NCBI RefSeq assembly: GCF_946480385.1
Contig: NZ_CAMLJP010000030.1
Location: forward strand, 1 to 54,308
Origin: an uncultured Azospirillum sp.
GTDB taxonomy: Bacteria; Pseudomonadota; Alphaproteobacteria; Azospirillales; Azospirillaceae
Direction: 5' to 3'
DNA: 54,308 nucleotides
The translations under genes were made by a program, and so were the position numbers. Below the pieces are notes generated by a model. It saw only the letters and a list, made by a program, of their open reading frames with translations. It was not told where the DNA came from and ran no database searches. Of this stretch, positions 1 to 54,308 are shown in pieces. Position 1 is the stretch's first letter. Each line of letters begins with the position of its first letter.

Positions 1-174
1 TCTGCCCGGGCGCTTTCCGCCGTTCCCGCTGGGTGCTTTCCGCCGAAATATGCACTACAGGCTGACGCCATTCATCGATGCAGCCATCAGGCGGCACGAC
101 ACCCAGTTGTCCGCAGCCGTGGAGTACCCGCTCGATGCGACAAAAAGCGTCGTATGGGGGGAGGAGAACGCCAG

Positions 175-525
175 ATGGACGATGGCATCAGCGATTGGGA
201 CGATGATCTCAGCGGTTGGAAAGTCATTCATGACGATCTCGCGCTGGAACCGAACGAGGAGGTGATCGCCAAGATGCGCCTCCTGTACCCGGACCCGGAC
301 TTGTGGGAGCGGGGCTGGCGGCTTTATCTCGCGAAGCTCCGTGAACACGACGCCGAGATCCGCCCGCTGCCGCCGACTGAGCGCGAAGCCTTCCGCGTTA
401 GGCTTTCGTACGAGGCTCGTCGCGAGGCCGGGCAGCATGCCTGGTCGCGTGCGGCAAGACGTGCGGCATCGGCTCTGCGGACACGGGTCACGACAGCCGT
501 CATGCGGGCCTGGAAGCATACCTGA
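175..525 (+). CDS. hypothetical protein, 116 aa
   Basis: Unrecognised soluble protein with an acidic N-terminus (MDDGISDWDDD) and an arginine/alanine-rich C-terminal half. The start at 175 is chosen because a strong GGAGGAG-type ribosome binding site lies about eight bases upstream; an in-frame ATG at 154 has none. No transmembrane segment or catalytic motif is visible. It is the first gene in the window, on the same strand as the next two unknown genes, and probably transposon cargo. Coding status rests on the good start signal and the clean frame. Confidence 0.5.
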   Translation: MDDGISDWDDDLSGWKVIHDDLALEPNEEVIAKMRLLYPDPDLWERGWRLYLAKLREHDAEIRPLPPTEREAFRVRLSYEARREAGQHAWSRAARRAASALRTRVTTAVMRAWKHT

Positions 526-653
526 AACGCGTCCACGCCTCCCGCCGGTGGGGCGCCTGGGCTGCCGGTGGACCGCCCCCAGCACACCCTACTACGTTTG
601 TCGCGATCTCCCTTTCCTTGCGCTATGATCCTCAGGAAAAGGAGACCAGCCGC

Positions 654-1232
654 ATGGCCGGAAGCCTCGACAACACCGTCGGACACCTCGCGCACAACGT
701 CCTGGAGGCGGCGGCCGACTACGAGCAGGCCGAGCGGGACCTCTCCGCCGCGTACGCCGCCGACCCGGCTCCGTCCGCCTGGGAGGCGGCGGCGCGCAAG
801 GCGAAGCGCCGGGCCGCCGAACTCGCCGTCGCCATCGACGGCCTGACCGACCGCGCCGCCATCGGCCTGGGAGCCTCGAAGACCGCCGTCAGGACGCGGG
901 TCTCCACCCTGTGCGCTGCCCGCCCCGGCGCGTTCGAGCGCGTCTGGTCGGCGGCGAACGCCTACAAGCACAAGGACCTGAAGGACACCCGCATGGTCGT
1001 CGCGTCCGACGACGACGTGCTGGTCGTCGGACTCGGGTACGGCCTGGACGGCTTCGGCGTCGGCAAGTTCGGCGGCGTCGAAGTGATCGTGCGCGACCGC
1101 ACCAGAGCGTCGTGGAAGTTCCTGGGCGACGTTCCGACGGTGGTCGGCGAATGGTACCGGTTTCTCGCCGCGGAGGGCGCCATCCTTCCCGACGGCCCGG
1201 TCATCGTCTGCGGGCTTCAGGTCCATCCCTGA
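654..1232 (+). CDS. hypothetical protein, 192 aa
   Basis: Unrecognised. The start at 654 has an AAGGAG ribosome binding site nine bases upstream. The N-terminal half is helical and rich in Ala/Glu/Arg; the middle carries AANAYKHKDLKD, a polar motif with K and H that is reminiscent of HEPN-type helical proteins but not sufficient to assign one. The C-terminal half has alternating beta-like segments (DDDVLVVGLGYG, GVEVIVRDR) and ends without signal or membrane sequences. It sits in the accessory part of the window between two other uncharacterised genes. Function unknown. Confidence 0.6.
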   Translation: MAGSLDNTVGHLAHNVLEAAADYEQAERDLSAAYAADPAPSAWEAAARKAKRRAAELAVAIDGLTDRAAIGLGASKTAVRTRVSTLCAARPGAFERVWSAANAYKHKDLKDTRMVVASDDDVLVVGLGYGLDGFGVGKFGGVEVIVRDRTRASWKFLGDVPTVVGEWYRFLAAEGAILPDGPVIVCGLQVHP

Positions 1233-1336
1233 CGGGCGTGTGCGGAGTTGTCGCGGTCCTGGACACGGCAGGTACTTGTGGTCGGCCGGAGCGTCGGATA
1301 GTCCTGGGCCGCCTTCAAAACCAGCAGCCTGGGCAT

Positions 1337-2101
1337 ATGCGTACCGCACTGCACCCGTCCGAGAACCGATTCATCAACGTCGAGGACTACATCGCCGACT
1401 TCGGCCATCGGATCGCGGACAGGGGAGCCGCGGATGATGTCCTCCGCGCGCGCTGTCCGTTTTGCCCCTCACGACTGAGCCATCGGGCGGCCATTCCGGA
1501 TCGCGTCGCGCACTTCTGTCATCCCGAGGGCGCGGAATGCCCGAGCATGGCACCGGCCGGTCAGCCCTACATCGACCTCACTCCGACCGATCCCGATCCG
1601 GAGGCCGAGCGCGCAATCAAGCGTGCGTTCCGGCACAATTGGCAACGGCACGTCAGGCGTATGGAGCAAATCGTGCCCTGCCTGCACTTCAAGGAGGTTC
1701 TCGCGCTCCTGGACTTCGCAACCGAGCGCCGCATGTGGGGGCACAGGGGGCTGCGCGAGGAGGATCTTCCCTATGTGCTGATCCTGAGCGCCGACTTCCC
1801 GCCGGACACCGGCACGCGAAAGGAGGGGCGGCCCGAACGACGGTTCTGGTTCAGGTACTGGTTCTCGCACCAGATCAGGAACTTGGCGCAGCTGTGGATC
1901 GAACCGCCGGAGAACGTCACGTTGTTCCGTGCGCTGTACGAGCCGCCGCCGCGCCGTCCGCGCCCTGACCTGACCGACCTGTTCCGGATCGACGTCATCG
2001 ATCGGACGACGGAATTCCTCGGTCAGGAACCCCGAGCCTTGCCCGGCTGGTACGCCGAGAAAATCGAGGCTTGGTTCAGGCGCCATCCGTCCTTCAACTG
2101 A
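1337..2101 (+). CDS. CoiA-like zinc-finger hypothetical protein
   Basis: A 254-residue protein whose N-terminal part holds CPFCPSRLSHR followed by HFCHPEGAEC (residues about 36-66). This spacing of C-x2-C, then H-x2-H and a further C, resembles the zinc-binding N-terminal domain of CoiA-like proteins, which are often fused to nuclease-like regions in accessory DNA. The rest is rich in Trp, Arg and Phe, with no catalytic motif I can name. I started at 1337 because homologous-looking sequence begins there; the open frame extends upstream only as a shadow of the previous gene. It overlaps the convergent next gene by eight bases. The CoiA comparison is an inference from motif spacing. Confidence 0.55.
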   Translation: MRTALHPSENRFINVEDYIADFGHRIADRGAADDVLRARCPFCPSRLSHRAAIPDRVAHFCHPEGAECPSMAPAGQPYIDLTPTDPDPEAERAIKRAFRHNWQRHVRRMEQIVPCLHFKEVLALLDFATERRMWGHRGLREEDLPYVLILSADFPPDTGTRKEGRPERRFWFRYWFSHQIRNLAQLWIEPPENVTLFRALYEPPPRRPRPDLTDLFRIDVIDRTTEFLGQEPRALPGWYAEKIEAWFRRHPSFN

Positions 2102-2513
2102 GCAACCCGCGCATCGTGGCGGCGGCAGCCCGCTCGTCGGCATCATCCGTCAGGGGCAGGCGCACATCCGGCCTCCTCGACCGGCAGCCCAGCGCGACTG
2201 CCAGCCGCTTCCGCGGATCGTCCTCCGCCACCACAAGCCAGCAGGATATCCCCCGCGGAAGATTCTCCGCGTGGGAGCGGTCGTAGGCGACGAGCCCTTC
2301 GGCGGCCCAACCGATCCTCTGCTCGCGCGCCAGTTCCTCGCCCAGCCGCCAGCGGCGGACGATCGCCGCCGGATCGACGGGAAGAGGCAACGCGTCGAAG
2401 TGCAGGTCCTCGATCCCGGGGCTTGCCCATCCCTCGACGATCAGATGGCGCCGACGAACGGCCCCCGGGCTGGCTTCGCCCACGGCACGCGAGGAGGCGC
2501 TCGTCCTATCCAT
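2094..2513 (-). CDS. hypothetical protein, 139 aa
   Basis: Unrecognised small protein, convergent with and slightly overlapping the CoiA-like gene. The conserved-looking core runs from HLIVEGWASPG through GISCWLVVAEDDP and has a hydrophobic alternation typical of a folded alpha/beta protein. The N-terminal 20 residues are low in complexity and the true start may lie further in. No signal peptide, membrane helix or known active-site motif is visible. It could be a partner of the neighbouring unknown gene, but convergent orientation argues against an operon. Confidence 0.5.
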   Translation of the reverse strand: MDRTSASSRAVGEASPGAVRRRHLIVEGWASPGIEDLHFDALPLPVDPAAIVRRWRLGEELAREQRIGWAAEGLVAYDRSHAENLPRGISCWLVVAEDDPRKRLAVALGCRSRRPDVRLPLTDDADERAAAATMRGLLS

Positions 2514-2809
2514 TCGGGATTCTCCACCACAACCTGAAGCCGACCCCCGTCAACGTCGGCGGGATCGACGCAAGGGACAACAACGCCGTCGCCAGCCGGG
2601 GGCGCCCCTGCCGGTTCTCCTCGGCGGGCGGATATCGACCGTGGCGGCGGCAGCGGCCGACGGACCTTCAGGCCGATCATGGAAGCATGCCGTGAAGCAT
2701 GCCGTCCGTTCGCCCAGTGCGGTCCTCCGACGCCCAAAACCTTGGGCTCGTCGTAGAAGGGTGGGATCGCCCAGCACCCGACCGGAGACGCCGCCCCCGT
2801 CCTCGCGTG
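2514..2809. other. non-coding stretch with a 12-bp tandem duplication
   Basis: No convincing gene is seen on either strand; the open frames here are low-complexity Pro/Arg/Gly shadows. The only local structure is a perfect tandem repeat GAAGCATGCCGT at 2682-2693 and 2694-2705, each copy containing the palindrome GCATGC. It lies just past the end of the PIN-like gene. Confidence 0.4.
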
Positions 2810-3250
2810 TTAGGCGCCGGTCGCCCGGCGGAAACCAGGTGCCCCGACTGCGGTGGCGGCATGCCCACCGACCGCGAGGGGCGTCGCGGCGCGCCCGTCG
2901 AACAGACACAGCGGGCACATCTCCAGTGCCGCTGCGATCACCTCCCAGCGGAGAAGCACGGTTCCGGCCTGCTGGTGAACCGGCGTCCGCCAGATGCGCG
3001 GCGCGAGGAAGACGATGCTGGCGTTGCTCCTGCGGATCACGTCCAGCCGGTGGGGCTGGTGGCGCGCCTCGCCGTCGCCCTTCATCAACGTCCACCCGTC
3101 GACGGACAGGCGCTGCCAGACCGCGTCCCACCGCATGCCGGGATACGCGTCACGCACGTGGGCGACCTCGACACCGTGTGATGCCATCAGCAGGGGGGCC
3201 AGCCCTTCCGCCAGCGGAACCGACAGGTCGTTGTCGACGAGCAGCTTCAA
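2810..3250 (-). CDS. PIN-like (DUF5615/VapC-like) toxin
   Basis: A 146-residue protein beginning LKLLVDNDLSVPLAEGL, the typical opening of PIN-like RNases of the DUF5615 type, with clustered Asp residues (D6, D8, D34, D42, D59) that fit a metal-binding acidic site. PIN proteins usually cleave RNA, and this class is normally encoded beside a DUF433 antitoxin, as seen here. Its start appears to be a TTG at 3250 overlapping the antitoxin stop in the tetranucleotide TTGA, implying translational coupling. There is no ATG close enough to serve. The C-terminal 40 residues are less convincing and the true end could be functionally shorter. Confidence 0.65.
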   Translation of the reverse strand: MKLLVDNDLSVPLAEGLAPLLMASHGVEVAHVRDAYPGMRWDAVWQRLSVDGWTLMKGDGEARHQPHRLDVIRRSNASIVFLAPRIWRTPVHQQAGTVLLRWEVIAAALEMCPLCLFDGRAATPLAVGGHAATAVGAPGFRRATGA

Positions 3251-3966
3251 GCGGCGGCATTCCCCGCGCGCAGTCCCTTCTCGAACTCGACCGCGGCGCG
3301 CACCGCGTCCTCCTCGATGCGGTACATGCGGGCGACCCTGGCCTCCGAGCCTTCGGCACCGACCGCCACGGCGATGGCTCGTGTCGGCACGTGCCCCTCC
3401 CGGGTCACGGGGTCGCCGAACTCGACGTGCGGATCGACCACGATGAGGCCGCTCCGGCCCCGGGGCCACCAGCACGTCGGCAGATCCCGATCGTCGTCGT
3501 AGTCCAGATCGAGTTCCCGGAGCCTGAGGATCTCGCCCATGACGTACTGCATCGTCGTCAGGTCGAATACGCCGTCCTCGCCATGCAGGCGCGCCTTGAG
3601 GGATGTCCCGGCGGTGAAGAGATCGACCTTCCGGTTGATCAGGGGGTATGGGTACCGGTCGGCGAACCGGCGCCACCCATAGATGCACTCCCGGACCTTG
3701 GGCAGCCGCATGTCGTGCTGGTCGATGAGGAGATGGACGAGCCGGAGCTCCATCAGGTCGAGGAACGACAGCGCCACCTGGCCGTCCATTGCGGGAAGGC
3801 GAGGGCACCACAGCGGCGCCAGGACCAAGTCCGTCTCGCCCCGGCGCCGCACGACGCCGCCCTTCATCCACCGGCGGACCTTGGGCAGCGGCACCCCGAC
3901 AAGACGTGACGCCTGGGGCAGGGAATAGATGCCTTGCTCCAGCAGGGTTGAATCCAAATTGCCCAT
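3247..3966 (-). CDS. HTH/DUF433-like antitoxin
   Basis: A protein of about 239 residues. The N-terminal segment GIYSLPQASRLVGVPLPKVRRWM reads as a MerR/excisionase-like helix-turn-helix. The C-terminal segment containing VARMYRIEEDAVRAAVEFE resembles the DUF433 antitoxin domain. Together with the overlapping downstream PIN-like gene this makes a two-gene toxin-antitoxin module that probably represses its own promoter. I place the start at 3966 (MGNLDST), where family-like sequence begins; the frame stays open to 4254 and an ATG at 4050 is an alternative. Neither start has a clear Shine-Dalgarno sequence. Confidence 0.6.
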   Translation of the reverse strand: MGNLDSTLLEQGIYSLPQASRLVGVPLPKVRRWMKGGVVRRRGETDLVLAPLWCPRLPAMDGQVALSFLDLMELRLVHLLIDQHDMRLPKVRECIYGWRRFADRYPYPLINRKVDLFTAGTSLKARLHGEDGVFDLTTMQYVMGEILRLRELDLDYDDDRDLPTCWWPRGRSGLIVVDPHVEFGDPVTREGHVPTRAIAVAVGAEGSEARVARMYRIEEDAVRAAVEFEKGLRAGNAAA

Positions 3967-4333
3967 CGTGGTCCGCAGCAGGTGAGGAGCGCCAGCCGTG
4001 TTCGTGGAGAGCGGGACGGCGGTTGATTCCCAGCACGAAAATCGCGCCATGGTAGCGGCAGGCTGCGTCAGGCGCAAGGGCGCCTTGGTCCGGCGAGAAG
4101 CGCTGGCGGGCATGCCCTCCGGGATCAGTATGGGGCAGCCCGCGCCGGTGGGATTCGGCACCCAACGGTAGGTTTCCCCCGGCCCGAGGCCCGGCATGTG
4201 TTTCAGGACGGCCGCGGAAGCCTGTCCGCGTACCATCATCCGCCGACGGATCATCCGGGGGGCTTCGTTATCGGCTGGGGAGTGGCTGGGATGTGTTCGT
4301 CCGGCTCCCGCCGGGTTCCGTCACGGAAGCCGG
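3967..4333. other. intergenic region upstream of toxin-antitoxin pair
   Basis: This 367-base stretch lies between the antitoxin start and the end of the XRE gene. The antitoxin frame remains open through most of it but the residues look non-coding (Arg/Pro/Ser-rich). It must hold the promoter of the antitoxin-toxin pair. I see no obvious operator, repeat or RNA gene. Confidence 0.4.
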
Positions 4334-4648
4334 TCACCTCGCCATGCCGTCGATGATCCGCAGCAATTGCATAATCTGCATGCGCCGTTCGGCGGGGCCC
4401 TGAACAAGACGGTCCACCAACTCCCGGGCCTCCCGAGCGTCGTCGGTGCCGTCACTGCCGTCGGCGCTCCCCAGCCAACCGCGCAGCGCCACCTCGGTCT
4501 TCCGGGCCAGTTTCACCTTATGTTTCAGAACCTTGCTGAGGTGTCCCTGGGTGCATCCGCACGCCGCGGCGACATCCTCCTGGCGCAGGCGAAGCCGCGC
4601 CATGCGTTCGTTCACCGCCCTCAGGAGTTCGTCACCGGTCGTTGACAT
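4334..4648 (-). CDS. XRE-family HTH repressor of the QueC-like operon
   Basis: A 104-residue protein. Residues 20-45 (LRQEDVAAACGCTQGHLSKV) form a classic Cro/CI-type helix-turn-helix, followed by a helical C-terminal region (EARELVDRLVQGPAERRM) suited to dimerisation. It is transcribed divergently from the five-gene operon starting at 4699, with only 50 bases between the two start codons and a perfect palindrome in that gap. The arrangement suggests a local repressor controlling both its own gene and the operon, like the small XRE regulators beside many phage-defence loci. The start at 4648 is the first ATG of the conserved region. Confidence 0.8.
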   Translation of the reverse strand: MSTTGDELLRAVNERMARLRLRQEDVAAACGCTQGHLSKVLKHKVKLARKTEVALRGWLGSADGSDGTDDAREARELVDRLVQGPAERRMQIMQLLRIIDGMAR

Positions 4649-4671
4649 GCGAGTCGCCAAATTGCATCTTG

Positions 4672-4688
4672 CATATGGATTCCATATG
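4672..4688. promoter_or_regulatory. 17-bp palindromic operator candidate
   Basis: CATATGGA-T-TCCATATG is a perfect inverted repeat with 8-bp arms and a 1-bp spacer. It lies in the 50-bp gap between the divergent XRE gene and the glycosylase gene, directly upstream of the latter's GGAAGG ribosome binding site. Two TTGCAT copies lie just to the left (4662-4675 region). An XRE dimer binding here could block both promoters. Assignment to this repressor is inferred from position and symmetry. Confidence 0.6.
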
Positions 4689-4698
4689 GAAGGCGGCC

Positions 4699-5577
4699 AT
4701 GCAACAGGTGATCGCGTCGTTCGGCGACGGGTACAGGTTCCTCGACTTGCCCGATCCCGACGAGTGGCTGCTGCCCGGCGTGAAGTGGGGCCGCCACGAG
4801 CATCCCCTGACCCCCGCCTTCTGGTCGGCCGCGGCCTGGATGGAGGGCGACGTTCCCAACCACGGTTTCCGTCTCGGCGGCACCCTGGCCGAGGAGGTTT
4901 CCGCCTGCATCCTCGGCGGTCATGGCCTTCCCGCCGAAGTCGGGCTCGCGGCATTCGCTCGGGTTCGCGACGAACTTCGGGAAGCCCCCGATGAGGTTTT
5001 GCCGGAGGAGGAGCTCCTGCGCCTGCTGTCGGCCCCCCTGATCGTGAAAGGGCGCGCGGTCCGCTACAGGTTCGCCCGCCAACGGTCGGCCTACCTCGCG
5101 GCAGCGCTCCGTGGTCTACACGGCGTGAACGAGTCGGCCCTTGACGACGTGGGGTTCCGGGATGCGCTTTTGGCCCTGCCGGGGATCGGTCCGAAGACCG
5201 CCTCTTGGATCGTGCGCAACCGGCGGGGCAGCGACAAGGTCGCCATCCTCGACGTCCACGTCGTCCGGGCCTGCCGGGTGATGGGCGTGTTTCCCGAGAA
5301 CGCGGACCCAGCCCGGAGATATGCCGAGCTTGAGCAGCGTTTCCTCCAGTTTTGCACGCGAGCCCATGCACGCGCATCCGTCATGGATGCGGTGATGTGG
5401 GATACAATGAGGAGGATATCCACGAGCTTTCTCAACTTTCTTGTTGACCCCGGTTCCGTGCTTCAGGACGTTAAACACCGTCCACGGAGGGAGCAGACGC
5501 GATGTCGGGAAGCGGGGGAGGACGAGGGGATGGCGACTTCGGCGGCGGAGGCGATGGACAACCCGATCCCTGCCTGA
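4699..5577 (+). CDS. OGG-type HhH-GPD DNA glycosylase/AP lyase
   Basis: A 292-residue helix-hairpin-helix GPD protein. The hairpin LPGIGPKTASWI holds the Lys expected to form the Schiff base (K166), and AILDVHVVRA holds the conserved catalytic Asp (D185), so both residues of a bifunctional 8-oxoguanine-type glycosylase/lyase are kept. The N-terminal 110 residues are unlike housekeeping OGG or Nth. The iron-sulphur cysteine cluster of Nth is absent. OGG-like proteins occur as an accessory (Cap11) of type IV CBASS, beside QueC-like proteins. I chose 4699 because GGAAGG precedes it by five bases; the in-frame ATG at 4675 lies inside the operator. It is first in the operon and its last 76 bases overlap the next gene. 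Confidence 0.85.
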   Translation: MQQVIASFGDGYRFLDLPDPDEWLLPGVKWGRHEHPLTPAFWSAAAWMEGDVPNHGFRLGGTLAEEVSACILGGHGLPAEVGLAAFARVRDELREAPDEVLPEEELLRLLSAPLIVKGRAVRYRFARQRSAYLAAALRGLHGVNESALDDVGFRDALLALPGIGPKTASWIVRNRRGSDKVAILDVHVVRACRVMGVFPENADPARRYAELEQRFLQFCTRAHARASVMDAVMWDTMRRISTSFLNFLVDPGSVLQDVKHRPRREQTRCREAGEDEGMATSAAEAMDNPIPA

Positions 5578-5840
5578 CCGTAAGGCAAGGTCCGATCAAC
5601 AGCCCGAACCCGGCAATCCTCGCCACGCTGACGGTCGGGAGCATTCTGGACGTTTGGGTGGCCACCTCCGGCACCAGGCCGGTGCTGGTGGTCGGCGTCG
5701 GCGGACGAGCCGCCGGTTCCCTGACGTTCCGCGGGTACCTTGACGTCATCGGCTGCATCACAAACCACGGAGTCGCCTACCGTGCTGTGATCGTCAGGAT
5801 CGCGGGCGGCGCCTACGAGGTCCGGGTGGAACCCATCTGA
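5502..5840 (+). CDS. small protein with Gly-rich N-terminal tail
   Basis: A 112-residue protein. Residues 1-18 read MSGSGGGRGDGDFGGGGD, a disordered glycine/aspartate tail, followed by a single Cys in QPDPC. Residues about 40-112 form a compact beta-rich domain (ATLTVGSILDVWV, GSLTFRGYLDVIGCI, YRAVIVRIAGG) that loosely resembles small beta-barrels such as HIRAN. I cannot name the family. A strong ACGGAGGGAG site eight bases upstream shows the tail is really translated although it lies inside the glycosylase gene in another frame. The stop overlaps the next start (TGATG). Within a QueC-like operon, a flexible-tailed small protein is a reasonable candidate for a substrate or carrier of protein-nucleobase conjugation; this is a hypothesis. 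Confidence 0.75.
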   Translation: MSGSGGGRGDGDFGGGGDGQPDPCLTVRQGPINSPNPAILATLTVGSILDVWVATSGTRPVLVVGVGGRAAGSLTFRGYLDVIGCITNHGVAYRAVIVRIAGGAYEVRVEPI

Positions 5841-7039
5841 TGGATTCCCTGATCGTCGTCGGAGGGCTGTATGCCGAGAAGTGCATACAACCGCTCTGGA
5901 ACGAGGTGTTCGGTTCCGGCGGCCGGGCCGCCGCCGCGGTGTCGTCGCTGGTGCCGACGACGCTCGTGGCATATGTCGACGCCAGCTTGCGGGTGGACGC
6001 CGACGACTTGGCGGCGCGCTTCGGGTTCACCCTCGACGCGCGCGACGCGCAGCACCCGGTGTCCTTCTCCTATCTCCATCCCCTGGCGACCCCCGTCATC
6101 CGACCGTCTCCGGACCGGATCGTGACGCACGCCCCCTTGCGGGTGCGGGGCGATGTCGTCCTGCGATACGGCATGCTCGAAGGGGACGCGGTGGTCGATG
6201 CCCAGGTCGCCGTGCACGACCCGCAGTCCGCGTTCGGCGCGAAGCCGTTCTCGGAGAACGGTTCCAAGGCGAACCGTCTGGCGGTCGTGCTTAACCGCTA
6301 CGAAGCCATGTCGATGGTCGGCACCGACGAGCCGGACGAGGTGGCGAGGCGGTTGATGCGGACCGAGAACGCCGAGGTTGTCGTCCTGAAGATGGGCGGG
6401 CACGGCGCGTTCGTGGCTTGGCCGGGCGGAACGGCAACCGTCCCTGTCTACAGCACCGAATACGTCTGGAAGATCGGCTCGGGCGACGTGTTCTCGGCCA
6501 CTTTCGCCGCCCTATGGGGCGTCCAAGGAATGGACCCCGTCCAGGCCGCGGATCTCGCGTCCCGTGCCACCGCCGACTACTGCAACCGTCGGACGCTGCC
6601 GATCCGGCAGCCCGCCGACCTGGCCGCGCTGTCGGACCCGCCGGTGACGCCCGGGAAGGGGACGATCTACCTGGCCGGGCCGTTCTTCGATCTGGCGCAG
6701 CGTTGGCTGGTCGAGGAGACGCGCGCCGTCCTGCTGGACATGGGGGCGGAGGTCTTCTCCCCCGTGCACGCGGTCGGCCCTGGCCGCGCCGAGGTCGTCG
6801 CCCCCGCCGACATCAAGGGCCTGGAGGCCAGCGATGTGATGTTCGCGATCCTGAACGGCATGGATCCCGGCACGGTCTTCGAGGTCGGCTACGCGGTGAA
6901 GCTCGGCATCCCCGTCGTGGCGTTCGCCGAGAACGTCAAGCCGGAGGACCTGAAGATGGTGGTCGGGACCGGATGCGAGGTGGTGGACGACTACACCTCG
7001 GCGGTCTACCGCGCGGTGTGGAGGTTGCCGGTATCATGA
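5840..7039 (+). CDS. PfkB-like kinase / nucleoside 2-deoxyribosyltransferase fusion
   Basis: A 399-residue two-domain protein. Residues 1-270 have the ribokinase/PfkB fold, with GSGD (213-216) supplying the catalytic Asp and anion hole; the substrate-facing N-terminal part is divergent. Residues 274-399 are a nucleoside 2-deoxyribosyltransferase: IYLAGPFF start, then MDPGTVFEVGYA with the acidic residue D342 and the nucleophile E348. Such transferases exchange the base on a deoxynucleoside, and PfkB enzymes phosphorylate sugars or nucleosides. The fusion suggests successive handling of a modified nucleobase or (deoxy)nucleoside. It starts in a one-base overlap with the previous stop and ends in an ATGA overlap with queC. 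Substrates are unknown. Confidence 0.85.
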   Translation: MDSLIVVGGLYAEKCIQPLWNEVFGSGGRAAAAVSSLVPTTLVAYVDASLRVDADDLAARFGFTLDARDAQHPVSFSYLHPLATPVIRPSPDRIVTHAPLRVRGDVVLRYGMLEGDAVVDAQVAVHDPQSAFGAKPFSENGSKANRLAVVLNRYEAMSMVGTDEPDEVARRLMRTENAEVVVLKMGGHGAFVAWPGGTATVPVYSTEYVWKIGSGDVFSATFAALWGVQGMDPVQAADLASRATADYCNRRTLPIRQPADLAALSDPPVTPGKGTIYLAGPFFDLAQRWLVEETRAVLLDMGAEVFSPVHAVGPGRAEVVAPADIKGLEASDVMFAILNGMDPGTVFEVGYAVKLGIPVVAFAENVKPEDLKMVVGTGCEVVDDYTSAVYRAVWRLPVS

Positions 7040-7629
7040 TCGGACTGCTTCTCTCCGGCGGAATGGACTCCGTTTCCATCGCGTGGTGGAAACGTCCAGA
7101 CGTCGCCATTACGGTCGACTACGGCCAGCGTCCGGCGCAGGCGGAGATCACCGCCAGCGCGGCGGCCTGCGAAGCCATGGGCATCCGGCACGAGGTGGTG
7201 CGCGCGGACTGCTCCTCGCTGGGCTCGGGCGACATGGCGGGCACGGCACCGGCCGCGGTGGCGCCGGTGTCGGAATGGTGGCCGTTCCGCAACCAGTTGA
7301 TCCTCACACTCGCGGGAATGGCGGCTGTCCGGATTGGCGTGACACACCTGATGGTTGGCGCGCTGGTCACCGATGGCGCGCACGCCGATGGGCGGCCCGA
7401 GTTCGTCGACGCCATCTCCCGGCTCATGTCCCTCCAGGAAGGCGGCATCACGGTGTCCGCCCCCGCCATCGGGATGGACGCGGCGGAACTTGTCCGTGCG
7501 TCCGGCATCCCCAGGGAGGTGCTGGCGTGGGCCCATTCCTGCCACGTCGGCAACCTCGCCTGCGGAAGCTGCCGCGGGTGCGTCAAACATTACCGGACGT
7601 GGGAAGCCCTTGGCTTGGATCCCTACTGA
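7036..7629 (+). CDS. QueC-like 7-deazaguanine (PP-loop) enzyme
   Basis: A 197-residue QueC homologue. LLLSGGMDS (residues 4-12) is the ATP-pyrophosphatase PP-loop. The C-terminal cysteines C169, C176, C179 and C182 (S-C-H...ACGSCRGC) match the QueC zinc site. PFRNQL near residue 83 matches the conserved RN motif. Housekeeping QueC converts 7-carboxy-7-deazaguanine to the amide and then to preQ0 nitrile using ATP. QueC-like Cap9 of type IV CBASS instead takes part in attaching a deazaguanine to a protein N-terminus. No queD, queE or folE is beside it, so the deazaguanine precursor would have to come from elsewhere. The gene overlaps its upstream neighbour by four bases. Confidence 0.88.
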   Translation: MIGLLLSGGMDSVSIAWWKRPDVAITVDYGQRPAQAEITASAAACEAMGIRHEVVRADCSSLGSGDMAGTAPAAVAPVSEWWPFRNQLILTLAGMAAVRIGVTHLMVGALVTDGAHADGRPEFVDAISRLMSLQEGGITVSAPAIGMDAAELVRASGIPREVLAWAHSCHVGNLACGSCRGCVKHYRTWEALGLDPY

Positions 7630-8290
7630 CGAGCCGCAGCCGCGCGCGGTTCCGCTGCCATGGGCACCCTTCGAACCGCGCGGCACCGGCGTGGAGATGC
7701 TGCCGATCCCCGCCGATCCAGCGCCGCGCGGTTTCATCGACGTGCTGCGGTCGAGGCGATCCGCCGTCGGTGGGCCGGTGGAACTCGATCGTGTCGCCGA
7801 ACTCCTCTGGCACGCGGTGGCGACCAAGGGGCATGCCCCCGCAGGCCGGGCGGGACTGCCGGTGGAATGGCGCGCGGCACCGTCTGCTGGGGCGCTGCAT
7901 CCCATCTCCGTCGTGTGCATCCCGGAGTCCGCCGAAGGCGCGTTCCTCTACGATCCGCGCGAGCACGCGTTTCGGACGCTCGACGTGGACAGCGGCCATA
8001 TCGCCGCCGCGAACGCCGCCGCCCTCGTCGCCGTGGTCGGCGCAACACGCGGATGCACGCTTCGCCTGCTGGCCGATATGGACAAGGCGGACGCCGCCTA
8101 CGAGCACGCGGCGACGCTGGTGCTTCGGGACTCCGGCTGCCTGATCGCGACGTTGTGCCTCTGCGCGGAATGGCTGGGGCTGGCCGCCTGCCCCCTCGGG
8201 TTCCTCGGCCAGGGGATGGTTGGGAAGCTCGGGTTTCCCGAGCCGCGATTCCGGGCGGTCGGCGGTGTGCAGGTCACGTCATTTCGATAG
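7610..8290 (+). CDS. SagB/ThcOx-type nitroreductase-family oxidoreductase
   Basis: About 226 residues. LRSRRSAVGG is the nitroreductase opening motif that contacts FMN phosphate, LLWHAVATKGH and PSAGALHPISVVCI follow as in SagB-type dehydrogenases, and LGFLGQGMVGKLGFPE forms the C-terminal part. SagB enzymes are FMN-dependent and oxidise azolines to azoles in peptides; related enzymes reduce or oxidise other heterocycles. The last gene of the operon, it overlaps queC at its start. The start is uncertain: TTG at 7610, or GTG 7691/ATG 7697 just before the conserved LPIPADP; none has a strong ribosome binding site, which fits translational coupling. The reaction on a QueC-linked product is unknown. 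Confidence 0.8.
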   Translation: MAWIPTDEPQPRAVPLPWAPFEPRGTGVEMLPIPADPAPRGFIDVLRSRRSAVGGPVELDRVAELLWHAVATKGHAPAGRAGLPVEWRAAPSAGALHPISVVCIPESAEGAFLYDPREHAFRTLDVDSGHIAAANAAALVAVVGATRGCTLRLLADMDKADAAYEHAATLVLRDSGCLIATLCLCAEWLGLAACPLGFLGQGMVGKLGFPEPRFRAVGGVQVTSFR

Positions 8291-9557
8291 CCGATACGCG
8301 CACCAGTTCCGCCACCCTCCCCTTGTGCGCAGCCCATATCGCGTCGATTCCGTGTTCCCCGACCGCCTGCCTCATCTTCGTCAGGGCATGATCCGAGTAA
8401 CACGGGAACTTCATGCTGCCGTGCTGGAAGACGTGGCAACACTGGGCGTCACGATCGATCCCGCACCATTGCCGGACCGCGTTGGCCTTCGGCGGCGTCA
8501 GCCCGCTTTTCGCCGCCAGATCCTTGGCGCTCATGTGGAAACGCTTGCGGAGGTCGATCTCGCGGACGGCTCCGGCCTCCTCCGGATCGTCGCTCGCGAT
8601 GATCCTCACCGGCGCGCCAACCTTCTTCTCGATCTTGATCTTCACCGTCGGTCCGGCGCCGGTCGCGGTGGCCCTCAGGGCCATGAGACGCGGAAAGACG
8701 TCGGCGACGGCCTTCCCGCCCTTGATCGCCTTCACGACGCGCTCGATGTCGCGTTCGGATACCTCGACGTGGTCGGCGACATGGGACTCCATCGCCAGCA
8801 TGGCTCTGATGCGCCCCCGGGCTTCGTCCTGGGCGCGGCGCCCGGGGGCGAGGAGGTCCGCGACCAGCCTGTACTCACGGTCGATCAGGTAGTCGAAGTC
8901 GCCCGCGGGCATGGTGGAGACCGGCAGGACGCGGGTCGGCAGGTGGGACGACAGGTCGTCGTCGAGCGACCGCTTGAGGATCGTGTCGAAGGCCGTCACC
9001 AGAGCGCGGGTGTGCAGGTAGAGGATGTCCTCCGCCACGTAGACGAACCAGTGCTGGGCCGCGTCCCGCATGGCGTCCACCGCCTTGAGGATGCCCGCCT
9101 CGTCCTCGGTGACCCCGCAGTGCATCTTCCCCAGGTTGATGCACTTCTCGAAGCCGAAGGAGACCTGCTTTTCCCGGTCAAAGACCTGCACCCGCTTCTG
9201 CACGAGCGCGGCCTTCAACAGCATCTCGGACGCATGTTGGAGATGGAGGAGAACCGTCGTCACACGGCCGTCCTCACCAAAGGAGTTGAAGCCCGTCATG
9301 GCCGTCCGAAGCGAAGCAATCGCCTTCAGCTTCAGGGTTCTTGCGTCACGGAGCAGCTTCAAGGCAGCCTCCAGATATCGGGGCGATAGAACATCATCCC
9401 GGATACCGTGTTTCAGTTGCCCAAGCGTTAACCGCGCTGGTCGGAACGAAAAATCAGGCGTGAACCCCCAACCGCCAGCGGTCCCGTCCATATCCGAGTT
9501 GTCGTGAAAGATGACATAAGGGCGACGGCGGCCCTCCACTTTGTCTGAAATCAGCAA
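8274..9557 (-). CDS. DUF3644/HEPN-like protein
   Basis: A protein of up to 427 residues, convergent with the nitroreductase (17-base overlap). The segment around residues 110-195 (HASEMLLKAALVQKRVQVFD, then AVDAMRDAAQHWFVYVAED) reads like DUF3644, a helical HEPN-related domain common in defence islands. The C-terminal part has KDLAAKSGLTPPKANAVRQW, which resembles a helix-turn-helix, then CCHVFQHGSMKFPCYSD. The indicated start is TTG; GTG a few codons in, or the ATG at 9491 are alternatives, and GGWGFTPDFSF is probably close to the family start. It is likely a stand-alone defence or RNase-like gene, but the catalytic motif is not secure. Confidence 0.6.
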   Translation of the reverse strand: MLISDKVEGRRRPYVIFHDNSDMDGTAGGWGFTPDFSFRPARLTLGQLKHGIRDDVLSPRYLEAALKLLRDARTLKLKAIASLRTAMTGFNSFGEDGRVTTVLLHLQHASEMLLKAALVQKRVQVFDREKQVSFGFEKCINLGKMHCGVTEDEAGILKAVDAMRDAAQHWFVYVAEDILYLHTRALVTAFDTILKRSLDDDLSSHLPTRVLPVSTMPAGDFDYLIDREYRLVADLLAPGRRAQDEARGRIRAMLAMESHVADHVEVSERDIERVVKAIKGGKAVADVFPRLMALRATATGAGPTVKIKIEKKVGAPVRIIASDDPEEAGAVREIDLRKRFHMSAKDLAAKSGLTPPKANAVRQWCGIDRDAQCCHVFQHGSMKFPCYSDHALTKMRQAVGEHGIDAIWAAHKGRVAELVRVSAIEMT

Positions 9558-9649
9558 ATAAGGCCGTTAACCGGTCGGATATTCCCGATCAAGCCGCCGC
9601 GAGTCATTTGATCCAATGGCATACCATAGGATGCTTTCACGGGCGGCGC

Positions 9650-9862
9650 TCAGCGCCGATCCCATCGTGCCAGCACGAGCGGCAACACCTCGTCGAAGTC
9701 GTCGGGCAGGATGACGGCCTCCCCGCGGCGGGTCACGACGGCGGCTTCCATGCACGTGTCGTCGTGGTCCCGCACCTCGGAGATGTCGGTGACGCGCAGG
9801 GCGCGTCGGCAGCCCGCCAGATCGCGCATCACCAGGAAGTCCCCGTGCCGTTCCGCCGTCAT
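9650..9862 (-). CDS. small hypothetical protein, 70 aa
   Basis: A short, charged protein beginning MTAERHGDFLV with beta-like and helical segments (RALRVTDISEVRDHDD, DFDEVLPLVLARW). I start it at 9862 because GGAGACGAG precedes that ATG; the in-frame ATG at 9874 lacks a site. It lies downstream of tniQ on the same strand and may be co-transcribed with the transposition genes. No family recognised. Confidence 0.5.
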   Translation of the reverse strand: MTAERHGDFLVMRDLAGCRRALRVTDISEVRDHDDTCMEAAVVTRRGEAVILPDDFDEVLPLVLARWDRR

Positions 9863-9909
9863 TCTCGTCTCCATTCGGGATCTTTAGGTAACCGCAGCAC
9901 TCGTCCGCA

Positions 9910-10155
9910 TCATATGCCGGAATCGGCTTCAGCCCGCCGCTTGGCCTCGACGGCATTCCAGGCGCGGTACAGGGCGGCGCGGACCGCATCCATCTCGCGG
10001 GCCAAGTCCGTGTGACCAAGCCGGTCGAAGGCTATCGCCATCACGTCGATACGGTCGCGAAGCTCGCCGTGGATGTCGGCGTTGAGCGGGAGCCGTTCGT
10101 AGGGGATGTCTTTCAGGCGCATCGTCGTCCTCACTTTTGTCCGTATCCGCGTCAT
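9910..10155 (-). CDS. small helical protein coupled to tniQ, 81 aa
   Basis: Predicted to be mostly helical (HGELRDRIDVMAIAFDRLG, AREMDAVRAALYRAW). Its ATG overlaps the tniQ stop in an ATGA tetranucleotide with GGAAGGG just upstream; a second in-frame ATG at 10122 also has a GAGGA site. The coupling suggests it belongs to the transposition operon, perhaps as an accessory, although it has no recognisable domain. Confidence 0.6.
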   Translation of the reverse strand: MTRIRTKVRTTMRLKDIPYERLPLNADIHGELRDRIDVMAIAFDRLGHTDLAREMDAVRAALYRAWNAVEAKRRAEADSGI

Positions 10156-12086
10156 CGGCCCTTCCGCTGGTCCGTGTCCTCGGCTCCGTGATCCGCGCTC
10201 CGGCGCCGCGCAAGCAGGGCGTCGATCTCGGCGCGTCGGAACAGGAACTGGCGCCCGCCGTCCACCGAGGGCCCTGACACCGGCCGCGCACCCATATCGA
10301 TCAACTGGAGCGCCAGCTTCTTCGATGTGCCCAACCCCCTAGTGCCGCGCAGATCGGGTGCGGTAACGTATTCCCGGCGGAACAAAACGAGCGCCTCCTC
10401 CGTGATCCGTCCACCCCGTTCGGCCGTCGTTCCTGGCACTTTAACGGTCGGCAACCAGCCGCGGCGGACCCAGTGGTACGCGACCTCCTGCTTGATGCCG
10501 AGCGCCCTGGCCGCCCCATCGACCGATAGCGTGCGCCGCGCCGCCGCTCCCAAGGTGTCCCGGAGCGCCTCGGCGTCCGCCTTGTGGAACACCATTCTGG
10601 CAAGCCCGCGCCGTTCGGGGCGCAGGGCCGCGGGATGCAACTGCCCCTCCAGGACGGCGCGGAGGACCGCCTTGGCGCCCATACCCAGGCCGCCGAGGGC
10701 GCGCGCCGCGGTCGGCAGGCCGACGAGTTCCCCGGTGCCATGCGCCGGGCGGACGGCGGCCTCGAAGCGCCTCAGGAACGCCTCCAGGTCGGCGACGCGC
10801 CACGCACTGCGCCCCAGCAGATCGGCCGCCAAGCCCGATGCGGGCGGAGGCAGCAGGTCCGTGCCGCGCAATCCGACGAAGGTACGCTTGCCGATTCCCA
10901 GGAGGCGCCATGCCGCGTCCTGGTCAACCAGTTCCCGCAGGTCGGCGCGGAGACGGTCGACGGTGGCGGCGCGCAACAGCACCGGCTCGCCCTTTCCGCC
11001 GCTTCCGGTGACGACGAGTCCATGGCGGTCGACGAACGCCCTGAGGGTGTCGAATGCGACGCCCAGCGTCCGGGCAGCCTCGACCAGAGTGACGCACGCG
11101 TCGGGAAGGGCGGCCTCGGCGCGCTTGCGCCGGACGGCGCGCAGGCGGGTGGAGAAGTCGGGACGCATGGCGACGTGGTCGGTGAACGCCTTCCACGCGA
11201 CGCGACCGTGGGGTTCGTCGGCGACGCTGCCCAACCAAGCCGGAAGCCCGCCGTACCGCTTGGCGGCACCGTAGCGGCCGTGACGCGCGACCGCTCGTTC
11301 GGCAAGGCCATCAAGGAACCGGTGGAACGACCCAGGCCACTCTGCGCATGCCCGCCACCCGGCGTCGAGCAGCAGGTGTGCGCGATCCGGGTGCTTGTCG
11401 GCGAAGCGCGCCGGTTTGGCGCGGTATCCGACGCCGAGTTCCGTACCGCCGAACACATAGACCAGCTGGAGCACGCCGCCGACGCCGACCTCGGCGGCCA
11501 ACCCGTCCAAGGCGTCGGGCGCGGTGAGGAACAGGCGTCGCAGCGCCCCGGCCCCGGCGAGTTCGCCAACGGGCACCGGCACGCCAGGCTCCCGTCTCAG
11601 ATCGTACCCGCAGCGGCAGGCGCACGGCGACGGCACACGCCAGCCGAGGCGGCTCCCGCACGCGGGGCACCGCTCGACCAGGCGCAGGCGGTGGTCGGGG
11701 CAAATCGTCATCAGGGCCATGTCCCACAGAGCTCTGTGGTAGCCGCTTTCGTCCAAGCACCGAGGGCAGACCTTGCGCCGTCGGGCCGAGATGAAGTGGG
11801 GGTGGACGGGATGGCCGAGAAGGCGAGAGCCGCCGTCCGGCCCGGCATAGGACAGGACGGCGATGGCGGACTCGTCGAGCGCCAGCAGGCGGGACAGGAG
11901 CGGGATCGCCGAAACACTGGTGGCCAACGCCGGAAGGTCATGGTTGGACAAAACGTAGGCGTGCACTACCGGATCCGGAGAACCGAACCCGTTGACGGCG
12001 CCAGTGCGGACCATCAGGCCGAGCAGGCTCTCGTCGCGTTCCGGCCGGACCCGGATCGGAAGTCGGGGGACGTCGTCAGTCGGCAT
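10152..12086 (-). CDS. tniQ: TniQ/TnsD-type target selector with C-terminal HTH array
   Basis: A 644-residue protein. The N-terminal TniQ domain starts RLPIRVRPERDESLLGLM and carries the zinc motif CPRC (107-110), CPDH (129-132), CPAC (140-143), with a second Cys cluster near 155-159. The C-terminal 300 residues hold repeated MerR/excisionase-like helices (TLVEAARTLGVAFDTLRAF, GAARALGIKQEVAYHWVRRG, a final DALLARRR helix). TniQ/TnsD proteins recognise the attachment site and recruit TnsC. The long array is well beyond a Tn5053 TniQ (about 400 aa) and closer to TnsD, fitting sequence-specific insertion. I start at 12086; the first 11 bases overlap tnsC. Confidence 0.85.
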   Translation of the reverse strand: MPTDDVPRLPIRVRPERDESLLGLMVRTGAVNGFGSPDPVVHAYVLSNHDLPALATSVSAIPLLSRLLALDESAIAVLSYAGPDGGSRLLGHPVHPHFISARRRKVCPRCLDESGYHRALWDMALMTICPDHRLRLVERCPACGSRLGWRVPSPCACRCGYDLRREPGVPVPVGELAGAGALRRLFLTAPDALDGLAAEVGVGGVLQLVYVFGGTELGVGYRAKPARFADKHPDRAHLLLDAGWRACAEWPGSFHRFLDGLAERAVARHGRYGAAKRYGGLPAWLGSVADEPHGRVAWKAFTDHVAMRPDFSTRLRAVRRKRAEAALPDACVTLVEAARTLGVAFDTLRAFVDRHGLVVTGSGGKGEPVLLRAATVDRLRADLRELVDQDAAWRLLGIGKRTFVGLRGTDLLPPPASGLAADLLGRSAWRVADLEAFLRRFEAAVRPAHGTGELVGLPTAARALGGLGMGAKAVLRAVLEGQLHPAALRPERRGLARMVFHKADAEALRDTLGAAARRTLSVDGAARALGIKQEVAYHWVRRGWLPTVKVPGTTAERGGRITEEALVLFRREYVTAPDLRGTRGLGTSKKLALQLIDMGARPVSGPSVDGGRQFLFRRAEIDALLARRRSADHGAEDTDQRKGR

Positions 12087-13086
12087 GGCCGCCCTCCGAT
12101 CGGGCCTGTCGGCGTCTCCGTTGTCTGCGGGCGGACTCCTCCTCGACCCTCGGCCTGACCGCTTCGTCGCGCCCGGCCGCCGGGGCCGGGGCGAGCGCCT
12201 CCACAACGAAAGGATTGACCAGGCGCCGACCATCCCCGATCCGGAGCCGGTCCACCACTTCGGCGAACAGCGGATGCGACAGGGCCCCGAGCGAGCGATC
12301 CAGGGCCAATTTGAACGCCTCCTCGATCAGGAGGACCGCCGGTCCGAGCAGCCCCCGTGAGAAGTGGTGGATGCGCAGAGCCGTCTCGGCGCTGCCGAGC
12401 CGGGAGGGGAACGGAAGCCGGAGCGCCTGTTCGAGGGCGTTCAAGACCAGCCGGAACTCGTTCCTCTGATCCTGGTCCTCCCACTCGTAGGCCCCGATGT
12501 AGACCTCGCCGACCGAACGGCGCCCCAGCTGGGCGTTGGTGGTGACCACGCGCTCGATGTGCGGCTGCCCGGCCAGCACGATCGGGCAGAGGTTCGTGTT
12601 CAGCAGCCCGACGATGTAGTCGGCGGCGTCGTAGGCGATCCTGTCGGTGTCCGTATGGATCAGGCGGTGCGCCTCGTCCATCATCACCAGTTCGACGCCG
12701 CACGCCTTCAGCAGCGTATGGACGCGTTTCGTGGCCTCGACCTGGTTCGCCCGCGACGGCGCAACGTCCCCGAGGGCGGCCAGCATGGTCCTGGCGAGGG
12801 AGCGCAGGGTGCATCCGGGCGGCACCTCTATACCGAGTATCCGGCGGTGGGTGCGGAGTTGCTCCTCCACGTCCGGGTAGCGGGCCGCGTAGCGTCGCAG
12901 CGCCACGGACTTGCCCGCCCCCGGCGGACCGACCAGGAGCAGGCAATGCCCCTCCTGGCCGGTCCCGTGGCTGAGGTGGAGGTCGCGGATGCGCTCCTCG
13001 GCCTCTTCTGCCCGCCGGGTGACGGCGTATACGTCGCGGAAGGCCGCGATCCGGAGGCTCCGTTCACTCCAGTCCATCGTCGCCAT
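12076..13086 (-). CDS. tnsC: TnsC/TniB-like AAA+ transposition regulator
   Basis: About 336 residues. Walker A GPPGAGKS lies at 53-60 and Walker B VMMDEAH at about 134-140, followed by sensor-region helices (VLAGQPHIERVV). TnsC assembles on target DNA in an ATP-dependent way and links TniQ/TnsD to the TnsB transposase. The start overlaps the tnsB 3' end; MATMDW (13086) or MDWSER (13077) are both possible. The C-terminal 30 residues are Arg/Ala-rich and may contact TniQ or TnsB. Gene order and overlaps with tnsB and tniQ support the assignment. Confidence 0.87.
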   Translation of the reverse strand: MATMDWSERSLRIAAFRDVYAVTRRAEEAEERIRDLHLSHGTGQEGHCLLLVGPPGAGKSVALRRYAARYPDVEEQLRTHRRILGIEVPPGCTLRSLARTMLAALGDVAPSRANQVEATKRVHTLLKACGVELVMMDEAHRLIHTDTDRIAYDAADYIVGLLNTNLCPIVLAGQPHIERVVTTNAQLGRRSVGEVYIGAYEWEDQDQRNEFRLVLNALEQALRLPFPSRLGSAETALRIHHFSRGLLGPAVLLIEEAFKLALDRSLGALSHPLFAEVVDRLRIGDGRRLVNPFVVEALAPAPAAGRDEAVRPRVEEESARRQRRRRQARSEGGHAD

Positions 13087-15133
13087 CCCGCGGACGCATG
13101 GTGTCGGTCTTGAGTCCGTGGCGGCGAGCAATCAACTCGATGTCGTCCGCCTGAGGGGGCGCCGCGCCGGGGACGCCGACCGTCTCCATGCCTTCCAGGA
13201 GCACGTCGACGATCGGGAGCGGCGGGGTGTCGGGGGCATCGGCCTGACGCCGCCGTCCGCTTGGTTGTTGGGTGAGCTTCGCAAGGGCACGGCGTTCCTT
13301 CTGGGTGCCCTTACCTTGGCGCTTCAGGCCGTACTCGGTGATCTCAACCATCGCGCGTGCGATGTCCTCCTGCCCGGCGTACCGCAATGGGTTATTGCGG
13401 ACGAGGGCGCGGGCGACTTTGTACTGGTGCAGAGTTTTTCCGACGGCGACGTCACGCTGTTCCGGATCGACCTCAACCCTGATGTGCCGGTCGTTCGCGT
13501 CGTCGTGCACCTGGATCGCGGCAAGATCACCGGGATCAATTTTGATGCGGAACTCGGGAGGCGCCTTCGGAGCGATGCGGAGGTTCGCAAGTTCCGTACT
13601 GTTGTAACGAAGTCCCAGGAATGTGATGCCGTCCTTGCGCGGCACGCGGAATTCGGTCAGGGACAGGGAGGTCAGGACACGCTCTCGGCTCGGCGGGGCT
13701 ATCGCATGGATGCGTGCGCTGTTCTCCCACATGTCGCGGGCGGAGCGCCCTTCGAACCGGCGGCGCGGGCTGACGGCGTACACGTCGGCGATCCACCGGT
13801 GCAGCAGGTACTCGAGTTGCTCCAGGGTGACCAGGCTGGCGGTCTCCGGCGTCGGGCGGCGCACACGTCTGTAGTAGTCGGCGAAGCGCGCGCCCGTGAC
13901 GGAGCGGCATTGGGTCTGTAGGGTTCCGAAGAACCGTTCGATCTTGCCCTTGAACCGCGCCTTGCCGACGGGGGTGTACTGGACGTCGATGCCAAGGGCG
14001 GCGCAGGCGATCGGGAATTGCGGGGACCGGAACTCGGCGGCGTTGTCGGGCACGGTGCAGCCCGGAACGCCGAAGCACGGCCAGTCGTTCTGGATCTGCG
14101 GGTAGTTCTCCCGCATGTAGCCCTTCGGCAGGATCGCGTTGCGCAGACATTCGAAGGCCGTGAACAGGCTCGGCCCCTCGAAGCCGACATAGAGACCAAC
14201 GGGCATGGTACTATGCCTGTCGAGGGCGACCGTGATCCATGGATGCCCGATGATGCGATCAGGATCGGGTTCCGGGCCGTAGCAGACGAGGAAGCTCGTG
14301 ACCTCGGTATGGTCGATCTCCCATATCCGGTTGATGGCATCGACACCAGGAGCGGAGCCGACCGGCTGGAACAGCGCGTCGGCCTCCTCCTTGCCCCGGC
14401 GGGTGGCGACCAGGGTGTACTGGTCGATGCGCCGGTCCCTGATCCGGTAGAGGGTCCGCGCCGAGGGAATCTTGATCTTCATGGCCTCGGGCAGCGAGGC
14501 GTTGCGGTTGGCAGCCAGCGCGAGCAGCTTGTTGTGCGCGAAGGTGAGCGGCGGTTCCCCTGGCTGGAGGTAGCTCTCGTCGATGGCCTGGTCGGTCAGG
14601 TCCATCACTTCGCCACCGAATCTCGCGGTCCTGTTGCCCCGCCGATGGATCGTCGGCGCCAGCGCCTCGAAGGCGCGGCCGCCCTCACGGAACCGCTTGA
14701 TCCACCGCTGGACGGTGCTCGCCCCCGGCGGCGTGGGGTCGGCATTGTCGTTTGCCACCCGTTCGATCAGTCCCTTCAGCGCGCCCTTGGTGTAGGTTGC
14801 GTGCCCGCTGTCCAACCACGCCCGCACGTAACGCCAGCGCCGTGCCGTCTCCGCGTGCAGCCGGTCGTTGTTGGCGACGCGGTCCCGCATCGCCGCGAGT
14901 TCCTCCGCCCTGTCCGGGGCCTTCACAACCGGCCAGGGCAGGACGTCGAACTGCCCGGATTCGAGGAGTTGGGCGAGTTCGGCGTCAGTGTGCCGGACCT
15001 GCTCCTGGGTCTGTTCGTCCTCGAAGACCGCACTGCCGTCCGGCGCCCGGCGGACATACCGGTGGCGCCGTCCTCGGATCTCGACCGGCTGGGCGGGCAG
15101 GAAGACCATCTTCGGCGTGAACCGGCGTGCCAT
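13064..15133 (-). CDS. tnsB: TnsB-like DDE transposase
   Basis: A 689-residue transposase with an RNase H-fold catalytic core. The triad is D274 (WEIDHTEV), D363 (VPDNAAEF) and E399 (FKGKIERFFGTL). The N-terminal 200 residues contain helix-turn-helix regions for end binding (TVQRWIKRFREGG), and the C-terminal part continues into a beta-barrel-like and basic tail typical of the Mu/TnsB group. TnsB cuts the 3' transposon ends and joins them to target DNA. A GGAGG site lies six bases upstream of the ATG at 15133, and tnsA ends 11 bases earlier. No frameshift is seen, so it looks intact. Confidence 0.9.
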   Translation of the reverse strand: MARRFTPKMVFLPAQPVEIRGRRHRYVRRAPDGSAVFEDEQTQEQVRHTDAELAQLLESGQFDVLPWPVVKAPDRAEELAAMRDRVANNDRLHAETARRWRYVRAWLDSGHATYTKGALKGLIERVANDNADPTPPGASTVQRWIKRFREGGRAFEALAPTIHRRGNRTARFGGEVMDLTDQAIDESYLQPGEPPLTFAHNKLLALAANRNASLPEAMKIKIPSARTLYRIRDRRIDQYTLVATRRGKEEADALFQPVGSAPGVDAINRIWEIDHTEVTSFLVCYGPEPDPDRIIGHPWITVALDRHSTMPVGLYVGFEGPSLFTAFECLRNAILPKGYMRENYPQIQNDWPCFGVPGCTVPDNAAEFRSPQFPIACAALGIDVQYTPVGKARFKGKIERFFGTLQTQCRSVTGARFADYYRRVRRPTPETASLVTLEQLEYLLHRWIADVYAVSPRRRFEGRSARDMWENSARIHAIAPPSRERVLTSLSLTEFRVPRKDGITFLGLRYNSTELANLRIAPKAPPEFRIKIDPGDLAAIQVHDDANDRHIRVEVDPEQRDVAVGKTLHQYKVARALVRNNPLRYAGQEDIARAMVEITEYGLKRQGKGTQKERRALAKLTQQPSGRRRQADAPDTPPLPIVDVLLEGMETVGVPGAAPPQADDIELIARRHGLKTDTMRPRDGDDGLE

Positions 15134-15144
15134 GGGTGCCTCCG

Positions 15145-15879
15145 TCAGGTGAGGATGGGGGTGTGTTCCGAGATCGGTTCCTTGTGGAGTTCCAGCCGCA
15201 GGCACCCGCGCAGGGTGGCGGCGTAGATCAGGTGACGGAGTGGCGTGGGCGGCTCGGTCGGCCCGGCGGGGCGCCAGTCCGAGAGGGCGCGTTCGAGTTC
15301 GCCGAGTGTCGCGGGTGCGCGTGCGAGGGCGGCGGAGAGGGCGAGAAGGAACTCCTCCGGCGTTTCGGCGGCGCCTCCGGCCAGGACGGCCTTCGCGTTG
15401 CCAAGACGGGGTTGGCGGGCGACCTCCGCCTCGGTGATGGCGACGTAGTGAATCGCGCGCGCGGAGTAGTGATCCGCGACGGCATTGACCAGTCGGCCCT
15501 TGGCGCCGTCGAGGCTGCCGAACACGTCCACCATCACCGTGTGCGCCCTTCCGCTGGCGTCGGCCACCTCCACCTTGAACTGGACCCTGTGTTCGAGGAT
15601 CTCGCCGTCGACGTTGACCGCGATGGCGCCCTGGCGGCCCTCGTAGGACCGGACCTCGGGGGCGGACTCCAGGAGGTGCATGAAGTCCCGCTCCGCCTCC
15701 CGCTTCCACGGCATCGGGATGCCGTTCTTCCGGCTGGCGACGAGGCCCCGTTCGTTGCGGTTCCTCTGGACGGTGGTCTCGCCGCCGCTCTTCCGCGGCG
15801 GCGGCCGTATATCCGGGTCTGGACCATCGGTCCCGAAGGAAGCCTCTTCCGGACCGGCGATGTCGTCATCTTCGTTCAT
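15145..15879 (-). CDS. tnsA: TnsA-like protein, probably nuclease-deficient
   Basis: A 244-residue protein in the tnsA position directly before tnsB. The fold-level pattern matches TnsA: KREAERDF, VRSYEGRQGAIAV, then SARAIHYVAITEAEVARQP and LGNAKAV. In Tn7, TnsA cuts the 5' ends so the element leaves by cut-and-paste. Here the segments expected to hold the metal-binding Asp and the Q/E-x-K read EHRVQFKVEV and TVMVDVFGS, so the Asp and Lys appear to be replaced. The start at 15879 has a strong GGAGGG site five bases upstream. Loss of nuclease would predict replicative (cointegrate) transposition. The TnsA identity is inferred from position and the second half. Confidence 0.7.
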   Translation of the reverse strand: MNEDDDIAGPEEASFGTDGPDPDIRPPPRKSGGETTVQRNRNERGLVASRKNGIPMPWKREAERDFMHLLESAPEVRSYEGRQGAIAVNVDGEILEHRVQFKVEVADASGRAHTVMVDVFGSLDGAKGRLVNAVADHYSARAIHYVAITEAEVARQPRLGNAKAVLAGGAAETPEEFLLALSAALARAPATLGELERALSDWRPAGPTEPPTPLRHLIYAATLRGCLRLELHKEPISEHTPILT

Positions 15880-16371
15880 GTGGTCCCTCCACCTCATGCG
15901 CTGCCATGCGGACCAAGACATCGGTCTCCCCGGTTCGCACCCCGTCCTTTGACGGGCATATATTCCCATGACCCAGTCGCACTGCGAACGCAACAGGAAC
16001 ATTCTCCGGCACACGGATGCAGTCGGGGTACGCCCCGGGGTAGTACGATCCGGCACCGTTCCCGACGATGGCGCCGACGGTTCCGGCCGGTCAGACCGAT
16101 CAGATGGGTTACAGATCCGCCTCCGGTCCGCCGACGCGTCGGATGGGAAAGGATGGCGTCTCCCGTGTGTGCCCCATGTCCTTCGCTCCCTTTCGAAGGC
16201 TCCGTGAAGGAGAAATGCGAAGATGGTGGAGCGCGGACGTCCTCGAAGCAACGAGCGAATATTCTCAGGATCGCTTCCGGGCGCACCTATCCTTTGACGG
16301 CCTGTCTTTCAAGGACCGGGTCGTCGGGGATCTATCTTCGCGACTACGGTAAAGGAAAGGGGCGATTACAC
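15880..16371. other. tnsA leader / transposon end region
   Basis: No gene is supported here. The stretch must hold the tnsABC-tniQ promoter and probably TnsB-binding sites. I see one 11-bp direct repeat, TCCTTTGACGG at 15945-15955 and 16290-16300, and a CCTTCGCTCCCTTTCGAAGG-rich imperfect symmetry near 16180-16210. Their role as TnsB sites is a guess. Confidence 0.4.
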
Positions 16372-16528
16372 TGTCAACATTGAGGGACGCCCGACGCTCT
16401 GGGGGCGGTGGTGAGCGGGGCCAAGGACAGTTTGAGGGGCGCGGCCCCGGGGTGTGGGCGGGGCGCGTCTCGCCTATCGGGTTACCTCGCATCCTCCGCC
16501 CGGTCGGCGGGGACGGGCAATGTTGACA
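16372..16528. repeat. 11-bp inverted repeats TGTCAACATTG / CAATGTTGACA bounding 157 bp
   Basis: TGTCAACATTG (16372-16382) is exactly inverted as CAATGTTGACA (16518-16528). The pair begins with TGT and ends with ACA, as in Tn7-like and Tn402-like ends. No obvious 5-bp target duplication flanks it (TACAC versus AGCGG). It may be the right terminus plus a second end-like site, or a short non-autonomous element. The interior is GC-rich with no coding potential. Confidence 0.6.
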
Positions 16529-16588
16529 AGCGGCGGCCCGAGTCTCTCAAAGAGAGGCTAGGAATATTTACCGCAATCTCAAAAAGAA

Positions 16589-16620
16589 AAGCGAGGCGGG
16601 GTGTTCAACCCGCCTCGCTT
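16589..16620 (-). terminator. gyrB rho-independent terminator
   Basis: AAGCGAGGCGGG (16589-16600) pairs perfectly with CCCGCCTCGCTT (16609-16620) around an 8-base loop. Read on the minus strand, the hairpin is followed by a T-rich run (TTTTCTTTTT). It ends the gyrB transcript 45 bases after the stop and marks the limit of core sequence. Confidence 0.85.
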
Positions 16621-16664
16621 AATGTGGCGAAACCTCGATTTATCAGACAACCGACAAGTCCTCA

Positions 16665-19220
<2,556 letters not shown>

Positions 19221-19244
19221 GGGTCTTGGCCCGAATTTCCGCCC

Positions 19245-20429
19245 CTATCCGGGGCGGATGTGGGCGTCTTCGATGCGGAACCGGCGGGCGTCCTGCCCGA
19301 GCGGGTCGAAAACCCCCTCGTCGGTGCCGGTCATCCAGGCCTGGGCACCCAATGCCAGGATTTCGCCGAACAGCGCGGCGCGCCGGTCGGGGTCGAGATG
19401 GGCCGCCACCTCGTCCAGCAGAAGGATGGGCGCCGCGCCGCGCTCGGCCGCCAGCAGCCGGGCGTTGGCCAGCACGATGGCGATCAGCAGCGCCTTCTGC
19501 TCGCCGGTGGAACAGAGCGCCGCCGGCATGTCCTTGGGCGCGTGGCGGACGGCGAGGTCGCTCTTGTGCGGTCCCGCCAACGCGCCGCCGCCGTCGGCAT
19601 CGGCGCGGCGGCCGGAGCGCAAGCTGTCGCGCAGCGCATCCTCCGCCGCCAGCGCCGGACCTTCGTCCAGCCAGCGTTCCACCGTGCCGGCGACGGAGAG
19701 GTCGGCGCCGGGGAAGGGACCGACCGAGCGGGCGCAGGCGGCGCGCAGGCGTTGCACCACCTCGCGCCGCGCGGCGGCGACGGCGATGCCGGTGGTCGCC
19801 ATCTGGTCCTCCAGCGCGCCGAGCCAGCCCTCGTCGAAGCGGCCGTCGCGCAGCAGCCGGGCGCGTTCGCGCAGCGCATGCTCATAGCGCGACAGCCGCC
19901 CGGCATGGGCGGGGTCGAAGCCGAAGACCAGCCGGTCGAGGAAGCGGCGCCGTCCGCTCGATCCTTCAAGGAACAGGCGGTCCATCTGCGGGGTCAGCCA
20001 GACCATGGCGACATGGTCGGCCAGCGCGGTCTGGCCCTTGGCGGGATGGCCGTCGATGCGGACCAGCCGTCGGTCGCGGTCCGAGGTGCGGTTGCCGTCA
20101 TGGGGTTCGCGGCCGGTGCCGATCTCCACCGGACCCATCGGGGTGTCGAGCATGGCCGCCACCGCCCAGCCGGCGCCGGGGGGCGAGCCCAGCCGCTCCA
20201 CCTCGGCCAGCCGGGCGCCGCGGATGCCGCGGCCGGGGGCGAGGAAGCTGACGGCCTCCAGCAGGTTGGTCTTACCGGCCCCGTTCGGGCCGATCAGGGC
20301 GACGGGGCGGCGGTCGGGCTCCAGCCGCGCGGAGTCGTAGCCGCGGAAGCGCGTCAGCGTCATCCGCCGCACCGCCAGAGCGGGGGCCAAAGCCGAATTG
20401 GTGGCGGACACCGGGGTGCCGCCGCTCAT
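19245..20429 (-). CDS. recF: DNA replication/repair protein RecF
   Basis: A 394-residue SMC-like ATPase that helps load RecA at gaps through the RecFOR pathway. Walker A LIGPNGAGKTNLLEA is near the N-terminus, the signature STGEQKALLIAIVLA and Walker B ILLLDEVAAHLD are in the C-terminal half. MTLTRFRGYDSARLEPD is the family opening. I chose the start at 20429 (MSGGTPV), which still leaves a 20-residue N-terminal extension; the internal ATG before TLTRF is an alternative. It lies between dnaN and gyrB on the same strand, the common bacterial order. Confidence 0.95.
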   Translation of the reverse strand: MSGGTPVSATNSALAPALAVRRMTLTRFRGYDSARLEPDRRPVALIGPNGAGKTNLLEAVSFLAPGRGIRGARLAEVERLGSPPGAGWAVAAMLDTPMGPVEIGTGREPHDGNRTSDRDRRLVRIDGHPAKGQTALADHVAMVWLTPQMDRLFLEGSSGRRRFLDRLVFGFDPAHAGRLSRYEHALRERARLLRDGRFDEGWLGALEDQMATTGIAVAAARREVVQRLRAACARSVGPFPGADLSVAGTVERWLDEGPALAAEDALRDSLRSGRRADADGGGALAGPHKSDLAVRHAPKDMPAALCSTGEQKALLIAIVLANARLLAAERGAAPILLLDEVAAHLDPDRRAALFGEILALGAQAWMTGTDEGVFDPLGQDARRFRIEDAHIRPG

Positions 20430-20493
20430 CGATACCGCCGTTTGCTGCAACTGGTCCGTTCCGCCTGGGGCGGGGACGATCCCCGCAGCCCCA

Positions 20494-21624
20494 TCACACA
20501 CGCATCGGCATCAGGACGTAGAGCGCGGTGGAGTCGGCGACGTCGCGGATGATGGTCGGCGACGCGGCGTCGGCCAGCGTGAACTGGGCGCCCTCGCCCT
20601 CGATCTGCTGCGTGATGTCCAGCAGATAGCGAGAGTTGAAGCCGATTTCCAGCGGGGTCTCGGCGTAATTGACCTCCAGCTCCTCGGTGGCGCTGCCCGA
20701 TTCCGGGCTGGTGGCCGACAGGGTCAGGGCGCCGCGGACGAGCGACAGCTTCACCGCCCGGCTCTTCTCGGTGGAGATGGTGGCGACGCGATCGACGGCG
20801 GCGGCGAACAGCTTGGCGTCCACCTCCATCACCTTGTCGTTGCCGACCGGGATCACCCGCTCATAGTCGGGGAAGGTGCCGTCGATCAGCTTGGAGGTGA
20901 CGACGACGCTGTCGAAGCCGAAGCGGATTTTGTTGTCGGACAGCGACAGCTCGATGCGGTCGGCGGCCTCGTCCACCAGCTTGCGGATCTCGGTGACGGT
21001 CTTGCGCGGGATGATGACGCCGGGGATGCCCTCGGCCCCGTCCGGCAGCGGCATCTCGACCCGCGCCAGCCGGTGGCCGTCGGTGGCGACGGCGCGCAGC
21101 ACCGGCGTCTCCAGGCTGCCCATCTTGCTCTTGGCGGCGTGCAGGTAGATGCCGTTCAGGTAATAGCGCGTCTCCTCGGTGGAGATCGCGAAGCGGGTGC
21201 GGTCGATCAGCCCGCGCAGGTCGGCGGCGGCGACCGAGAAATTGTGCTTCAGCTCACCGCTGGACAGCTGCGGGAAATCCTCCACCGGCAGGCAGGACAG
21301 CTTGAATTGCGAGCGGCCGGCGCGCAGCGTCAGGATGGTGCCGTCGCCGCCGATGTCCAGCTCCACCTGGCTGCCGTCGGGCAGCTTGCGGACGATGTCG
21401 AACAGGGTGTGGGCGGGGGCGGTGGTGCCGCCGGGGCGCCCGACCGTCGCCGGGACGGTCTCGACGATCTCCAGGTCCATGTCGGTGGCGGCCAGCGACA
21501 GTTCGCCGTCGCCCGCGCGCAGCAGGACGTTGGACAGGATCGGAATGGTGTTCCGCCGCTCGACCACACTCTGCACGTGACCCAGGGAACGGAGAAGGGC
21601 GGCGCGTTCGATGGTGATGTTCAT
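20494..21624 (-). CDS. dnaN: DNA polymerase III beta sliding clamp
   Basis: A 376-residue sliding clamp, starting MNITIERAALLRSLGHVQ and ending in YVLMPMRV, the standard C-terminus of DnaN. It dimerises around DNA and tethers polymerase III and other partners. Three clamp-like domains are visible by repeated motifs such as SEEDFPQL-type and FNSRYLLDI segments. Length matches the family (about 370 aa). I started at 21624 rather than the longer frame because the conserved sequence starts there. recF follows 64 bases downstream on the same strand. Confidence 0.97.
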   Translation of the reverse strand: MNITIERAALLRSLGHVQSVVERRNTIPILSNVLLRAGDGELSLAATDMDLEIVETVPATVGRPGGTTAPAHTLFDIVRKLPDGSQVELDIGGDGTILTLRAGRSQFKLSCLPVEDFPQLSSGELKHNFSVAAADLRGLIDRTRFAISTEETRYYLNGIYLHAAKSKMGSLETPVLRAVATDGHRLARVEMPLPDGAEGIPGVIIPRKTVTEIRKLVDEAADRIELSLSDNKIRFGFDSVVVTSKLIDGTFPDYERVIPVGNDKVMEVDAKLFAAAVDRVATISTEKSRAVKLSLVRGALTLSATSPESGSATEELEVNYAETPLEIGFNSRYLLDITQQIEGEGAQFTLADAASPTIIRDVADSTALYVLMPMRV

Positions 21625-21781
21625 GCTGGCGTCGTCTCGGCGGGAGGAGTGACTGAAATGCGGAACCACCGGGGTTGCAGGCCGGTGTCCGGCCGTCCCG
21701 CCCCGAGCGGGCGCGCATCATACCACATCGATGGTCACGTCGAACCAAATTGTTGCGGCCAAGGCCTTCGGTCGAGGGGGC

Positions 21782-23536
21782 TCAGCCCTCTCCCCGCCGC
21801 CTGCCCTCATGCAGCCGCAGGATGTCGACGAAATCGGCGCTTTGCCAGTTGCGCGACCGGCTCAGCTCGCGGCGGACGCTGGCGACGAAGGCGTCGATCA
21901 CCGCCCATTCGTCGTCGGCGATCTCCTCGACATCCTCCAGATAGCGGAAGACGACCCGGTGCAGGCCCTGGCTGACCGGGCTGATCCAGCCGTCCACCGT
22001 CTCGCCCATCGCCGCCATCAGCCGGCGGATGCGCAGCATGTGCGCCATGCGGTGGGCCGGCTTCTCCTGCGGTTCGGCCTTCATCGCCTGGATGAAGGCG
22101 AGGCGGCCGGTCTCCACCGCATAGAGGCGCAGCGACTTCAGCTCCGGGTTGGCATAGCCGGCATTGCCGAGATAGCGGCCCCAGCGCCAGACCAGTTCCA
22201 GCAGCCAGACGATGTCCTCATGGTCGGGCAGCGGGGCGTGGCGGGCGTTCATCGCCGCCTGCAGCCGCGCGGCCAGCGCCGGCATCACCGTGCCGGTCAA
22301 CTCGCGGCTGACCGCCGCCAGCTCCGCCCGCAGCGCCGGGCCGGTGGAGCGGCTGGCGAGGAAGCCGGTGCCGGACAGCGCCGTCAGCGCCCGGTCGAAG
22401 CGCTCCACCGCCTCGTGCAGCAGGGCGCGGGTCGGGGCGGGGGCCGACAGCACGCCGCCGTCCTGGATTTCCATGTCGCCGAACATGCCGTCCACCACCT
22501 CGCGGATGGTGATGCAGGCGGCGTTGAAATGGCAGAGCAGGGCGCGCAGCAGCGGGTGCGACTCGCGCACCGCCGGGCCGCCCGAACCGACATGCTCGCG
22601 CACATGGCGCAGGAACACGTCGTAGCGCCGCTTGACGTTCAGCCCATAGAGCGGGGCGAACCAGGCCAGAACCTGCGACTGGTCGCGGAAGGGCAGGCCG
22701 AGATCGCGCACCCGGCGGACGAAGCCGACCATCAGCGCCGACTGGCAATCGACCTCGGCGGGATTTGGGGCGGCCGACCGGGGATCGCCGGCCTCCTGCA
22801 TGTCGCCCATCCGCATCTCGTCGATGTCGCGGCGCATCCGCTCGGTCAGCGGCACCAGCACCTCGTTGTGCTCCAGCAGGGCGCGGACGAAGCCCAGCAG
22901 GTCGCCGTCGATCGGCGCCTTGCGGCCGAGATACTGGGTGCGCAGCCGGGCGTCGTGGTGCGCCTCCTCGTTCGCCAGCGCCAGGAAGCGGTCGGTCAGC
23001 TTGCGGTCGCCGGCCATGGCGTAGAGGAAGTCCAGGGCCTCCTTCCGCATAAGCTCGCGCATCACCATGGCGTCTGGGCTGGCCAGCACGGCGTCCAGCA
23101 TCGCCTCGCGCGCCATCGCGTCCAGCCGGCTCTGCACCTCCGCCGCCAGGCCCGGAAAGGCATAACGGGTCAGCGCCGCCCAGATGCCGCCCATGTCGAC
23201 CCGCTGGATCAGCGCCGGCACCGACTCGGGCGAGCGGTAGAGGATCGGGTCGTCGACCAGGAAGGGCTCGAACAGGCTGGTGAACAGGCGGCGCGCTTTC
23301 ATCGGCCGCAGCCGGTTGAAGTGATCGACCAGCGCGTCGCGCAGATGCCGCGCCCGCTCGCCGTTCGGGCTGGGCGCCCCTTCCACCGCGTCCAGCACCG
23401 ACCGGATGGCGTGCATGGGGATGCGGGCGACGACCTCGTCCATCTGGCGGCGGAATGCGGCGGCATCCATCATGTCCCTGGCCGCCGGAAGACCAGCGGA
23501 GGGGAGGGAGGTCGTGATCGTCGGCGTGCTGCTCAT
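21782..23536 (-). CDS. large helical protein of unknown function
   Basis: A 584-residue protein I do not recognise. It is almost entirely predicted helix, with repeated LMRKEALDFLYAMAGDRKLT-like and HFNRLRPMKARRLFTSLF segments and no signal peptide or transmembrane helix. NEEAHHDARLRTQYLG is a polar stretch that could bind metal but is not diagnostic. It sits directly upstream of dnaN on the same strand, where many bacteria have dnaA. The start at 23536 has a GAGGTG ribosome binding site; an upstream in-frame ATG at 23578 has none. It has an AT-rich upstream region (23537-23705), unlike the rest of the window. Confidence 0.85.
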   Translation of the reverse strand: MSSTPTITTSLPSAGLPAARDMMDAAAFRRQMDEVVARIPMHAIRSVLDAVEGAPSPNGERARHLRDALVDHFNRLRPMKARRLFTSLFEPFLVDDPILYRSPESVPALIQRVDMGGIWAALTRYAFPGLAAEVQSRLDAMAREAMLDAVLASPDAMVMRELMRKEALDFLYAMAGDRKLTDRFLALANEEAHHDARLRTQYLGRKAPIDGDLLGFVRALLEHNEVLVPLTERMRRDIDEMRMGDMQEAGDPRSAAPNPAEVDCQSALMVGFVRRVRDLGLPFRDQSQVLAWFAPLYGLNVKRRYDVFLRHVREHVGSGGPAVRESHPLLRALLCHFNAACITIREVVDGMFGDMEIQDGGVLSAPAPTRALLHEAVERFDRALTALSGTGFLASRSTGPALRAELAAVSRELTGTVMPALAARLQAAMNARHAPLPDHEDIVWLLELVWRWGRYLGNAGYANPELKSLRLYAVETGRLAFIQAMKAEPQEKPAHRMAHMLRIRRLMAAMGETVDGWISPVSQGLHRVVFRYLEDVEEIADDEWAVIDAFVASVRRELSRSRNWQSADFVDILRLHEGRRRGEG

Positions 23537-23705
23537 GCGCTCAACACCTCGCAGGATCGTCGTCGCCTGGACGCTCATGATCCCGGGAGATTATTAAATA
23601 TCCTTTGCTATTTCCATGCGTGTCTTCGACCGAGTTTTATGATTATCGGAATATGACTGACAATTGCTTTGTAATCTTAGGTTTACCTTTTACCGGGGTC
23701 TTCGA

Positions 23706-24581
23706 CTATAGCCCGGCCGCCAGCTGCGCCTCCAACCCGGCGCGGTAGTCGGGATAGGTCAGGGTGACGCCAAGCTGGCGCTTGATGCGGTCGTTCTTCA
23801 CGCGGCGGCAGTCGGCGTAGAAGCTGGCAGCCATCGGCGACATCTCCGCCTGATCGAAGGGCACCAGCGGCGGCGGCTCCACCCCCAGCAGGCGGCAGGC
23901 ATACTCCACCACTTCGTGCGACGGGCTGGGCAAGTCGTCGGCGACGTTGTAGATGGCGCCCAGCGTCGGCCGCGCCATCGACGCGCGCAGCGTGTTGGCG
24001 ATGTCATCGACATGAATGCGGCAGAAGACCTGACCCGGCTTGTCCACCCGCTTGGCGATGCCGTCGCGCACGGAATCGATGGCGCTACGGCCGGGCCCGT
24101 AGATTCCGGCCAGCCGGAACAGATGCATCGGCACGCCATATTGACGGTACAGGTTCAGCCAGCCGCGCTCGGCCTCCACCCGCCGCTTCTGCCGCTCGCC
24201 GGTCGGCCTCAGCCAGGACGCTTCGCTGACCCATTCGCCGCCGGTGTCGCCATAGACGCCGGTGGTGGACAGGTAGCCGGCCCAGTCCAGGGTGCGCAGG
24301 TCGGCCAGATCGCGGGCATGCTGGTCCAACACCGGATCGCCCTTGCCGTCCGGTGGGATGCTGACCAGCAGATGGGTGGTGCCGGCCAGCGCCGCCTTGG
24401 CGTCGGTCAGCGGCCGGCCGCGGTCGAACAGGAAGGCCTCGATGCCCTGGGCCTCCAACTCCGCCTTCTTCTCCTCGCTGCGGCAGGTGGCGGCGATGCG
24501 CCATCCCTCGGCGCGCAGCCGGTCGGCGAAGACGCGGGCGGTGTAGCCGGGGCCGAAGACGAACAGGCGGGGATCGGTCAT
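23706..24581 (-). CDS. NAD(P)-dependent SDR/epimerase-family protein
   Basis: A 291-residue extended SDR resembling YeeZ-type NAD-binding proteins. RLFVFGPGYTARVFADRL is the nucleotide-binding GxGxxx motif, YLSTTGVYGDTGGEW is the segment with the Tyr of the active site (weakly conserved), and FRLAGIYGPGRSAID follows as in sugar epimerases. The substrate is unknown. The start at 24581 (MTDPRLF) is where homologous-looking sequence begins; the upstream frame is a shadow. It is divergent from the TPR gene. Confidence 0.85.
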   Translation of the reverse strand: MTDPRLFVFGPGYTARVFADRLRAEGWRIAATCRSEEKKAELEAQGIEAFLFDRGRPLTDAKAALAGTTHLLVSIPPDGKGDPVLDQHARDLADLRTLDWAGYLSTTGVYGDTGGEWVSEASWLRPTGERQKRRVEAERGWLNLYRQYGVPMHLFRLAGIYGPGRSAIDSVRDGIAKRVDKPGQVFCRIHVDDIANTLRASMARPTLGAIYNVADDLPSPSHEVVEYACRLLGVEPPPLVPFDQAEMSPMAASFYADCRRVKNDRIKRQLGVTLTYPDYRAGLEAQLAAGL

Positions 24582-24688
24582 CGCGGGCGTTCCGGTTGGG
24601 GCGGGAAACGGTGTAACGCCGGGCTCGGCCATCGGATCGGTGTGGGGGGCTTGCACCCTGCCCGGCGATGGCGGAGTGTAAAGGCACC

Positions 24689-25531
24689 ATGACCCGACGC
24701 AATCTTTACCTTTCCGCCGCCCTCGCGCTGGGGCTTCTCGCCGTCCTGCCGGCTCCCTCGCCGGCCGCACAGGCGGCCTCCTCCGGGCCGTCTTCCGGCC
24801 TCGACCGCAACCGCGAACTCCAGGCCTGCGCCGCCAAGGCGGAGGCCAACCCCGACGGCGCCAAGGCCGACGCCAGGCGCTGGCAGGAGCAGGGCGGCGG
24901 CGACTTCGCCAAGCTCTGCTACGCGCTGGCGCAGTTCCATGCCGGCGAGTTCAAGGCGGCCGGAACCCAGATGGAGGCGCTGGTGCCGACGCTGGGCAAG
25001 GACGACCCCAGGGCCGCCGCCTCGCTGCTCGGCCGCGCCGGCTGGGCATGGCTGCGCGCCGGCGACCAGGGGAAGGCGGAACGGCTCTACAGCGCGGCGC
25101 TCGACAAGACGCCGGGCGACGTCGACCTGCTGATCGACCGCGCCTTCGCCCGCGCCGAGGGTGAACGTTTCTGGGACGCCATCACCGACCTCGACGCGGC
25201 GCTGGCCCGCGATCCGCGGCGGGCGGACGCCTATCTCTACCGCGCCACCGCCCACAAGGCGCTGTCCAACTACCGGCAGGCGCTGGCCGACATCGACCAT
25301 GCGCTGGAACTGAAGCCCGGCGATCCGGAGGCGATCCTGTTGCGCGGTAACGTCAAGGCGCTGGGCGGCAACCTGCCGGCGGCCCGTGACGACTGGTCGC
25401 TGGCCCGCCGCGTCTCCCCCGACAGCGAATGGGGCCGCGCCGCCGCCGACAACCTCGCCCGCACGGCGGAGCTTGCCGGGGGCAAAGGCAAGGACGCGGG
25501 TAAGGATACGGCGAAGCCAAAGTCTCCTTAA
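24689..25531 (+). CDS. exported TPR-repeat protein
   Basis: A 280-residue protein with a cleavable signal peptide (TRRNLYLSAALALGLLAVLP, then AQA-type cleavage). After it come about four tetratricopeptide-like helical pairs (AGWAWLRAGDQGKAERLYSA, ADAYLYRATAHKALSNYRQA). TPR proteins usually scaffold protein complexes; here probably periplasmic. The C-terminus is Lys/Asp-rich (GGKGKDAGKDTAKPK). The ATG at 24689 follows an AAAGG sequence. It is divergent from the SDR gene and no partner is obvious. Confidence 0.85.
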   Translation: MTRRNLYLSAALALGLLAVLPAPSPAAQAASSGPSSGLDRNRELQACAAKAEANPDGAKADARRWQEQGGGDFAKLCYALAQFHAGEFKAAGTQMEALVPTLGKDDPRAAASLLGRAGWAWLRAGDQGKAERLYSAALDKTPGDVDLLIDRAFARAEGERFWDAITDLDAALARDPRRADAYLYRATAHKALSNYRQALADIDHALELKPGDPEAILLRGNVKALGGNLPAARDDWSLARRVSPDSEWGRAAADNLARTAELAGGKGKDAGKDTAKPKSP

Positions 25532-25727
25532 TATGAGGTCTCCCTGAAAAGGGGGCGTCTGCGGAAAAACGGATGGCCTCCAAGGTTTTCCGATCCAGGC
25601 ACGGGCCGCCGGAGTCTCTCCGGCGGCCCGTTTCGCCATCTGGCCTTGCCGACGTCCTGACCGGCGCCGCGGGAGGAACCCCGCCCCCCATGCCGCGGTT
25701 CTCGCAGGCAAAGCCGGGGAGGGCAGG

Positions 25728-26597
25728 ATGTTCGAAGGATTCACGCTGGAGACCGTCGAACTGCCGGACGCGACCTTGCGGGTCCGTCATGGCGGGCAGG
25801 GCAGCCCGGTCCTGCTGCTCCACGGCCATCCGCGTACCCATGCAACCTGGCACCGGGTGGCACCGCTGCTGGCGGCCTCCCACAAGGTCGTCTGTCCCGA
25901 CCTGCGGGGGTTCGGCCGATCGTCGAAGCCGGCAGACCGGCCCGACCATGCCAACTCCTCCAAACGGGCCAAGGCGCTGGATTGCCTCGCCCTGATGCGG
26001 CACCTCGGTTTCGAGCGCTTCGCCGTCGTCGGCCACGACCGCGGCTCCTACACCGCGTTCCGTCTGGCGATGGACCATCCCGCCGCCGTCACCCGCCTCG
26101 CGCTGCTCGATGGCGTGCCGATCCTGGAAGCCCTGGAGCGGTGCGATGCCCGCTTCGCCCAGGCATGGTGGCACTGGTTCTTCTTCGCCCAGCCGGACAA
26201 GCCGGAGCGCGCCATCCTGGCCGATCCCGACGCCTGGTACGGCGGCTCGGCAGAGGCGATGGGGGAGGAGGCCTACCGTGATTTCCACGCGGCCATCCAC
26301 GATCCGGCCACCGTGCATGGCATGCTGGAGGATTACCGCGCCGGGCTGGGCATCGACCGCGACCACGATGCGGCCGATCGCGCGGCCGGCCGGCGGCTGA
26401 ACTGCCCGGTGTTGGTCCTATGGTCGTTGCGGGACGATCTGGAGGAGCTTTACGGCGACGTTCTGGCGGTCTGGCGGCCCTGGGCGCCGGATCTGCGCGG
26501 GCGCGGCCTGGATTGCGGCCACCACATGGCGGAGGAACTGCCGGAAGAGCTGGCGCAGGAGCTTCTGGAGTTCCTCGGCGCCCGGCCGGATAAATGA
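25728..26597 (+). CDS. alpha/beta hydrolase, haloacetate-dehalogenase-like
   Basis: A 289-residue alpha/beta hydrolase resembling fluoroacetate/haloacetate dehalogenases. VGHDRGSYTAFRLA holds the Asp nucleophile with the following Arg residues that bind carboxylate, WWHWFFFAQP holds the His-Trp pair that stabilises the halide, and CGHHMAEELPEE holds the catalytic His. LLHGHPRTHATW gives the oxyanion region. The halide pocket residues look present, but many family members have other activities, so the substrate is uncertain. GGGAGGG precedes the ATG at 25728 closely. The gene ends at a shared terminator opposite trxA. Confidence 0.85.
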   Translation: MFEGFTLETVELPDATLRVRHGGQGSPVLLLHGHPRTHATWHRVAPLLAASHKVVCPDLRGFGRSSKPADRPDHANSSKRAKALDCLALMRHLGFERFAVVGHDRGSYTAFRLAMDHPAAVTRLALLDGVPILEALERCDARFAQAWWHWFFFAQPDKPERAILADPDAWYGGSAEAMGEEAYRDFHAAIHDPATVHGMLEDYRAGLGIDRDHDAADRAAGRRLNCPVLVLWSLRDDLEELYGDVLAVWRPWAPDLRGRGLDCGHHMAEELPEELAQELLEFLGARPDK

Positions 26598-26632
26598 AAA
26601 AGCCCCGCCGCGGTGACCACGGCGGGGCTTTT
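26598..26632. terminator. bidirectional terminator between hydrolase and trxA
   Basis: AAAAGCCCCGCCG (26598-26610) pairs with CGGCGGGGCTTTT (26620-26632) around a nine-base loop. T-runs appear on both strands, so it can end both the hydrolase and the convergent trxA transcript. Confidence 0.9.
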
Positions 26633-26658
26633 CCTTACCTGGACCTCTGTCCGAACGC

Positions 26659-26982
26659 TTACAGCGCCGAGTCGACCCACTGGAACAGCGCACCCTTGGG
26701 CAGGGCGCCGATCTTGGTGGCGGCGACGCTGCCGTCCTTGAACAGCATCAGCGTCGGGATGCCGCGCACGCCGTACTTGCCGGGGGTGCCGGGGTTCTCG
26801 TCGATGTTCAGCTTGGCGACGGTGACCTTGCCCTCATACTCGCCGGCCAGCTCGTCGAGCGCCGGGGCGATCATCTTGCAGGGGCCGCACCATTCCGCCC
26901 AGAAATCGACCAGGACCGGGCCGGTGGCCTTCAGGACGTCCTGCTCGAAGCTGTCGTCGGTAACCTTGATGGTGGTGCTCAT
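26659..26982 (-). CDS. trxA: thioredoxin
   Basis: A 107-residue thioredoxin with the WCGPCK redox motif at about 31-36 and the cis-proline GIPTL later on. It reduces disulphides in the cytoplasm and is recharged by thioredoxin reductase. The length matches E. coli TrxA. It is the last gene of the tsaE-amgK-murU-addB-addA-trxA series, a gene order found in other alphaproteobacteria. A 149-base gap separates it from addA, so it may have its own promoter. Confidence 0.98.
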
Positions 26983-27131
26983 GTGACCTCTTGCCTGGAT
27001 TCGGAAGCGCCGCGGACCGGTTGTGGAAGGCCGGCGGCCATCGCCCCGTCAGTGGAATTGAGCAAAATGTAGGGCGGAGGCGCCCGGCCGGTCAAGTCAC
27101 CCCATCTTTCGGGGGACCCACCGGCCCTGCC

Positions 27132-30100
27132 TCACCCCACCCTCGGGCCCAGCCCGGCCGCCGCCGCGTCCAGCACCGACGGCGGCAACTCCATGGTGTA
27201 GGGACCGTCGGTCCACAGCAGCACGCAGCGCATCCGCCGCCCCGGATACACCGCCCGCAAGGCCTCGCGGTAGGCCGCCATCTGCCGCCGGTAAACCATT
27301 GGCACGTCTTCCAGATCCCGTGGCGGCGGCCGGTTGGTCTTGTAGTCGACGATCCACACCGTGTCGCCGGCCAGCGCCAGCCGGTCGATGCGCCCGGCCA
27401 GCGCCCGGCTGCCGTCGCCCAGCGCCACCACGCCGACCAGCGGCACCTCCGCCCGCGAGTCCGGGCCGAACAGATGCGCGAACTCCGCATGGCTCAGCAC
27501 CGCCAGCGTCTCGCGCGCGATGGCGTCCTGCTGGTCCGGCGTCAGCTTGTGCGCCGGCCGGGCCAGGAAGCGGCGGCAGGCGGCCTCCCGCGCCTCCTCG
27601 GCCAGATTGGGCAGGGTCTGCAACAGCCGGTGCACCAGCAGGCCGCGGCGGAAGCGCTGGCCGTCGTCGTTGCCGAGCGGCGAGCGCACCGCCGGCTCCT
27701 CGCCATCGGGGCGCGACGGGGTGAGGGGCCGCGACGGCTCCGGCTCGCCCGGCGGCGGTTCGGCGACCCAGGGCGGCGGCGGCTCGGCCGACGCGCTCTC
27801 CTCCGTCTCGACATGGCGCGGCACCGCGGCGGTCTGGGGGCCGATCAGCCGCCAGCCTTCTCCCGCCCAGCCATGCGGGCAGAGATCGGTGAAGTCGAAG
27901 CTGTGCGGCACGCCGTTGTCGCGCATCGCCTCCTCGACCAGCCGGTACCAGCAGTCGTCGGACGGCTCGCGCTTGCCCTGGTGGCCGCAGATGTAGAGCC
28001 GGTCCTCCGCCCGCGTCAGCGCGACATAGAGCAGCCGGCGGTATTCCTGGTCGCGCCGCCGGTTGGCCCGCGCCCGCGCCTCGGCGCACAGCGCGTCCTC
28101 CTGGGACCGCCGGGCGGCGAACAGCGGCACCGGGCAGTCGTCGTCCGGCCACAGGATCGGCGGGCTCTGGGTCGGGCTGCCCAGCGTGTCGGGCAGGAAG
28201 ACGATCGGCGCCTGCAAGCCCTTGGAGCCGTGGACCGTCATGATCCGCACGGTGCCGCCGCCCTGTTCCAGCTCGCGCTTGATCTCCGCGTCGCTGGCCG
28301 CCAGCCAGGCGAGAAAATTCTGCAGGGACGGCGGCTCGGTCTTCTCGAAGGCGAGGCAGACGGCCAGGAACTCCTCCAGCGGGTCCTGGGCGTCGGGGCC
28401 GAGCCGTTTCAGGATCGCGCGCCGTCCCGACCGCTCGTCGGCCGGGCAGGGCCGGTTCAACAGTCCGGCGAACAACTCATACGGGGCCGAGAAGTCGGTG
28501 CGCGCCAGCAAGTCGCCCAGATAGCGCCGGGCCGAGCGGAACTCCGGCTCGGTCTCCGCCAGCGCCACCAGCGAGCGCCACAGCGTGCCGCGCCGGCCAT
28601 GGGCGACGCGGAACAGCTCCTCCTCGCTCAACCCGATCAGCGGCCCCTTCAGCACGGTGGCGAGCGTCAAATCGTCGTCGGGCAGCAGCAGGAAATCGGC
28701 CAACGCCACCAGATCCATCACCGCCAGCTGTTCGGTCAGCACCATGCGGTCGACGCCGGCCACCGGCACGCCGCGGTCCTTCAGCGCGCGGACCAGTTCG
28801 GTGACGAAGGCGGTGCGGCGGCGGACCAAAACCATCACGTCGCCGGGCTGCACCGGCCGGCCCTTGGCCTCCAGCGTCTCGCCGCTGTCGATCCAGCGAT
28901 GCACCGTCGCCGCGATGACCGAGGCGAGGCGGGCCGCCGGCGAATCGGCGGACTCGCGCGCCACCGGCGGCGCCCAGGCCGGCATCTCGACGGCCTCGGC
29001 CGGCTTCACCGGCGGCCACAGCTCGACCAGACCGGCCTGCCCGCGGCGGAAGGCGCGGTGGCGGATGGTCGGGCTGGCGTCGGACGCCACGCCGTCGCGG
29101 GCACGGTCGATGGCGAAGACGGCATCCACCGTCTCCAGCACCGCGGAGGTCGAGCGGAAGGAGATGTCGAGATCGACCCCCGCCCACATCCGCTGCGCCA
29201 CCTCCGCCTTATCCTGAAAATGGCGGCGCATGCGGGCGAATTCGGCGGGATCGGCGCGCTGGAAGCTGAAGATCGACTGCTTTTCGTCGCCCACCGCGAA
29301 GACGGTGCGGATCTTGCCGTCGGGTGCCGTGGCCTCCAACTCGGCGAAGAACTCGCCGGCGAGCGCGGCGACGATGGCCCACTGGTCGGGGTTGGTGTCC
29401 TGCGCCTCGTCGATCAGGATATGGTCCAGGCCGCCGTCCAGCTTGTACAGCACCCACGGCACCCGAGGTGCCATGCCGTCGCCGCCGCTCAGCAGCCGGT
29501 TGGCCGCCAGGATCAGGTCGTCGTAATCCAGCAGGGCGCGCGCCGCCTTACGGTCGCGGTAGGCGTCCAGCATCGCCTGCGCCAGCGTCAGCAGCGCGGT
29601 GGTCGAGGCGGCGACCCCGGCGGCCTTCACCCGCTCCGAAATCTCCACCAGCCGCTCCGCCTCCTTCTGCAGGGACAGCAGAGCCTGCGGGTAGGCGGTG
29701 GCCGGCTTCTTGGTCATCAGCGTCTTGCGCGGGCTGCCCTCGGCGGTCAGGAACAGGCGCTTGTAGGCCTCGAAGGCGCGGACCCGGCGGTCGGCGGCGT
29801 CCAGCCAGTGCTGGATGGCGATGCCGCGCTCCTGATCGCTGGCGCTGCCGCCCGACAGCGCCCGACAGGCCTCGCGCAGGGCCGGCGGATCGCAATGGTC
29901 GTCGTGGCAGGCGTGTGTCAGGATCGACTCCTCGGTCACGCCCGGCGGCACCTTCAGCGTGTCGTGGATGGCGTCGATCAGCCCGTCCAACCCATGGAAG
30001 CGTTCGAACAGCTTCTCCACCTGCCCGCGCTGGCTCGCCAGCTCTGCCAGCAGCCCGGCGAAATCCTCCGCGTTCAGTTCGCCGGTCAGCCGGCCCATGG

Positions 30101-30656
30101 CACGGCCGAGCGGGCTGTCCGGATCGGTCCGGCCGGCATGCAGAACGGCGTCGCGCGCCTCGGTCAACAGCCCGTCGGCGGTGCGGTCGTCCATCACGTC
30201 GAAGTGCGGCGCCAGTTCGGCTTCCAGCGGGAAGCGGCGCAGCAGCGACTGGCAGAAGGCGTGGATGGTCTGGATCTTCATGCCGCCGGGGCAGTCCACC
30301 ACCTGGGCGAACAGCCGCCTTGCGTTCAGCCGGGCCTCCATGGACGGCCGCTCGCCGCAGAGGTCGGCCAGCCGGTCCTCCAGCGCCTCGTCGGGCAGGG
30401 TGGCCCACAGGCCAAGCGTCCGGTTGATGCGGATCGCCATCTCCGCCGCCGCGGCCTTGGTGAAGGTCAGGCAGAGGATGCGCGCCGGCGGCGTGCCGGA
30501 CAGCATCAGCCGCAGCACCCGGTCGGTCAGCACCTTGGTCTTCCCCGACCCGGCCGACGCGCCGACCCACACCGACGCCGTCGGATCGGACGCCCGCCGC
30601 TGCGCCACGTTGGGATCGAGCGGCAGGCTACGGGGAGACAGGTCGGTCATGGTCAT
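27132..30656 (-). CDS. addA: AddA helicase-nuclease, double-strand-break repair
   Basis: A 1,174-residue UvrD-type helicase/nuclease. GASAGSGKTKVLTDRV (about 32-47) is Walker A, LIDEAQDTNPDQW is helicase motif II, and RIMTVHGSKGLQAPIVF belongs to the later helicase motifs. The C-terminal RecB-like nuclease shows VWIVDYKTNRPPP with the catalytic D-Y-K. With AddB it resects broken DNA ends to start RecA-dependent repair. A second in-frame ATG three codons in (MTDLSP) may be the true start. addB ends 166 bases upstream, and the gap contains an inverted repeat pair. The AddAB enzyme also degrades unprotected phage DNA. Confidence 0.96.
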   Translation of the reverse strand: MTMTDLSPRSLPLDPNVAQRRASDPTASVWVGASAGSGKTKVLTDRVLRLMLSGTPPARILCLTFTKAAAAEMAIRINRTLGLWATLPDEALEDRLADLCGERPSMEARLNARRLFAQVVDCPGGMKIQTIHAFCQSLLRRFPLEAELAPHFDVMDDRTADGLLTEARDAVLHAGRTDPDSPLGRAMGRLTGELNAEDFAGLLAELASQRGQVEKLFERFHGLDGLIDAIHDTLKVPPGVTEESILTHACHDDHCDPPALREACRALSGGSASDQERGIAIQHWLDAADRRVRAFEAYKRLFLTAEGSPRKTLMTKKPATAYPQALLSLQKEAERLVEISERVKAAGVAASTTALLTLAQAMLDAYRDRKAARALLDYDDLILAANRLLSGGDGMAPRVPWVLYKLDGGLDHILIDEAQDTNPDQWAIVAALAGEFFAELEATAPDGKIRTVFAVGDEKQSIFSFQRADPAEFARMRRHFQDKAEVAQRMWAGVDLDISFRSTSAVLETVDAVFAIDRARDGVASDASPTIRHRAFRRGQAGLVELWPPVKPAEAVEMPAWAPPVARESADSPAARLASVIAATVHRWIDSGETLEAKGRPVQPGDVMVLVRRRTAFVTELVRALKDRGVPVAGVDRMVLTEQLAVMDLVALADFLLLPDDDLTLATVLKGPLIGLSEEELFRVAHGRRGTLWRSLVALAETEPEFRSARRYLGDLLARTDFSAPYELFAGLLNRPCPADERSGRRAILKRLGPDAQDPLEEFLAVCLAFEKTEPPSLQNFLAWLAASDAEIKRELEQGGGTVRIMTVHGSKGLQAPIVFLPDTLGSPTQSPPILWPDDDCPVPLFAARRSQEDALCAEARARANRRRDQEYRRLLYVALTRAEDRLYICGHQGKREPSDDCWYRLVEEAMRDNGVPHSFDFTDLCPHGWAGEGWRLIGPQTAAVPRHVETEESASAEPPPPWVAEPPPGEPEPSRPLTPSRPDGEEPAVRSPLGNDDGQRFRRGLLVHRLLQTLPNLAEEAREAACRRFLARPAHKLTPDQQDAIARETLAVLSHAEFAHLFGPDSRAEVPLVGVVALGDGSRALAGRIDRLALAGDTVWIVDYKTNRPPPRDLEDVPMVYRRQMAAYREALRAVYPGRRMRCVLLWTDGPYTMELPPSVLDAAAAGLGPRVG

Positions 30657-30684
30657 GCGGGGAGATTCCGACGCCGGGGCTTAT

Positions 30685-30799
30685 CCCCTCTCCCCCCCGG
30701 GGAGAGGGTTAGGGTGAGGGGGATGCACCACAGGATTTTACCAAAGATCACGCCACGCCTCCCCCTCACCCCGACCCTCTCCCCGGGGGGGAGAGGGAG
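30685..30799. repeat. inverted pair of REP-like GC-rich palindromes
   Basis: A 39-base sequence built on CCCTCTCCCCCCCGGGG (30685-30723) recurs inverted at 30761-30799, separated by 37 bases. Each half is itself palindromic. This layout matches a REPIN-type doublet. It lies between addB and addA within the operon and could affect transcript stability or act as an attenuator. Confidence 0.65.
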
Positions 30800-30822
30800 A
30801 GTCTCGCCGACACCACCCCGCA

Positions 30823-33783
30823 TCACTCTCCCTCCCCGCCGCCCGACGACCATTCCTGGACGCGGGCCAGATGCGCATAGTCGGTGTAGCGCGGCGCCAT
30901 CGCCGGGCGCGGGCGGGAGCGGTAGGGGGTGCTCGGGTCGTCGAACTGGGCGATCAGCGCCTCCAGCCCGGCCCGCGCCTCTTCTCCCAATGCCGCCGGG
31001 TCGCCCTTCACCGGCTTCTCCTCGCCGGCCGGGTCGCCGCCGGACAGGCGCCAGAAGGTCAGCTCGGCCACAGCCCCCTTGTCCACGCCGCTGAACCCGC
31101 CCGTTGCCGCGATGGCGGCCTCCAGCGGCAGCTGCGGGGCGAAGCCCAGTTCGATCTCGCGCGGGCTCGGCGGGGTGCCGGTCTTGTAGTCGATCACCAC
31201 CAGCCCGTCGGGGCCGCAGTCGATGCGGTCGGCCTTGGCGGTCAGGGTGAAGGGGCCGCCGGGGCCGGACAGCTCCAGCCGGCCCGGCACCTCGGTCGCC
31301 AGCGGACGCAGGCGGGGGCGGCGCTCGCGCTCCAGATCGACGAACCAGCCGGCCACCCGCTCGAAGCGCGGCCACCAGAAGGCCCAGACGTCGGGATGGC
31401 TGCGCAGCAGCGGGCCGAAGCGATCCCGCCCCAGCGCGATCAGCCGGTCGAGCGCGTCGTGCGGCAGCGGGCCGGGATACTCGCGGACGAAGGCGTCGAG
31501 CGTGTCGTGGATGATCTGGCCGCGATCCGACGCTCCCGGATCGGCGGCGATGGGGTCGAGCGCCCGCAGCCGCAGGGCGTGGCGGGCATAGATGGCGTAG
31601 GGATCGCGCATCCAGGTCTCGATCTCCGTCACCGACAGCTTGCGCGGCCGGGCGGTCAGCGGCGGGCGCGGCTCGGGGGCGCTCACCGGCTGTACGCGGT
31701 CCGGTTCGTCCAGTCCGCGCGCCCAGCCGAGCCAGCAGGCGCCGCGCTCCTCGATGACGCCGTCCAGATCCAGCGCCTTCAGCACGGTTTCCAGCCGCAA
31801 GAGCCAGCGCGACGGCACGGTCGGCGTGCCCTCCACCCGCGCGGCGCGGGTCAGCACCACCTCCGGCGCGCCGCAGGCGTGGGCGAAGTCGTGGGCCGAC
31901 ATGCCGACCAGCCGTTCCGGGCTGGGCAGGCCGAAATCGCGCCGCATCGGCCGCGACATCCACGGATCGGCGGACGCGGCCGGCGGCCAGGTCCCTTCGT
32001 TCAGTCCGCCGAGGATGGTCAGGTCGAGATGCTGGAGACGCGCCTCCATCGGACCGAGGATGAACAGGCGCGGGTGCAGGCCATAGCGGGGGCGCACCGC
32101 CCGCGCGCTCATCAGAGCGTCGAGCAGCGCCGGGTAATCCTTGGCCGGGATCGCCGGGAAGCCTTCCGCCGCGTCCAGCAGGTCGTGGACGAAGCGCGCC
32201 GCCTCCTCGCCGTCGTCCTGGCGCCACAGCCGCTCCGCCCCGGTCAGCGCGTCGTCGGCGGCCAGCGATTCGCAGAAGGCGACATGGGCGCGGACGAGGT
32301 CGGCCAGCGGCGTGTCGCCGTTCAACGCCTCCAGGAACGGCGCGGCGCGCTGGCCGATGTCGACCAGCCATGTGCGCAGGAACTCCTGCTGTTCCTCATG
32401 GTCGAAGCGGTCGGCCTGCTCAAGCGCCGCCAGCACGCCGTCGAACCCCTCCGCCGGGCGGGGGCCGCGCAGCACGATGCGCTCCAGCGCGCGGGCGGCG
32501 GCGCGGAAATCTCCTGAGTCGCGGCCGCCCGCCGCCATCGGATGCTTGGCCAGCGCCAGCAGGGCCAGCGGATGGACGCGGCTTGCCACCAGCTCCGCCG
32601 TCAGCCGCAGATAGGTGCCGACCGCGGTGTGGGCGAGCGGCTGGCCGCCGGAGTCGTTGACCAGAATGCCCCAGCGCGCCAAGGCCATGGCGACCCGACG
32701 GCCCAGGTTGCGGTCGGGGGTGATGAGGGCGGCGGTCTTGGTCGGCGTTTCCAGCGCATGGCGCATCAGCAGCGCGATGACCTGCGCCTCTTCCTCGGAC
32801 GTGGCGGCGTCGATGCGGGTCAGCCCGTCCAGCGCGGCGGCATCCACCCCGGACAGCTCGCGCCAGCCCTCGGTGGTCGCCGCCGGACGCATCGCCTCGG
32901 CGATCAGGCGGGCGCGGGCGCCGCGTGGCTCGGCCGCGTCGGTCCAGGGCTGCACCTCTTGTCGTTCTACGCCGAGATGACGGATCAGTTGCGATAGCCC
33001 GTGCTGTGGATGCGATTCATCCTGCTCAATCGCCTGCCAGATCTCTTCCTCGGCCCCAGTGTCGAGGCCGGGCAGCACCACCGCCCCGTGCGGCAGCCGG
33101 GCGATGACAGATAGCAGGTCGGACGCGGCGACGATGGAGCCGGTGGAGCCGGCGGCGATCACCATGCTTGGCGGCGGGGCTGCCTGCCAGAGAGCGGCCT
33201 GCGTCTCCAGCGTCAGGTTCCGGCGCTTGGCCGGGTCGGCTTCTCCGGTCGACTCGAGGATGGCAGGCCAGTTAGTAACGATGATGTTGAGAAATTCTAA
33301 GGTCTTCTGCCAGTGCTCTGCGTAATCATCGGGAACGAGGTTATGAAGCCGCTCGAAATCGATACGTTCTGTCCATACCGCATCAATTAGCCGTCCCAAA
33401 TCTGCTCCGAGACGTACCGCCTGCGCTGTGGTTGCCGGCAGTGGGCTTGCCAGGATCAGCCGGGCCAGCGTCATCTGCCGGTTCAGCGGCGAGATCGCTT
33501 CCGGCAGGTCCAGCGGGACGTCGGGCAACTCCTCCTCGGTCAGGCTGAGGTCGCCGGCATCGAGTTCGCCCAGCGGCGCCATCCGCGGCAGCAGCGTCGG
33601 CTGCCCGCCGGAGCGGCGCAGGAAGGCCGCCTGCAACGCCCGGCAGGCGCGCCGCGTCGGCAGCAGCACGGTGACCCCGGCCAGCGCCATCGGGTCGCCG
33701 CCCACCCGCTCCATGATCCCCGCCGCCAGCATGTCGACGAAGGGCGCACCCGCGGGGATGCTGTAGACTTTGGGGTGGGTCAT
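30823..33783 (-). CDS. addB: AddB helicase-nuclease subunit
   Basis: A 986-residue AddB, the partner of AddA in end resection. VLLPTRRACRALQ lies near the N-terminus as in the alphaproteobacterial form, and the C-terminal PD-(D/E)xK nuclease reads GLVVIDYKTGTPPSPREIE. I do not see the iron-sulphur cysteine set of Bacillus AddB, in line with alphaproteobacterial members. The length matches family members (about 1,000 aa). It follows murU on the same strand after an insertion of repeats, and its stop precedes addA by a repeat-containing gap. Confidence 0.95.
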   Translation of the reverse strand: MTHPKVYSIPAGAPFVDMLAAGIMERVGGDPMALAGVTVLLPTRRACRALQAAFLRRSGGQPTLLPRMAPLGELDAGDLSLTEEELPDVPLDLPEAISPLNRQMTLARLILASPLPATTAQAVRLGADLGRLIDAVWTERIDFERLHNLVPDDYAEHWQKTLEFLNIIVTNWPAILESTGEADPAKRRNLTLETQAALWQAAPPPSMVIAAGSTGSIVAASDLLSVIARLPHGAVVLPGLDTGAEEEIWQAIEQDESHPQHGLSQLIRHLGVERQEVQPWTDAAEPRGARARLIAEAMRPAATTEGWRELSGVDAAALDGLTRIDAATSEEEAQVIALLMRHALETPTKTAALITPDRNLGRRVAMALARWGILVNDSGGQPLAHTAVGTYLRLTAELVASRVHPLALLALAKHPMAAGGRDSGDFRAAARALERIVLRGPRPAEGFDGVLAALEQADRFDHEEQQEFLRTWLVDIGQRAAPFLEALNGDTPLADLVRAHVAFCESLAADDALTGAERLWRQDDGEEAARFVHDLLDAAEGFPAIPAKDYPALLDALMSARAVRPRYGLHPRLFILGPMEARLQHLDLTILGGLNEGTWPPAASADPWMSRPMRRDFGLPSPERLVGMSAHDFAHACGAPEVVLTRAARVEGTPTVPSRWLLRLETVLKALDLDGVIEERGACWLGWARGLDEPDRVQPVSAPEPRPPLTARPRKLSVTEIETWMRDPYAIYARHALRLRALDPIAADPGASDRGQIIHDTLDAFVREYPGPLPHDALDRLIALGRDRFGPLLRSHPDVWAFWWPRFERVAGWFVDLERERRPRLRPLATEVPGRLELSGPGGPFTLTAKADRIDCGPDGLVVIDYKTGTPPSPREIELGFAPQLPLEAAIAATGGFSGVDKGAVAELTFWRLSGGDPAGEEKPVKGDPAALGEEARAGLEALIAQFDDPSTPYRSRPRPAMAPRYTDYAHLARVQEWSSGGGEGE

Positions 33784-33820
33784 GGACTGTCCGGACTGGG
33801 GCTTGATGGTGCGGGCGCCG

Positions 33821-33928
33821 ATTGCCCCCTCCCCAACCCTCCCCCGCCTTTGGCGGGAGAGGGAGTAAGTGCAGGGGCGGCGGAGTTCCCTCTCCCTCGA
33901 AGAGGGGGAGGGTTAGGGAGGGGGCAAT
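33821..33928. repeat. imperfect 25-bp inverted repeat pair upstream of addB
   Basis: ATTGCCCCCTCCCCAACCC... (33821-33845) is matched inverted with one mismatch at 33904-33928, and a second GC-rich inner hairpin lies between. It resembles the addA/addB gap element in composition but not in exact sequence. It occupies the short space between murU and addB. Confidence 0.6.
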
Positions 33929-33959
33929 ACGTCCCGTTGACTATACCTCAGCCCCGCCC

Positions 33960-34700
33960 TCAATGCGCCACCGCCCGCACGCCGCCGATGGCCAGCAGAT
34001 CCTCCGCCTCTTTCAGCCCAGCGGGCGTGCCGATGTGGAACCACAGCCCGTCATGGGCAAGGCCGAACAGCCGCCCCGCCGCCTGGGCGCGGTCCCAGAT
34101 CAGGTTGGTCGAGAAGGCGCCGTCCGGCGTGTCGGCCGCGAACAGCTCCGGCTTGACGATCTGCACCCCGGCATAGACGAAGGGCGCCAATTCGCGCTCG
34201 CCGCGACGGGTCAGGCCGCCCAGCGGGTCCATGTGATAGTCGCCGAGCCCGTCATAGCCGACCGACTTGGTCGTCGCCATCAGCAGGAGCAGCGCGTCCA
34301 TCTCCGCCGGGTTCCAATGTGCGGCGAGGCGGCGCAGGGCCGGCACCGGCCCGTCGAGCCAGAAGATGTCGGCGTTCACCGTGTAGATCGGCGCGGTGCC
34401 CAGATGGGGCAGGGCGTTCTTCACCCCGCCGCCGGTCTCCAGCAGCGTGTCCTCCGGCGACAGGGTGATGGCGGGCGATGTCCGGCCCTTCAGATGATCG
34501 CCGATCATGGCGCCGAGATAGTGGCTGTTGACCACCGCGCGGTCGACGCCGGCCGCGGCCAGCCGGTCCAGCGCATGGTCCAGCATCGGCTTGCCCAGCA
34601 CCGGGATCAGCGGCTTCGGCCTGTGGTCGGTCAGCGGGCGCATGCGCAGGCCCTGGCCGGCGGCCAGAACCATCGCAGTTTGGGGAATGGTCACGGTCAT
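33960..34700 (-). CDS. murU: N-acetylmuramate alpha-1-phosphate uridylyltransferase
   Basis: A 246-residue sugar-1-phosphate nucleotidyltransferase. MVLAAGQGLRMRPLTDHRPK is the family signature (L-A-A-G-x-G-x-R-M-x-P-L) and KPLIPVLGKPMLDHAL follows. YTVNADIFWLDG supplies the metal-binding region. MurU activates recycled MurNAc 1-phosphate to UDP-MurNAc, bypassing de novo synthesis and giving fosfomycin tolerance in Pseudomonas. The pairing with amgK directly upstream, separated by one base, supports this over a generic nucleotidyltransferase. The start at 34700 is fixed by that junction. Confidence 0.9.
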   Translation of the reverse strand: MTVTIPQTAMVLAAGQGLRMRPLTDHRPKPLIPVLGKPMLDHALDRLAAAGVDRAVVNSHYLGAMIGDHLKGRTSPAITLSPEDTLLETGGGVKNALPHLGTAPIYTVNADIFWLDGPVPALRRLAAHWNPAEMDALLLLMATTKSVGYDGLGDYHMDPLGGLTRRGERELAPFVYAGVQIVKPELFAADTPDGAFSTNLIWDRAQAAGRLFGLAHDGLWFHIGTPAGLKEAEDLLAIGGVRAVAH

Positions 34701-34701
34701 C

Positions 34702-35730
34702 TCAGATCGTCTCCGGAACGACGAAGGCGGCACGGGTCTCGGGCGGCAGATGGCGGTCGAACCAGGCGGCGACGGGCGCCAGCTCCGGCTTCGCCAGCTG
34801 GGCTTCCAGCAGGCGCCAGACCCGCGGCAGATGGACAAGGTAGGACCGCCGCCCCTGGCTCAAGGCCAGACGGACGAAGATGGCGACGATCCGCGTGTGG
34901 CGCACCGCCCCCAGCACCGCCATGGCGCGGCGGAAGGCGGCGGGATCGGTGTCGGGGAAAGCGGCGAGATAGCGCGCGACCATCGCCTCGGCCAGTTCGG
35001 GCGCCACGTCGCGCCGCGCATCCTCCAGCAGCGACACGAGGTCGTAGGCCCGCGGCCCCCAGCCGGCGCTCTGGAAATCGATCAGCCCGGCGGCCTTCAC
35101 CCCCGGGCGATCCAGCCGCATCAGGTTGTCGACGTGATAGTCGCGCAGCAGCAACGACGGCGTACCGGCGCAGACCGGCTCCAGCACCGTCCGCCAAGCC
35201 GTATCGAAATCGGAACGATCCTCATTGCTCAAAGGCTTTCTCGTCGCCACCGACACATAGGCGTCGATGAACAGCCGCGTCTGGGCGATGAACAGGTCCG
35301 GATCGTAGACGGGCAGGGCGAGGCGTTGCGCCGCCCCCTCGGGCCAGCCGCGGTGGATGGTGACCAGCGCGTCGGTCGCCATCTCATAGAGATGCTGCGG
35401 ATCGGCGCCGTCGGCCAGCAGGCGGGAGAATGTTTCGCTTCCGAAATCTTCCTGGATAGCCAAGCCGCGTTCCAGATCCGACGCAAGCACGGTGGGGACC
35501 GACAGCCCGATGGCCGCCAGTTCGGCGCCGATGGCGATGAAGGGCACGAGGTCGTCGGCCGGGGCGGGCGTGTCGACCAGGATCAGGGTTTCGCCATCCG
35601 CCTTGCGGAGACGCTCGTAGCGGCGGGCGGAGGCATCGCCGGCCAGCGGCTCCCGCGCCGCGCCGGACAGGCCGTTGGCGGCGAGGAAGGCAACGATCTC
35701 GGCTTCCCGCTCGGAAGAGACGGCACCCAT
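34702..35730 (-). CDS. amgK: N-acetylmuramate/N-acetylglucosamine kinase (APH family)
   Basis: A 342-residue aminoglycoside-phosphotransferase-like kinase. LLLRDYHVDNLM holds the Brenner motif Asp, and AAGLIDFQSAGWGPRAYDL holds the metal-binding Asp. AmgK phosphorylates MurNAc and GlcNAc at C1, the step before MurU. Its ATG overlaps the tsaE stop as TGATG (35730), and murU begins one base after its stop, so the three are translationally linked. An in-frame GTG one codon earlier is an alternative start. Its place in the operon decides the assignment. Confidence 0.9.
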   Translation of the reverse strand: MGAVSSEREAEIVAFLAANGLSGAAREPLAGDASARRYERLRKADGETLILVDTPAPADDLVPFIAIGAELAAIGLSVPTVLASDLERGLAIQEDFGSETFSRLLADGADPQHLYEMATDALVTIHRGWPEGAAQRLALPVYDPDLFIAQTRLFIDAYVSVATRKPLSNEDRSDFDTAWRTVLEPVCAGTPSLLLRDYHVDNLMRLDRPGVKAAGLIDFQSAGWGPRAYDLVSLLEDARRDVAPELAEAMVARYLAAFPDTDPAAFRRAMAVLGAVRHTRIVAIFVRLALSQGRRSYLVHLPRVWRLLEAQLAKPELAPVAAWFDRHLPPETRAAFVVPETI

Positions 35731-36212
35731 CACAGCGTCCAGTCGGCGGCGGCCACCCGCGCCGCCAGCGCGCCATGGCCGGCCAGCGTGGCGCGGCGGG
35801 CATCGGGGCCGTCATGCTCCATCGTCACCTCGACCCGGTCGGGGGGCAGCAGCGGACCCAGCCGGTCCGGCCATTCGACCAGAGCCACCGCCTCGGCCCG
35901 CGCATCGTCCCAGCCCAACTCATACACCTCGTCCGGCCCCGACAGGCGGTAGAGGTCGAAATGCCAGACCGGGCCGATGGCGGTGTCGTAGGTCTGCACC
36001 AGGGTGAAGGTGGGGGACGGCACCTCGGCGTCCTCGTGGGTGACGCTGCGGATCAATGCCCGCGACAGCGCCGACTTACCGGCGCCGAGGTCGCCGCGCA
36101 GAGCCACAAGGTCGCCCGGCTGCAGCAGGGCGCCCAGCCGGCGGCCCAGCGCCGCGGTGGCGTCCTCGTTTGGCAGCGGCAGGGTCAGGGTATGATGGGG
36201 AGTGTCCGACAT
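35730..36212 (-). CDS. tsaE: TsaE, tRNA t6A modification ATPase
   Basis: A 160-residue P-loop protein: LRGDLGAGKSALSRA, then SPTFTLVQTY and HFDLYRLSGPDEVYELG, which are the TsaE signatures, and ALVEWPDRLGPLLP. TsaE works with TsaB and TsaD to make threonylcarbamoyl-adenosine at position 37 of ANN-decoding tRNAs. It is slightly longer than average but otherwise typical. It overlaps amgK at its 3' end. The upstream hypothetical gene ends 57 bases away on the same strand. Confidence 0.95.
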   Translation of the reverse strand: MSDTPHHTLTLPLPNEDATAALGRRLGALLQPGDLVALRGDLGAGKSALSRALIRSVTHEDAEVPSPTFTLVQTYDTAIGPVWHFDLYRLSGPDEVYELGWDDARAEAVALVEWPDRLGPLLPPDRVEVTMEHDGPDARRATLAGHGALAARVAAADWTL

Positions 36213-36269
36213 GGCGCGGATACTGTGCGAAGCCGCCGCCCGCCCGCAAGCTGGAAAGAAGAGCAGAGG

Positions 36270-36689
36270 CTATCGGCCGATCCGCCGCTTCGGCGACATC
36301 CGGTCCGCCGCCACTCCTTCTGCCGCGCCGGCCACCACCAGCCGCGGCGCCTTGTTGAAGTTCATGGTGATCATGAGCGTCAGCGCGCCGTTGATCAGGT
36401 GCAGCATCTTGTCGGACGCCACCGGCAGGGGGATTCGCCGGCCCATGCAATAGCCGACCAGCGCCGCCGTCACCTCGGTATCGGCCAGCACCAGTTCGGT
36501 CACCGCGCCGTCGTCGTCGGTGATGCTCAGGCGGGTTTCGATGCCCTCCTGCTCCGGTCCCTCGTTGCGGTGATAGACGACCTTGGACACGGTGCCGACC
36601 GGCAAATTGTCCTTCACCCGCCGCCGGCGGTCCAGCACGGCCCGCACCACCTCCTGGTCGGTGAAGACCAGACACCGAAGTTCCTTCAT
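36270..36689 (-). CDS. conserved hypothetical protein, 139 aa
   Basis: A small soluble protein starting MKELRCLVFTDQEVVRAVLD, with beta-rich middle (IETRLSITDDDGAVTELVLA) and a region TALVGYCMGRRIPLPVASDK. I do not recognise the family. GGAGG lies seven bases upstream of the ATG at 36689. It lies upstream of tsaE on the same strand and may be part of that operon. No membrane or catalytic features are visible. Confidence 0.8.
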   Translation of the reverse strand: MKELRCLVFTDQEVVRAVLDRRRRVKDNLPVGTVSKVVYHRNEGPEQEGIETRLSITDDDGAVTELVLADTEVTAALVGYCMGRRIPLPVASDKMLHLINGALTLMITMNFNKAPRLVVAGAAEGVAADRMSPKRRIGR

Positions 36690-36977
36690 TCCGGGCCTCC
36701 ACCCGACCGGCATCCGGGCAAAGAAAGCCCGGCCATCCGCCGCCAACCTTCACTTTCCGCTTCGCCACCGCCGCATGCAATCGACAAATTTAAGCGAATT
36801 TATGCGAAATTGTATCCGGGTCCGGACACCTCTCCGTCCTGCCTCGCGCGCGACACAGGACCGCTTTCCCCTTGCGGGGGGTTGACCCGGCCGGGAAATG
36901 CGGACAATGGAAGGACCGTTCGCCGACCCTTCCGCATCATCCTCCACCCGGCACCCCGTCTCAAGGAATTGGCTTTC

Positions 36978-38015
36978 ATGTCGCAGACCGCCACCAGCCA
37001 CGATGTCCTCACCACCGATGTCGTCATCGTCGGCGCCGGCCCCGTCGGGCTGTTCGCCGTGTTCGAATGTGGCATGCTGAAGATGCGCTGCCACGTGGTG
37101 GACGCGCTGGACATGGTCGGCGGCCAGTGCACTGCGCTCTACCCGGAAAAGCCGATCTACGACATCCCGGCCCATCCCTCCATCGAGGCGGCCGACCTGA
37201 TCGACCGGCTGGCGGAGCAGGCGGCCCCCTTCTCGCCCACCTATCACCTGGGCCAGCAGGTGGAGAAGCTGACGCGCCAGGACAGCGGGCGCTGGCTGGT
37301 GGAGACCAGCATCGGCACCAGGATCGACACCCAGTCGGTCATCATCGCCGCCGGCAGCGGCGCCTTCGGCCCCAACCGCCCGCCGCTCGACGGGCTGGAG
37401 GCCTATGAAGGCAAGTCGGTGTTCTACATGGTGCGCCGCCGCCAGGACTTCGCCGGCAAGAAGGTGGTGATCGCCGGCGGCGGCGACAGCGCGGTCGATT
37501 GGGCCATTTCCCTGGCCGACGTGGCGGAGCGCGTCTATGTCGTCCACCGCCGTCCGAAGTTCCGCGCGGCACCCGAAAGCGTCGCCCGCATGGAAGCCCT
37601 GGTGCGCGAGGGGCGCGTCGAGATGGTGGTGCCCTATCAGCTGTCCGGCCTGGACGGCGAGAACGGGCAACTGACCGCCGTGCGCGTCGCCACGCTGGAC
37701 GGCGAGGAAAAGGCGCTGCCGGCCGACGCGCTGCTCGCCTTCTTCGGACTGTCGATGAATCTCGGCCCCATCGCCGACTGGGGCCTGGATCTGGAGCGCA
37801 GCCACATCGCGGTGGCCCAGCCCGGCTGCGCCACGAACGTTCCGGGCGTCTTCGCCATCGGCGACATCGCCACATATCCCGGCAAGCTGAAGCTGATCCT
37901 CTGCGGCTTCGCCGAAGCGGCGCAGGCCGCCCACGCCATCCGCCCGCTTGTCTATCCCGGCGAGGCGCTGCACTTCGAATACTCCACCTCGAAGGGCGTG
38001 CCGAGCGCGGCGTGA
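36978..38015 (+). CDS. ferredoxin/flavodoxin--NADP+ reductase (TrxR-like)
   Basis: A 345-residue flavoprotein of the YumC type. VVIVGAGPVGLFAVFE is the FAD motif, VVIAGGGDSAVDWAISL the NADPH motif, and the end EYSTSKGVPSAA is typical of this reductase group. The thioredoxin-reductase CxxC is absent. It transfers electrons between NADPH and ferredoxin or flavodoxin. An AAGGA site precedes the ATG at 36978. It is alone on the plus strand, between the tsaE block and the DivL-like gene. Confidence 0.93.
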   Translation: MSQTATSHDVLTTDVVIVGAGPVGLFAVFECGMLKMRCHVVDALDMVGGQCTALYPEKPIYDIPAHPSIEAADLIDRLAEQAAPFSPTYHLGQQVEKLTRQDSGRWLVETSIGTRIDTQSVIIAAGSGAFGPNRPPLDGLEAYEGKSVFYMVRRRQDFAGKKVVIAGGGDSAVDWAISLADVAERVYVVHRRPKFRAAPESVARMEALVREGRVEMVVPYQLSGLDGENGQLTAVRVATLDGEEKALPADALLAFFGLSMNLGPIADWGLDLERSHIAVAQPGCATNVPGVFAIGDIATYPGKLKLILCGFAEAAQAAHAIRPLVYPGEALHFEYSTSKGVPSAA

Positions 38016-38021
38016 ATAAAA

Positions 38022-38048
38022 CGCCCTCTCCCGTTCCGGGAGGGGGCG
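38022..38048. terminator. convergent terminator hairpin
   Basis: CGCCCTCTCCCG (38022-38033) pairs with CGGGAGGGGGCG (38037-38048) around TTC. On the minus strand it is followed by TTTTATT, so it best terminates the DivL-like gene; it also follows the ferredoxin reductase stop. Confidence 0.7.
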
Positions 38049-38053
38049 GTATC

Positions 38054-40360
38054 TTACTCCGCCTTCACCCCGTTCACCGGCGCGCGCACCGGCATGATGC
38101 AGCGCACATGGGCGCTACGGTAGACCCCGGCGGCGCCGGTCTCGTCCAGCTCCAGCCGGCCGCCATGCAGTTCCACCACGTTGCGGGCCAGCGACACGCC
38201 CAGCGCCGCCGCACCCTGCGGGTCGGCGTCGGGCGCCGCGGCGCCGCTGACCGACAGGGTGATGCTGCCGTTCAGCCGCTCGCCGCCCAGGCGGATGCGG
38301 CGGTCGGACGGCGGGTGGCGGATGGCGCCCACCACCAGGGTGAACAGCGCCTGTTTCAGCCGCTTGCCGTCGCCCTCCATCTCGCCCAGCGCCTCCGGCG
38401 CCACCACCTCCAGCCGCAGCCCCTCGCGCCGCGCCCAGTCGCGGGTCAGCCCGGCGACCGACTCGAGCAGGTCGGGCAGGTTGACGGCGCCGCGCTCCAG
38501 CGTGGTGACGCCGGCGCCCAGGCTGGTCAGGTCGACCACGTCGTCGATCAGCTCCAGCAGGCGCTGGCCAGCCGTCAGCATGCTGCGCACATACTCCATC
38601 TGGCGGTCGTTCAGCTCGCCGAAATACTGGTTCGCCAGCATCTCGGCGAAGCCGATGATGCCGTTCAGCGGCGTGCGCAGATGGTGGGAGACGTTGGCGA
38701 TGAACTCGCTCTTCAGCTGGTCGGCGGCCTCCAGCGCCGCGTTGGAGGCGCGCAGCGCCGTCTCCAGCCGGGCGCCGTCGGTCACGTCGAGATAGCTGTT
38801 CAGCACCGCCCCGTCGGGCAGCGGCAGGGTGGAGAACTCCACCACCGACCCGTCGCTGCGCTCCACCCGGCCGGAGCGGACGCTGCGCTCCAGCGTGGCG
38901 CCGATCAGTTCCTCCTTCAGCGCCTCCCAGGTGGCGGCCTCGCCCGGCCGGTCCCCGATCTTGTCCGTGCCCTTGTCCGCAGGGGCCATCTCCAGCAGCG
39001 GGCGCATGCGTTCGATCACGTCGGCGATGTGCGGTTCGCCGTGCAGGTCGCCGTCGGCCAGATCCCAGATGCGGGCGAAGGCCGGGTTGGACAGCTTCAG
39101 CCGGCCGTCGCCGCCGAACACGGCGATGCCCTCCGCCAGATTGTCCAGCGTCTCCTGCTGCACCGCCATCAGCGTGTTGTAGGAGGATTCCAGCGCCAGC
39201 GTGTTGGTCACGTCCTCCAGGATAGTGATCAGCCCGCCCTGCGGGTGCGGCGCGGCCAGATGGCGCAGCGTGGTGCCGTCCGGCAGGTGCAGCATCTCCT
39301 CCAACGGTTCCACCAGATGGGTGTAGCGGGTCAGCCGCTCGCGCTTGAAGGTCTGATAGTCGGCATATTCCGGCAGGCGGCGGCGGGCGCGCAGCTCCTC
39401 CAGCAGTTCGGCGTTGGTCGGTTCGGTGCGCAGCCACGACTCGTCCAGATCCCACAGCCGGGCATAGGCCTGGTTGAAGAAGGTCAGGCGGGTGTCGGGG
39501 CCGAAGATGGCGATGGCGGTGCCCAGCCGTTCCAGCACCTCCGCATGGGCGGTCAGGTGGCGGTCCAGCTCGCCGCGCAGTTCCTCCAGCGGGGTCAGGT
39601 CGAGGGCATAGCCGACCACCAGCGTGCCGCCACCGTCGGTCAGCGGCAGCGGCGCCTCCGTCACCTCCAGCAGGCGGCGTTCGGTGCCGATCACCACGGG
39701 GGCGCGGTCGGACTGGGCGAAGCCGCCGCTGCGCGCCCGTTCGGCCAGCGCGCGGCCGGCGGCGGTCAGCTCCCGCCCCTCCGTCACCACCGTGTCGGGA
39801 TCGCCGTCGACGGCGCGGGCATAGGCGCGGTTGCACCAGGACAGCCGCAGCGAGCGGTCGCGCATCCACACCGGCACCGGCAGCGCATCTGCCATCGCCT
39901 GCAGCTCGGCAAGGCGGGAGCGCGCGGCCCCCGTCGCCTGCTCCTGACGCCGCGTGGCATCGCTGGCGGCGTCGCGGGCGACGGTCACATCCTCGATCCA
40001 CACCACGTCGCAATGGGTATCCCCGGCCCGTCCGCGCCGGCCGGTCAGCACCAGCCGCCGCCCGTCGGGCGCCGCCGCCTCGCAGCGGAAGGGCTCGCCG
40101 TCCCGGCGCAGGCGGGAGAGTGCGGGCGCGAGGTCCGGCGCCGTCAGGCAACCGGTCAGGTCGTCGGCGTTGCAAATGCCCAGCAGGGCCGCCGCGTCGT
40201 CCGATAACGCGCTGTCGCCCTGGTCCGTCCAGGCGCACCAGGGATGCGGGGCCGCAGCCAGCATGGCCCGCCATCGGTCACGGTCTGCGGCGGCGTGATC
40301 GGCTTGGCGCCGGGATTCCTTGTTCCAAAAGAAGCCAGCGAGACCGACCACGCTTTTCAC
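38054..40360 (-). CDS. divL: DivL-like PAS sensor kinase with degenerate ATPase domain
   Basis: A 768-residue soluble protein with several PAS-like segments (around 30-120, 150-260, 270-400, 405-530), then a DHp helix FIANVSHHLRTPLNGIIGFA and a C-terminal ATPase-like region. Caulobacter DivL, a regulator of the CckA-CtrA cell-cycle pathway, is a PAS-rich pseudokinase often encoded near tsaE-amgK-murU-addBA. Here the acceptor is His, where Caulobacter has Tyr, but the usual SHELRTP is SHHLRTP. The ATP-binding N-box (TLVVGAIRHP) and G-boxes lack the key Asn and DxGxG residues. The DivL label is inferred from domain layout and neighbourhood. Confidence 0.75.
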   Translation of the reverse strand: MKSVVGLAGFFWNKESRRQADHAAADRDRWRAMLAAAPHPWCAWTDQGDSALSDDAAALLGICNADDLTGCLTAPDLAPALSRLRRDGEPFRCEAAAPDGRRLVLTGRRGRAGDTHCDVVWIEDVTVARDAASDATRRQEQATGAARSRLAELQAMADALPVPVWMRDRSLRLSWCNRAYARAVDGDPDTVVTEGRELTAAGRALAERARSGGFAQSDRAPVVIGTERRLLEVTEAPLPLTDGGGTLVVGYALDLTPLEELRGELDRHLTAHAEVLERLGTAIAIFGPDTRLTFFNQAYARLWDLDESWLRTEPTNAELLEELRARRRLPEYADYQTFKRERLTRYTHLVEPLEEMLHLPDGTTLRHLAAPHPQGGLITILEDVTNTLALESSYNTLMAVQQETLDNLAEGIAVFGGDGRLKLSNPAFARIWDLADGDLHGEPHIADVIERMRPLLEMAPADKGTDKIGDRPGEAATWEALKEELIGATLERSVRSGRVERSDGSVVEFSTLPLPDGAVLNSYLDVTDGARLETALRASNAALEAADQLKSEFIANVSHHLRTPLNGIIGFAEMLANQYFGELNDRQMEYVRSMLTAGQRLLELIDDVVDLTSLGAGVTTLERGAVNLPDLLESVAGLTRDWARREGLRLEVVAPEALGEMEGDGKRLKQALFTLVVGAIRHPPSDRRIRLGGERLNGSITLSVSGAAAPDADPQGAAALGVSLARNVVELHGGRLELDETGAAGVYRSAHVRCIMPVRAPVNGVKAE

Positions 40361-40525
40361 CCCCGGGACCGCCGGGTTTGTCGCTGGCCCGGCCGAATCT
40401 GTCGAAATGAATCAATGTGCGCAGAGTAGTTCAGCCCTCTCCCACCGACAAGCGAACACCCGTCGGCCTTGCGCCTTTTCGAGATTTCCTTCCCGCCCAG
40501 GTAGATTTCGCTCCCGCACGTCCGG

Positions 40526-43500
40526 TTACGCCATGGTCTCTTCCGGGCTGGGCACCGTCTCTTTCGTGTGACGCAGGTCGTGAATCGCCTTTTCGACCTT
40601 CGGGAAGGCGGCGGCCATCGCGCGGGCGTGCCGCTCCACATCCGACGCGCGCGCCTCGACGATGGCCCGTTCCAGCGCGGTGCAGGCGGCGGCCAGCGCC
40701 CGCGCCCCCGCCGTCCGCGCCGCTCCCGCCGCCGAATGGGCCGCGGCCCGCGCTTCCTCCATCTCCCCGGCGTCGAGGGCCTGCCGCACCCGCTCCAGCG
40801 TCGGACGCGTCGTCTCGATGAAGAAATCCATCATGTCGAGCGTGCCGGCATCCAGGCCGCTCCCCTCCATGCCGCCCCCCGTGCATCCAAAGGTCTCGCG
40901 CACATGGTCGAGGTCGAGCACCGGCAGCGCCTCCTCCTCCATCGGCGCCGGCTGCGGCTCCGGCGTCCTCACCTCCGGGACCATGCGAGGGTCGAGCCAG
41001 CGGGCAAGCACGCGCGAGAGCTGGGCCAGCGTCACCGGCTTGGCGAGGTAATCGTCCATGCCGGCGGCAAGGCAGCGTTCCATCTCGCCGGACAGGGCGT
41101 TGGCGGTCATGGCGACGATGGGTGTGTGCCGCTGCCCGTCCTCTTCCGCCCGGATTCGGCGGGCCAGTTCATAGCCGTCCATCGCCGGCATGTGGCAGTC
41201 GGTGATGACCAGCCGGTGCCGTCGACGCCGCCACGCCGCCAGCGCCTGCTCGCCATCGGCCGTCAGCTCGGCCGCATAGCCCAGCCGGCGCAGCTGGCGC
41301 AGCACGACCTGCTGGTTGGTCGGGTGGTCTTCGGTCACCAGGATCGGGCCTGGATCGGCAGGAAGCGGCGACGGCAGGCAGGGAGCCTCCGCGGGGGGGC
41401 CGGCGGCGTCGGGCGCGCTGCGGCCGGTCAGGATGGCGGCGGCGCGGATCAGGGCGGTGCGGTGGACCGGCTGCACCAGTCCCGCCGTCTGGACCGATGC
41501 CATCTGGCCTGAAACCCTGTGGGGAGAGGCGACCATACCGCCGCCTGCCGTCCCCGCCCCGGAGCCTCCCTGCCGCCCATCGCCCAGCAGAAGCCGCGGC
41601 AGGTCGGGACCGCAGGCGCCGGCCAGCGATTCCAGCCGTCCGGCCAGCGCCGTGGTGGTCACCAGCAGCCCGAATCCGCCGCGTCCCAGCTTCGATGCGG
41701 CATCGGCCATCATGGCGGCGGTCGTCACGGTCGCGCCGCCCTGCTCCAGATAGCGGGCCAGCACCGCGCGCTGCACCTCGTCCTCGTCCACCACCAGAAC
41801 GGAAAGGCCGGCCAAGGGTGGCGGAGCGGCCCTGGAGGCGGATCGGGGAGCGACGTCCGCCGCGCGCGGCAGGTCCACCGTGAACCAGAAGGTCGACCCG
41901 CGGCCGGGCACCGACGAGACGCCGATCCGCCCGCCCATCCGTTCGACCAGCCGGGTGCAGATCGCCAGCCCCAGCCCGGTGCCGCCGAAGCGCCGCGTGG
42001 TGGAGCTGTCGGCCTGGCTGAAGGGCTGGAACAGCCGGGCCTGCCCCTCCGGCCCGATGCCGATCCCGCTGTCCTCGACCGATACATGCAGGCTGACATG
42101 GTCCGGCGCGCCTGGGTGGGACTGGGCCGGATCGGATCGGGTGGGGGCGTCGGCATGGACGCGCAGCACCACCCGGCCGCGGTCGGTGAACTTGATGGCG
42201 TTGCCGGTCAGGTTGAACAGGATCTGGCGCAGCCGGCCGGAGTCGCCGCGCAGCCGTTCCGGCACCGAGCGGCCGATGTCGCAGATCAGCGCCAGCCCCT
42301 TCTGGTGGGCCTGCGGCGCCAGCAGGTCGGCCACCCCCTCCACCAGCTCCGCCGGGCGCAGGTCGAGATCCTCCAGCTCCAGCTTCCCCGCCTCGATCTT
42401 CGACAGGTCCAGGATGTCGTCGATGATCCGCAGCAGCGCCGCCCCGCTGTCCCGCATGGTGGAGACCAGCGTGCGCTGCTCCTCGTCCAGCGGGGTCAGC
42501 GCCATCAGCTCCAGCATGCCCAGCACGCCGTTCATCGGCGTGCGGATCTCGTGGCTCATCGTCGCCAGGAATTCCGCCTTGGACCGGGCGGCGATCTCCG
42601 CCTGCTCCTTGGCGGTGCGCAGGGCCTCCTCCGCCTGCTTGCGCGCGGTGATGTCGTAGCTCCAGGCCAGCACCGCCGGCTCGCCTTCGAAGCTGGTGCG
42701 CTGCAGCGTCTTCAGCGCCCAGACCCGGCTGCCGTCGGGACGGACCACCGCCGCCTCGGCATCGCGCACCAGCACGCCGCCGCTCTCCGGCTCCCGGCCG
42801 CCCTGGCCGCCCTGACCGATCAACCCGGCGGGCAGGGTAGGCGCATGGCGGCTGCCGACGAACTCCTCCAGCGGCCGGCCGGCCAGCTCGGCGGCGCGGG
42901 CGTTGGCGAAGGCGACGGTGCCGTCGGCGCGGCGGATGGAGACGCCGACCGGGCTCTGCTCCAGGATGGTGCGCAGCCGGCGCTCGCCCTCGGCCAACGC
43001 GCATTCGCGGGCACGGATGGCGGTGACGAAATAGGCCAGCGCGCGGGCCATCTCGCCGATCTCGTCCCCGTCCCTGGCCCGGCTGCCGGCCCCGTTTTCA
43101 GCCCGGCCGCCGGCCGGGGTGACGGTGGGCAGGTCCAGATCGGGCAACGGATCCGACATCCCTGCCGGCTCGGCCGTCTCCACCGCCTGCATGGCGCTGC
43201 GCAGCCGGCGCAGCCGCGCCACCACGTTGCGGTGGATGTAGGCGAAGATGGCGGCGGCCCCCAGGATCGACAGCACCGCCATGGCGATCACCGCCCGCTT
43301 GCCGTCGCGGATCACCCGCTCGAACTCGTCGGAACGGCGGGCGACGTCCTGCTCCACCGCCAGGAAATAGTCGGACACGATGCCGACCAGCTGGTCCGAA
43401 ACCGCCTGGTTGCGCGCCGCCGACCGCTTGATCGCCTGCTGCAGCGACAGCTCCGCCTCGCGCAGAGCGAACAGGGGGGATGGACCGAAGGCCTGCTCCG

Positions 43501-44341
43501 CCACCTCGCGCTGCAGCGGTTCCAGCCGCGCCGCCCGGTCGGCCGGCAGCAGGGCCAGCGCCTCGGCGGCATTGTCCAGCGCGGCGCGGGTGTCGGCCCG
43601 GAAGCGGTCGAGCTGGCCGTCGCGGTCGCCGTCGCGCTCTGCCCGCAAGGCCGCCAGCAGCGTGGTCGCCGCCCCGGTCAGTTCGCGGCGCCAGCGCTCC
43701 AGCGCCTCACGGCTGCGGTCCGCCGCCTCCGCATCCGGCAGGCCGGCCCGCAGCTCCATCGGCCAGGATGCGTCGGCCTCCTGCGTGCCGGCCGCCGCCA
43801 GCCGGGCGGTCAGGGCGGTCAGAGCCTGGGCGCGCGCGCCGGTCTCGGCGCTGAGGGACAGTTGCTGGCGGACCTGGGCGTTCAGGGTCAGCAGCGTGCC
43901 GACCAGTTCGTTCTTGCAGCGGTCCAGTTCGGCCAGATCGGCCCTGCTGCTCTCGGCCCTGTTGCTCTCGGCTTGGCCGTTCCCGGCCCGGTCGGCATGG
44001 CGCATGGTGCCGCCCCCTGTGCCACCGAGAGCGATCAGCCGGGCCGTCAGCTCCTCCAGCCGCGCCAGCTGCCCGTCCATCCGCTCCATCACCGCGTCGC
44101 GCGCGCTCTGGTCGGGGGCTGCGACCAGGGCCGGGGCGATGGCGGCGACGGCGCCGCTCTGCTGCACCAACTGGGCGGCGGCGACCAGCCCCGGCACCTT
44201 GGCGGTGGCGATCTGCTCGTATCCCTGGTGGAAGCGCGAGAACAGCGAGACGGCGACGACGCTGGTCGCCGCAGCCAGCCCGCCGATGACCGTCAACCCC
44301 GCCAGGATGCGGAACGCGACGCTCCGCTGGGGACTCCGCAT
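40526..44341 (-). CDS. membrane hybrid histidine kinase with receiver and HPt domains
   Basis: About 1,271 residues. Two transmembrane helices (near 12-35 and after ADSEF at about 350) bracket a helical sensor region, followed by a HAMP-like linker, a PAS domain, DHp with MSHEIRTPMNG, and an intact ATPase (GNAIKFT, DSGIGIG, GGTGLGLAI). A first receiver (LVVDEDEVQ, VTTTAL) lacks the phospho-acceptor Asp. A second (TEDHPTNQQ, ITDCHMPAMDGYE) is intact, and a C-terminal HPt carries AHSAAGAARTAG. This is the ArcB/BvgS-like phosphorelay layout. The start is chosen at 44341, before the first helix; ATG 44392 is an alternative. Signal unknown. Confidence 0.9.
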   Translation of the reverse strand: MRSPQRSVAFRILAGLTVIGGLAAATSVVAVSLFSRFHQGYEQIATAKVPGLVAAAQLVQQSGAVAAIAPALVAAPDQSARDAVMERMDGQLARLEELTARLIALGGTGGGTMRHADRAGNGQAESNRAESSRADLAELDRCKNELVGTLLTLNAQVRQQLSLSAETGARAQALTALTARLAAAGTQEADASWPMELRAGLPDAEAADRSREALERWRRELTGAATTLLAALRAERDGDRDGQLDRFRADTRAALDNAAEALALLPADRAARLEPLQREVAEQAFGPSPLFALREAELSLQQAIKRSAARNQAVSDQLVGIVSDYFLAVEQDVARRSDEFERVIRDGKRAVIAMAVLSILGAAAIFAYIHRNVVARLRRLRSAMQAVETAEPAGMSDPLPDLDLPTVTPAGGRAENGAGSRARDGDEIGEMARALAYFVTAIRARECALAEGERRLRTILEQSPVGVSIRRADGTVAFANARAAELAGRPLEEFVGSRHAPTLPAGLIGQGGQGGREPESGGVLVRDAEAAVVRPDGSRVWALKTLQRTSFEGEPAVLAWSYDITARKQAEEALRTAKEQAEIAARSKAEFLATMSHEIRTPMNGVLGMLELMALTPLDEEQRTLVSTMRDSGAALLRIIDDILDLSKIEAGKLELEDLDLRPAELVEGVADLLAPQAHQKGLALICDIGRSVPERLRGDSGRLRQILFNLTGNAIKFTDRGRVVLRVHADAPTRSDPAQSHPGAPDHVSLHVSVEDSGIGIGPEGQARLFQPFSQADSSTTRRFGGTGLGLAICTRLVERMGGRIGVSSVPGRGSTFWFTVDLPRAADVAPRSASRAAPPPLAGLSVLVVDEDEVQRAVLARYLEQGGATVTTAAMMADAASKLGRGGFGLLVTTTALAGRLESLAGACGPDLPRLLLGDGRQGGSGAGTAGGGMVASPHRVSGQMASVQTAGLVQPVHRTALIRAAAILTGRSAPDAAGPPAEAPCLPSPLPADPGPILVTEDHPTNQQVVLRQLRRLGYAAELTADGEQALAAWRRRRHRLVITDCHMPAMDGYELARRIRAEEDGQRHTPIVAMTANALSGEMERCLAAGMDDYLAKPVTLAQLSRVLARWLDPRMVPEVRTPEPQPAPMEEEALPVLDLDHVRETFGCTGGGMEGSGLDAGTLDMMDFFIETTRPTLERVRQALDAGEMEEARAAAHSAAGAARTAGARALAAACTALERAIVEARASDVERHARAMAAAFPKVEKAIHDLRHTKETVPSPEETMA

Positions 44342-44445
44342 GCCCACCCCCTCGCCCGTTGCCGTTCCTACCCCAAACGGCTTAGCGATCATGCCCGATC
44401 GGCTTGCCGATCATGCCATAGAAAGCGGGGCGGGGGAGGGGGAAG

Positions 44446-44901
44446 TCAGGCGACGCCGGTAGAGCCGAAGCCGTCCGCGCCGCGTGCGGTCTCGTCCAGC
44501 GAGTCGACCTCGACCAGCGCCGCCTGCGGCGCCTCGGCGATCACCGCCTGGGCGATTCGGTCGCCGCGGGCGATGGTGAAGGGCTCCTCGCCCAGATTGA
44601 TCAGGCAGACGCCGACCGGGCCGCGGTAATCGCAATCGACGGTGCCCGGCGTGTTCAGCACGGTGACGCCGTTCTTCACCGCCAGCCCGGAACGCGGCCG
44701 GATCTGCATCTCCCACCCCGCCGGCAGCCCGACGGCGAAACCGGTCGGCACCAGCACCCGCTTGCCGGGATCGAGCACGACGGGAGCATCGGCCGGCACC
44801 GCGGCGCGCAGGTCGAACCCGGCGGCTCCCCCGGTTGCATAGGAGGGCAGCGGCAGGTCGTCGTTGCCGGGCAGGCGGAGGAAGGCGACGGTGGGGGACA
44901 T
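44446..44901 (-). CDS. dut: dUTP diphosphatase
   Basis: A 151-residue trimeric dUTPase that hydrolyses dUTP to dUMP and keeps uracil out of DNA. The five motifs are visible: [41 protein letters not shown] and [10 protein letters not shown]. It follows coaBC with a 44-base gap on the same strand, the dut-coaBC pairing seen in many bacteria. Start [12 protein letters not shown] at 44901 is the only good candidate. Confidence 0.97.
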
Positions 44902-44945
44902 GGCGATTTCCTGAAATTGACGGTCGGGTGGGGAGCGGGTAGACG

Positions 44946-46178
44946 CTACTTCCTCTCGAAATACTCCGCCACCGCTTCGGCCAGCCGGGTGGCGACGGCG
45001 TCCTTGGGCATGGTCGGCCAGGACTCGACGCCATCGGCGCGGATCAGGTGGACGGTGTTGTCACTACCGCCGAAGGTGCCGGTGCCGGGAGAGACGTCGT
45101 TGGCGACGATCCAGTCGCAGCCCTTGCGGGCGCGCTTGGCGGTGGCATAGGCCAGCACGTCGCCGGTCTCCGCCGCGAAGCCGACCACCAGCGCCGGGCG
45201 GCGCTCGCCGGGCCGCGACAGGGTGGCGAGGATGTCGGGGTTCTCGGTCAGGGCCAGGGCCGGCGGGCCGCCGCCGTCCTTCTTCAGCTTGCGGTCGGAC
45301 GCACCGTCGACGCGCCAGTCCGCCACCGCGGCGGCGCAGACCGCGATGTCGGCCGGCAGCGCCGCCTCGCAGGCCGCCAGCATCTCGCGTGCCGTCTCGA
45401 TAGGAACGACCCGGCAGCCGGCCGGGTCGGGCAGCCGGGTCGGGCCGCTGACCAGCGTCACCTCGGCCCCCAGCGTCGCCAAAGCCGCGGCGATGGCGTG
45501 CCCCTGCTTGCCCGACGACCGGTTGGCGATGTAGCGCACCGGGTCGATCGGCTCGTGCGTCGGGCCGCTGGTGACGATGGCGCGGCGTCCGGCCAAGGGC
45601 CCCTGGAGACGATGAGCCTCTGCCGCGAAGAAGCCGGCGATGGCGTCGACGATCTCCATCGGCTCGGCCATGCGGCCGGGGCCGTATTCGTTGCAGGCCA
45701 TCACCCCGTCGTTGGGGCCGATGCGCCGCACGCCGCGGCTTTCCAGCAGCGCCATGTTGGCCTGGGTCGCGGCATGCTGCCACATGCGCACATTCATCGC
45801 CGGGGCGACCAGCACCGGCTTGTCGGTGGCCAGCAGCACGGTGGCGGCGAGATCGTCGGCCATGCCGGCGGCCATGCGCGCCAGCAGGTTGGCGGTGGCC
45901 GGCGCCACCACCAGCAGGTCGGCCTCGCGCGACAGGCGGATGTGGCCCATCTCCGACTCGTCGGTCAGCGACCACAGGTCGCGGTAGACGGTATCCTCGG
46001 TCAGCGCCTGTACCGACAACGGGGTGACGAAGCGGGCGCCGGCCTCGGTCAGCACCGCGCGCACCGTCACGCCGCGCTCGCGCAGGCGGCGGATCAGCTC
46101 CAGGCTCTTGTAGGCGGCGATGCCGCCGGCGATGACCAGCAGAACGCGCTTGCCAGCCAGAATGGCGTGATCGGCCAT
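44946..46178 (-). CDS. coaBC: bifunctional phosphopantothenoylcysteine decarboxylase/synthase
   Basis: A 410-residue fusion for coenzyme A synthesis. The CoaC half has [36 protein letters not shown] and APAMNVRMW (FMN-binding and active-site segments) and [15 protein letters not shown] with the conserved Cys. The CoaB half has [20 protein letters not shown] and the Lys of [11 protein letters not shown]. It joins cysteine to phosphopantothenate and decarboxylates the product. A GGGAG site precedes the ATG at 46178. It lies upstream of dut and is divergent from the response-regulator gene. Confidence 0.97.
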
Positions 46179-46313
46179 GGCGAACTCCCTCTTCCCGCCG
46201 CCCGTCTTCAGGCGCCCGTTTCCGGACATCCCATGCCCGCTGCTGATAGTTCATCGCGCCGTCCCCGGCAAGCGGTGGGGCGACGACCGATTCGGTCCGA
46301 CGGTGAATTCGAT

Positions 46314-46333
46314 ATGTTCGTGACCACGAACAT
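46314..46333. promoter_or_regulatory. perfect 20-bp palindrome between coaBC and response regulator
   Basis: ATGTTCGTG-AC-CACGAACAT has 9-bp perfect arms and sits midway between the divergent coaBC (46178) and sigma-54 regulator (46415) starts. It looks like a dimeric transcription factor operator. It does not match the GAACN7GAAC layout of alphaproteobacterial LexA boxes. The cognate regulator is unknown. Confidence 0.55.
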
Positions 46334-46414
46334 GCGCGTAGGGGTGGGATTTTCGGAATTATCTGTTAGACAATAGGAGCAGCCCCGCCCCTACCTCTGC
46401 GTGTCGCCAACAGC

Positions 46415-47836
46415 ATGCCGCCCGGTGCCATCCCCGTCCTGCTGATCGAAGACACGCCGTCGCTGGCCCGTGTCTATGCGGAATACCTGAAGAAGGAATC
46501 CCACACCGTCATCTCGGTGGAGACCGGGGCCGACGCGCTGGCGCAGCTGAACGACGGCGCGCCGAAGGTGGTGCTGCTGGATCTGCAGCTGCCGGACATG
46601 AACGGGATGGAGGTGCTGAAACGCATCGACGCCCAGGCGCTGCCCTGCGCCGTCATCGTCATCACCGCCCACGGCTCGGTGAAGGCGGCGGTGGAGGCGA
46701 TGCGCTACGGCGCCTATGATTTCCTGGTGAAGCCCTTCTCCGCCGACCGGCTGGTGGTGACGGTCCGCAACGCGATGGAGCGGCTGCGGCTGGCCCAGCT
46801 GGTCGACACCTTCGAGAAGGACCTGAACCGCGCCCGCTACCACGGCTTCATCGGCTCGTCGCTGGCGATGCAGGCGGTCTACCGCATCGTCGACAGCGCC
46901 GCCTCCTCGCGCGCCACCGTCTTCATCACCGGCGAATCCGGCACCGGCAAGGAGGTCTGCGCCGAGGCGATCCACCGCCAGAGCCAGCGGGCGGCCCGCC
47001 CCTTCATCGCCATCAACTGCGGCGCCATCCCGAAGGATCTCATGGAAAGCGAGATCTTCGGCCATGTGAAGGGCAGCTTCACCGGCGCGGTGTCCGACCG
47101 CGAGGGCGCGGCATCGCGCGCCGACGGCGGCACCCTGTTCCTGGACGAGATCTGCGAACTGGCGCCCGACCTGCAGACCAAGCTGCTGCGCTTCATCCAG
47201 ACCGGCACCTTCACCCCCGTCGGCGGGTCGAAGCTGGAGAAGGTCGACCTGCGCATCGTCTGCGCCACCAACCGCGATCCCCTGCGCGAGGTGGAGGAAG
47301 GGCGGTTCCGCGAGGACCTGTACTATCGCCTGCACGTCATTCCCATCCACCTGCCGCCGCTGCGCGAGCGCGAGGACGACGTGCTGGAAATCGCCCGCCA
47401 CTATCTGGCGGAGTTCGCGAAGGAGGAGAAGAAGGGCTTCACCCGCTTCTCGCCCGAGGCGGAACAGGCGCTGCGCCACTATCACTGGCCGGGCAACGTC
47501 CGCCAGCTGCAGAATGTCGTGCGCATCGTCGCCGTGCTGCATGACGGCGACACGGTGATGCCGGAGATGCTGCCGCCACCGCTCGGCACGCCGCAGCCGG
47601 TGCCGGTCCATGCGGCCACCGCCGTCGCGGCGGCCGGCACCCTCGCGGTCCCGCGCCCGCATGTCCCACCCTCCCCGGACTCGATCAAGCCGCTGTGGGA
47701 GGTGGAGAAGGACGCCATCGAGGACGCCATCGCCGCCTGCGAGGGCAACATCCCGCGCGCCGCCGCCCTGCTGCAGATCAGCGCCTCGACGATCTACCGC
47801 AAACGCCTGGCCTGGCAGGCCGAAGGGAAACTCTAA
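46415..47836 (+). CDS. sigma-54-dependent response regulator (NtrC/LuxO-like)
   Basis: A 473-residue three-domain regulator. The receiver (residues about 1-120) has VLLDLQLPDMNG with the phospho-Asp. The AAA+ domain has GESGTGKEVCAEAIH and the sigma-54 contact loop GSFTGA, which replaces the usual GAFTGA, with a Walker B LFLDEICEL. The C-terminal Fis-type HTH is AIAACEGNIPRAAALLQISASTIYRKR. It activates sigma-54 promoters after phosphorylation. Its kinase is not adjacent; the hybrid kinase at 40526-44341 and the HPt protein at 48350 are nearby candidates. Start at 46415 (MPPGAIPVLL). Confidence 0.93.
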   Translation: MPPGAIPVLLIEDTPSLARVYAEYLKKESHTVISVETGADALAQLNDGAPKVVLLDLQLPDMNGMEVLKRIDAQALPCAVIVITAHGSVKAAVEAMRYGAYDFLVKPFSADRLVVTVRNAMERLRLAQLVDTFEKDLNRARYHGFIGSSLAMQAVYRIVDSAASSRATVFITGESGTGKEVCAEAIHRQSQRAARPFIAINCGAIPKDLMESEIFGHVKGSFTGAVSDREGAASRADGGTLFLDEICELAPDLQTKLLRFIQTGTFTPVGGSKLEKVDLRIVCATNRDPLREVEEGRFREDLYYRLHVIPIHLPPLREREDDVLEIARHYLAEFAKEEKKGFTRFSPEAEQALRHYHWPGNVRQLQNVVRIVAVLHDGDTVMPEMLPPPLGTPQPVPVHAATAVAAAGTLAVPRPHVPPSPDSIKPLWEVEKDAIEDAIAACEGNIPRAAALLQISASTIYRKRLAWQAEGKL

Positions 47837-48124
47837 GCCTTTATTTCGGCAAGGATTTCTCCCTTCCTCGCGCAGGCATACAAGAAACGGGCTAATACTC
47901 TTCGACAAAGCCTTGCCGCCTTGGTCGTAATTCCACTCTGAAGTCGGCCGTCGTTAGACCTATGCCGTGAGATGGAATTGCCCGCAACCGCAGCATGCGG
48001 CTAGCCTCCCCGCACAATGTCTTGGTTCCGCTTGCCCGGCATGCCTCACGGCGCGGCCGATGCCGGCGATCCCGGACCAATTTGCTTTGCAAAGACCCGC
48101 TTCGCAGTGACTAGGGGGAGGCCC

Positions 48125-48334
48125 ATGACAAACGGCACCGTCAAATGGTTCAACACCACCAAGGGGTACGGCTTCATCGCGCCGGAGGCCGGTTCGAAGG
48201 ATGTGTTCGTTCACATAACCGCGGTCCAGCGCTCCGGCCTGCATGCCCTGTCGGAAGGCCAGCGCGTCCAGTTCGAGGTGGAGCGGGGCAACAACGGCAA
48301 GGACTCGGCGGTGAACATCAGCGTCGTCGAGTGA
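48125..48334 (+). CDS. cold-shock domain protein
   Basis: A 69-residue CspA-family RNA chaperone: [17 protein letters not shown] holds RNP1, DVFVHITAV holds RNP2, and the protein ends in NISVVE. AGGGGGAGGCCC precedes the ATG at 48125. The 288 bases before the start have no gene and probably form the long leader common to csp genes. It is convergent with the receiver-HPt gene, 15 bases apart. Confidence 0.96.
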
Positions 48335-48349
48335 CCTGTCCGAACTGAG

Positions 48350-49201
48350 TCAGACCGGATATCCGGCGGCGCGGTAGGCCGCGATGGCATCCCCGGCCAG
48401 TTGGGGAATCTCGCCGCGCAGCCTCTCCACCGCGTCCGCCGCCCCGTCTCCCCCATCACCTCCCGCAGCTTTCGGTTCCGCAACGGATGCCCGGCACGCC
48501 ATCTCCAGCGCGCGGGCGGCGCTGCACAGGGCGCGGGCGCCGAAGGTCCCGGCGGTGCTTTTCAGCGTGTGCGCCTCGCGCGTCAGGACGGCGCGGTCGG
48601 TCTCCCCGGCGATGCGCGCTACCCGTTCCCGCGTCTCCTCCACGAACTGCCGCAGTACGTCGGCCAGCAGCTCCGCATCCAGATCCTGGGCCAGCTGGGC
48701 CAGCACCTCGCGGTCCAGCACCTCGCCCGCCGCCGCCGGCGCAGCCGGGGCGCAGGGGCCGAAGCCGGCCGACCGGTCCGGTGCCGCCCGCAGCCACTTC
48801 TCCACCGTCTCCAGCAGCAGCACCCGGTCCACCGGTTTGGCGACATGGTCGTTCATGCCGGCGTCCTGGCAGCGGACACGGTCGGCCTCGTCGGTGTCGG
48901 CGGTCATGGCGACCACCGGCACCTGGCCGGCCGGTCCCGGCAGGTCGCGCAGCAGCCGGGTGGCGGTCAGCCCGTCCATCTCCGGCATCGACAGGTCCAT
49001 CAGGATCAGGTCATAGCCGCCGGCCTGCGCCGCCATCACCGCCTCCAGCCCGTTGTTCGCGGTGTCGGCGCGATGGCCGGCCTGGGCCAGGATGGCGGTG
49101 ACCAGCATCTGGTTCAGCGGACTGTCCTCCACCACCAGAATCCGGCGCGGCACCGGTTGAAGATCCGTGGGGAGAAGCGACGGCGGCGTCCGCTGCGTCA
49201 T
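48350..49201 (-). CDS. receiver-HPt phosphotransfer protein
   Basis: A 283-residue two-domain signalling protein. The receiver (about 18-140) has [24 protein letters not shown] with the phospho-Asp, and HVAKPVDR with the Lys. The C-terminal HPt (about 165-260) has [13 protein letters not shown] with the phospho-His. Such proteins pass phosphate between a hybrid kinase and another regulator. No DNA-binding domain is present. The start at 49201 is where the conserved region begins. It is divergent from trpB. Confidence 0.9.
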
Positions 49202-49439
49202 CGGAAGGAGGCTCCGCAATAAAGGAGCCGCCAGTGTAAGGGCGCGGCCTTGCCGCTGCAAAGCCCCGCTCCATCTTTGCGGAATGTATGCGGACGGGCG
49301 GATTTCGCCGATCTCCGTGGCCCGGCGCTTCAAATCGGCGCGTCTCACCGGTATGGTGTCGCGCTTGGCCGGCGTCCGGACCGGATGTGCCGCCCACCCG
49401 ACAGCAGCTTCCCTTCGACTTCAGGCAGTGCCGCAGACG

Positions 49440-50657
49440 ATGACCAAACTGAACACCTACCGCTCCGGTCCCGACGAGCGCGGGCATTTCGGAATCTTTG
49501 GCGGCCGCTTCGTCGCCGAGACGCTGATGCCCCTGATCCTGGAGGTCGAGAAGGCCTATCGCGAGGCGCGGGCCGATCCCGCCTTCGAAGGCGAGATGCG
49601 CCAGCAGCTGAAGCAGTATGTCGGCCGGCCCAACCCGCTCTATTACGCCGAGCGGCTGACCGAGCATCTGGGCGGCGCCAAGATCTACTTCAAGCGCGAG
49701 GAGCTGAACCACACCGGCGCGCACAAGATCAACAACTGCATCGGCCAGATCCTGCTGGCCCGGCGCATGGGCAAGACCCGCATCATCGCCGAGACGGGCG
49801 CCGGCCAGCATGGCGTGGCGACCGCGACGGTCTGCGCGCTCTACAACATGCCCTGCGTCATCTACATGGGCGAGACCGACATCGCCCGCCAGCAGCCCAA
49901 CGTCTTCCGCATGAAGCTGCTGGGCGCCGAGGTCCGCCCGGTGACCTCGGGCAGCGGCACGCTGAAGGACGCGATGAACGAGGCGCTGCGCGACTGGGTC
50001 ACCAACGTCGCCGACACCTTCTACATCATCGGCACCGCCGCCGGCCCGCACCCCTATCCCGCCATGGTCCGCGACTTTCAGTCGGTGATCGGCGACGAGG
50101 TGCGCACCCAGATGCAGGAGCAGGAAGGCCGCCTGCCCGACAGCCTCGTCGCCTGCGTCGGCGGCGGGTCGAACGCCATCGGCCTGTTCCACCCCTTCCT
50201 GGACGAGCCGACGGTGCAGATGGTCGGCGTCGAGGCCGCCGGCCGCGGCATCGAGAAGGGGCCGCTCGATCACGCCGCCTCGATCAACGGCGGTCGCCCC
50301 GGCGTGCTGCACGGCAACCGCACCTATCTGCTGCAGGACGAGGACGGCCAGATCCTGGAAGGCCATTCGATCTCCGCCGGTCTCGACTATCCCGGTATTG
50401 GGCCGGAGCACAGCTGGCTGCACGATGTCGGCCGCGTCGAATACGCCTATGCCACCGACCAGGAGGCGCTGGACGCCTTCCAGCTCTGCGCCCGCACCGA
50501 GGGCATCATCCCGGCGCTGGAATCCGCCCACGGCCTTGCCGAGGTCATCAAGCGCGCACCGAAACTGCCCAAGGACCACCTGATGGTGCTGTGCCTGTCG
50601 GGCCGCGGCGACAAGGACATATTCTCCGTCGCCAAGTATCTGGGAGTGGAACTGTGA
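49440..50657 (+). CDS. trpB: tryptophan synthase beta chain
   Basis: A 405-residue PLP enzyme that joins indole and serine to make tryptophan. [16 protein letters not shown] holds the PLP Lys, [15 protein letters not shown] and [10 protein letters not shown] hold the phosphate-binding regions. It starts [18 protein letters not shown] at 49440; the frame is open upstream but non-coding. The stop overlaps trpA in a GTGA tetranucleotide. The upstream trp genes are not in this window. Confidence 0.98.
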
Positions 50658-51514
50658 GTGCCGACATGAAGAGTGCCGATGTTGGGGCCGATGGCCGCAT
50701 CGCCCGCCGTTTTGCCGCGCTGAAGGCGGAGGGACGCGCCGGTCTGGTCACCTTCATCACCGCCGGCGATCCCGATCCCGCCGTCTCGCAGTCGGTGCTG
50801 AACGGCCTGCCGGCCGCCGGCGCCGACCTGATCGAGCTGGGCATGCCCTTCACCGACCCGATGGCCGACGGCCCGGCGATCCAGGCCTCCTCGCTGCGCG
50901 CGCTGAAGGCCGGGATGACGGTGCGCAAGACGCTGGAGATGGTCCGCGGCTTCCGCAAGCAGAATGCCGACACCCCGATCATCCTGATGGGCTATTTCAA
51001 CCCGATCCATGCCTATGGGGTGGAGCCCTTCCTGGCCGCCGCGCGCGAGGCCGGGGTCGACGGCCTGATCGTCGTCGACCTGCCGCCGGAAGAGGACGAG
51101 GAGCTGTGCATCCCGGCGCTGAAGGCCGGCGTCAGCTTCGTCCGTCTGACGACGCCGACGACGGACGAGGCGCGCATGCCGGCCGTCATGCGCAACACGT
51201 CGGGCTTCGTCTATTACGTGTCGATCGCCGGCATCACCGGCACCGCCAGCGCGTCGAACACCGCCATCGACGCGGCGGTCGCCCGGCTGAAGCGCCACAC
51301 CGACCTGCCGGTCGCCGTCGGCTTCGGCATCAAGACGCCGGATCAGGCCGCCGAGGTCGCCCGTGTCGCCGACGCCGCCGTGGTCGGCTCCGCCATCGTC
51401 ACCCGTCTGGCCGACGGGCTGGATGCGACGGGTACGGTCAAGCCGGGCACGGTCGAGGACGTGCTGGGCTTCGTCGGCGAACTGGCCAAGGGCGTGCGCG
51501 CGGCGCGGGGCTGA
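50654..51514 (+). CDS. trpA: tryptophan synthase alpha chain
   Basis: A 286-residue TIM-barrel subunit that splits indole-glycerol-phosphate and passes indole to Trp[18 protein letters not shown] holds the catalytic Glu and Asp. [16 protein letters not shown] holds the phosphate-binding region. The GTG start at 50654 overlaps the trpB stop by four bases; an in-frame ATG at 50666 is an alternative. accD follows after a 155-base gap without a terminator. Confidence 0.98.
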
Positions 51515-51669
51515 GGGACGGACGGTTTACAACGGCGGCAAACCGCTTTACGACACCTGCAACACGATCGCTCATGGCGACGAACGGCTGAAGAGCCCGG
51601 TGCGGCACGGACCCGATGTCCAGCCGGCGCCGGGTTTCGGCATACCGCCATGTCGTTGAAAGGCGTTCC

Positions 51670-52695
51670 ATGAACTGGCTTACCAACTACGTCCGCCCCA
51701 AGATCCGCGCGCTCTATGCCCGCAAGGAAGTGCCCGACAACCTCTGGCACAAGTGCCCGAGCTGCGAGTCGATGCTGTTCCACCGCGAGCTGGAAGAGAA
51801 CCTGCACGTCTGCCAGCATTGCGGCTTCCACATGCGGCTCGACCCGGTCAAGCGGCTGGAGTCGATGTTCGACGACGGCGCCTATGAGGGTGTCGAGCTG
51901 CCGAAGTCGGTCGCCGATCCGCTGAAGTTCCGCGATCAGAAGCGCTACACCGACCGCCTGAAGGAAGCGCAGACCAAGACCGGCCGCACCGACGCCATCG
52001 TCGTGGGCGAGGGCCGCATCGGCGGCCATGCCGCCGTGGTCGCCGCCTTCGACTTCGGCTTCATGGGCGGCTCGATGGGCATCGCCGTCGGCGAAGGGCT
52101 GCTGACCGCCGCCCGTCTGGCGGTGGCGAAGAACGCGCCGCTGATCGTCGTCCCCGCTTCGGGTGGGGCGCGCATGCAGGAAGGCATCCTGTCGCTGATG
52201 CAGATGCCGCGCACCACCATCGCAGTGGAGATGGTCAAGGAAGCCGGCCTGCCCTACATCGTCGTGCTGACCGACCCGACCACCGGCGGCGTCACCGCCA
52301 GCTTCGCCATGCTGGGCGACATCCACATCGCCGAGAAGGGCGCGCAGATCGGCTTTGCCGGCGCCCGCGTGATCGAGAGCACGATCCGCGAGACGCTGCC
52401 GGAAGGCTTCCAGCGTTCCGAGTACCTGATGGAACACGGCATGGTCGACATGGTCGTCCACCGCCGCGACCTGCGCCCGACGCTGGTCCGCACCATCGGC
52501 CTGCTGATGACGCCGCGCCTCGACACGGTGGTGGAGGACGTCGACTTGTCCGCCGCCCAGGCGGCCGACGGCGAGCCGGCGCAGTTGCCCCAGCCGGTCA
52601 CGCAGTCGTCCATTCAGGCGACGGCGGCCCAACCGGCGGCGACGCAGCAGGCGTCCACTCAGCCGGCGGCTCCCGTCCAGGCCGGCGACGACTGA
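51670..52695 (+). CDS. accD: acetyl-CoA carboxylase carboxyltransferase subunit beta
   Basis: A 341-residue subunit of acetyl-CoA carboxylase, which makes malonyl-CoA for fatty acid synthesis. A four-cysteine zinc finger ([15 protein letters not shown]) opens the protein, and the crotonase-fold core has [12 protein letters not shown] and [18 protein letters not shown]. The last 60 residues are an Ala/Gln/Pro-rich tail unlike the folded core. The ATG at 51670 follows trpA; trp-accD-folC is a common gene order. Confidence 0.97.
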
Positions 52696-52729
52696 CCGGC
52701 AACCCCTGCCCATCCGACCAGAGACGATC

Positions 52730-54091
52730 ATGACCGACGCCGCCCGTCCGCTCGCCAACCCGCCTGCCGGGCCGGCCGCGACCCGTTCCGACCCGGTGCT
52801 GGACCGGCTGAAGGGGCTTCATCCCAAGGTCATCGACCTGTCTCTGGACCGGGTGCGCCGTCTGCTGGCGGCGCTGGACCATCCGGAGCGGAAGCTGCCG
52901 CCGATGGTCCATGTCGCCGGCACCAACGGCAAGGGATCGACCGTCGCCTTCCTGCGCGCGATGCTGGAGGCGGCCGGCCACCGCGTCCATGTCTACACCT
53001 CGCCGCACCTCGTGCGCTTCCACGAGCGCATCCGCCTGGCCGGGCGGCTGATCGACGACGATCATCTGGCCGCCCTGTTGGAGGAATGCGAAATTGCCAA
53101 CGCCGGCAATCCGATCACCTTCTTCGAGGTGACGACGGTCGCCGCCTTCCTCGCCTTCTCCCGCGAGTCGGCCGACGTGGTCCTGCTGGAGACCGGGCTG
53201 GGCGGGCGGCTGGATGCCACCAACGTGGTGGACAAGCCGGCGGTGACGGCGGTCACCCGCATCTCCTACGATCACCGCCAGTTCCTCGGCGAGTCGATTA
53301 TGGAGATCGGCAGCGAGAAGGCCGGCATCTTCAAGCCCCATGTCCCGGTGGTGCTGGCCCCGCAGCCGGAAGCCGACGCGCTGAAGGTGCTGAAGCTGCG
53401 CGCCAACGCCATCGCCGCGCCGATCCAGAACTGGTCGGTGGAGGAGCGTCCGGACGGCTTCCGCTTCGAGAGCGCGAAGCGCAAGCTCGACCTGCCGATG
53501 CCGGGTCTGGCCGGCATCCACCAGATCACCAACGCCGGCGTCGCCATCGCCTGCCTCGACCACCTGCCGCTGGCCGTGGACGACGAGGCTGTGCGCCGTG
53601 GCCTCGCCACCGTCGAGTGGCCGGGGCGTCTGCAGCGCCTGACCCGCGGCCCGCTGGCCGGGAGCCTGCCGGCGGGCTGGGAACTGTGGCTGGACGGCGG
53701 TCACAACGATTCAGCCGGCGAGGTTCTGGCCCGTCAGGCGGTCGACTGGTCGCGTGGCCAGCAGCCCAATGAGGGATCGGGCGGCAGCCCCGCCCTGCCG
53801 CTTCTGCTGATCTACGGCATGCTGTCCAGCAAGGATCCGTTCGAGTTCCTGGGCCCGCTGGCTCCCTTCACCCACGCCCTGCGCGCGGTGGCGATCCCAG
53901 GCGAGGAAGCCAGCTTCACCGCCGAGGAATCCTGCGAGACCGCCAAGCTCTGCGGCATCCGTGACCACGGCGCCGCGGACAGTGTGGGCGCCGCTCTGGC
54001 CGATCTGGTGGCAGGCCGGCAGACCCCGGCGCGCGTGCTGATCTGCGGCTCGCTCTACCTCGCGGGCTCGGTGCTGGCGGAGAACGGGTGA
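52730..54091 (+). CDS. folC: bifunctional folylpolyglutamate/dihydrofolate synthase
   Basis: A 453-residue Mur-ligase-type enzyme that adds glutamate to dihydropteroate and folates. VAGTNGKGSTVAFLRAML is the P-loop, LETGLGGRLDATNVV and TRISYDHRQFLGESI follow as in FolC. The C-terminal domain has LDGGHNDSAGEV. It starts 34 bases after accD on the same strand. The N-terminus (MTDAARPLANPP) is slightly extended relative to E. coli. Confidence 0.96.
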   Translation: MTDAARPLANPPAGPAATRSDPVLDRLKGLHPKVIDLSLDRVRRLLAALDHPERKLPPMVHVAGTNGKGSTVAFLRAMLEAAGHRVHVYTSPHLVRFHERIRLAGRLIDDDHLAALLEECEIANAGNPITFFEVTTVAAFLAFSRESADVVLLETGLGGRLDATNVVDKPAVTAVTRISYDHRQFLGESIMEIGSEKAGIFKPHVPVVLAPQPEADALKVLKLRANAIAAPIQNWSVEERPDGFRFESAKRKLDLPMPGLAGIHQITNAGVAIACLDHLPLAVDDEAVRRGLATVEWPGRLQRLTRGPLAGSLPAGWELWLDGGHNDSAGEVLARQAVDWSRGQQPNEGSGGSPALPLLLIYGMLSSKDPFEFLGPLAPFTHALRAVAIPGEEASFTAEESCETAKLCGIRDHGAADSVGAALADLVAGRQTPARVLICGSLYLAGSVLAENG

Positions 54092-54179
54092 GGATCTAGA
54101 CGTTTCTGATCGCGCTTGCCGGCGGGCCATCCGGTCCGCCGGTGCAACCTGCTGCCGGCCCGACGCGCAAACACAAAAA

Positions 54180-54213
54180 AGCGGGCCTGATGCCGTTCCC
54201 GGCAACGCCCGCT
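54180..54213 (-). terminator. terminator for the minus-strand tRNA-Ala
   Basis: AGCGGGC (54180-54186) pairs with GCCCGCT (54207-54213), with an inner TGCCG/CGGCA pairing. Read on the minus strand, the hairpin is followed by T6 (54180 downward). It lies 44 bases past the tRNA 3' end. Confidence 0.75.
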
Positions 54214-54256
54214 GACGATTTATCGACTTGCTTCACCCTTCCTGAGAAGGGGAAAA

Positions 54257-54308
54257 TGGTGGAGCCGAGGAGGATCGAACTCCCGACCTACGCATTGCGA
54301 ACGCGTCG
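54257..54308 (-). tRNA. tRNA-Ala(CGC), 3' part, truncated by window end
   Basis: Read on the minus strand, the visible 52 bases give an anticodon stem ACGCG/TGCGT, loop TTCGCAA with anticodon CGC, variable loop, T-arm GGGAG-TTCGATC-CTCCT, acceptor CGGCTCC, A73 and an encoded CCA (54259-54257). The D-arm and 5' acceptor strand are beyond the window. Confidence 0.85.

Follow-up and report, generated by a model that had tools for sequence, protein, structure and literature searches.

What do five overlapping genes do when they join a QueC-like ATPase, an OGG-like glycosylase, a kinase-deoxyribosyltransferase fusion, a nitroreductase and a small glycine-tailed protein? The question is raised by positions 4334..8290 of a 54,308-nucleotide stretch of DNA from an uncultured Azospirillum sp., referred to below as the window. 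A first-pass annotation had described five overlapping open genes with a divergent XRE gene, and had read them as a candidate nucleobase-based defence system. The six genes were all found as described (Table 1), and this interpretation as a whole is partly supported. The reading preferred here, drawn from sequence and predicted structure, is that of a mobile defence module around a QueC-family protein ligase, resembling a third QueC-type protein-tagging system (probability roughly 0.6). Its core would consist of three genes, encoding the tailed HIRAN-like protein, the PfkB-NDT fusion and the QueC-like enzyme.

Table 1. Features of the module and their positions in the window
Feature	Position	Strand	Remarks
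XRE/HTH regulator	4648-4334	-	HTH_37 1.3e-5, 25.3 bits, just below cut-off 27
Inverted repeat, 8-bp arms, CATATGGA-T-TCCATATG	4672..4688		Predicted XRE operator over OGG start
OGG-like HhH glycosylase/AP lyase	4675 (or 4699)-5577	+	Pfam Ogg-HhH PF22175 6.9e-12
Small protein (SMALL), 112 aa	5502-5840	+	N-terminal tail MSGSGGGRGD..., HIRAN-like domain predicted from about residue 21
PfkB kinase domain fused to nucleoside 2-deoxyribosyltransferase (PfkB-NDT)	5840-7039	+	PF00294 2.3e-7, PF05014 (Nuc_deoxyrib_tr) 4.2e-18
QueC-like PP-loop ATPase, candidate protein-nucleobase ligase	7036-7629	+	Pfam QueC 1.5e-24
SagB-like nitroreductase (NTR), TTG start	7610-8290	+	PF00881 7.7e-8

The Pfam matches of the OGG, PfkB-NDT, QueC and nitroreductase proteins all exceeded the cut-offs of their families. 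Gene content was compared over 80 loci, the best 80 of at least 539 confirmed relatives, in which the QueC-like gene was present in 80/80, the nitroreductase in 79, PfkB-NDT in 78, SMALL in 75, OGG in 74 (upstream on the same strand in 39 loci, downstream and convergent in 35) and an XRE relative in 36. Further loci were taken from plasmids (15 of the 24 plasmid matches with at least 45% identity) and viral contigs; SMALL, NDT and QueC occurred together in 21 of these 22, the remaining one starting at a contig end, and the nitroreductase was missing from 13. The set is a recurrent unit, with the same gene order in the loci of relatives, far above chance. Judged by record titles, it was found in Proteobacteria, Myxococcota, Acidobacteria, Bacteroidetes-type genera, Ignavibacteria, one cyanobacterium and haloarchaea, and is sparse: when 289 genomes of the class to which the nearest genome belongs were sampled, a single one had it at E 1e-30. 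Plasmids and viral contigs carry copies, and in the window the module adjoins a tniQ-tniB-transposase block. Carriage by sequenced phages was considered and rejected, their QueC matches being at most 31.3% identical and the small protein having no match among them.

The palindrome seen initially is also present (CATATGGATTCCATATG), and ATGCAT was found in both palindrome arms near the OGG start in 19/32 XRE-bearing relatives scanned. It is likely, judging from the sequence, to be the operator of XRE over the OGG start, through which XRE would repress the operon.

The QueC-like protein has 197 residues, and its PP loop lies at residue 7. Like canonical QueC (the preQ0 synthase), it retains SGGxDS, RN, the Asp of YPDC and four zinc cysteines, the latter conserved over 82 aligned rows (C169 in 81/81 rows with a letter, C176 in 80/80, C179 and C182 each in 80/81). 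In contrast to canonical QueC, the substrate motif YPDC is replaced by HADG, so that the base-stacking Tyr of Cap9 and QueC is a His in the module enzyme (H116, in 82/82 rows). Cap9 was the nearest fold to the QueC-like model by VIA-align, which covered only chains that Foldseek had ranked; Foldseek places B. subtilis QueC ahead of Cap9. In PfkB-NDT, D216 of the kinase and E348 of the transferase are invariant in 78/78 rows, and both this protein and the QueC-like enzyme look catalytically intact. The catalytic pair of the OGG-like protein, given earlier as K166 and D185 (start 4699; K174 and D193 from start 4675), is invariant in 74/74 aligned rows.

The glycine tail of the small protein was confirmed and lies at its N-terminus. 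An M[ST]G start was found in 70/76 locus ORFs, with start codons chosen by a rule blind to the motif, and in 91/104 database relatives, compared with 6/374 ORFs in a rough background. Residue 2 is Ser here, but some of the relatives have Thr, Gly or Cys instead: three haloarchaeal proteins begin MGGGG, MGGGSG and MCGGG, and that of viral contig L146 begins MGGSGG. A. brasilense L100 has two small proteins, neither of which shows an M[STGC]G start. The small protein matched no Pfam family above a cut-off. Its model contains a folded domain after the flexible Ser/Gly tail; this domain is beta-rich and HIRAN-like by Foldseek (no E below 0.001), its closest predicted fold counterparts being the HIRAN domain of HLTF/Rad5 and the C-terminal part of HamB. 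The HIRAN-like identity is putative, assigned by fold alone: unlike HLTF/Rad5, the small protein lacks a Pfam HIRAN match, and with E values allowed up to 1 none was found in 82 members.

The accessible sections of PMC13279940 describe two defence systems that rely on QueC-family enzymes, type IV CBASS and Qat. According to the same sections, QatB starts with MGTS and the type IV CBASS CD-NTase with MGGS, G2D abolishes defence in both, QatB is helical, and the reaction and substrate of Qat are described as open questions. The module resembles qatABCD in combining a QueC-family enzyme that has a remodelled base pocket with a tailed partner bearing an N-terminal motif. It differs in the beta-rich fold of that partner, in the lack of QatA (KAP NTPase) and QatD (TatD) among the six module and two flanking proteins scanned against Pfam, and in the lack of the N- and C-terminal extensions of QatC, to which the QueC-like model aligns over residues 150-375 only, of about 427. 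In type IV CBASS, where Cap9 and Cap10 act in protein deazaguanylation (NDG), the partner is a CD-NTase encoded in the operon, whereas here it is HIRAN-like and the operon holds no CD-NTase; the module also has PfkB-NDT, and HADG in place of a YPDC-type pocket. Most module small proteins carry Ser or Thr at residue 2, compared with Gly in the shown (CBASS) and proposed (Qat) acceptors.

The first-pass annotation had placed the operon among defence-like genes, which holds as a tendency. With PADLOC at 1e-15, 56 families were matched in 73 sampled module neighbours, compared with 2 in 73 sampled control neighbours. Module loci were compared with canonical-QueC loci of the same genomes, a comparison that is not independent because the families were chosen for recurring near modules: dGTPase was found in 17/46 module loci and 0/36 canonical-QueC loci (Fisher p 1.3e-5), Dam in 6/46 and 0/36 (weakly significant, p 0.03) and Mrr in 3/46 and 0/36 (not significant), and the Vut-type transporter was not enriched (2/46, one a fragment, and 1/36). 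Since 42/46 carriers hold a dGTPase somewhere in the genome, dGTPase alone is no proof of defence. Some of these genes are closely joined to the module. The Mrr gene overlaps QueC in L098 and L101 and directly follows NTR in L097 (Mrr identity Pfam-checked in L097 and L098), and in L081 a dGTPase overlaps the QueC end and occupies the place of NTR. The association of hsdR is weak (4/37 matches within 25 kb of a module, in G322, G310, G311 and G333). That no CD-NTase belongs to the neighbourhood was also borne out as a rule: SMODS was absent among the 17 window proteins scanned against Pfam, and of 46 carrier genomes, 1 had a SMODS match no more than 5 kb from the module QueC and 4 had one no more than 15 kb from it. 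Of 14 CD-NTase matches, 4 lay within 15 kb of a module, compared with about 0.07 expected by a crude Poisson count.

On the preferred reading, the small protein would first lose its Met, so that its flexible Gly/Ser tail would begin with Ser, or with Thr, Gly or Cys in certain relatives. The QueC-like enzyme would bind ATP and a guanine-shaped base with a carboxylate or amide. This base would be held by D118 and H116, the counterparts of an Asp and a Tyr in QueC, and the enzyme would join it to the N-terminal amine of the small protein, as with Cap9 in type IV CBASS. PfkB-NDT may supply or recycle the base or its nucleoside, and in hosts unable to make 7-deazaguanines a transporter may import a precursor. 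The HIRAN-like domain, if its fold is a guide, would put the tagged protein on invader DNA ends or replication intermediates. Accessory enzymes would execute or limit the attack: the OGG-like protein and the nitroreductase here, and a dGTPase, an Mrr-type endonuclease or Dam at other loci.

A bolder version, considered quite unlikely and thinly supported, treats the product as a DNA sensor that bears a nucleobase tag and can be paired with different readers. The NDG tail of type IV CBASS docks in the TGT-like Cap10; on this model, the tail base might dock in the guanine-binding pockets of OGG, PfkB-NDT and dGTPase, and so restrain these enzymes or guide them to phage DNA. At the many loci that have a SagB-like oxidase, the amide-activating half of QueC chemistry could moreover close the exposed Ser or Thr to an azoline, which would then be oxidised to an azole, giving a heteroaryl-nucleobase protein cap for which we know of no precedent. 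Oxazole closure was rejected as a general mechanism, because position 2 is Gly or Cys in the three haloarchaea and because Ser2 also occurs without a nitroreductase (L081, L098, L099, L101, L143 and L144). The haloarchaeal loci with Gly2 or Cys2, for their part, have no nitroreductase.

The alternative that survives best, although it appears unlikely, is purine or 7-deazapurine salvage, in which PfkB-NDT would free or exchange bases, the QueC-like enzyme would amidate them and the small protein would serve as carrier or scaffold. PfkB-NDT and QueC are indeed metabolic families, seemingly intact catalytically, and a Vut-type transporter lies near the module in 6 of the best 80 loci (directly beside it in 3 and at a distance of about 6 kb in the other 3, of which one is a fragment) and directly beside it in the Roseivivax plasmid L103. 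The pairing of QueC with PfkB-NDT is already in print as PF06508 Cluster 4, for which purine salvage is put forward in the accessible text (Libby et al. 2026, PMC13329287). The module shares with that cluster the PfkB-NDT and HTH neighbours and the motif CH(x)5CxxCxGCxK (CHVGNLACGSCRGCVK at residues 169-184 of the QueC-like protein); for YGQ(x)6E, Y29, G30 and Q31 are followed by E37, with five residues between instead of six. Against salvage stand the very sparse distribution, the plasmid and viral-contig copies, the transposase genes here and the many defence neighbours, and the M[ST]G tail, the HIRAN-like domain, the Mrr nuclease and OGG would be left unexplained.

The supply of bases in the hosts bears on the deazaguanine-type base that had been proposed, and here the outcome is mixed, the Vut-type transporters near some modules speaking for it and the host genomes and the Tyr-to-His pocket against it. 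A separate canonical QueC over 180 bits was found in 36/46 carriers, and a QueD match without a canonical QueC match in G332-G335. Neither canonical QueC nor QueD was found in 5/46 carriers (G292, G297, G300, G317 and G330), by searches that are not fully sensitive, nine other carriers having canonical QueC but no QueD match. For QueE, searched in 23/46 carriers, these five gave no match or one of 7.7e-5 and weaker; four of them have a Vut-type match. In view of these five carriers, host-made 7-carboxy-7-deazaguanine is unlikely as the substrate everywhere. On contigs with a module QueC, no QueD match lay closer to it than 80 kb.

The earlier proposal that the operon serves to produce a deazaguanine-type nucleotide for use in DNA, by modification or exchange of bases with NDT in the exchange role of TGT, is judged improbable. 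NDT and OGG, as well as the dGTPase and Dam of some loci, do act by family on nucleosides, guanine nucleotides or DNA; however, inspection by eye of the 14 recurrent neighbour families revealed no TGT-like protein, the N-terminal motif would find no explanation, and the nearest fold by VIA-align is that of a protein ligase, Cap9. A RiPP-like maturation, with the SagB-like oxidase and the QueC-like enzyme modifying the small protein as a precursor peptide, is very improbable: the SagB profile TIGR03605 matches the nitroreductase at 8.8e-15 (54.6 bits, below the profile cut-off of 78.4) and the tail is flexible and Ser/Gly-rich, but the small protein has a folded domain, the nitroreductase is dispensed with in 13/22 further loci, and the recurrent neighbour families of the best 80 loci include no exporter or protease as a regular member (two proteins recognised by eye, an ABC-type ATPase and an AAA protein resembling FtsH, recur in 5/80 each). 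A worn-down type IV CBASS minus its CD-NTase is scarcely credible, despite the pairing of QueC with OGG, which also occurs in type IV CBASS, and despite Cap9 being the nearest fold by VIA-align. Loci from several phyla hold all five genes intact, and this wide conservation by itself largely refutes the idea; moreover, CD-NTase is rare as a neighbour, and the fold of the small protein is HIRAN-like, not that of a CD-NTase.

In the open PMC literature, the Cluster 4 paper was the sole match joining QueC, deoxyribosyltransferase and PfkB; its accessible text makes no mention of a tailed small protein, OGG or nitroreductase, and the word 'glycosylase' has a count of zero there (PMC13329287). Among the matches listed, nothing relevant paired HIRAN with QueC, which does not prove absence from print, and none of the QueC and dGTPase matches concerned the gene set of the module by title.

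If the preferred reading is true, the module would be a third QueC-based defence system, one whose operon combines a compact ligase and an enzyme that handles bases with a substrate protein of only 112 aa, and its reconstitution could be easier. PF06508 Cluster 4, currently read as purine salvage, would gain a further function, and dGTPase, OGG and Mrr genes could join one scheme. Nucleobase tags on protein N-termini would then be a recurring trick in bacterial and archaeal immunity.

The first-pass annotation had described five overlapping genes, and this description was borne out in the window: neighbouring genes share 76 nt (OGG-like and small protein), 1 nt (small protein and PfkB-NDT), 4 nt (PfkB-NDT and QueC) and, given a nitroreductase start at TTG 7610, 20 nt (QueC and nitroreductase). 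All operon enzymes scored above their Pfam cut-offs; of the operon proteins, PADLOC named the QueC-like one alone, weakly (5.4e-11). Over its full length, the operon interval matches its closest record, the Azospirillum argentinense replicon NZ_CP007794.1, at 99.8%.

Conservation was assessed with a search profile built from 22 close QueC-like proteins and run on a genome collection; at least 539 relatives were confirmed, of which the best 80 were taken as loci. Recurrence of the gene set, a check proposed earlier, was found in most of these best 80 loci, profile searches detecting QueC in 80, nitroreductase in 79, PfkB-NDT in 78, the small protein in 75, OGG in 74 and XRE in 36. The order small protein-NDT-QueC-nitroreductase is constant where present, except in the second copies of L049 and L061, which lack the nitroreductase. 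Locus L049 carries small protein-NDT-QueC twice in tandem, the second without nitroreductase, with a single OGG and a single Dam; in L061 an intact core is accompanied by a second, damaged copy, in which the NDT is a fragment, QueC lies in two frames, a nitroreductase is present and the small-protein search gave no match. OGG lies upstream on the same strand in 39 loci, downstream and convergent in 35, and is absent from six, of which L029, L041, L074 and L077 are short contigs or close to contig ends, and L003 and L005 look like remnants. Among 22 additional loci (15 of 24 plasmid matches with at least 45% identity, and 7 viral contigs), small protein, NDT and QueC occurred jointly in 21, OGG in 15 and nitroreductase in 9; small protein, NDT and QueC are therefore the core of the module, and the others common accessories. 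On viral contig L145, a second small protein and NDT immediately follow the first module (5591-7140). The module is rare (1/289 class-sampled genomes, E 1e-30).

OGG K174 and D193 were invariant in 74/74 aligned rows, and PfkB D216 and NDT E348 in 78/78; in dGTPases near modules, H83, H129, D130 and others were conserved in 20 or 21 of 21. As these residues have catalytic roles in their families, the accessory enzymes look active, more than scaffolds.

Downstream of the operon, the PDC-S19 gene is a candidate separate defence gene, and the position of gyrase B directly beyond the transposase suggests that the mobile element may be inserted at the gyrB 3' end.

Features neighbouring the operon in the window
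Feature	Position	Strand	Evidence
PDC-S19	8274-9557	-	PADLOC 1.8e-161; DUF3644 and HEPN matches below cut-offs; next gene, convergent to operon
tniQ (PF06527), tniB (PF05621), Mu-type transposase (PF09299)	10152-15709	-	Family matches; Tn7/Tn5053-type block adjoining operon
DNA gyrase B and RecF/SMC-type gene	16665-20501	-	Just past transposase
UvrD-type helicase with PD-(D/E)XK nuclease domain	27132-30656	-	GajB-like PADLOC matches

Module surroundings in 46 carrier genomes were compared with canonical QueC loci in 36 of them, a comparison that is not independent because the neighbour families were picked for recurrence near modules or presence in annotated plasmids: dGTPase was found at 17/46 module versus 0/36 control loci (Fisher p 1.3e-5), Dam at 6/46 versus 0/36 (p 0.03), Mrr at 3/46 versus 0/36 (p 0.25), IetA-like at 2/46 versus 0/36, and Vut at 2/46 (one a fragment, in L008) versus 1/36 (p 1.0). 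Among all 80 loci, dGTPase occurred in 22, Dam in 10, Vut in 6 (one fragment), IetA-like in 5 and Mrr in 4. PADLOC (E ≤1e-15) matched 56 families among 73 module-side ORFs, many being overlapping models matched by a single protein, versus 2 among 73 control ORFs (mad3 in 4 members, mad2 in 2). Among 25 listed of the 56, dGTPase had 10 members, mad3 had 3, and CBASS cyclase, phospholipase effector, ThsB, DrmD, DruM and type II methyltransferase one each. A dGTPase directly follows QueC in Moraxella; an Mrr gene comes after QueC in two rhizobia, and after the nitroreductase in Methylocystis. Other copies of the module have annotated TIR proteins, restriction genes or multi-ubiquitin/ThiF genes in their vicinity. 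The recurrent neighbour family x486 (L007, L008, L009, L010, L012, L013, L035, L046, L050, L071) has a dGTPase in 10/10 loci, and x261 (L002, L003, L005, L058, L060) in 4/5, L003 excepted; their scanned representatives (from L050 and L005) gave no Pfam, NCBIfam or PADLOC match.

CD-NTases gave 14 matches across 11/46 carriers, of which 4 lay within 15 kb of the module (0.07 expected), at start-to-start distances of 3 kb (G322), 8 kb (G314), 10 kb (G313) and 14 kb (G295); with only these four among 46 carriers, the module is indeed without a consistently adjacent CD-NTase. In Frateuria (L090), HsdM, HsdS, a small membrane protein and a CD-NTase, assigned by eye, precede the module.

For the deazaguanine-type base proposed earlier, support came from QueC family membership, the retained Asp and nearby Vut-type transporters, which directly adjoin the module in L004, L020, L041 and Roseivivax L103 (there annotated together with queuosine salvage) and lie at a distance of about 6 kb in L010, in L071 and, as a fragment, in L008. 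The hosts of L020 and L004 gave no canonical QueC match. Against it, searches matched neither canonical QueC nor QueD in 5/46 carriers (two of these, G300 and G330, have the module on a record with 'complete sequence' in its title), the QueC-like pocket carries a Tyr to His change, and transporters were not enriched over control loci; 7-deazaguanine thus stays provisional, as a first guess.

The module is intact, widely conserved, often on mobile DNA and found among defence genes; its QueC-family enzyme is near Cap9, the protein ligase of type IV CBASS, in predicted fold, and its partner protein is tailed and HIRAN-like, with a nearly fixed N-terminal motif. We consider it somewhat probable (about 0.6) that the QueC-like enzyme tags the N-terminus of the small protein with a nucleobase and that the whole module protects against phage. 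The proposed working principle has a precedent in type IV CBASS; the partner protein, the pocket and the accompanying operon genes have none there, and the module would therefore be a variant rather than a wholly new kind of system.
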